A stretch of 31,988 bases of DNA from a virus (IMGVR_UViG_3300008448_007598:1-31988); one strand, 5' to 3'; shown: positions 1 through 31,988, counted from the stretch's first letter. Program-made: numbers and translations. The notes: generated by a model not told the origin, from the sequence alone.

Positions 1-2
1 TA

Positions 3-68
3 AAAGAAAATATAAAAAAATATAATATTCCAAATTTAAATGATTGGGGAATGAATATTCATGAATAA
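3..68 (+). CDS. C-terminal tail of an upstream gene (partial)
   Basis: The frame is open from the window edge to a TAA at 66-68 and encodes 21 residues ending in NDWGMNIHE. The stop shares its last base with the ATG of the next gene (TAATG), a junction also used at 21271 and 25507, so I take it as the end of a real gene. No function can be read from so short a piece. The context suggests another member of the sugar or glycosyltransferase locus. Confidence 0.5.
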   Translation, partial: KENIKKYNIPNLNDWGMNIHE

Positions 69-757
69 TGGAAAAAAATATTATGAAAAAACAACTTAAA
101 AATATTACTATAGTATCATATAATTGTATAAATCCAATTCAAAGTGTTAAAGCACTATTGTATAGTTCTAAAGATATAGATTTCGCAGAAATGATTTTGG
201 TTAGTAATGTTAAACCAGATAATCTTCCAAAAAATATTAAATTTATAGAAACTATGGGAAAAACACACAATGATTCATCCATATTTGCATATCAACAACT
301 TCCAGATTTAATACAAACTGATTTTTATCTTGGAATTCATGATGATGGATTTATAATAAATCCTCATTTGTGGGATGATAATTTTTTTAATTATGATTAT
401 ATTGGAGCACCTTGGAAAAATTATGGACAACGAAATAGAGTTGGAAATGGTGGTTTTTGTCTAAGAAGTAAAAAATTTTTAGATTTATGTAAAAATATTA
501 AATATTTGGGTGGACATGAAGATGGAGAATTAACTAATCAATATTATGATTATTTTACATATTATGGATGTAGATATGCTCCTGTAGAAGTTGCAATGAA
601 ATTTTCATTAGAATCTAAAATACCAGAATGTGAATATAATTTAGATAATTGTTTTGGATTTCATGGTAGAGGAGATCCAAAAAACACATGCGATCATGAC
701 GGATTTTATCATCAATTTCAAGAAAAATGTAGGTTATTAGAAATGGTAAAAGTTTAA
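68..757 (+). CDS. DUF5672-type glycosyltransferase-like protein
   Basis: This 229-residue protein has the features I associate with DUF5672 proteins, which occur in surface-polysaccharide loci and are thought to be glycosyltransferase-like. They are an early beta strand (NITIVSYNC), an acidic HDDG motif near residue 97 that could act as a metal or nucleotide-sugar site, then YDYIGAPW, then the glycine-rich VGNGGFCLRS stretch near residue 136. No signal peptide or membrane segment is visible, so it should act in the cytoplasm. The start at 68 is chosen for the TAATG overlap with the preceding stop. An in-frame ATG at 83 is the alternative. It leads the sugar locus, one base before the dehydratase gene. 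Family assignment is fairly secure; donor and acceptor are unknown. Confidence 0.7.
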   Translation: MEKNIMKKQLKNITIVSYNCINPIQSVKALLYSSKDIDFAEMILVSNVKPDNLPKNIKFIETMGKTHNDSSIFAYQQLPDLIQTDFYLGIHDDGFIINPHLWDDNFFNYDYIGAPWKNYGQRNRVGNGGFCLRSKKFLDLCKNIKYLGGHEDGELTNQYYDYFTYYGCRYAPVEVAMKFSLESKIPECEYNLDNCFGFHGRGDPKNTCDHDGFYHQFQEKCRLLEMVKV

Positions 758-758
758 T

Positions 759-1712
759 ATGAAAAAAATAGTGTACATTACAGGATGTCTTGGATTCATT
801 GGATCATATATTACTCGTCTTTGCTTACAACGAGGTTGGTATGTCAAGGGTGTGGATAAAATGACATATGCTGCAAATAAAGATTTATTGAATGAATTCA
901 AACAATATGATAACTTTTCGTTTGTACATTGTGATATAAATGATCTTAAATTTTTATATGATTGTGATTATATAATTAATACCGCAGCAGAAACACATGT
1001 TGGCAATTCTATTACAAATAGCGATGATTTTATTAAGTCAAATATTAATGGTGTACATAATATTTTAGAACTAATACGCAATTATAGACAAGAAACTGGA
1101 AAGATGCCAACTTTATTGCATTTCAGTACAGATGAAGTATATGGGGATATTACAGAAGGGGCACATACTGAATCTGATATACTTAAACCATCAAATCCAT
1201 ATTCTGCAACAAAAGCAGCAGCAGATATGTTAATAATGGCATGGGCAAGAACTTATGGAATACCATATGTTATTGTAAGACCAACAAATAATTATGGAAT
1301 TGGACAATACGTAGAAAAATTAATTCCAAAGACATGCAAATATTTAAATTTAGGACGAAAGATTCCACTTCACAACAAAGGAACTCCAATACGAAATTGG
1401 TTACATGCAGAAGATACAGCAATGGCAACTTTAACTATTATAGATAAAGAAATCAAAAATGAAATATACAATATTTGTGGTGGTTATGAACAATCTAATT
1501 TAGAAACAGTTTGTAAAATTTTAAAAATTTATGGAATATATGAAAAAAATATTGATTCATATATTGATTTTTCTTGCAATAGACAAGGACAAGATGTAAG
1601 ATATGCGTTGGATGATTCTAAATTAAAATCAATAGGTTGGAATCCTATTAAAGTGTTTGATACTGAGATGGTTAATATTGTAGATTACTACAAAAATAAA
1701 TTTATATGGTGA
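759..1712 (+). CDS. dTDP-glucose 4,6-dehydratase-like NAD-dependent sugar dehydratase
   Basis: An extended SDR enzyme of 317 residues. It has the N-terminal NAD-binding glycine motif TGCLGFIG (residues 8-15), the RmlB-type catalytic STDEVYG (T124, D125, E126) and the Y148-x3-K152 pair in NPYSATK. A substrate-binding stretch, RPTNNYGIGQYVEKLIPK, also closely follows the RmlB pattern (TNNYGP..PEKLIP). RmlB converts dTDP-glucose to dTDP-4-keto-6-deoxyglucose. The Asp-Glu pair argues against CDP-glucose dehydratases, which carry DK here. No nucleotidyltransferase lies in the window, so the activated sugar must come from upstream genes or the host. At 317 residues it is a little shorter than bacterial RmlB (about 355). 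The product probably feeds the 4-keto-sugar enzymes downstream. Confidence 0.82.
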   Translation: MKKIVYITGCLGFIGSYITRLCLQRGWYVKGVDKMTYAANKDLLNEFKQYDNFSFVHCDINDLKFLYDCDYIINTAAETHVGNSITNSDDFIKSNINGVHNILELIRNYRQETGKMPTLLHFSTDEVYGDITEGAHTESDILKPSNPYSATKAAADMLIMAWARTYGIPYVIVRPTNNYGIGQYVEKLIPKTCKYLNLGRKIPLHNKGTPIRNWLHAEDTAMATLTIIDKEIKNEIYNICGGYEQSNLETVCKILKIYGIYEKNIDSYIDFSCNRQGQDVRYALDDSKLKSIGWNPIKVFDTEMVNIVDYYKNKFIW

Positions 1713-1716
1713 TTAT

Positions 1717-2514
1717 ATGAATACAAGAGAATTTAAATGTGTAAAGTTACTTACGGATCTGATTGAAAATGAAGGATTGATTGGAATTAAAACTTCTTTT
1801 GAGGACGAAGGTGCATTGTTCAACGAAACAATTCGTCTTAAAGAAATATGCAATCAATCAAAAACAAAATTAACATTAAAAATCGGTGGACCAGAAGCAA
1901 TTAGAGATATCAAAGATTCTTTAATTATTGGTGTAAAAGGATTAGTTGCACCAATGGTTGAATCAGAATTTGGTCTTAAAAAATTCATTCAATCTGCAAA
2001 AACCTATATTCCCAGTGACTCTCTTTCATCAATTCAATTAAATATCAACGTAGAAACAATAACTGCTGTTGGTAATGTTCAAAAAATGTTGGATTTACCA
2101 GAAGCAAATGATCTATATGGTGTGACTGTTGGAAGAGTCGATTTAGTTTCATCAATGGGCAAAAATAGAAATTATGTGAATAGTGATGAAGTATATTCTA
2201 TAGTTCGTAATGTGTTTATTAAAGTTAAAGAAAAGGGTCTTAAGTTATGTCTAGGTGGTGCAGTTTCTGTTGATTCATTACAATTTCTTAAAAAAATTCA
2301 TTCTGAAGGATTGCTTGATAAATTTGAAACAAGATATGCAATCTACGATCCATCGATTGCTCTTAAGAATTTACCAAGAGCATTATCTAAGGGGCAAATG
2401 TTCGAATATGAATGGTTACAGTGTAAGCACGAATATTATACTTCTCTTGCAAATCAAGATATAAAAAGAATTCAAATGATTCAGGATCGAATTAATCAAT
2501 CTATAGATGGATGA
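1717..2514 (+). CDS. HpcH/HpaI aldolase / citrate lyase family protein
   Basis: A 265-residue TIM-barrel-type protein of the phosphoenolpyruvate/pyruvate superfamily. The visible pattern is a LKIGGPEA strand, a GVKGLVAPMVES segment (the family's usual APMV/IE region), the strand INVETI and the signature GVTVGRVDLVSSMG, which matches the family's VGxxDLxxSLG with its metal-binding Asp. Members use a divalent metal and a pyruvate enolate in aldol or retro-aldol reactions. In this locus it could build or split a C-C bond on a sugar or cyclitol precursor, possibly with pyruvate, which the ThDP enzyme downstream may also use. The substrate is unknown. It starts 4 nt after the dehydratase stop; 48 nt of AT-rich spacer follows. 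Confidence 0.72.
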   Translation: MNTREFKCVKLLTDLIENEGLIGIKTSFEDEGALFNETIRLKEICNQSKTKLTLKIGGPEAIRDIKDSLIIGVKGLVAPMVESEFGLKKFIQSAKTYIPSDSLSSIQLNINVETITAVGNVQKMLDLPEANDLYGVTVGRVDLVSSMGKNRNYVNSDEVYSIVRNVFIKVKEKGLKLCLGGAVSVDSLQFLKKIHSEGLLDKFETRYAIYDPSIALKNLPRALSKGQMFEYEWLQCKHEYYTSLANQDIKRIQMIQDRINQSIDG

Positions 2515-2562
2515 ATAATAGTAGTATGTATATTTTGTAAATATTATATAAGATGAAATAAT

Positions 2563-3198
2563 ATGAAAATATTAGTAACTGGTGGATCTAGAGGTATTGG
2601 TAAATCTATAGTTGAAAAATTTATCAAACATGGACATGATATTTGGTATCCAACTCGAAAAGAACTAAATCTTTCTAATAAAATATATTTAAATAATCCA
2701 AAATATGATATTATTGTAAATAATGCAGGAATTAATCCTCTTCAAGATATAATTAATATTTCAGATGAAGAAGTAATGAGAGTTAATTATTTTTCTCCAT
2801 TTGAGATAATACAACAATGTCTACCATATATGATAGAACAAAACTATGGTAGGATAGTTAATATTGGAAGTATATGGATTGACCTAGCAAAGCAAAAAAG
2901 AGCAGCATATAGTGCAAGTAAACATGCACTACATTCATTGACCAAATCACTAACTGCTGAATTTGCACATAAAAACATTTTAACAAATACGATATCTCCA
3001 GGATTTATTGGCACAGATCTGACATATCAAAACAATAGCAAAGATGATATTAATAATATAGTCAAGACTATACCAGTTGGAAGATTGGGATTACCAGAAG
3101 AAATAGCAAATTTTGTTTACTATATTTCTGTTGAGAATAATTTTATGAGTGGACAAAACATTATAATTGATGGAGGATATACATGCACAGCACATTAA
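2563..3198 (+). CDS. Short-chain dehydrogenase/reductase (classical SDR)
   Basis: A complete classical SDR of 211 residues. It shows cofactor motif TGGSRGIG (residues 6-13), the NNAG motif near residue 52, a catalytic Ser in NIGS, the YSASK Tyr-Lys pair near residue 117, and the C-terminal SPGFIGTDL and DGGYT segments typical of the family. It is slightly short (usual 240-260). It probably reduces a keto group of a nucleotide sugar or cyclitol with NAD(P)H, but it also resembles FabG-type reductases and the substrate cannot be read from sequence. Its 3' end overlaps the cyclase gene by 16 nt, so the two are translationally linked. Confidence 0.8.
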   Translation: MKILVTGGSRGIGKSIVEKFIKHGHDIWYPTRKELNLSNKIYLNNPKYDIIVNNAGINPLQDIINISDEEVMRVNYFSPFEIIQQCLPYMIEQNYGRIVNIGSIWIDLAKQKRAAYSASKHALHSLTKSLTAEFAHKNILTNTISPGFIGTDLTYQNNSKDDINNIVKTIPVGRLGLPEEIANFVYYISVENNFMSGQNIIIDGGYTCTAH

Positions 3199-4199
3199 AT
3201 GTTCAGTCTAAAATTAAAAATTATTCAATTGATTTTATTTCTGATATAAATCAAATAATTAATCTTATTTTTACTACAAATACTATAACATTTATTGATA
3301 CTAATGTTGTTAAATTATATCCTGAATTGAATTTGCCAAATATTGTATCTATTGATTGTAATGAAAATCAAAAAAGTTTGGAAGGAACTCATTTAATATA
3401 TTCATCTCTTGTTGATCGAAAAGCAAATATTAATACTAAATTAATTATTATTGGTGGTGGTATATTACAGGATTTGGTTGGTTTTTGTGCCTCTACTTAT
3501 TGTAGAGGTATTGATTATATTTTTATTCCAACAACATTGTTATCACAGGCAGACAGTTGCGTTGGTGGAAAAACATCTCTTAACTTTAAAAATAAAAAAA
3601 ATATATTGGGAACTTTTTATCCACCTACTAAAATTATAATTTATTCTAAATTTACCAATACGCTTTCAAAATTAGATTTGATTAGTGGATTTGGTGAAAT
3701 TTATAAATTTTATATTTTACAAAATAATATAAAAAATTTTAATTTAAAATCAGATTTAACACAAATGATTTATGATGGATTAAAATTTAAAATTGATATT
3801 TTATCAAGAGATGAATTTGACACGGGAGAGCGTAAATATTTAAATTTTGGACATACATTTGGACATGCATTAGAAACAACATCTTCATATAAAATTCCAC
3901 ATGGAATTGCCGTTATAATTGGATCTATAATTGCTGTTTCTTTATCAAGAGAATTAGGATATACTGTAAATAATTTTGAAAAAATTTTAGAAGAAGGACT
4001 TAATCTTCTAAAGAATAGTGATATTTATTTTGAACAAGAATGGTTTGAATTTGATAAATTGATTGAAACAGTAAAATCTGATAAGAAAAGTACAGGTAAA
4101 TTGACAATGGTATTAATAGATAATAAACCATTTTTACGAAACATAGAGGAGTATGATACACTGAAAAATATTATAAGGAAAATACATGAGATTATCTGA
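3183..4199 (+). CDS. 3-dehydroquinate synthase-like cyclase (AroB superfamily)
   Basis: A 338-residue protein (AroB is about 360) with NAD-binding IIGGGILQDLVGF near residue 90, then PTTLLSQADSCVGGKTSLN with the catalytic Asp and Lys. The metal ligands are also visible: Glu of GFGEIYK (about 173), His of RKYLNFGHTFGHALE (about 223 and 227) and His of IPHG (about 240). The full set of dehydroquinate synthase residues I can recognise is present, so it should be active. The superfamily also includes sugar-phosphate cyclases (2-epi-5-epi-valiolone synthase, 2-deoxy-scyllo-inosose synthase), so the product may be a cyclitol rather than dehydroquinate. No other shikimate gene is present. It overlaps the SDR upstream by 16 nt and the ThDP gene downstream by 14 nt. 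GC is very low (about 25%). Confidence 0.82.
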   Translation: MHSTLNVQSKIKNYSIDFISDINQIINLIFTTNTITFIDTNVVKLYPELNLPNIVSIDCNENQKSLEGTHLIYSSLVDRKANINTKLIIIGGGILQDLVGFCASTYCRGIDYIFIPTTLLSQADSCVGGKTSLNFKNKKNILGTFYPPTKIIIYSKFTNTLSKLDLISGFGEIYKFYILQNNIKNFNLKSDLTQMIYDGLKFKIDILSRDEFDTGERKYLNFGHTFGHALETTSSYKIPHGIAVIIGSIIAVSLSRELGYTVNNFEKILEEGLNLLKNSDIYFEQEWFEFDKLIETVKSDKKSTGKLTMVLIDNKPFLRNIEEYDTLKNIIRKIHEII

Positions 4200-5913
4200 T
4201 TATGTAATTCAATTTTTAAGAGATCAATATAATGTTGATACTATTTTTACTGTATCTGGTGGTGGATGCATATTCTTAATAGATTCTTTAGGTAGCACTG
4301 AAAATGTTAAATATATTGCAACTCATCATGAACAAGCAGCAGCAATTGCTGCTGAAGGTTATGCTAGAATAAATAATAAACTTGGAGCATGTATAGTTAC
4401 AAGTGGTCCTGGTGGAACAAATACTATAACTGGAACTCTTTGTAGTTGGTTAGATTCTATTCCTGTTATTGTTATTAGTGGTCAAGTCAATAAAGAAATG
4501 ACTACAAACTATACAAATTTGCCACTAAGACAACTTGGTGATCAAGAATTTAATATTGTAGAATCTGTAAAAAATATGACAAAATATGCAATTCAAGTAA
4601 ATGATGGAAATGAAATAAAATATCATTTAGAAAAAGCATGTAAATTGGCAACAACTGGTAGACCAGGACCAGTATGGATAGATATTCCATTAAATGTCCA
4701 GTCTATGGATATAAATCCAGATAATCTTATTGGATATAATGAAGAAGTTCCAGCATATACTCCAGATGAAACTCTCGTTGATTTAATAATTAAAAAATGG
4801 TCTAGTGCTAAAAAACCACTGTTGATATTGGGTAATGGTGTAAGATTAAGTGGTGGAGTTGATTTAATTCGTTCGGTTCTTAATAAAACAAATATTCCAA
4901 CAATAACTGCTATCAATGGGAATGATATTGTAAACTCAGATTATAGGTATTATTATGGTAGATTTGGAACACATGCACAAATTTGTGCAAATACTCTTTT
5001 AAATGAATGTGATTTTCTTTTAACAATTGGAACTAGATTATATGTAAGACAAACTGGATATAATTTTGAGAGTTTTGCTAAACAAGCATATAAAGTATAT
5101 GTTGATATAGATAAAAATGAATTAACAAAACCAACATTACACCCAGATACCATAATACATGCGGATGCTAAAAAGTTTATAGAGTCTTTACTCAAACATA
5201 ATTTACCTTTAACTGATCCAATTTGGTTGGATGAATGTGATAAAATTAACACTGCTCCAAAAGTTTTACAGAGACATAGAGATAATGTTGATTATGTCAG
5301 TCATTATGCATTTATAGAAGAATTATCTAAAGTTTTGCCTAAAGATCATCATGTAATAACAAGTGATGGATCAGCGAATGTTGTTACTATGCAAGTTCTT
5401 GATTTATCAGGAGATCAGAGATTGATAACTAATACTGGATGTGCTCCAATGGGATATGGACTTCCAGCAGCATTAGGTGGTTCAATTCATCATAAAATCA
5501 TTTGTATTGAAGGTGATGGTAGTCTTCATTTGAATATACAAGAACTTCAAACAATGAAACATTATAATTTACCAATTAAACTTATTCTTTTAAATAATGA
5601 TGGTTATCTTTCAATCAAGATAACACAAAATACATTCTTTAATAAAAAATATGTTGCCTCGGAAAAAAGTAGTGGAGTTACATTTCCATTGTTTGAAAAA
5701 ATAATTAAAGCATATGATATTCCATATTTTAGCATAAAAACTAATAAAGATATTCAACCGACATTAAACACTTTTTTACAGCAAGATGGTCCTTGTATTT
5801 GTGAAGTGTTTACTGATCCAGAAGAATGTCATGAACCAAAAGTTATGGCAAAACTAGGACCAGATGGTAAATTTATTCCTGGAGAATTAAAAAATATTCA
5901 ATGGATAAAATAA
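4186..5913 (+). CDS. Thiamine-diphosphate-dependent enzyme, acetolactate synthase family (YerE-like candidate)
   Basis: A full-length three-domain ThDP enzyme of 575 residues. The N-terminal Pyr domain carries the activating Glu49 in HHEQAAA and the GPGGTN motif. The central domain runs to about residue 350. The C-terminal PP domain carries the ThDP-Mg motif GDGS (about 443) ending in NND (about 470). These enzymes decarboxylate pyruvate or a similar acid and transfer the C2 unit to an acceptor. Beside a 3-deoxysugar dehydrase (6682) and a small reductase (5901), the closest known parallel is yersiniose synthesis, where YerE adds a C2 branch to a 4-keto-3,6-dideoxysugar and YerF reduces it. 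That parallel is inference. Ordinary acetolactate synthase or a cyclohexanedione hydrolase relative cannot be excluded. The start has an AAGGA at 4175-4179. Confidence 0.8.
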   Translation: MRLSDYVIQFLRDQYNVDTIFTVSGGGCIFLIDSLGSTENVKYIATHHEQAAAIAAEGYARINNKLGACIVTSGPGGTNTITGTLCSWLDSIPVIVISGQVNKEMTTNYTNLPLRQLGDQEFNIVESVKNMTKYAIQVNDGNEIKYHLEKACKLATTGRPGPVWIDIPLNVQSMDINPDNLIGYNEEVPAYTPDETLVDLIIKKWSSAKKPLLILGNGVRLSGGVDLIRSVLNKTNIPTITAINGNDIVNSDYRYYYGRFGTHAQICANTLLNECDFLLTIGTRLYVRQTGYNFESFAKQAYKVYVDIDKNELTKPTLHPDTIIHADAKKFIESLLKHNLPLTDPIWLDECDKINTAPKVLQRHRDNVDYVSHYAFIEELSKVLPKDHHVITSDGSANVVTMQVLDLSGDQRLITNTGCAPMGYGLPAALGGSIHHKIICIEGDGSLHLNIQELQTMKHYNLPIKLILLNNDGYLSIKITQNTFFNKKYVASEKSSGVTFPLFEKIIKAYDIPYFSIKTNKDIQPTLNTFLQQDGPCICEVFTDPEECHEPKVMAKLGPDGKFIPGELKNIQWIK

Positions 5914-6680
5914 ATATTTTATTAACTGGTGGCAATGGTTATATTGCTAAAAGTTTAAAAGAAAATTTAAATTATAATATAACAACTATAACCCGCACAG
6001 ATTTTGATCTGTGCGATGATATTTCAACAAATTTATGGTTTAAAGATAAATTTTTTGATATTGTTATTCATACAGCAGTATGTGGTGGGAGTAGATTAAA
6101 AACTGACGAACATACTGTTCTGGAAAACAATATAAAAATGTACAAAAATTTGTATGATCAAAAAGATCATTTTAATAAATTTATTACATTTGGGTCTGGT
6201 GCAGAATTATTTGCATCACAATCACCTTATGGTAAAAGTAAAAAAATAATAGCAGAATCTATTTACGATACTAAAAATTTTTATAATCTTCGTATATTTG
6301 GTGTGTTTGATGAAAATGAATTATCTACAAGATTTATAAAAGCAAATCTTATAAGATATATTAATAATGAACCAATTATTATTCATAGTAATAAAATTAT
6401 GGATTTTTATTATATGAAAGATCTAATTTCTTTAGTTGATTATTTTATAAAAAATAATAATACTCCAAAAGAAGTTAATTGTAGTTATGATATGAAATTT
6501 ACATTAAAGCAAATTGCAGAATTTATAAATTCACTAGACAATCACAAAGTTCCTGTTATAATTGAAAACCAAAAGCATTTAGAATTTTATTGTGATTCTG
6601 CACACGACCTAAATATAAATGAAATAGGACTACAACAGGGTATAATTGATACTTATAACATTCTAAAACATAGAGGTTAA
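5901..6680 (+). CDS. NAD-dependent epimerase/dehydratase-family sugar reductase
   Basis: A short extended-SDR protein (259 residues) with the dinucleotide motif TGGNGYIA near residue 9, the central TAVCGG strand end, a GSGAE serine region and the catalytic YGKSK (Tyr-x3-Lys). Its size and compact C-terminal half resemble 4-keto-sugar reductases such as RmlD or YerF more than dehydratases. It overlaps the ThDP gene by 13 nt and is followed 1 nt later by the E1-type dehydrase, so the three are probably translated together. It is a good candidate to reduce a keto group left by the ThDP enzyme or the dehydrase. A perfect 9-bp inverted repeat lies inside it at 5994-6015. Confidence 0.72.
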   Translation: MDKINILLTGGNGYIAKSLKENLNYNITTITRTDFDLCDDISTNLWFKDKFFDIVIHTAVCGGSRLKTDEHTVLENNIKMYKNLYDQKDHFNKFITFGSGAELFASQSPYGKSKKIIAESIYDTKNFYNLRIFGVFDENELSTRFIKANLIRYINNEPIIIHSNKIMDFYYMKDLISLVDYFIKNNNTPKEVNCSYDMKFTLKQIAEFINSLDNHKVPVIIENQKHLEFYCDSAHDLNINEIGLQQGIIDTYNILKHRG

Positions 6681-6681
6681 T

Positions 6682-8028
6682 ATGATTGATGTGAATTTAT
6701 CTGGTGATGAAATTGATCGTAAGATTAAAGAACTTGTTCGATTAAAAAGAAAACAAACAAAAAAATGGATTCAAGGGAAGGATACAGTTCAATATGCTGG
6801 TAATTATTTTGATGATGAAGAATTTATTGCTGGTATAGATTGTTTTCTTGATGGTTGGTTGGTTCTTGGAGATCAAGGTCTTCGTTTCGAAAGACAATTC
6901 AGAGAAAAACTTGGAAAACAACACGGTGCTTTAGTAAATAGCGGATCAAGTGCTAATCTTTTAATGATTACTGCATTAAAGTCTAAAAGACTTTATAATT
7001 TTGGTCCAGACACAAAGATAATTACTCCTGCTGCTGGTTTTCCAACAACAATTAATCCAATTATCCAAAATGGTTTTCAACCAGTTTTTGTCGATATTGA
7101 AGTAGATACTTTAAATCTAAATTTAGATCAAGTTGAACAAGCAGCAAAAAATGGTGCTAAAGTTCTTGCATTTGCACATGTACTTGGTAATCCACCTAAT
7201 ATGGATAAGTTAATGGAGATTGTTGACAAGTATAATCTTATTCTTCTTGAAGATTGCTGTGATGCTCTTGGTAGTAAATATGATGGTAAATTACTAGGAT
7301 CTTTTGGTCAATTTGCATCATGTTCATTTTATCCTGCACATCATATTACAATGGGAGAAGGAGGATTTGTTGCATCTAAAACTGATGAACAAGATACAGT
7401 AATTAAAAGTCTTCGTGAATGGGGAAGAGGTTGTTATTGTTCTGGCAAGGGTGCTTCTTGTCTTCGAAATGGAATGTGTAAGAAGAGATTCAGTGAATGG
7501 TTGCCAAGTTTTCCTGGAGTAATATTTGATCACAAATATGTCTATGAAGAGATTGGTTATAATCTAAAACCAATTGAAATGCAAGCGGCAATAGGATTAG
7601 TTCAACTTAAGAAGTTAGATAAGATTATTGAACTTCGTAAGAAAAATTTTAATCGTTTATATCAAATCTTTTCAAAATATGATAAGATTTTTCATCTACC
7701 AAAAGCAACTGAAAAATCAGATCCTTCTTGGTTTGCTTTTCCTTTAACCTTAAGAGATGGTATAGGATTAAAAAGAAATGAATTTACTATGTATCTAGAA
7801 GATAATAAGATACAGACTAGAAATTATTTTGGTGGAAATGTTCTTCTTCAACCAGCATATGAAGGAATTTATTCTGGTAATGCAAAGAAAGATTTTCCAG
7901 TCGCAACAAAAGTTACTACTGACACATTCTTTTTAGGGACTAGTCCAGTCATAACAGATGAACAACTGGATTACATTGAAACAGTAGTTGATAATTATTT
8001 TGATAAAGCAGATAATATTAGAGTTTAA
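6682..8028 (+). CDS. rfbH: NDP-4-keto-6-deoxyhexose 3-dehydrase (E1/RfbH type, PLP and [2Fe-2S])
   Basis: A 448-residue protein of the DegT/DnrJ/EryC1/StrS fold. The lysine that normally binds PLP is replaced by His220 in SFYPAHHITMGEGG, the hallmark of C-3 dehydrases that remove a hydroxyl instead of transferring an amine. The cysteines that hold a [2Fe-2S] cluster in the Yersinia CDP-sugar dehydrase E1 (C193-x57-C-x-C-x7-C) are matched here by C193, C251, C253 and C260. Only the last spacing differs, by one residue. The reaction should give a 3-deoxy-4-keto sugar. E1 normally takes electrons from a dedicated reductase (E3). None is in the window, so a host ferredoxin or an out-of-window gene would be needed. 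The sugar's nucleotide (CDP, dTDP or GDP) is not determined. An AGAGG precedes the ATG. Confidence 0.9.
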   Translation: MIDVNLSGDEIDRKIKELVRLKRKQTKKWIQGKDTVQYAGNYFDDEEFIAGIDCFLDGWLVLGDQGLRFERQFREKLGKQHGALVNSGSSANLLMITALKSKRLYNFGPDTKIITPAAGFPTTINPIIQNGFQPVFVDIEVDTLNLNLDQVEQAAKNGAKVLAFAHVLGNPPNMDKLMEIVDKYNLILLEDCCDALGSKYDGKLLGSFGQFASCSFYPAHHITMGEGGFVASKTDEQDTVIKSLREWGRGCYCSGKGASCLRNGMCKKRFSEWLPSFPGVIFDHKYVYEEIGYNLKPIEMQAAIGLVQLKKLDKIIELRKKNFNRLYQIFSKYDKIFHLPKATEKSDPSWFAFPLTLRDGIGLKRNEFTMYLEDNKIQTRNYFGGNVLLQPAYEGIYSGNAKKDFPVATKVTTDTFFLGTSPVITDEQLDYIETVVDNYFDKADNIRV

Positions 8029-8050
8029 TTTTACAATAATGAGAATATAA

Positions 8051-8878
8051 ATGTCAAATATTTTATTTTTAAATCAATATCATAGTGGTGATATTCATAT
8101 GTCTAAAGAATATGTAAAAGATATTATGAGTATTTTTGGTTGCGATTATAAATATTATTATTATCATACGAATTCTTCTAAGATTTTAAAAGATATTAAT
8201 ATATCTCATTTAAAGTCTATAGATGATTTTATTGAATTGACTAAAGATTGTAAGTTAGTTCTTAATACATGGATTAATTCTGATAAAACATATTTCAATG
8301 GTTGTAATTTTGTTGGTTATTATAAATTGATGGAAAATTATTATAGTTTAATGGGTATATCAAATCATTTAAAATCCATTGAATATTACGTTCCTTCTAT
8401 AGATTTTAATTTATATGAAATTAGTAATGTAGAAAAGTATTTTAAAAATACAAATAAACAACACGTATTGTATTGTAATAATATTCCTTTATCTGGACAT
8501 TGTGGGTTATTCGATATGGATTCTATTTTGGAAAAATTAATTACTATTTTTCCAGATATAAATTTTATTGTAAGTAATAAATTTAAAAATATAGAAGCAA
8601 AAAATGTTATATTTGCTGAGGATATAATTGGACCAGTTCAAGAAAATAATTTATACGAAATTTCATATTTGTCAACTTTTTGTACATCTATTATTGGAAG
8701 AAGTTCTGGTCCATATTCTTTTTCTATAACTAAAGATACTATTAAAAGTAAAAAATTTATATGTATGTGCAATAGTTGGACTGATTGTTGGTATCTTCCT
8801 GATACAACAAATATAGCATGGACTGATAATAGAGATGATAATTATCTGGTAGATTTTATAAAAAAGGAATTAGTATGA
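8051..8878 (+). CDS. Uncharacterised protein of the sugar locus, possibly glycosyltransferase-like
   Basis: I do not recognise this 275-residue protein with confidence. It begins NILFLNQYHSGDIHMSKEYV, which looks like the first beta strand and loop of a GT-B-type transferase (compare the GDxI/L loops of GT9 heptosyltransferases). Later segments are a VLYCNNIPLSGHCG strand-loop near residue 138, an INFIVSNK strand and the serine/glycine loop SIIGRSSGPYSF, which could contact a nucleotide-sugar phosphate. There is no signal peptide or obvious membrane helix. It sits between the E1 dehydrase and an FkbM methyltransferase whose ATGA overlaps its stop. A role in sugar transfer is inference from context and weak pattern. 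Confidence 0.6.
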   Translation: MSNILFLNQYHSGDIHMSKEYVKDIMSIFGCDYKYYYYHTNSSKILKDINISHLKSIDDFIELTKDCKLVLNTWINSDKTYFNGCNFVGYYKLMENYYSLMGISNHLKSIEYYVPSIDFNLYEISNVEKYFKNTNKQHVLYCNNIPLSGHCGLFDMDSILEKLITIFPDINFIVSNKFKNIEAKNVIFAEDIIGPVQENNLYEISYLSTFCTSIIGRSSGPYSFSITKDTIKSKKFICMCNSWTDCWYLPDTTNIAWTDNRDDNYLVDFIKKELV

Positions 8879-9516
8879 TAAATTATTTTTATGGTCAATT
8901 TAATCCTCCAGTTGATTATATCATTAGAACTAGATACTTTTTGAATCAAGATATTGGAAATTGTATAGAAATAGGTGCAGTAGATGGAATAATGTTATCC
9001 AATACATATCATTTCGAACAAAATGGATGGAATTCTCTTTGTATAGAACCTATTCCTTCATACTATGAAATACTAAAAAATAATAGAAAAAATACATTAA
9101 ATTATGCAATTTCTAGTAATACTTCTGATGATATGATATTTAATTTAGTTAGTATGAATACTGGAAATAGATCATCGATCAGTGGTTTAGAACTAGACAC
9201 ACGATTAGTTGATTTACATCAACAAATGAATCTTAATCCTAAAATAGAAACAATTAAAGTTAAATCTAGAAGATTAGATTGGTGTATAGAAAATCATTTC
9301 AATCATGAAACCATAGACTTTATAAGCATAGATACAGAAGGAAGTGAATTAGACGTATTGAAATCTTTTAATGTAAATAATTACAATATAAAATTATTAG
9401 TTATTGAAAATAATTATAATGATTCAATTATAGAAGAATATTTAAAAGATTTTGGATGGATTAAAGACATTAGAGTTGAAGTGAATGATTTCTATATTAG
9501 GAGTAAAAATGATTAA
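8875..9516 (+). CDS. FkbM-family SAM-dependent methyltransferase
   Basis: A 213-residue Rossmann methyltransferase. It has the SAM-binding region CIEIGAVDG (about residue 31), an acidic IEPIP turn after the second strand, the ETIDFISIDTEGSELDVLKS segment diagnostic of FkbM proteins, and LLVIENNY. FkbM enzymes O-methylate sugars, polyketides or glycans. In this locus capping or decorating a sugar hydroxyl is likely. The start is set by the 4-nt ATGA overlap with the upstream stop. The gene ends 8 nt into the coding sequence of the next methyltransferase, so the two are probably co-translated. Confidence 0.85.
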   Translation: MINYFYGQFNPPVDYIIRTRYFLNQDIGNCIEIGAVDGIMLSNTYHFEQNGWNSLCIEPIPSYYEILKNNRKNTLNYAISSNTSDDMIFNLVSMNTGNRSSISGLELDTRLVDLHQQMNLNPKIETIKVKSRRLDWCIENHFNHETIDFISIDTEGSELDVLKSFNVNNYNIKLLVIENNYNDSIIEEYLKDFGWIKDIRVEVNDFYIRSKND

Positions 9517-10735
9517 ATTATTTAGTCTAGGTAAATTATGCATTTCCGATTTCGTAAAAAATCAAGATTCTGCAAATGAACTACCTGTTGAGTTGGACAT
9601 GTTACTAGACGAACAAACTGGAATGGTTCGACTTGGGACTATAGCACCATTCAATAAAATGTATGGTAAATATTGGTATAGATCTGGCATCAATACTACA
9701 ATGCGTAATGAACTAAAATCAATTACAGAATCTATAACAAATGCTATAAAATTAAATGAAAATGATGTTTGGTTAGATATTGCATGTAATGATGGAACAT
9801 TATTGAGTTATGTTCCTAAAAATCTATTAAGAATAGGAATAGATCCTGCGGATGATTCTTTTGTAAGAGAATCCAAAAATCATGCAAATTTAATAATACA
9901 AGATTATTTTAATTCTAAATCTTTTAAAAATAGTAAATTTGGTTCTCTTAAAGCAAAAGTAATTACTTCAATTGCTATGTTTTATGATTTAGAACATCCA
10001 GAAACTTTTTTAACAGATTTATATGATATATTGGATGATAATGGATTATGGGTTCTTCAATTATCTTATACACCATTAATGCTAGAACAATTGGCATTTG
10101 ATAATATCTGTCACGAACATATTTATTATTATTCTTTAACTAATATTAAAAATTTATTAGAAAAATATAATTTTTCTATACTAGATGTACAACTTAATGA
10201 TATAAATGGTGGTTCTTTTAGATTATATGTAAAAAAGAAAAATACTAATCCTGATTTTTTTGGAACAAAACCTTATAGAGATGTTTGCAATTTTAGAATA
10301 AATTCAATTTTAGAATATGAAAAAACTTTAAATTTAGACAAGAAAGAAACATGGATAAATTTTTACAACAGAATAGAAGAATTAAAAGAAATTACTGTTA
10401 ACTTCATAAAAGAAGAAAAGAAAAAAGGTAAAAAAATATGGGGATATGGTGCTTCTACAAAAGGAAACACACTGTTACAATATTTTAATTTAGATAATAC
10501 ATTAATAGATGGTATTGCAGAAAGAAATATTGATAAATTTGGATTATATACTATTGGTACAAATATTCCAATATTTTCTGAAAATGAAATGCGCGAAGCG
10601 AATCCAGATTACTTATTGATTCTTCCCTGGCATTTTATTGATGAATTCTTAAAAAGAGAAAGTGAATTTATTAAAAAGGGTGGAAAATTTATAGTACCTT
10701 GTCCAGAATTTAAAGTAATAGGAGTGGATAGATAA
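9509..10735 (+). CDS. NDP-hexose C-methyltransferase-like protein (TylCIII/NovU/TcaB9 architecture)
   Basis: About 408 residues in three blocks. A short N-terminal block ends in MVRLGTIAPFNKMYG. A SAM-dependent domain follows (WLDIACNDGTLLSY and the family hallmark CHEHIYYYS). The C-terminal Rossmann-like domain carries GYGASTKGNTLLQYF. This is the Methyltransf_13/12/14 layout of sugar C-3 methyltransferases. The usual N-terminal zinc ribbon looks lost: only one cysteine (in GKLC) remains where the family has four. The start at 9509 has AGGAG at 9499-9503 with a 5-nt spacer; a longer in-frame ATG at 9485 lacks such a site. It would add a methyl branch to a 4-keto sugar. Whether it stays active without the zinc ribbon is unknown. 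Confidence 0.8.
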   Translation: MIKLFSLGKLCISDFVKNQDSANELPVELDMLLDEQTGMVRLGTIAPFNKMYGKYWYRSGINTTMRNELKSITESITNAIKLNENDVWLDIACNDGTLLSYVPKNLLRIGIDPADDSFVRESKNHANLIIQDYFNSKSFKNSKFGSLKAKVITSIAMFYDLEHPETFLTDLYDILDDNGLWVLQLSYTPLMLEQLAFDNICHEHIYYYSLTNIKNLLEKYNFSILDVQLNDINGGSFRLYVKKKNTNPDFFGTKPYRDVCNFRINSILEYEKTLNLDKKETWINFYNRIEELKEITVNFIKEEKKKGKKIWGYGASTKGNTLLQYFNLDNTLIDGIAERNIDKFGLYTIGTNIPIFSENEMREANPDYLLILPWHFIDEFLKRESEFIKKGGKFIVPCPEFKVIGVDR

Positions 10736-10736
10736 A

Positions 10737-10991
10737 ATGGAAACTCTAGGTAATTTAATTGACAAACTGACTGTTGTAAATATTCGCATTTGGATGGCAG
10801 AAGATATTAAAAGAAATTCTGACAGTACTGACAGTGATATTGCAAATGCTTGTAAAATAACAAATGTAGCAAATACACAAAGAAATGATTTAATACAAGA
10901 AATTGATGAAAAAATAAATTATATGATCAGATCTGGTGAATTGCAAAAATTATATTCTCAAGGTAGCACAAAAATGTATGGAACTAAATAA
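10737..10991 (+). CDS. Short DUF4254-like protein
   Basis: An 84-residue helical protein. LGNLIDKLTVVNIRIW, then an IANACKITNVANTQRNDLIQ stretch and EIDEKI, follow the pattern I associate with DUF4254 proteins (IDkLsIvNlrIWhlEd ... lNxqRndLixeID). These proteins commonly occur next to glycosyltransferases and sugar genes and have no established activity. It is shorter than the usual 150-200 residues. It sits 1 nt after the C-methyltransferase gene and 2 nt before the fucose synthase gene. A role as a small accessory or scaffold in sugar assembly is only inferred from position. Confidence 0.6.
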   Translation: METLGNLIDKLTVVNIRIWMAEDIKRNSDSTDSDIANACKITNVANTQRNDLIQEIDEKINYMIRSGELQKLYSQGSTKMYGTK

Positions 10992-10993
10992 AA

Positions 10994-11917
10994 ATGAATA
11001 CATTAATAACTGGTGGTTCTGGTTTACTGGGAAGTGCATTGAATATAAAAAATTCATTTAAACCTTCCAGTAAAGAATTAAATTTATTAAATTATCAAGA
11101 ATTAAAAACATATATTATCAATAATAATATTGAAAAAATAATACACTGTGCCGCATTAGTCGGTGGAGTTCATGCAAATAAAGATTTAATATATGATTTT
11201 TTTTCTAAAAATTTAGAAATAAATTTAAACATATTAAATGCATGTAAAGAATTTAAATTAAATAATTCTATTTTTATTCTTTCTACTTGTGTTTTTCCAG
11301 CAGAAGCAGAATTTCCATTAACTGAAAATTTATTACACGATGGAGAACCACATAATACTAATTATGGTTATGCATATGCAAAACGAATGTTAGAAGTTGG
11401 ATCTAGAACTTTAAATGAACAATACGGTATAATTACAACTTGTATAATACCTTGTAATTTTTATGGACCAAATGATAATCATCATCTAGACTATGGGCAT
11501 GTTATTCCAAGTTTGATACATAAATGTCATATTGCGAAAGAAACAAATTCAGATTTCATAATATGGGGTTCAGGTATACCCGAAAGAGAATTTATTTATG
11601 TTAATGATCTCGCTAACGTAGTAGAAACTATTTCTGAAGATCAAACATATTCTAATAAACAATATCCAAATAAAATTATAGTTTCTTCTGGAATTTCAAC
11701 AACAATTTCAAAAATTGCAAATTTAGTAGCAAAAGAAATGAATTTTAAGGGCAACATTGTTTATGACAGAAGTATGCCAGATGGAATTTTACGCAAACCC
11801 ACAGATACTAAAGTATTTAATAATTTATTTCCAAATTTTAATTGGACTAGCATAGAAGATGGAATAAAAGAATCAGTTAATTATTTTAATAAAAATTATC
11901 CTAAAGTAAGAAAATAA
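10994..11917 (+). CDS. fcl: GDP-L-fucose synthase-like 3,5-epimerase/4-reductase
   Basis: A 307-residue extended SDR with TGGSGLLG at the N terminus, [21 protein letters not shown] (catalytic Ser and Cys region) and [10 protein letters not shown] (Tyr-x3-Lys near 126-130). It also has NFYGPNDN, then [10 protein letters not shown]. These are the recognised features of GDP-fucose synthase (Fcl/WcaG/GMER), which epimerises and reduces GDP-4-keto-6-deoxymannose. The next gene, 1 nt downstream, encodes the enzyme that makes that substrate, which strongly supports the call. Length matches the family (about 310-320). The final sugar could be L-fucose, or the 4-keto intermediate could be diverted to the deoxy and branching enzymes upstream. 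Confidence 0.85.
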
Positions 11918-11918
11918 T

Positions 11919-12971
11919 ATGAAAAAAATAGCATTAATAACAGGAATTTCTGGTCAAGACGGATCATATCTAGCAGATTTACTTTTATCTAAAGGTTACG
12001 AAGTACATGGAATTATTCGTAGATCTTCTTCGTTTAATACATCAAGACTAGAACATCATATTCAAAATCCAGAAGTATATAATAAATCTTTATTTTTACA
12101 CTATGGAGACTTGACAGATTATACAACAATTGAAAAATTAATTCATAAGTGTAATCCAGATGAAATCTATAATCTTGGAGCACAAAGTCATGTTAAAGTT
12201 TCATTTGATGCCCCCGTATATACAGGTGAAACAGTTGGAATTGGTACATTAAATGTATTAGAAGCGATAAGAACTGTACAAACACTTACAGGAAAACAAA
12301 TACGCTATTATCAAGCAAGTAGTAGTGAAATGTTTGGTAAGGTTCAAGAAGTACCACAAAAAGAAACAACTCCATTATATCCAAGATCTCCTTATGGTTG
12401 TGCAAAAGTATATGCTCATCATCTCACTATAAATTATAGAGAATCATACGATATACACGCTTCATGTGGAATTTTGTTTAACCACGAAAGTCCACGTAGA
12501 GGGGAAACATTTGTAACTCGTAAAATTACTAGAGCAGTTGGTAGAATTTATCAAGGTCTTCAGAAGAAATTATATCTTGGTAATCTAGATGCATATCGTG
12601 ATTGGGGATTTGCAGGAGACTATGTTGAAGCAATGTGGATGATGTTGCAACAAGATAAACCTGACGATTATGTAGTTGCTACTGGAAAAATGATAACTGT
12701 TCGAGAATTCTGTCAAAAGGCATTTGCCCGATACAGTATGAATTATGAAGAATATGTTGAAGTTGATGAAAAATACTATCGTCCTGCTGAAGTAGATCAA
12801 CTGTTAGGTAATCCAACTAAAGCAAAAGAGAAACTAGGATGGGAACCAAAAACAGATGTATATCAACTAATTGATATGATGGTAGATCATGACTTTGAGT
12901 TAGCAAGAAAAGAAAGAATCATTGAGATATATGATAAAAAATTAAATCCTACTGGTTCTAGTTTTTTATAA
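11919..12971 (+). CDS. gmd: GDP-mannose 4,6-dehydratase
   Basis: 350 residues, the normal length. It has [13 protein letters not shown] (NADP motif), [14 protein letters not shown] with the Arg/Ser cofactor-phosphate contacts, [18 protein letters not shown] with the catalytic Ser-Glu, YGCAKVYAH (Tyr-x3-Lys), [20 protein letters not shown], and the C-terminal [13 protein letters not shown]. This is one of the clearest identifications here. It converts GDP-mannose to GDP-4-keto-6-deoxymannose, feeding the fucose synthase just upstream. GDP-mannose must come from the host or genes outside the window. Its stop codon overlaps a TATAAATA octamer that probably starts late transcription of the next gene. 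Confidence 0.95.
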
Positions 12972-12974
12972 ATA
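12967..12974 (+). promoter_or_regulatory. Probable T4-type late promoter (TATAAATA)
   Basis: A perfect TATAAATA octamer sits 19 nt before the ATG at 12994 and overlaps the gmd stop codon. T4-like phages use this element, read by the phage late sigma factor, for late genes. The octamer arises often by chance in AT-rich DNA, so the evidence is its position upstream of a start at a transcription-unit boundary. Confidence 0.6.
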
Positions 12975-12993
12975 CAATTAAAGGATATTGATT

Positions 12994-14211
12994 ATGAAAC
13001 CAAAAGTCGCTCTCTGCATGATCGTTAAGAATGAATCTCATATCATTCACGAATGCTTAAATTCAATTTACAAGTATGTTGATTACTGGATTATTTCAGA
13101 TACTGGTTCAACAGATGGAACTCAGGATATAATTCAAAACTTTTTCAAAGAAAAAGGAATTCCAGGAGAACTCCACCAAGATGAGTGGAAGAACTTCGGT
13201 CATAATCGAACACTAGCACTTCGTCATGCGGATGGAAAAGCAGACTATGTTTGGATGATTGATGCTGATGATAAAGTAGAAGGTAATTTTGTATTTCCAG
13301 ATAAGATGGAAGCAGATGGTTATGTTCTACGAATCGGTAAACCAGACTTTTCTTGGTGGAGAACTCAAATATTCAAGACAGAATCTAAGTGGGAATATAG
13401 AGGAGTTCTTCATGAATATCCAGCATGTTCAATTAAAGAACAACCAATTCTTATGAAACTTGAAGGAGATTATAGAGTAGATGCTAGAACTCTAGGTGCA
13501 AGAAATGTTGGTATCTCTGTTATTGAGAAATATACAAGAGATGCGGAAACATTAGAAAAAGCATTACTTGATGAACCAGGTAATACAAGATATCAGTTTT
13601 ATCTTGCACAATCATATTTTGATTCTCAGCAATATGAAAAGGCAATTGACGCATATAGAAAAAGAGCAGAAATGGGCGGATGGGCGGAAGAAGTTTATTA
13701 TTCACTTTATCGTATAGGAATCGCAAGAGCACTGCTAGATCGTCCATGGCCTGAGATTATGTCATCTCTATTGGATGCATATAATTATAGACCACAGCGA
13801 GTTGAAGCATTGGTTCATATTTCTCAGGTTCTTCGACAAAAATATGATCAACCAGCAGCAGCATTTATTTTTGCTAGACAAGCAGCAGAAGCACCTTTCC
13901 CTCAAGAAGAAATATTATTCGTTCCAGATATTGTTTATAAGTTCCATGCTCTTGATGAAGTGGCAGCGACTGCTTTTTACGCAGGAAGACCAGAAATTGG
14001 ATATCTTGCAGCAAAGAAACTTCTTGAAGAAGGAAGAGTTCCACCCGATCAAGTTCAAAGAGTTGAAAACAATTTTCAACAATATCGAAAGATCATGGAG
14101 CAGATTGGGGAACAGCGAAAGCAGTTTGAAGAACAACAGAAAAAGGTAATGGAACAAAAACCACAACCAAAACCTGTCAAATTTAAGTCACGAAAGAAAG
14201 TTAAAACTTAA
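12994..14211 (+). CDS. Family 2 glycosyltransferase with TPR-like region
   Basis: About 405 residues. The N-terminal GT-A domain has VALCMIVKNE, DTGSTDGTQ and the metal-binding MIDADDK (about residue 88), the layout of WaaE-like GT2 enzymes. The region from about residue 185 to 330 is helical with TPR-like spacing (TRYQFYLAQSYFDSQQYEKA). The C-terminal tail (from about 350) is a charged coiled coil rich in Gln, Glu and Lys. ATG 12994 is chosen over an in-frame TTG at 12988 because AAGGA at 12981-12985 gives an 8-nt spacing. A late promoter precedes it, so it may act during particle assembly, perhaps glycosylating virion proteins, or on host glycans. Acceptor unknown. Confidence 0.85.
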   Translation: MKPKVALCMIVKNESHIIHECLNSIYKYVDYWIISDTGSTDGTQDIIQNFFKEKGIPGELHQDEWKNFGHNRTLALRHADGKADYVWMIDADDKVEGNFVFPDKMEADGYVLRIGKPDFSWWRTQIFKTESKWEYRGVLHEYPACSIKEQPILMKLEGDYRVDARTLGARNVGISVIEKYTRDAETLEKALLDEPGNTRYQFYLAQSYFDSQQYEKAIDAYRKRAEMGGWAEEVYYSLYRIGIARALLDRPWPEIMSSLLDAYNYRPQRVEALVHISQVLRQKYDQPAAAFIFARQAAEAPFPQEEILFVPDIVYKFHALDEVAATAFYAGRPEIGYLAAKKLLEEGRVPPDQVQRVENNFQQYRKIMEQIGEQRKQFEEQQKKVMEQKPQPKPVKFKSRKKVKT

Positions 14212-14219
14212 TATAAATA
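14212..14219 (+). promoter_or_regulatory. Probable T4-type late promoter (TATAAATA) of the tail-fibre block
   Basis: A perfect TATAAATA octamer occupies the 24-nt gap between the glycosyltransferase stop and the ATG at 14236, 16 nt upstream of that start. Its place at the head of the structural block is what a late promoter would require. Confidence 0.65.
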
Positions 14220-14235
14220 ATGCTATAGAGAATCT

Positions 14236-14772
14236 ATGGCATTTCCAACAAATCCATCTCTAAATCAACTACACACGGTAAATGACCGTGTTTGGTTGTT
14301 TAATGGATATGCATGGCAGAGACTAACTAATTCTGCTTTTTATTATCAGCAAAATCCACCCACTGGTATTACATTTGGTACTCGTTGGATGGACTCCGAC
14401 ACTGGTATTGAATACATTTATATTAATGATGGAAATAGTTTTCAATGGATACAACCGACTAATGATGGATCGTCAACTGCAATTCACTCTACCAGTATAG
14501 TCACTGGTGCTACATACGCTGCTACAATATCTGATTATTATATAGGAGTTAGTTATTCTGGAACTGCTGGTATTATTCTCCCATCAAATCCAGAAACTGG
14601 AAGAATAATCGTTGTAAAGGATGAGTCTGGATATGCTGGAGATCCCTATAAGTACATTGTTATAACTGGTGCTACAGCGTCTAACACAATAGATAGACAA
14701 CAATCAGCAACAATAAATATTAACAATGCATCTCTGCAATTCATATACAGAAACGGATGGAGAATTATATGA
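14236..14772 (+). CDS. Short tail-fibre protein (N-terminal adaptor plus C-terminal tip only)
   Basis: 178 residues. The N-terminal 33 residues (FPTNPSLNQLHTVNDRVWLF, GYAWQRL) match the start of the collagen fibre at 16013 ([26 protein letters not shown]). The C-terminal 80 residues (SDYYIGVSYSGTAGIILPS, then KDESGYAGD, NTIDRQQSA, NGWRII) match the end of the same fibre ([39 protein letters not shown]). So it looks like a fibre reduced to its two ends. The stop overlaps the next start by ATGA. A virion role is inferred from neighbours and late promoter; which structure it belongs to is not known. Confidence 0.72.
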   Translation: MAFPTNPSLNQLHTVNDRVWLFNGYAWQRLTNSAFYYQQNPPTGITFGTRWMDSDTGIEYIYINDGNSFQWIQPTNDGSSTAIHSTSIVTGATYAATISDYYIGVSYSGTAGIILPSNPETGRIIVVKDESGYAGDPYKYIVITGATASNTIDRQQSATININNASLQFIYRNGWRII

Positions 14773-16004
14773 GTTATCTATTTAACGATAAAGTTGGTTT
14801 TAAGGATAATGCGGTTGATGCATTTAATCGTTTAAAAGTCTCATCTCCATATACTTTATTTGATTCTCAACATAGATATCAACAAAATGATAAATGGGAT
14901 ACTTTTGGTGTCACTGGAGGAACTGCTACATTTGTAGTAAATGAAAGTGTTATAAATATGATCATTGGTGTTACTGCTGGAGCAAAAGTAACAAGAGAAA
15001 CAAAAAGAATATTTCCATATCAACCAGGAAAATCATTACTTGTTCTTAATACATTTGCATTTAATACACCAAAGGAAAATTTAAGACAACGAGTTGGTTA
15101 TTTTGGACTTACTGGTGGTGCTACGTTTGGAACTCCATATAATGGAATTTATCTTGAACAAAATGGCCTTACACTCAGTATTAATTTAGCATCTGGCTCT
15201 TTGAATCAAATAACAACCATAAATCAAAGTTCATGGAATGGTGATAAATTCGACGGAAGCGGATCTTCACAAAGAACATTGGATGTATCTAAAGGAAATA
15301 TATTTTGGGTAGACATAGAATGGTTGGGTGTTGGTGATGTTCGTACTGGATTTTTTGTTGACGGTAAACCAGTAATCGCACATACGTTCCATAATGATAA
15401 TGTAAATTCCACCACATATATGACAACTGCTAGTTTACCAATTCGTTATGAGTTGGAAAATACAGCAACAACATCATCAGGTAGTACAATGAAGCAGATA
15501 TGCTCTTCTGTTCAATCTGAAGCTGGTTATGAAGGATTTACCAGAAGATATAATATTTCAAAAAATGGATCAAATCCAACAGTATTAACAACTCAGGATA
15601 CGCAGTATCCTATAATAGCGTTGAGATTGAATTCAAATAGATTAGATAGCGCAATTGTTCCTTCTAACTTAAGTGTAGTTTTAGAAGAAACTGCTTCTAA
15701 CAAACCAGATACGGTTCAATATAGAATTTTATTAAATCCGACACTAACTGGAAATACATGGGAAACACATTTTAATGGTAATGTTGATTATAATGTAACA
15801 GCAACAGCAGTTACTGGTGGAACTGATATTATAGGTGGTTATATAAGCAGTAGCGGATCTCTTGATATATCTAGTATTAATGACTTTAATTTTCAACTAG
15901 GAAGAACACAAAAAGGTGTAAGCGATACATTTGTTCTTACAATGACACCAATAAATGATGGAGCACAAGTTTATTGTGATTTATCTTGGTTTGAAATACT
16001 ATGA
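14769..16004 (+). CDS. Phage structural protein, tail-associated
   Basis: 411 residues, beginning MSYLFNDKVGFKDNAVDAFN and continuing RLKVSSPYTLFDSQHRY, an N-terminal pattern that I associate with structural proteins of T4-like and other large phages. The rest is beta-rich with a jelly-roll-like middle (FWVDIEWLGVGDVRTGFFVD; aromatic residues and glycine turns) and ends in CDLSWFEIL. ATG 14769 is chosen over an in-frame ATG at 14757 because it forms an ATGA overlap with the upstream stop and has GGAG at 14759-14762. There is no membrane segment or signal peptide. Probably a fibre or baseplate-attached protein; exact place unknown. Confidence 0.72.
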   Translation: MSYLFNDKVGFKDNAVDAFNRLKVSSPYTLFDSQHRYQQNDKWDTFGVTGGTATFVVNESVINMIIGVTAGAKVTRETKRIFPYQPGKSLLVLNTFAFNTPKENLRQRVGYFGLTGGATFGTPYNGIYLEQNGLTLSINLASGSLNQITTINQSSWNGDKFDGSGSSQRTLDVSKGNIFWVDIEWLGVGDVRTGFFVDGKPVIAHTFHNDNVNSTTYMTTASLPIRYELENTATTSSGSTMKQICSSVQSEAGYEGFTRRYNISKNGSNPTVLTTQDTQYPIIALRLNSNRLDSAIVPSNLSVVLEETASNKPDTVQYRILLNPTLTGNTWETHFNGNVDYNVTATAVTGGTDIIGGYISSSGSLDISSINDFNFQLGRTQKGVSDTFVLTMTPINDGAQVYCDLSWFEIL

Positions 16005-16009
16005 GATAA

Positions 16010-17953
<1,944 letters not shown>

Positions 17954-17962
17954 GGAGAATTT

Positions 17963-18859
17963 ATGGCATATGGAGTTATGAGTTTCAATGGTGGTCTTGG
18001 TAATATAGAAATGTTACCAGGTATCGTCAACAAATATGAAAGATTTGCAACAGGGGCTACTGCTGTTCAAGTTGATAATTTATTTTTTTCTGATTTTATT
18101 CATTCAGCAACAACTTCAGCAACTGTTCCGTGTTCTGGTGGTGTATTTTATACACCAACAAATACTGGTGGTACTATAACCACAAATAGCACAACAGATT
18201 ATGCTGCTTTTGGTGTAGATAATGCTGTTGGTGTACTGCGATTAACAACAGGGACAACAAACAATAACACTGCATATGCAGCAGTTCAAACTGCTGTTGG
18301 TATATTGAGTGGAATTCCAACCCCTACTACTGGATTTGTTACAAAATATGAATGGGAATGTACTTTAGAAACAGATTCAACTGTATTTGGGGCAGCACGA
18401 AACGGATCTATTCGTTTTGGAATGATGTCAGGTACTTCTGCGACAGCTCCTGCTGATGGTGTTTATTTCGAGTTTCTTTATGACGGTTCGACAAACGATA
18501 CTACTTGGAATGTTGTTTTCCGTAAAGATAATGCTCAGGAAAGAGTGAACACTACAATGACATTTGCAGCATCAAAAACATACAGACTTTATATGTCTGT
18601 TGAAAAAAATACTGGTGGAACTTATACAACAACTTATAAAGTAAAAAATGTAACTGATAATACAGAAACAAATGGAACTGCTGCACCATCAGTAGCTGCT
18701 ACTTATTATCCAGCAGCATCTGGTGATTATATGGGAATTGTGCTAAATTGTGCAAAAGCAGGAACTGCCACAGCAAACTCCACTTTCATACTTGTTGATT
18801 ATGTTATGGCAAGAATTAGGCGCAAACTATTCAGAGAGATGGTTATTTTGGGTACATAA
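17963..18859 (+). CDS. Putative tail or receptor-binding protein, beta-rich
   Basis: 298 residues beginning MAYGVMSFNGGLGNIEMLPG. The long middle part alternates hydrophobic strands with Thr/Asn/Gly turns (VTKYEWECTLETDS, GSIRFGMMSG, GVYFEFLYDGS, YRLYMSVEKN), which looks like a concanavalin-type sandwich that could bind sugar. I do not recognise a named family. A strong AAGGAG lies at 17952-17957, so this gene should be well translated. Membership in the fibre block and likely virion location are inferred from context. Confidence 0.65.
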   Translation: MAYGVMSFNGGLGNIEMLPGIVNKYERFATGATAVQVDNLFFSDFIHSATTSATVPCSGGVFYTPTNTGGTITTNSTTDYAAFGVDNAVGVLRLTTGTTNNNTAYAAVQTAVGILSGIPTPTTGFVTKYEWECTLETDSTVFGAARNGSIRFGMMSGTSATAPADGVYFEFLYDGSTNDTTWNVVFRKDNAQERVNTTMTFAASKTYRLYMSVEKNTGGTYTTTYKVKNVTDNTETNGTAAPSVAATYYPAASGDYMGIVLNCAKAGTATANSTFILVDYVMARIRRKLFREMVILGT

Positions 18860-18868
18860 GGAATAAAT

Positions 18869-19084
18869 ATGCCACTACCAAGAGTAAATTCTATTGTAAA
18901 AGTTGTTGATGTTACAGATCCAGATGTTGTAACATTTGATATACATGAGAATGATCGATTTATATATCTCGGAACAATTGCTCAAGATCCAACAAGATGC
19001 GTAGTAGAAGGTGTATATTGTGGAAAAAGAATAATACATTTGCATCCTGAAGATTTTGTAGAAATAGATCCTAGCGAAATTTAA
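18869..19084 (+). CDS. Small hypothetical protein of the structural block
   Basis: 71 residues (starts MPLPRVNSIVKVVDVTDPDV, ends VEIDPSEI), acidic and beta-strand rich, with no recognised family. AAGGA lies 6 nt before the ATG, supporting translation. The gene fits snugly between the 17963 gene (9-nt gap) and a late promoter. An open frame on the opposite strand over the same DNA has no ribosome site and is rejected. Possibly a small baseplate or fibre accessory protein; function unknown. Confidence 0.6.
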   Translation: MPLPRVNSIVKVVDVTDPDVVTFDIHENDRFIYLGTIAQDPTRCVVEGVYCGKRIIHLHPEDFVEIDPSEI

Positions 19085-19106
19085 TATAATTCTTGACATA
19101 TTAAAA

Positions 19107-19114
19107 TATAAATA
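19107..19114 (+). promoter_or_regulatory. Probable T4-type late promoter (TATAAATA)
   Basis: A perfect TATAAATA octamer lies in the 43-nt gap, 13 nt before the ATG at 19128, with GGAG at 19119-19122 as ribosome site. A TTGACA at 19093-19098 is also present, but no matching -10 sits 16-18 nt downstream of it. Confidence 0.6.
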
Positions 19115-19127
19115 ATACGGAGATATT

Positions 19128-19559
19128 ATGCCAGCAGGAAGATACGATATTTACGCAGATCAAGGGTCCACCTTCAAAATACACCTTCAATATAATTATA
19201 GCGGTGGTACTGGTATTGATTTAACAAATTTTACTGGTGCTATGCAAGTTCGTAGATCCTATAAAGATCCAGATGTTATCTTATTTTTGACTCAAAATGG
19301 GGTGACTGGTGGTGGTATAACTGGAGAATTTACTTCTGGCGTTGATGGAGTTTTGGGAGTAGGTGGAATAAGTTTTAATACTGCCATAGATGGTACTGGT
19401 AAAACTGGTGGAATGTTAATTAAAATCGACTCAGATACTATGAAAAATACACCATATGGTAAACATTTTTATGATTTTGAAATTATTAATAGTGTTGGTG
19501 AGATTATGAGACTTATAGAAGGAACTTTTGAGATTTCTAGAGAAATTACAAAGACATAA
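19128..19559 (+). CDS. Phage tail/baseplate-associated protein, small beta-sandwich type
   Basis: 143 residues. It shows a pattern common in phage baseplate-linked proteins (BppU N-terminal-like): an opening strand YDIYADQGSTFKIHLQY, then IDLTNFTGAMQVRRS, a MLIKIDSDTM segment, and a closing YDFEIINSVGEIMRLIEGTF. Such domains typically link fibres to the baseplate or tail tip. It is preceded by its own late promoter and a good GGAG site, so it may start a separate late transcript running through the fibre paralogues downstream. The fold assignment rests on pattern recognition only. Confidence 0.68.
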   Translation: MPAGRYDIYADQGSTFKIHLQYNYSGGTGIDLTNFTGAMQVRRSYKDPDVILFLTQNGVTGGGITGEFTSGVDGVLGVGGISFNTAIDGTGKTGGMLIKIDSDTMKNTPYGKHFYDFEIINSVGEIMRLIEGTFEISREITKT

Positions 19560-19569
19560 ATAATAAATA

Positions 19570-20589
19570 ATGGCACTAAGTAACTCAACAAAGTTGATAA
19601 TAACCAGAGAGGATTCAGTAAAAGTTCTTACTGTAACTCCTGTTGGTCTTATGGGTCCACCTGGACCTTGTGGTGGTCTTCTTATTGATGTTTCTGGAGG
19701 TATAATTGGTGTTTGTGGATCTACAGGAATTAATGTTTCTTCCCCTGTACAGGGAGAACAATTTATATCTTTAGACTTATCAGATCCAGGTTTAGTTGCA
19801 CCATATTCTCCAAGTTCCCATACCGCATTTACTTCACTTTCAGCAGATACTGGAACTGCAAGAAAGATAGCATTTTTACAGGCAGATGGTGGAATAACAT
19901 TTGATTATATAAGAAATTATGATGTATTTAAACCAAGTGAATTTTTATTACAAATATCATCATTTACAATTCCATCACTTTCGACTACTCAACTTATTGG
20001 ATCTGGAACAAATTTAGAATTAGATGGCAAGATAGCATCTGCATCATATACACAAACTGTAAATTTAGCAACTATTTCTATATTAAATTCTGATGGAGAT
20101 ACAGATACAACTTCTGGTGGTTTCCCACAAACATTGACAACTCCATTTACAACATATAATTTTGACTCTGGTGATTCTATCTGGTATCCAGCAACTCCTG
20201 GAACTTCTAAAAAATTAAGACTTACAGCAGAAGGTGCTTCAAATACTGCAACTTCTGATATAACTTTAACATTTGTAAATAATGTTTATTATGGTGTGAA
20301 TACAAATGATTCTGCAAATATAGGAAATATTCTTGCTGGTACTAGTAGTACAGTTTTGAGTAATAGTAAAGCAAGACAATTTACAGTCACTGCTGGAACA
20401 AACCAATATATCTATTATAGTTATCCTTCAAGATTAGGAACAGCAACCTTTACTGTTGGTGGATTTGAAGGCGGTTTCCGTTTAATTTCAACAGAATCTC
20501 ATACAAATTCATTAGGATTTATTGAAAATTATTATGTATATCGTAGTGATAATACGGGTTTAGGAAATACAACTGTAGTGGTGTCATAA
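19570..20589 (+). CDS. Tail-fibre-type structural protein
   Basis: 339 residues. The N-terminal part has ITREDSVKVLTVTPVG and a very short collagen-like piece (GPPGPCGG). The middle is strand-rich with FQTLTTP-like repeats. The C-terminal 90 residues form a distinct domain (ARQFTVTAGTNQYIYYSYPS, FTVGGFEGGF, then NYYVYRSDN) that I have seen as a repeated C-terminal domain in virion proteins of large marine phages, though I cannot name it. No ribosome site stands out; the gap to the previous gene is AATAAATAATAA-like. Location in the virion is inferred from the block. Confidence 0.65.
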   Translation: MALSNSTKLIITREDSVKVLTVTPVGLMGPPGPCGGLLIDVSGGIIGVCGSTGINVSSPVQGEQFISLDLSDPGLVAPYSPSSHTAFTSLSADTGTARKIAFLQADGGITFDYIRNYDVFKPSEFLLQISSFTIPSLSTTQLIGSGTNLELDGKIASASYTQTVNLATISILNSDGDTDTTSGGFPQTLTTPFTTYNFDSGDSIWYPATPGTSKKLRLTAEGASNTATSDITLTFVNNVYYGVNTNDSANIGNILAGTSSTVLSNSKARQFTVTAGTNQYIYYSYPSRLGTATFTVGGFEGGFRLISTESHTNSLGFIENYYVYRSDNTGLGNTTVVVS

Positions 20590-20590
20590 C

Positions 20591-21271
20591 ATGCCAGTTA
20601 ATTTAATTTCCAATATACTTCCTAAGAATAGAGAACAAAATGTCTCAAATAATTCTTTTTTCTATATCTTGGATAGTGCAAATATAGATTTTAAAGTTCA
20701 GGGTATACAAGAAAATTCTTCTTTCGTTCCAGTTTCTACATTAAATAATAAGTATATAATTAAGAATGCTTTATCGTTAAATGCAAATTTTGGTTCAATA
20801 TCAGGTTTAGAGGATAATGATATAGTGAGATGTACTGGATCTACATATGAATTATACTTAGATGTAAGTAATCCAAAAACAGACGGTGGAACCATCGTTT
20901 ATAATGAAGCAAATTCTAAAAATTATGTTTATAATGGCACAGAGTGGGCGTTACTTGGAACAGATTTTAGTGGAATTACTGGTACTCAGAATCAAATTAT
21001 TGCAACAACAAATGCTGTTGGTGCGACTTTATCCTTATCTCCTAACGTAATAATAGTACAATCTTTACAAACTCCAATACTAATATTTGCAAATGGAATC
21101 ACTTTTGGTGGTGTTGGAGATGTTGTACAATTAACAGGTAATATACATATTACAGGTAATTTAATCGTTGACGGAGAGATTATAACTAAGACAGCAGTAA
21201 GAGGATACACCTTTGACGCTGACGTTGAACAGATTACAGACATGGCAGTAGACTCAGGAGACTACACTTAA
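20591..21271 (+). CDS. Tail-fibre-type structural protein
   Basis: 226 residues. After an N-terminal region without a known motif (MPVNLISNILPKNREQ) comes DNDIVRCTG, a YNEANSKNYVYNGTEWALLG piece of the kind found where phage fibres dock to the baseplate, and a C-terminal NIHITGNLIVDGEIITKT repeat-like strand pair typical of fibre shafts. The stop shares its last base with the next ATG (TAATG), so it is coupled to the 825-residue fibre. Probably a linker or short fibre in the same assembly. Confidence 0.62.
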   Translation: MPVNLISNILPKNREQNVSNNSFFYILDSANIDFKVQGIQENSSFVPVSTLNNKYIIKNALSLNANFGSISGLEDNDIVRCTGSTYELYLDVSNPKTDGGTIVYNEANSKNYVYNGTEWALLGTDFSGITGTQNQIIATTNAVGATLSLSPNVIIVQSLQTPILIFANGITFGGVGDVVQLTGNIHITGNLIVDGEIITKTAVRGYTFDADVEQITDMAVDSGDYT

Positions 21272-23748
21272 TGGCAAACCCAAGAATTCAACATAAAAGA
21301 GGACCAAACGCACCAACATTAGGAAGCGGAATAACTGCTGGTGAATTTGCTATTCGTTTAGGAACTGGTCCACTAGGTCCATTTGAAGTATATGTTGGTA
21401 TCAGTGGAGATGCTACTCCTGTACGAGTTGGTGCTCAAGTTGTTGAAAATTTCAATGATCTTTCTCATAATAAATTAGTTTCACAACAAGCAATTGCAGA
21501 ATATGTTGGTGCTCAGTTTGCTTCACAAGTTACTGGTGTTTGCTTCATGGAAGGACCATCGGAAGGTCAAGGAACCATTGATATTAAACAATCAGTTGGT
21601 GGTCCAGGATCTGGATTTTCTGGTCTTGTAGGTGTAACTTTCCAAATTTCATTTGCTAAAAATATTTCACCAGATCCAGGAAATCCTTCTGGAACTGAAG
21701 CACAGCAAGCAACAGATGAAAATGGAGCATACTATAATCATAAAGTATTAGTTGGTGATGGTAATGATGGATTAAATCCAAAAGCAATATATTTAGGTGA
21801 ATTTTTAGGTTACGTTGGTCACTGTGGTGGTGATTTTACTGTAGATCAATATGGTAAAGGAACTATTACTAAAATTATAGGATCTAGTAATGGTGGTCTT
21901 GGATTTACTGCTCTTGGTTTAACATACGGAGAAATTCCAGTATGGACAAATGATGCAGGAGGATGGACTGCTGCTAGACTTTTAGGTGGAACTGGAATTG
22001 CAGTTACAACTTCATCGTCTGGTGGTATTACTCTTGGACTTTCAAATAATGGAGTTGTTGCAGGATCATATGGAAATGCTTCTACTTCACCATTACAAAT
22101 TCCAGTATTTACTGTTGATGATACAGGAAGAATTACTGTCGCAGAAGAAGCTAATATAAGTTTATATAATGTTCAAGGTGGATTTACTGCATATGTTACA
22201 CCAATTATTGAATCGTATTTTGATGATGGAGCAATTGATGGGGGATTTGTCTACTCTGATGTTGTTGGTGGTCTAATAACTCTCACAAATACTGGTGTTA
22301 CTGGCATTTCTGTAAATGGAACATATTATACTGGTGGTATTATACTTTCTGCTGGTTCTGGAATTACATTATCTGCTTCAGGAACAAATCCAGAAACGAT
22401 TACCATAGGTAGTCTTGGAGTCGTTGGTGCTTCTGGATATATTTCATTACAAGGTCATACGCAAGGAAATGTTTATCTTTCAAATCCTACTGGATCAAAT
22501 AATTTAGTATTTATTAAGGGTGGATATACTGGTGGATTTGATGCAAGTACTGGTACATGTGGATATGCAGTATATGTAGGACTTAGTTCTGGAATTCAAT
22601 TACCTTCAAATATTTCATCAGCATCTAACGCATTTATTAGAATTCCAACTGGATTTACTGGATTTGGTGGATTCGGTGGAGCATGTTTTGGCACTCAAAT
22701 AGTATCAGGTGGCACTGGCGGTGCTAGAGGTTTCTTAGAAGTTAACAGAATTCAAGCAACTGGTAATAATAAAATTAATACAGGATGGGGAGCAAACAGT
22801 ATTGCTGGTACAGTTCTCGAACTTGATGCTCGTGGTGGAACTGTTGATGGAGAAACTACAAATACAATTTATGATGGTAGAAATGCAAAGATTGTTCTTG
22901 CATCATATCCTTCTGATCAATCAAATCTTGTTACAGATATTAATGGTGTATATAATAGTACTTCTCTTGCATCTGGATATCAAATAGGTGGACCTAATCG
23001 TGTAAATTCATTACCTGGACTTAGTGCAGGTAATATTGATATGCGATCAGGAACAATAAGACTTTATAAGAATGCAAGAGTTGAAAAACATCTTGTTGTT
23101 GGTGGAAATATTTACACACTTGGTAATTATTTTGACAATACTGGTGCTACTGTAGACTTTACAAAGATTGCATATATTGCAAATAATAATTTCTTAGGAA
23201 CGAATGGAACAGGTGGATTCCAGCATAACTACGGTGCTACCTTTGGTGCTGGATTGATGGTTCTTGGTGCTTCCTATGGAACAGGTCTTTCTGGTGATTC
23301 TGGTATTATTTACCGTGTAAAGACTGGTGGTGCTGCATCTGGTGCTACTTCTGCGTTCTTTGGATTTCACGGTCCAAGCATGGCATTTGTTGCCAGAGTT
23401 GCTACATCTTCATCTGGAATAGCGTCTGGTGGTAATCTATATGGTCCAATGTCCTTTGCTTCTCCATCGACTGATTTTGCTCCATTGTTTGTAGGATCAG
23501 TTAACGGAATTACTTTAGAACAACATTCGGGAACTACAGGAGCATCAATTAGTATTGCTAGAGGTCATAGATTAGGACTATGTGGAGCATTTGGTCTTAC
23601 TTTCGGCATTACAGGAAATAATACTGTATTGATTCCAGCAGAAGGTTCTCCAGCAACAGTAACAACACTCGTAACTCTTACAAATACACAAACATTAACA
23701 AATAAGACATTGGGAGCAGATTGTATTATAGATTGTGGAACTTATTAA
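21271..23748 (+). CDS. Large tail fibre protein with Mtd-type N-terminal adaptor
   Basis: 825 residues, the largest gene here. The first 75 residues (PRIQHKRGPNAP, GITAGEFAIRLG, VYVGISGD) follow the major-tropism-determinant-like N-terminal domain (xIxxRRGT...ltxGELxxxxxxxxlyiG). A second short module (LSHNKLVSQQAIAEYV) corresponds to TSNSDLRIPTQKAVKSY in the next three genes. The rest is glycine/serine/threonine-rich shaft with many TGG turns, and the C terminus carries LTNTQTLTNKTLG, a common fibre ending. No reverse transcriptase or variable-repeat cassette is near, so this is not an obvious diversity-generating target. Likely a receptor-binding fibre. Confidence 0.78.
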   Translation: MANPRIQHKRGPNAPTLGSGITAGEFAIRLGTGPLGPFEVYVGISGDATPVRVGAQVVENFNDLSHNKLVSQQAIAEYVGAQFASQVTGVCFMEGPSEGQGTIDIKQSVGGPGSGFSGLVGVTFQISFAKNISPDPGNPSGTEAQQATDENGAYYNHKVLVGDGNDGLNPKAIYLGEFLGYVGHCGGDFTVDQYGKGTITKIIGSSNGGLGFTALGLTYGEIPVWTNDAGGWTAARLLGGTGIAVTTSSSGGITLGLSNNGVVAGSYGNASTSPLQIPVFTVDDTGRITVAEEANISLYNVQGGFTAYVTPIIESYFDDGAIDGGFVYSDVVGGLITLTNTGVTGISVNGTYYTGGIILSAGSGITLSASGTNPETITIGSLGVVGASGYISLQGHTQGNVYLSNPTGSNNLVFIKGGYTGGFDASTGTCGYAVYVGLSSGIQLPSNISSASNAFIRIPTGFTGFGGFGGACFGTQIVSGGTGGARGFLEVNRIQATGNNKINTGWGANSIAGTVLELDARGGTVDGETTNTIYDGRNAKIVLASYPSDQSNLVTDINGVYNSTSLASGYQIGGPNRVNSLPGLSAGNIDMRSGTIRLYKNARVEKHLVVGGNIYTLGNYFDNTGATVDFTKIAYIANNNFLGTNGTGGFQHNYGATFGAGLMVLGASYGTGLSGDSGIIYRVKTGGAASGATSAFFGFHGPSMAFVARVATSSSGIASGGNLYGPMSFASPSTDFAPLFVGSVNGITLEQHSGTTGASISIARGHRLGLCGAFGLTFGITGNNTVLIPAEGSPATVTTLVTLTNTQTLTNKTLGADCIIDCGTY

Positions 23749-23765
23749 AATAAATAGTTTATATT

Positions 23766-24791
23766 ATGGCAGATCCAAAGATTAAAATTAAAAGAGGGAC
23801 TGGAAAACCCTCCAACTGGAATGGTGTTAGTGGGGCAACGGCAGGAGAACTGTATGTTGACTTCACCAATACATCATTTTATATTGGAAATACTTTTGGA
23901 CAAGCAATTACTTTTAGTAACTTAATTGATCCTGACCCAAATTTGACTTCAAATAGTGATCTACGTATACCCACACAAAAAGCAGTAAAAAGTTATGCGG
24001 AAGCGAATTTATCTTCGTCTGGTGGATCTCCAGATTTATTCATGATTAGACAAATTGCACCAAGTGACAGTAATGCTCTATATACAATAGATGATGAAGA
24101 AAATTCAAATTCTGTAAGTCGTGGAACGAGTGCAACAATTGCTGAAATAGATAATAGATTTACTGAATTCTTTTTTGATATTAATAAAGGATATGGATCA
24201 AATCCACCTCCACATATTTTAAGAACAAGATCTGATTCTATTTTTAAATCTGGAAATGAATTTTCTTCTCAATTAGATTCAGCAAAGATTATACAAACTT
24301 CAGGATCCAGTATTAAAGCATTTGTGTCATATCAAATAAGTTTTGATTTAATTGGGAATGACTTTGCAGATTTAGCGGGTCAAACTGTAAGAAGGGCAGC
24401 AATAAGAGTTACAACTTTTCTTGGTGGAAATCCTATAATAAAATATTTTTTACCAAATTATATTGTACCTGGAGATTCAACTGCATCTACTTCTTTGTTT
24501 CCATATGGAAACGCAAATTTATATGTAGTGTCGTCTAGTGGAATTATTGATTTTCCGCATATAGGTGACGGATCGTTATCTGATGGAACTGGATATATTG
24601 AATTAGTTTGGGGTATTTCGAACTGTAATTTAAACTTAGTTGAACCACCATTTTTCAATAACTATAGATATGCTGGGCGATCAACGATTCCCGATGTCAC
24701 TAAACAACATTATCCTTATGGTCATATTAACAATACATTTGCTTCAATAGATATAGGATATGCTACTAGATTGAGTGTTATAAGGATTTAA
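23766..24791 (+). CDS. Tail fibre/receptor-binding paralogue 1 (shared adaptor, own C-terminal part)
   Basis: 341 residues. It opens with DPKIKIKRGTGKPSN, ATAGELYVDFTNTSFYIGNT and DPNLTSNSDLRIPTQKAVKSYAE, the adaptor and coiled linker shared with the genes at 21271, 24794 and 25507. From about residue 90 the sequence is unique and strand-rich, ending in an aromatic-rich C-terminal part (FFNNYRYAGRS). The architecture indicates one attachment module carrying a different tip, so this may be an alternative or co-mounted receptor-binding protein. The preceding gap (23749-23765) holds only AT-rich sequence (AATAAATAG) and no clear GGAG. Confidence 0.7.
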   Translation: MADPKIKIKRGTGKPSNWNGVSGATAGELYVDFTNTSFYIGNTFGQAITFSNLIDPDPNLTSNSDLRIPTQKAVKSYAEANLSSSGGSPDLFMIRQIAPSDSNALYTIDDEENSNSVSRGTSATIAEIDNRFTEFFFDINKGYGSNPPPHILRTRSDSIFKSGNEFSSQLDSAKIIQTSGSSIKAFVSYQISFDLIGNDFADLAGQTVRRAAIRVTTFLGGNPIIKYFLPNYIVPGDSTASTSLFPYGNANLYVVSSSGIIDFPHIGDGSLSDGTGYIELVWGISNCNLNLVEPPFFNNYRYAGRSTIPDVTKQHYPYGHINNTFASIDIGYATRLSVIRI

Positions 24792-24793
24792 AT

Positions 24794-25507
24794 ATGGCAG
24801 ATCCAATAGTTCAGATTAAAAGAAGAACCACAACTCCTGCAAGACCACTGGCAATGACTGAAGGAGAACTTGCATGTAACTTATCAGATAGTTCTTTTTA
24901 TATAATAAATAATTCATCATCTGCAATAACTTTTGGAACTAGAATCGATAGTTCTACTAGTTTATCATCTAATAGTGACAATAGAATTGCCACACAAAAT
25001 GCTATTAAAACTTATGTTGATTCTTTAAATACAAGCAGTGGTTTACAATATCACATGAGAGAAACAAATACTGCTTTACCTATTAATGGAAATAACGACA
25101 CAATAATTGTCTTTGGTTCAGAAATAACAAATAATATTACTGGATTGAATTATTCGGGAGGTACATTTACAAATAGCACGGGAATTACTATGTGTTTACA
25201 CATAGATTATGTTATTCCTAGATCTAATACAAGTGCATTAGGATTTTTCTGCACGTGGATTCAGACAACTGGAGAAAAAGCAAAAACAAAATATGGAGGA
25301 TGCTATCAGACAACCAATGGTAATCCAGTATCAACTAATTTTACTACTCTAAATAGTGGAAGTGCAATAATTGCACTTTCTCCATCTACAGGATTTTCGA
25401 TATGTGCTGCAATTGGAAGAGGAACCACAGGAACCGCAATTGTATCAAATGCAATATCAAATGCTGATGAAGAAAATAAAGCAAAAGTAAATATATTTAA
25501 ATTCTAA
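24794..25507 (+). CDS. Tail fibre/receptor-binding paralogue 2 with C1q-like tip
   Basis: 237 residues. Adaptor: DPIVQIKRRTTTPAR, MTEGELACNLSDSSFYIINN, STSLSSNSDNRIATQNAIKTYVD. C-terminal part (about 90-237): NNITGLNYSGGTFTNSTGIT, a strand array and KVNIFKF. The last 140 residues share a TGLNYSGGTFTN/SGISYLNGNFTN pattern and overall strand order with the next gene, resembling small C1q/TNF-like jelly rolls used as fibre tips. It starts 2 nt after the previous stop and ends by TAATG overlap with the next gene. A recent duplication with divergence is likely. Confidence 0.7.
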   Translation: MADPIVQIKRRTTTPARPLAMTEGELACNLSDSSFYIINNSSSAITFGTRIDSSTSLSSNSDNRIATQNAIKTYVDSLNTSSGLQYHMRETNTALPINGNNDTIIVFGSEITNNITGLNYSGGTFTNSTGITMCLHIDYVIPRSNTSALGFFCTWIQTTGEKAKTKYGGCYQTTNGNPVSTNFTTLNSGSAIIALSPSTGFSICAAIGRGTTGTAIVSNAISNADEENKAKVNIFKF

Positions 25508-26196
25508 TGGCACATCCAATATTTAAAATTAAAAAAAATATATCAACTGAAGATGTTATCTCAGGAATAACACAAGGTGAATTGTTTGTAAATTTAGTAA
25601 CAAATACACTTTATATAGGATCAACTGCTAGTACAATTCCTATTTGTGGAGAAGTCGATCCAAATCCAAATCTTACATCAATTAGTAATTCTAAAATACC
25701 TACGCAGAAAGCAGTAAAAACTTATATTGATAATATTCCTCAAATATCAGTAAATGGACTTGAAGAAAGAAAAACAGTAATTACTCAAAATTTGAATAGT
25801 TCTCCTACAGTTAGTATTAAAATTAATTTCACTGGTCCTATTGCTGATGAAATATCAGGTATAAGCTATTTAAATGGAAATTTTACTAATATTTCAAACC
25901 AAACTATGGCGATTAATGTTTCTGGACATGTTGCTATTAGAACAACTAGTATTGGAAATGCAAGAATTATAACTTTTATACAAAGAAATGATGGTAAAAA
26001 ATTTGGAGCAAATACTTATAATTTACTAGACGCAAGTGGAGTTACGGGATCAATTTTAGATTTTAATAGTACATTTAATCTAAATAGTAATCAAAACTTT
26101 TCAGTTTTTGCTAGACATGATGTAGGAAGTTCTATAATTAGCGGTGGTGTTGGTGATGTTTTTCAAAATAAAATTAGTATTTATAGATTATCTTGA
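25507..26196 (+). CDS. Tail fibre/receptor-binding paralogue 3 with C1q-like tip
   Basis: 229 residues. The adaptor (HPIFKIKKNIS, GITQGELFVNLVTNTLYIGS, then NLTSISNSKIPTQKAVKTYID) is the most diverged of the four but clearly related. The C-terminal jelly-roll-like part (SGISYLNGNFTNISNQTMAI, RIITFIQRNDGKKF, FSVFARHD, KISIYRLS) is related to that of 24794. Coupled to the previous gene by TAATG. Its stop TGA lies inside the -35 element of the dut promoter, marking the end of the structural block. No terminator hairpin with a T-run is visible between. Confidence 0.7.
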   Translation: MAHPIFKIKKNISTEDVISGITQGELFVNLVTNTLYIGSTASTIPICGEVDPNPNLTSISNSKIPTQKAVKTYIDNIPQISVNGLEERKTVITQNLNSSPTVSIKINFTGPIADEISGISYLNGNFTNISNQTMAINVSGHVAIRTTSIGNARIITFIQRNDGKKFGANTYNLLDASGVTGSILDFNSTFNLNSNQNFSVFARHDVGSSIISGGVGDVFQNKISIYRLS

Positions 26197-26221
26197 TTTA
26201 TTACATTTTGCATGATATACT
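26193..26221 (+). promoter_or_regulatory. Sigma70-type extended -10 promoter of dut
   Basis: TTGATT (26193-26198), a 17-nt spacer, and TATACT (26216-26221) with the extended TG at 26213-26214. The -10 ends only 6 nt before the ATG at 26228, so transcription would begin on or next to the start codon and dut mRNA would be leaderless or nearly so. A second promoter with the same layout (TTGATTTAT...CATGnTAnACT) is at 28033-28060. Host-type sigma70 use is inferred. Confidence 0.55.
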
Positions 26222-26227
26222 TTCACC

Positions 26228-26770
26228 ATGAACACACTAAAAGTTTACAAAAAATATTCAGACGTTAAAAACATAGAATTTGCCACAAGAGATTCTGCAT
26301 GTTTTGATATCTCAGCATATATTCCATATCAACAATCAGTAAAAGCATTTACTACTACAAATGATGAGGTAGAAAAACTCGCTATTCAAGAGCAAAATAC
26401 TGAATGTTTTATTGAACTACCTCCACAATGGAGAGCATTAATTCCTACTGGTCTAATTCTAGATATCCCCACATCTTATTGTGTAAAAATTTATGCTAGA
26501 TCTGGTCTTTCTACTAAGAAAGGATTGAATCTTATAAACTCTACTGGTATAATTGACTCTGATTATATACAAGAACTTTTTATTCCAATTTTCAATAATT
26601 CTCAACAGAAATTGAGAATTTCAAATGGAGACAGAATTGCTCAAGGAAAAGTTGAAGTATTGATTAGACATAAGGTTGAATATATTAATGAAAGACCAGA
26701 AAGAAAAAGTGATCGTAATGGTGGATTCGGATCAACAGGAGTCGAAGGAATGTCTCCAGTCGTTTTCTGA
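26228..26770 (+). CDS. dut: dUTPase (dUTP diphosphatase)
   Basis: 180 residues with all five trimeric dUTPase motifs: I, DSACFDI (22-28); II, ARSGLS (about 92-97); III, GIIDSDY (about 106-112); IV, NGDRIAQ (about 135-141); V, GGFGSTG (about 164-170, the phosphate-binding C-terminal arm). It splits dUTP to dUMP and pyrophosphate, keeping uracil out of phage DNA and supplying dTMP synthesis. An insertion of about 25 residues follows motif I (FTTTNDEVEKLAIQEQNTEC), as in several phage enzymes. No ribosome site precedes the ATG; the promoter directly upstream implies a leaderless start. The 3' end overlaps the methylase reading frame by about 50 nt. Confidence 0.95.
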   Translation: MNTLKVYKKYSDVKNIEFATRDSACFDISAYIPYQQSVKAFTTTNDEVEKLAIQEQNTECFIELPPQWRALIPTGLILDIPTSYCVKIYARSGLSTKKGLNLINSTGIIDSDYIQELFIPIFNNSQQKLRISNGDRIAQGKVEVLIRHKVEYINERPERKSDRNGGFGSTGVEGMSPVVF

Positions 26771-28082
26771 TATTCAAGATCATTTCAAGAATGCACCATC
26801 TGAAGATCGAATTCCATTCATAGTTGGTTCTGATTGGGATGCACTGACTAACAACTTTACAAAAGAACAAATCAAGGATGGTTTTGCCGAATATATCATA
26901 ACAAATAATATTCCTTTTCCATATAGACAAATAGAAAAGGATGATGTTGTATTTAAATTTAATAATCTTAAGAATATTTCATATTCTGATTTTATTATGG
27001 ACAACTCATGTGAAGTAGTCGAGAAATACAATGATTATAAGTATCCTTTTTCGACTCATGGAAAATTTGTAATATCATTTGGTCATTATCATAATGATAT
27101 AAGCAATTATTATCAACAGAAAAATAGATACGATTGCTCTTCATATACCTTTAAATCTCCAAATGAAATCTGGAACAGTAAAGATCTTCTTTCAAAGATG
27201 AACTGGACTTTTTGGAGATTTGACGTAAATGGAATCAATATTGATAAGATTCGTGGATCGTTCAGACTTGGATCTTACGTTGCTACACAATTTAAACCTC
27301 ATGTAGCAAAAACAATTTATGATTTTGTTGCGAATAAAACAAAAGATAAAGTTAAATCAACTCTAGACATCAGCATGGGATGGGGTGATCGTCTTGCTGG
27401 ATTCTATACATCAAAGATGAACCAATACGTTGGATTTGATCCAAATCCTACAGTGTTTGAAGTTTATAAAACACAGTGCAAAGATTATGAACTTTTTTTA
27501 TCTGGAGAAGATCCACTAATAACAAATTTCAAAATCAAAGTTAACGACAATACATACGATGCATTTCATTGTATAGGTAAATCTGGTAAAGAAGTATATG
27601 CATATAATGCCCCAGCAGAAGAAATGTTGCATATAATTTATGCAAATAAATTTGATTGCATATTCACATCTCCACCATATTTTTCCACAGAAAAGTATTC
27701 AGAACAGTCTCCTGAAAATCAATCATGGTTCAAATATCCAGAATATAACAACTGGTGGAACAAGTTCTTTAAACCAGTGATGACTGCCTGTTATCGATCA
27801 TTAAAAGATGACGGATTGATGTTGATTAATATCATGGATCCAACTATTGATGGGACTAGATACAATACGTGCGATCAGTTGGTAGACCATGTGATTTCCA
27901 TCGGAGGTTATTTTGATGGTCAGATTGGAATGAGAATTAAGCAACGACCGAAAAACATAGATGCAAAGAGTTTGAATAAGCATTTACTCAACACATTTAT
28001 TGAGAATATTTGGTGCTTTTCGAAGAATAAATTTGATTTATCTTTTAAACATGCTACACTAGAATCACTTTTTGGAGATTAA
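26718..28082 (+). CDS. DNA amino-methyltransferase-like protein (SPPY motif)
   Basis: About 454 residues. A substrate-binding region near residue 190 (SFRLGSYVATQFKPHVAKTI) precedes the SAM motif I LDISMGWGDRLAGF (about 216), the acidic turn YVGFDPNP, and the catalytic motif IV TSPPYFSTEKYS (about 317). TSPPY is the form typical of N4-cytosine and some N6-adenine DNA methylases. The first 200 residues have no known match to me and may form the target-recognition part. There is no restriction gene beside it, so it probably protects phage DNA. The open frame extends upstream to a TTG at 26676 with ATGs at 26688 and 26718. I prefer 26718 because it minimises overlap with dut, but the start is not certain. 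Confidence 0.78.
   Translation: MVDSDQQESKECLQSFSDIQDHFKNAPSEDRIPFIVGSDWDALTNNFTKEQIKDGFAEYIITNNIPFPYRQIEKDDVVFKFNNLKNISYSDFIMDNSCEVVEKYNDYKYPFSTHGKFVISFGHYHNDISNYYQQKNRYDCSSYTFKSPNEIWNSKDLLSKMNWTFWRFDVNGINIDKIRGSFRLGSYVATQFKPHVAKTIYDFVANKTKDKVKSTLDISMGWGDRLAGFYTSKMNQYVGFDPNPTVFEVYKTQCKDYELFLSGEDPLITNFKIKVNDNTYDAFHCIGKSGKEVYAYNAPAEEMLHIIYANKFDCIFTSPPYFSTEKYSEQSPENQSWFKYPEYNNWWNKFFKPVMTACYRSLKDDGLMLINIMDPTIDGTRYNTCDQLVDHVISIGGYFDGQIGMRIKQRPKNIDAKSLNKHLLNTFIENIWCFSKNKFDLSFKHATLESLFGD
28033..28060 (+). promoter_or_regulatory. Sigma70-type extended -10 promoter before the DUF1599-polymerase pair
   Basis: TTGATT (28033-28038), 16-nt spacer, TACACT (28055-28060) with TG at 28052-28053, inside the 3' end of the methylase gene. 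It is very like the dut promoter: both contain TTGATTTAT and CATGnTAnACT. It would give a leader of about 17 nt with GGAG before the ATG at 28084. Confidence 0.5.
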
Positions 28083-28083
28083 A

Positions 28084-28431
28084 ATGACAAATATTGAACT
28101 ATTCAAAATTCATAAGGAATTATGTACAAATGCATTAGATTTAATGCAAAAGAAAAATCATGATTATGCTGGAAGCAAAGGAAATGAACCTTTTGCAAAT
28201 TTCACAAGAAGCGAAGCAATGGGAATTACGACAACAGAAAAGGCGATGCTCGTAAGAATGTTAGATAAAATGAGTCGTCTTTCATCATTTACTGATTCTG
28301 GAGAATTCAAAGTAGAAGATGAGAAATTGCAAGACACTATAATTGATGTGATTAATTATTCCGTATTGCTATATGCGTATATGTCTCAAAAGATTCAAAA
28401 AGAATATACTATTATCGAACTTCAAAAATGA
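28084..28431 (+). CDS. DUF1599-like protein (nucleotide-modification-associated / MazG-like helical)
   Basis: 115 residues, all-helical in appearance. KKNHDYAGSKG, EPFANFTRSEA, KAMLVRMLDKMSRLSSF and VEDEKLQDTIIDVINYSVLL follow the DUF1599 pattern, grouped with nucleotide-modification-associated and MazG-like proteins. Conserved Asp/Glu residues in the last two helices (DEKL..D...D) would suit metal-dependent nucleotide binding. ATG 28084 is chosen over an in-frame TTG at 28072 because of GGAG at 28074-28077. Its stop overlaps the polymerase ATG by 4 nt (ATGA), so the two are translated together. A nucleotide-pool or DNA-modification role is plausible; the reaction is unknown. Confidence 0.8.
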   Translation: MTNIELFKIHKELCTNALDLMQKKNHDYAGSKGNEPFANFTRSEAMGITTTEKAMLVRMLDKMSRLSSFTDSGEFKVEDEKLQDTIIDVINYSVLLYAYMSQKIQKEYTIIELQK

Positions 28432-29909
28432 AATATTATACAAACATCTACTACAATTTTGACGAGATCTTGGTAGTAGAGAATGTAAATGGAAAAAAGG
28501 ATTACATTCGGGAAAAGTTCAACCCGAGTGTTTTTCTACCATCAAGAACAAAAACAAATTATAAGTCTATCTCTGGAGAGTATCTTGCAGAGATGACTTT
28601 TGATTCTTATAGTTCGTATAAAGAATTTACTACGAAGTATAAAGAAATTCCAGACTTCCATATTCACGGTGATATTGCTTCAGAATATCAGTTCATTAAT
28701 AAACGATACGGAACAAATATTGATTATAATTTTTCAGAACTTGATATCATGTATATTGATATTGAGACTTCTTCTGAAAAAGGATTTCCTTCTATTGAAG
28801 ATCCTGAAGAGCAAGTGATTGCAATTTCTTTAGAATCTACGAAGACGGGAAAGGCAACATTTTGTCTTGGCACATTCAACGCAACAGATGATCGAAAGAT
28901 CTTTGAGTTTGACGATGAAGAAGAACTTCTAAAGAAGTTTATTAATTACTTTGCAGATAATTATCCAGACATCGTAACTGGATGGAACATTCGATTCTTC
29001 GACTTTCCATATCTCATTAAACGAACAAATAAAATTCTTGGAAAGAAACACTCCAAGAATATTTCACCTTGGGGCATTCTCAAGGAACGATTTGTGACAC
29101 GAAGAAATGATAAAGAAGAACTTTGCTATGATATCGTTGGAATCTCAATTCTAGACTATTACGAACTGTATAATACTTTCACATACGTCAAGCAAGAATC
29201 ATATAGTCTGAACCATATTTCATATGTTGAATTGGGAGAAAAGAAACTCTCATACGATGAGTTCGAAAGCATTACTGAATTCTACAAGAAAGATTTTCAG
29301 AAGTTCATTCAATACAATATTCGTGACGTTGAACTTGTTCAGAAACTAGAAGAGAAACTTAAACTGATCGAACTTGCAGTTGCACTTGCGTATTCGGCAG
29401 GAGTTAATTATCAAGACGTATTCTCACAGGTAAGAACGTGGGACGTTATTATCTACAACTACTTGTCTGAAAAGGGAATCGTAATTCCTCCAAAGAGAAA
29501 GTTTAGAAAAGATGAACAATATGCTGGAGCATATGTAAAAGAACCAATCGTAGGAATGCATAAGTGGGTAGTCTCGTTCGACCTTAACTCTCTATATCCG
29601 CATCTCATAATGCAATTCAATATTTCTCCCGAAACATTAACTGAGCAGGGAATGAGAGGAACAATCTCTCCAGAAGGAATATTGAAGAACGGTAGAAACA
29701 GTATGCTCTTCATCGAAGAACATAAAAAGAATGATCTATCTGTTGCAGCAAACGGAACAACATACCGAAAAGATATTCGTGGATTTCTTCCAGAACTTAT
29801 GGAAAATATGTATCAAGATCGAAAAGATTTCAAAAAGAAAATGATTGAGTCGAAAAAGAATCTAGAAGAAATTAATAAAGAACTTAAGCGAAGAGGGTTG
29901 CAATCCTAG
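28428..29909 (+). CDS. 43: Family B DNA polymerase, N-terminal half only (gp43A-like)
   Basis: 493 residues of a T4 gp43-type polymerase. The 3'-5' exonuclease motifs are complete: Exo I YIDIETSS (D111, E113), Exo II GWNIRFFDFPY (about 185-195), Exo III YNIRDVELV (about 297). Polymerase motif A, FDLNSLYPHL, is at about 384. The frame then runs through ENMYQDRKDFKKKM and stops at TAG after a charged helix (EEINKELKRRGLQS). Full-length gp43 is about 900 residues. The fingers, motif B (KxxxNSxYG), motif C (DTDS) and thumb are absent, and the next 2 kb do not encode them in any frame I checked. A split polymerase, as known for gene 43 in some Aeromonas T4-like phages, is more likely than a dead gene. 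Confidence 0.9.
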   Translation: MKYYTNIYYNFDEILVVENVNGKKDYIREKFNPSVFLPSRTKTNYKSISGEYLAEMTFDSYSSYKEFTTKYKEIPDFHIHGDIASEYQFINKRYGTNIDYNFSELDIMYIDIETSSEKGFPSIEDPEEQVIAISLESTKTGKATFCLGTFNATDDRKIFEFDDEEELLKKFINYFADNYPDIVTGWNIRFFDFPYLIKRTNKILGKKHSKNISPWGILKERFVTRRNDKEELCYDIVGISILDYYELYNTFTYVKQESYSLNHISYVELGEKKLSYDEFESITEFYKKDFQKFIQYNIRDVELVQKLEEKLKLIELAVALAYSAGVNYQDVFSQVRTWDVIIYNYLSEKGIVIPPKRKFRKDEQYAGAYVKEPIVGMHKWVVSFDLNSLYPHLIMQFNISPETLTEQGMRGTISPEGILKNGRNSMLFIEEHKKNDLSVAANGTTYRKDIRGFLPELMENMYQDRKDFKKKMIESKKNLEEINKELKRRGLQS

Positions 29910-29925
29910 ACATAGAGAGTATACT

Positions 29926-30477
29926 ATGGACATGGAAACTAGGAACGTAATTGATCACTACCATTATTGGAAGCATGATGCAATTCTTGCAGATCTTAAC
30001 ACAAAGAGGCATAATTTTACAGTTCTTTGTAGCAATCTTTACAACGATTTCAATATTGCTACAGTCATTCGTAACGCAAATGCGTTTCTCGCAAAGCAAG
30101 TAATTCTTTACGGATCTAAACAATATGATCGTCGCGGCACTGTCGGTACACATCATTATACGAACTTTGTACATACCAGAACATTTCCTGAACTCAAGGA
30201 ATATATCTATTCCCTTGAACAACAATATGGACATGTTACTGTAGTTGGTATTGATAATGTAAAAGATTCTATGCCAATCAATACATACGATTGGAATAAA
30301 AATACACATTATGTTCTTGCGTTTGGTCAAGAACAAGTAGGACTTCCACAAGAAATTCTTGACATTTGTAAATCTACATTGTATATTAAGCAGTATGGAA
30401 GTGTGCGAAGTTTGAATGTAGGAACAGCAAGTGGTATCGCAATGTATTCTTATTGCGAATACCTTGAGCGAGATTGA
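29926..30477 (+). CDS. SpoU/TrmH-family RNA 2'-O-methyltransferase (SPOUT)
   Basis: 183 residues with the three SPOUT motifs. Motif 1 is FNIATVIRNANAFLAKQVIL (about 43-63) with the catalytic Asn-Arg. Motif 2 is FGQEQVGLPQEILDI (about 133). Motif 3 is YGSVRSLNVGTASGIAMYSY (about 156-175), forming the SAM-binding trefoil knot. No extra RNA-binding domain is present, as in small TrmL-type enzymes that methylate the wobble base of tRNA-Leu. Because two tRNA-Leu genes lie within 1 kb, modification of phage or host tRNA is a reasonable idea, but rRNA is possible. ATG 29926 has GAGAG 6 nt upstream. The stop is 44 nt before tRNA-Gln, with a tRNA fragment between. Confidence 0.85.
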   Translation: MDMETRNVIDHYHYWKHDAILADLNTKRHNFTVLCSNLYNDFNIATVIRNANAFLAKQVILYGSKQYDRRGTVGTHHYTNFVHTRTFPELKEYIYSLEQQYGHVTVVGIDNVKDSMPINTYDWNKNTHYVLAFGQEQVGLPQEILDICKSTLYIKQYGSVRSLNVGTASGIAMYSYCEYLERD

Positions 30478-30486
30478 GATAGGTAA

Positions 30487-30521
30487 TACCCCGTGGTGAA
30501 ACGGTATCACAGGAGACTTAT
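30487..30521 (+). pseudogene. tRNA 5'-half remnant (Leu-like)
   Basis: The sequence reads as the first half of a tRNA: acceptor 5' strand TACCCCG, TG, D-arm GTG-AAACGGTAT-CAC, one linker base, anticodon-stem 5' strand GGAGA and CTTA of a loop. It then runs directly into tRNA-Gln with no 3' half. GTGGTGAAAC is shared with the intact tRNA-Leu at 31208. GGAGACTTA is typical of tRNA-Leu(UAA). I read it as a deletion relic. Confidence 0.45.
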
Positions 30522-30593
30522 TGGGGAGTAGTTCAATGGTAGAACTCCCGCCTTTGGAGCGGGCTGTTGAAAGTTCGAATCTTTCCTCCCCAG
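30522..30593 (+). tRNA. tRNA-Gln (UUG)
   Basis: A complete cloverleaf: acceptor TGGGGAG/CTCCCCA with all seven pairs and the U1-A72 pair characteristic of tRNA-Gln, D-arm GTTC/GAAC, anticodon stem CCCGC/GCGGG with loop CTTTGGA (anticodon TTG at 30554-30556). The variable loop is CTGTT, the T-arm GAAAG/CTTTC with loop TTCGAAT, and the discriminator G. The CCA end is not encoded. It reads CAA, a frequent codon in this AT-rich genome. Confidence 0.9.
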
Positions 30594-30604
30594 TTTTGTT
30601 GTAA

Positions 30605-30644
30605 ATGGTATCATTTATATATAGATATATATAGGTGATACCAT
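30605..30644 (+). promoter_or_regulatory. RNA hairpin that hides the HNH start codon
   Basis: An inverted repeat with perfect 9-bp outer arms ATGGTATCA (30605-30613) and TGATACCAT (30636-30644). Two U-G pairs follow and then a 7-bp UA-rich stem closing an AGAU loop. The RNA would form an 18-bp stem. The first two bases of the HNH ATG (30643-30645) and the weak AGG at 30633-30635 lie inside it, so translation should be blocked on any long read-through transcript. Confidence 0.7.
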
Positions 30645-31137
30645 GAAAAAGAAAACATCCTCTATATGGAAAATAGAAAAACAAAAATTACAGGAAATAG
30701 TTTCTTCCTGTACCTCATTTAGTAAAATTTTAAAATATTTTAATTTACTAAACAAAGGTGGAAATGTAAAAACTCTTAAATCTAGATTAGATTATGATTC
30801 TATAGATTATAGTCATATTCGTCTTGGTAAAGGTTCAAATTCGGGAAGAAAGTTTATAAAAAAACATACACCACTAAATGAACTTTTTACAATAAATTCA
30901 AACTATAATAGAAATCATCTTAAAAGAAAAATAATAAAAAATAAACTACTACTTGAAGAATGTCAAATGTGTGGTATAATTGACACATGGAATGGAAAAC
31001 ATCTAACTCTTCAATTAGACCATATAAATGGAATTTCAAACGATAATAGATTAGATAATCTTAGATTTTTATGTCCAAATTGTCATTCTCAGACTGATAC
31101 ATTTTCTGGAAGAAAATCTAAAAATACGGGGATGTAG
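30643..31137 (+). CDS. HNH endonuclease (probable homing enzyme)
   Basis: 164 residues. An N-terminal helical, lysine-rich segment with a winged-helix look (CTSFSKILKYFNLLNKGGNVKT is its core region) is followed by a C-terminal HNH nuclease: CQMC at about 107 (zinc), LTLQLDHINGISNDNRLDNL at about 122-142 with the catalytic Asp-His, and LCPNCHSQT with the second zinc pair and final His. This is the standard layout of free-standing phage HNH nucleases that cut one or both strands. It lies between tRNA genes, its start codon is in a hairpin, and its last three codons and stop lie inside the next tRNA gene. GC is about 28%, lower than the polymerase region. Target site unknown. Confidence 0.9.
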   Translation: MKKKTSSIWKIEKQKLQEIVSSCTSFSKILKYFNLLNKGGNVKTLKSRLDYDSIDYSHIRLGKGSNSGRKFIKKHTPLNELFTINSNYNRNHLKRKIIKNKLLLEECQMCGIIDTWNGKHLTLQLDHINGISNDNRLDNLRFLCPNCHSQTDTFSGRKSKNTGM

Positions 31138-31200
31138 TCCAATGGCCGAGACAAACGACTTAAAATCGTTCCAGTGTGGGTTCGAGTCCCACCATCCCTA
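31128..31200 (+). tRNA. tRNA-Leu (UAA), short variable loop
   Basis: Acceptor GGGGATG/CATCCCT (pair 1-72 is G-U), D-arm GTC/GAC with GG in the loop, anticodon stem AACGA/TCGTT, loop CTTAAAA with anticodon TAA. The variable loop is CCAGT (5 nt), T-arm GTGGG/CCCAC with TTCGAGT, and discriminator A. The anticodon reads leucine UUA. A 5-nt variable loop is unusual because bacterial tRNA-Leu are class II. Encoded CCA is absent. Its first 10 nt overlap the 3' end of the HNH gene. Confidence 0.85.
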
Positions 31201-31207
31201 TTCACAC

Positions 31208-31289
31208 ACCAAAGTGGTGAAACTGGCATACACGATTGATTCAAAATCAATTGCCTAACGGCATGTGGGTTCGATTCCCACCTTTGGTA
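31208..31289 (+). tRNA. tRNA-Leu (CAA)
   Basis: Acceptor ACCAAAG/CTTTGGT (seven pairs), D-arm GTG/CAC with GG in the loop, anticodon stem ATTGA/TCAAT, loop TTCAAAA with anticodon CAA. A class II variable arm TGCC-TAAC-GGCA is present, as expected for leucine, with T-arm GTGGG/CCCAC and discriminator A. CCA is not encoded. It reads UUG. It lies 7 nt after tRNA-Leu(UAA) and marks the border to the GC-rich segment. Confidence 0.93.
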
Positions 31290-31291
31290 TT

Positions 31292-31555
31292 ATGAACAGA
31301 GAACGCTACATCGAACTCGACCGATCAGGAACAGGACTCACCAAGGAAGAGTGGGAACAGGGTTGGCATTGGTGCAACGAATGGGATGGGATGCTTGTTG
31401 GACCAAACACCGATGAAGCACTTGTCTGCTCCTGCGGTCATCCTACCATCGAAGCATGGAAGGAATCGGAAGAGGGCAAGAAGATGCAGAAGATTCTTGA
31501 CGAGCGATTCGAAAAACTCACCGAGAAAAACTTCTTGATGGAGGACGGCAAGTGA
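31292..31555 (+). CDS. Small hypothetical protein, possible zinc binder
   Basis: 87 residues. Aromatic/acidic core EEWEQGWHWCNEWDGMLVG, then a CSCGH motif near residue 50; with the first Cys (C-N-E-W-D region) these Cys and His residues could bind a metal. Similar small Trp/Cys-rich proteins occur in large phages, but I cannot name a family. ATG 31292 is used; an in-frame GTG at 31265 lies inside the tRNA and is rejected. GC is about 55%, unlike everything upstream. The stop overlaps the next GTG start by GTGA. It ends in MEDGK, as does the next protein. Confidence 0.68.
   Translation: MNRERYIELDRSGTGLTKEEWEQGWHWCNEWDGMLVGPNTDEALVCSCGHPTIEAWKESEEGKKMQKILDERFEKLTEKNFLMEDGK
31537..31555 (+). 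repeat. 19-bp direct repeat, copy 1 (gene junction)
   Basis: GATGGAGGACGGCAAGTGA, coding the C-terminal MEDGK, the TGA stop and the overlapping GTG start of the next gene. An identical copy lies at 31827-31845 at the next gene junction, 290 bp away; the flanks differ. Confidence 0.95.
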
Positions 31556-31845
31556 TCAAAAAGAAGGCTAAGACCACCCGCACCACCAAGATGGAGCGTC
31601 TGCGTATCGCAGCAGAGAAGAATCGTCCCGTGGGCGTGAGGGTTGTATCGGAAGGACGATGTGAGGTGGAGATCACCACACTCTACAACTCCACTATGCA
31701 CAAGCGCATGGGAGGAGTTCGTGCGGACTATTTTGATACCTCTGAACCTGCTTCACCGACCGTCTACATGGACAATCCGCACAACTTGCGAGTCCTTGCA
31801 CAGGCTCTGCTTGCGGCAGCGGATTGGATGGAGGACGGCAAGTGA
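31552..31845 (+). CDS. Small hypothetical protein (GTG start, basic N terminus)
   Basis: 97 residues from a GTG that overlaps the previous TGA. It has a lysine/arginine-rich N-terminal 25 residues, a beta-strand stretch (GVRVVSEGRCEVEIT), then NPHNLRVLAQALLAAADWME, an amphipathic helix resembling the ends of small regulatory or accessory phage proteins. I do not recognise a family. ATG at 31591 is an alternative start but would lose the coupling. It ends in MEDGK and again overlaps the next GTG. Lying exactly between two copies of a 19-bp repeat, it may be a movable unit. Confidence 0.65.
   Translation: MIKKKAKTTRTTKMERLRIAAEKNRPVGVRVVSEGRCEVEITTLYNSTMHKRMGGVRADYFDTSEPASPTVYMDNPHNLRVLAQALLAAADWMEDGK
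31827..31845 (+). repeat. 19-bp direct repeat, copy 2 (gene junction)
   Basis: Identical to 31537-31555, including stop codon and overlapping GTG start of the following gene. Repetition of a whole translational junction is more than shared codon choice would require. Confidence 0.95.
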
Positions 31846-31988
31846 CAACCAAAGAATACATGGAGGCAAAAATCCAACAACTGATCGCCAAGTGTGATCG
31901 CCTGACGATGGAACGGGATGAGGCACGGCGGGAGGTATGTAGAAACGAATCACACCATCTACCAACAATGTCAGACCCATACCGCGAA
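31842..31988 (+). CDS. Small hypothetical protein (partial, runs off the window)
   Basis: A GTG that overlaps the previous TGA (GTGA) opens a frame of 49 codons to the window end with no stop. The sequence (TKEYMEAKIQQLIAKCDRL, then ERDEARREV) is a charged amphipathic helix, probably a coiled coil. The same start arrangement as the previous gene and the same high GC support it as the third gene of the cassette row. No family recognised. Confidence 0.6.
   Translation, partial: MTTKEYMEAKIQQLIAKCDRLTMERDEARREVCRNESHHLPTMSDPYRE

Follow-up and report, generated by a model that had tools for sequence, protein, structure and literature searches.

What sugar would a phage make with a YerE-like carboligase, and from what would the enzyme draw the branch that it adds? 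The question arises from a virus record of 31,988 bases (the stretch analyzed here, hereafter the window), in which three neighboring genes were originally predicted to form a functional unit: a ThDP enzyme, a small keto-sugar reductase and an E1-type 3-dehydrase, working by the logic of the yersiniose pathway. For C4-branched higher sugars such as caryophyllose, the papers that we consulted give no account of the origin of the hydroxylated chains. Judged from its genes, the locus appears to belong to a modular pathway for long-branched deoxy sugars, borne by phages and by cells, with a newly recognized donor-supply block, and many uncultured phages appear to carry whole pathways for such branched sugars. 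An enzyme resembling one of the shikimate pathway was unexpected in a sugar cassette, and it probably helps make the branch.

The sugar cassette and its phage setting

The three predicted genes are intact open reading frames (ORFs) of 575, 259 and 448 aa (g6, g7 and g8 in Table 1), the first two overlapping by 13 bp, and Pfam recognizes in the trio all three TPP_enzyme domains, Epimerase and DegT_DnrJ_EryC1. The trio as a functional unit did not survive, since aldolase, SDR and AroB-like genes belong to the unit too. The full order is RmlB-like 4,6-dehydratase, HpcH-type aldolase, SDR, AroB-like gene, ThDP enzyme, SDR and 3-dehydrase; the original prediction had left out the first four, along with a GDP-mannose 4,6-dehydratase farther downstream. 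Across all cassette genes, dN/dS against the nearest relative (L002) was 0.04–0.23, indicating strong purifying selection and thus that the cassette is not a product of chance. The GDP-fucose-synthase-like SDR and the GDP-mannose 4,6-dehydratase beyond it probably serve a second sugar.

Table 1. Genes of the sugar region, with positions counted in bases of the window.
Gene	Assignment	Position	Strand	Basis
g2	RmlB-like NDP-sugar 4,6-dehydratase	759..1712	+	GDP_Man_Dehyd/Epimerase; TIGR01181 below cut-off; STDEVYG and YxxxK
g3	HpcH/HpaI-type class II pyruvate aldolase, putative donor C-C bond step	1717..2514	+	PF03328, fold
g4	FabG-like SDR	2563..3198	+	adh_short_C2; pairs with AroB-like gene
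g5	AroB-like enzyme, TIGR04425-like, putative phospholyase	3183..4199	+	TIGR04425 score, DHQ-synthase catalytic residues
g6	YerE-like ThDP carboligase (predicted)	4186..5913	+	JanthE 8rph match, clade, E49, GDG at 443
g7	Small NAD-dependent epimerase/reductase-like SDR, putative branch-ketone reductase	5901..6680	+	PF01370, 46.8 bits
g8	E1/RfbH-type PLP/[2Fe-2S] 3-dehydrase	6682..8028	+	NF011936, 478 bits; H220, C193, C251, C253, C266
	C-methyltransferase-type protein, neighbor	9485..10735	+	PF08484, 158.9 bits
	GDP-fucose-synthase-like SDR, neighbor	10994..11917	+	NF047922, 198 bits, below cut-off 500
	GDP-mannose 4,6-dehydratase, neighbor	11919..12971	+	TIGR01472, 528.7 bits, cut-off 415
	GT2 glycosyltransferase, end of sugar region	12988..14211	+	PF00535

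An overlapping contig (L149), identical to the window over 6,844 bp, reaches 6.3 kb farther upstream and carries a T4-like gp45 sliding clamp, the clamp-loader genes gp44 and gp62 and regA (RegA repressor), followed by glycosyltransferase-like genes. The sugar region is followed downstream by genes for the virion and tail fibres and by an ORF for a T4-like DNA polymerase (gp43), whose best identity, 49%, is to cyanophage relatives. Because T4-like genes flank both sides, the sugar region belongs to a T4-like phage genome, as the prediction of a phage-borne cassette had held. The polymerase ORF (28428–29909) matches the T4-type model (PHROG 262) only over about its first 490 residues and is followed by tRNA genes (30521–30594 and 31128–31289) and an HNH endonuclease (30643–31137); the polymerase gene looks split. 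Between the tail genes and the polymerase are a dUTPase-like gene (26228–26770) and a DNA methyltransferase-like gene (26676–28082).

No E3, RfbF, RfbG or RmlA was recognized in the window or the 6.3 kb upstream of it. The predicted absence of E3 and CDP-sugar genes thus extends to this longer segment, with the exception that a 4,6-dehydratase, g2, is present; the idea that E3 or CDP-sugar genes lie directly upstream of the window was dismissed after inspection of the extension. It is possible that the host encodes an E3 partner for g8. The g2 protein scored 299.9 bits on TIGR01181, short of the cut-off of 365, and 71 bits on the CDP-glucose dehydratase model, far from its cut-off of 278. Since g2 is RmlB-like and RfbF and RfbG were not found in this segment, the nucleotide used by the phage could be dTDP rather than CDP.

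The ThDP enzyme and the 3-dehydrase

The best PDB match of g6 is JanthE (8rph), at 387.5 bits compared with 242 for the best acetolactate synthase (ALS). JanthE, from Janthinobacterium, has been characterized and described as a YerE-like carboligase (PMC12188165). In a tree in which JanthE represented the YerE-like group in place of YerE, ErwE, MMAR_2332 and the bradyrhizose cluster sequences, and whose long branches call for caution, the phage and bacterial ThDP proteins and JanthE formed one clade (100/99) apart from ALS I, II and III and a staphylococcal ALS. The g6 protein has the ThDP-activating glutamate E49 and the GDG cofactor motif at 443, and several features are common to it and JanthE or relatives and absent from ALS: an LRQxGDQE insert, the motif NNxGYxSIxxTQ and a C-terminal PK. 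We therefore predict, in keeping with the YerE logic originally proposed, that g6 is a YerE-like ThDP carboligase, with a keto sugar as its putative acceptor. Firm grouping of the ThDP protein with catabolic acetolactate synthases would have refuted the original proposal, which withstands this test. When plasmids were searched with the ThDP protein, all matches were acetolactate synthases.

The assignment of g8 as an E1-type 3-dehydrase was borne out. It scored 478.3 bits on the NCBIfam RfbH model (NF011936, PRK15407), above the cut-off of 423, and its closest solved structures are those of Yersinia E1 (3bcx/3bb8). H220 replaces the PLP lysine, and C193, C251, C253 and C266 align with the E1 cluster cysteines C193, C251, C253 and C261. 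The predicted E1 numbering was therefore right for H220 and the first three cysteines and wrong for the fourth, which had been given as C260: g8 C266, in a CKKRF motif, lies opposite E1 C261, and g8 C260 aligns with Cys257, an extra cysteine of E1.

All eight of the longer phage contigs examined encode a DegT-family protein with histidine in place of the PLP lysine, of E1 type with cluster cysteines in four and lacking those cysteines, and in that respect ColD-like, in the other four (L061, L063, L064 and L065, where it takes the place of the E1-type dehydrase). A 3-dehydrase is thus a steady partner of the cassette, in two alternative kinds. Within the fetched flanks, it was not seen in 12 of the 48 ThDP locus groups described below. 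E1-type dehydrases about 43–46% identical also occur in a marine single-virus record (H41, MH319723.1) and in H43–H47, which include several Synechococcus phages.

The donor genes and their exchange

HpcH enzymes join pyruvate to aldehydes. The g3 protein belongs to this family by its PF03328 score (33.9 bits, cut-off 25) and by its predicted structure (pLDDT 94), for which the top folds were SbnG and HpaI/HpcH, with Foldseek E-values for HpaI/HpcH down to 3e-9; the conserved E113 and D142 are probable metal ligands. Among 50,697 named phage records, none matched the g3 aldolase. A relative from the HpcH subfamily in Ilyobacter lies among organic-acid genes, a catabolic-looking context that we count against the long-branch reading given below, not as support for it.

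The g5 protein has the fold family of AroB and TIGR04425, and R108, D124, K130, E172, K175, K203, R217, H224, H228, H240 and K301 are invariant in the AroB-like alignment; we take these to be the metal and substrate residues of DHQ synthase, with roles after the A. nidulans enzyme. Its TIGR04425 score of 326 bits (cut-off 400) exceeds its AroB score on TIGR01357 of 243.6 (cut-off 305), but it lies below both cut-offs. Its gene belongs to sugar operons and does not accompany shikimate genes, and g5 is probably not a shikimate enzyme. The TIGR04425 cut-off is passed by two bacterial relatives that share the neighbors of g5, at 470 and 428 bits.

Searching IMG/VR with the ThDP protein produced 15 contigs. 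The block g3-g4-g5-g6-g7 recurs in those not ended early, mostly with an RmlB-like dehydratase in front, and with the 3-dehydrase downstream, upstream or a few genes off; what is conserved is therefore this larger block and not the trio. Phage loci recovered in surveys with AroB and HpcH alignments numbered 78 and 58, respectively, and merged to 84 distinct sets; in most phage loci a g2-type gene adjoins the aldolase. Forty-eight of the 84 sets contain the ThDP gene, all 48 with an aldolase or NeuB and 47 with g7. AroB is present in 37 of the 48, always with a g4-type SDR, and none of the 48 has one of the two alone. Among 53 phage loci with both aldolase and ThDP genes, 39 carry SDR+AroB and 14 an HAD-like gene; none has both and none has neither. 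Because the module's own genes were used to gather these loci, the counts should not be read as population frequencies; the mutual exclusion is independent of that. NeuB forms 2-keto-3-deoxy acids from PEP, and a NeuB-family gene fills the aldolase slot in five loci that lack the aldolase.

The ThDP enzyme changes along with its donor genes. Mapped on the ThDP phylogeny, donor-gene type requires 5 changes, compared with 23.2 when shuffled, and all 33 type-A enzymes form one clade. In a near relative (L154) whose flanks are 75–80% identical to the window at the DNA level, SDR-AroB-ThDP is exchanged for an HAD-like gene and a ThDP enzyme only 48% identical. The HAD-like assignment comes from the motifs DFDGVxH, TxKA and DDKA and from HAD proteins matched weakly in Pfam and PDB; among the fold matches of the low-confidence model (pLDDT 71), which were weak, KdsC-type 3-deoxy-ulosonate-phosphate phosphatases predominated. 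HpcH-type aldolase and HAD-like domain are fused in a 377-aa ORF in two loci (L203 6345–7478 and L204 7983–9116). This is the pattern expected if aldolase plus AroB/SDR, aldolase plus phosphatase, or NeuB plus AroB/SDR supplies the acyl donor of the ThDP enzyme.

Related genes also occur in other combinations. In L126 (2183–14419), L112, L137 and L142, the partners of the SDR and AroB-like genes are a class III aminotransferase and a fusion of a PseF-like cytidylyltransferase with a cupin, and no ThDP gene is present; the L126-type cluster possibly makes a new CMP-activated ulosonic acid. In one phage (L008 1300–3201), a 633-aa protein with nucleotidyltransferase and capsule-phosphatase-like (TIGR01689, 66.6 bits) domains is encoded just upstream of the dehydrase.

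Cellular genomes carry the block as well. By TIGR04425 sampling, 4 of 287 Patescibacteria-phylum genomes and 6 of 244 from another phylum have the AroB-like gene; at an E-value of 1e-85, the family was not found in the 200 Sulfuricurvum-phylum and 299 Paenibacillus-phylum genomes searched. Nine of the ten positive genomes have aldolase, SDR, AroB-like and ThDP genes together, and the tenth, on a 5.4 kb contig, has visible aldolase and AroB-like genes. The bacterial block is ~40% identical to that of the phage and is joined by RfbF, RfbG and RfbH in operons of O-antigen type, so that a YerE-type enzyme here keeps the company originally expected of it: RfbH is present in L048 to L051, a CDP-glucose 4,6-dehydratase in L049 and L051 (481 and 484 bits, cut-off 278) and a glucose-1-phosphate cytidylyltransferase in L048 and L049 (394 and 401 bits, cut-off 300). 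On a Novosphingobium humi plasmid (L207 7037–9807), a polysaccharide region has RfbF, RfbG and an HpcH-type aldolase side by side, and over the 18.8 kb examined neither an AroB-like nor a ThDP gene was recognizable.

Paenibacillus algorifonticola (L020) likewise has RfbH, HpcH and ThDP genes in one operon (RfbH-RfbF-RfbG-HpcH-ThDP), but these are followed by an acylating acetaldehyde dehydrogenase and a 4-hydroxy-2-oxovalerate aldolase where the phage has SDR+AroB. These two enzymes are a known route to 4-hydroxy-2-oxopentanoate. That compound is a donor preferred by ErwE (PMC12247030).

A candidate route to a long-branched sugar

We consider it fairly probable that the product of the cassette is a nucleotide-activated 3,6-dideoxy sugar carrying a long C4 branch, which would end up as a rare surface sugar, and that g3, g4 and g5 make the donor of that branch. 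The substrates, step order, product, branch length and nucleotide that follow are what gene content, conservation, family placement and the swap pattern suggest. For the acceptor, the 4,6-dehydratase would give an NDP-4-keto-6-deoxyhexose, from which g8 would remove O3. For the donor, g3 would form a 3-deoxy-2-ulosonate phosphate from pyruvate and an aldose phosphate, for which erythrose 4-phosphate is a fitting candidate. DHQ synthase acts on a 3-deoxy-2-ulosonate 7-phosphate by oxidation, phosphate elimination, reduction and cyclization. By analogy, g5 could transiently oxidize the ulosonate phosphate and eliminate its terminal phosphate, leaving the 2-oxo group outside any ring, and g4 could reduce the resulting methyl ketone, so that the phosphate-bearing end becomes a methyl in a terminally deoxy 2-oxo acid. 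This acid would be decarboxylated by g6, which would add the acyl unit to the C4 ketone of the 4-keto-3,6-dideoxyhexose, and g7 would reduce the branch ketone. A seven-carbon donor would yield a 3,6-dideoxy-4-C-(1,3,4,5-tetrahydroxyhexyl)-hexose, the constitution of caryophyllose, which bears a 4-C-tetrahydroxyhexyl branch (PMC5706390). We infer this match at the level of constitution; the data leave room for other chain lengths, stereochemistry and nucleotides.

Evenly poised, in our estimate, is the more specific proposal that a DHQ-synthase homologue has turned into a terminal-deoxygenating phospholyase, which together with an SDR makes a methyl-ended 2-oxo acid donor for a YerE-like carboligase from an aldolase-made 3-deoxy-2-ulosonate phosphate, and that phages alter the branch by replacing this block with a phosphatase block. 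As the swap pattern points to specific enzymes of donor synthesis, namely aldolase, AroB-like, SDR or HAD, and lets their products be predicted, the origin of the branch becomes directly testable with small soluble proteins. The relatives in many uncultured phages and bacterial operons bring a long-missing biosynthetic step within reach of experiment.

The main rival takes the AroB-like enzyme as a true cyclase, acting before or after the ThDP coupling, so that the branched sugar would be carbocyclic, along the lines of caryose or bradyrhizose. It draws on the retention in g5 of all DHQ-synthase catalytic residues and on the NCBIfam name of the TIGR04425 family, cyclizing phospholyase; DHQ synthase normally cyclizes, and the non-cyclizing step asked of g5 in the long-branch model is an assumption that counts against that model. 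O-antigens include bicyclic sugars, and the genes for bradyrhizose are known only as an 11-gene cluster with a 4,6-dehydratase (PMC4743980). However, a DHQ-like product would offer the ThDP enzyme no 2-oxo acid to decarboxylate. Moreover, related SDR+AroB pairs adjoin PseF-like cytidylyltransferases, suggesting that the 2-oxo end survives, because these enzymes act on free 2-ulosonic acids. We regard cyclization as unlikely.

Decidedly improbable, to our mind, is a yersiniose-type route, in which the ThDP enzyme takes two carbons from pyruvate and attaches them to the 4-keto-3,6-dideoxyhexose, and the aldolase, SDR and AroB-like enzyme serve another sugar. An E1 with a YerE-like enzyme and an SDR does spell out yersiniose logic, and JanthE takes pyruvate among other donors (PMC12188165), but a pyruvate-fed YerE would not need these three enzymes, an aldolase or NeuB accompanies every ThDP locus group, SDR+AroB is strictly exchanged for HAD and the ThDP lineage follows the donor genes. 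The original YerE logic is thus retained for the ThDP family and the acceptor-half enzymes and given up for the trio as a unit and for the two-carbon branch, with a branch of the ErwE/caryophyllose type fitting better.

A sugar destined for hypermodification of phage DNA, not for a surface glycan, seems very improbable: phages do put sugar-pathway products on DNA, and a phage arabinose-phosphate phosphatase is among the weak fold matches of the HAD protein found in other loci, but the region is rich in glycosyltransferase-like genes beside tail fibre genes and the bacterial operons with RfbFGH are of O-antigen type. It is barely credible that g6 is a metabolic gene of the usual acetolactate synthase-like kind whose neighborhood is accidental, as its top NCBIfam family matches are indeed ALS models but all score far below their cut-offs (at best 348 bits against 738), its clade and motifs are separate, and its neighborhood is conserved.

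The long-branched sugar that we favor can be set against three known systems. In the yersiniose A pathway of Yersinia (DdhC, which is E1, with YerE and YerF), as in the phage, an E1-type 3-dehydrase, a YerE-like carboligase and a small SDR occur side by side. The phage unit differs in its additional genes (aldolase, SDR and AroB-like), in the absence of CDP-glucose genes (RfbF/RfbG) and E3 from the window and 6.3 kb upstream, and in a branch that is probably longer. JanthE (8rph), the closest solved relative of g6, takes long and hydroxylated 2-oxo acids (PMC12188165), and the C-terminal PK motif around its K567 is conserved in g6, whereas its cofactor motif is CDG instead of GDG. ErwE and MMAR_2332, of the erwiniose and caryophyllose pathways, are YerE-like enzymes that use longer, hydroxylated 2-oxo acids on a CDP-4-keto-3,6-dideoxy sugar (PMC12247030, PMC5706390), and both prefer hydroxylated 2-oxo acids (PMC12247030). 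Compared by these published descriptions, which do not describe an AroB-like step (PMC12247030, PMC5706390), the two systems appear to differ from the phage cassette in that step, and the branch carbons and deoxy pattern of caryophyllose are what the phage donor genes would give.
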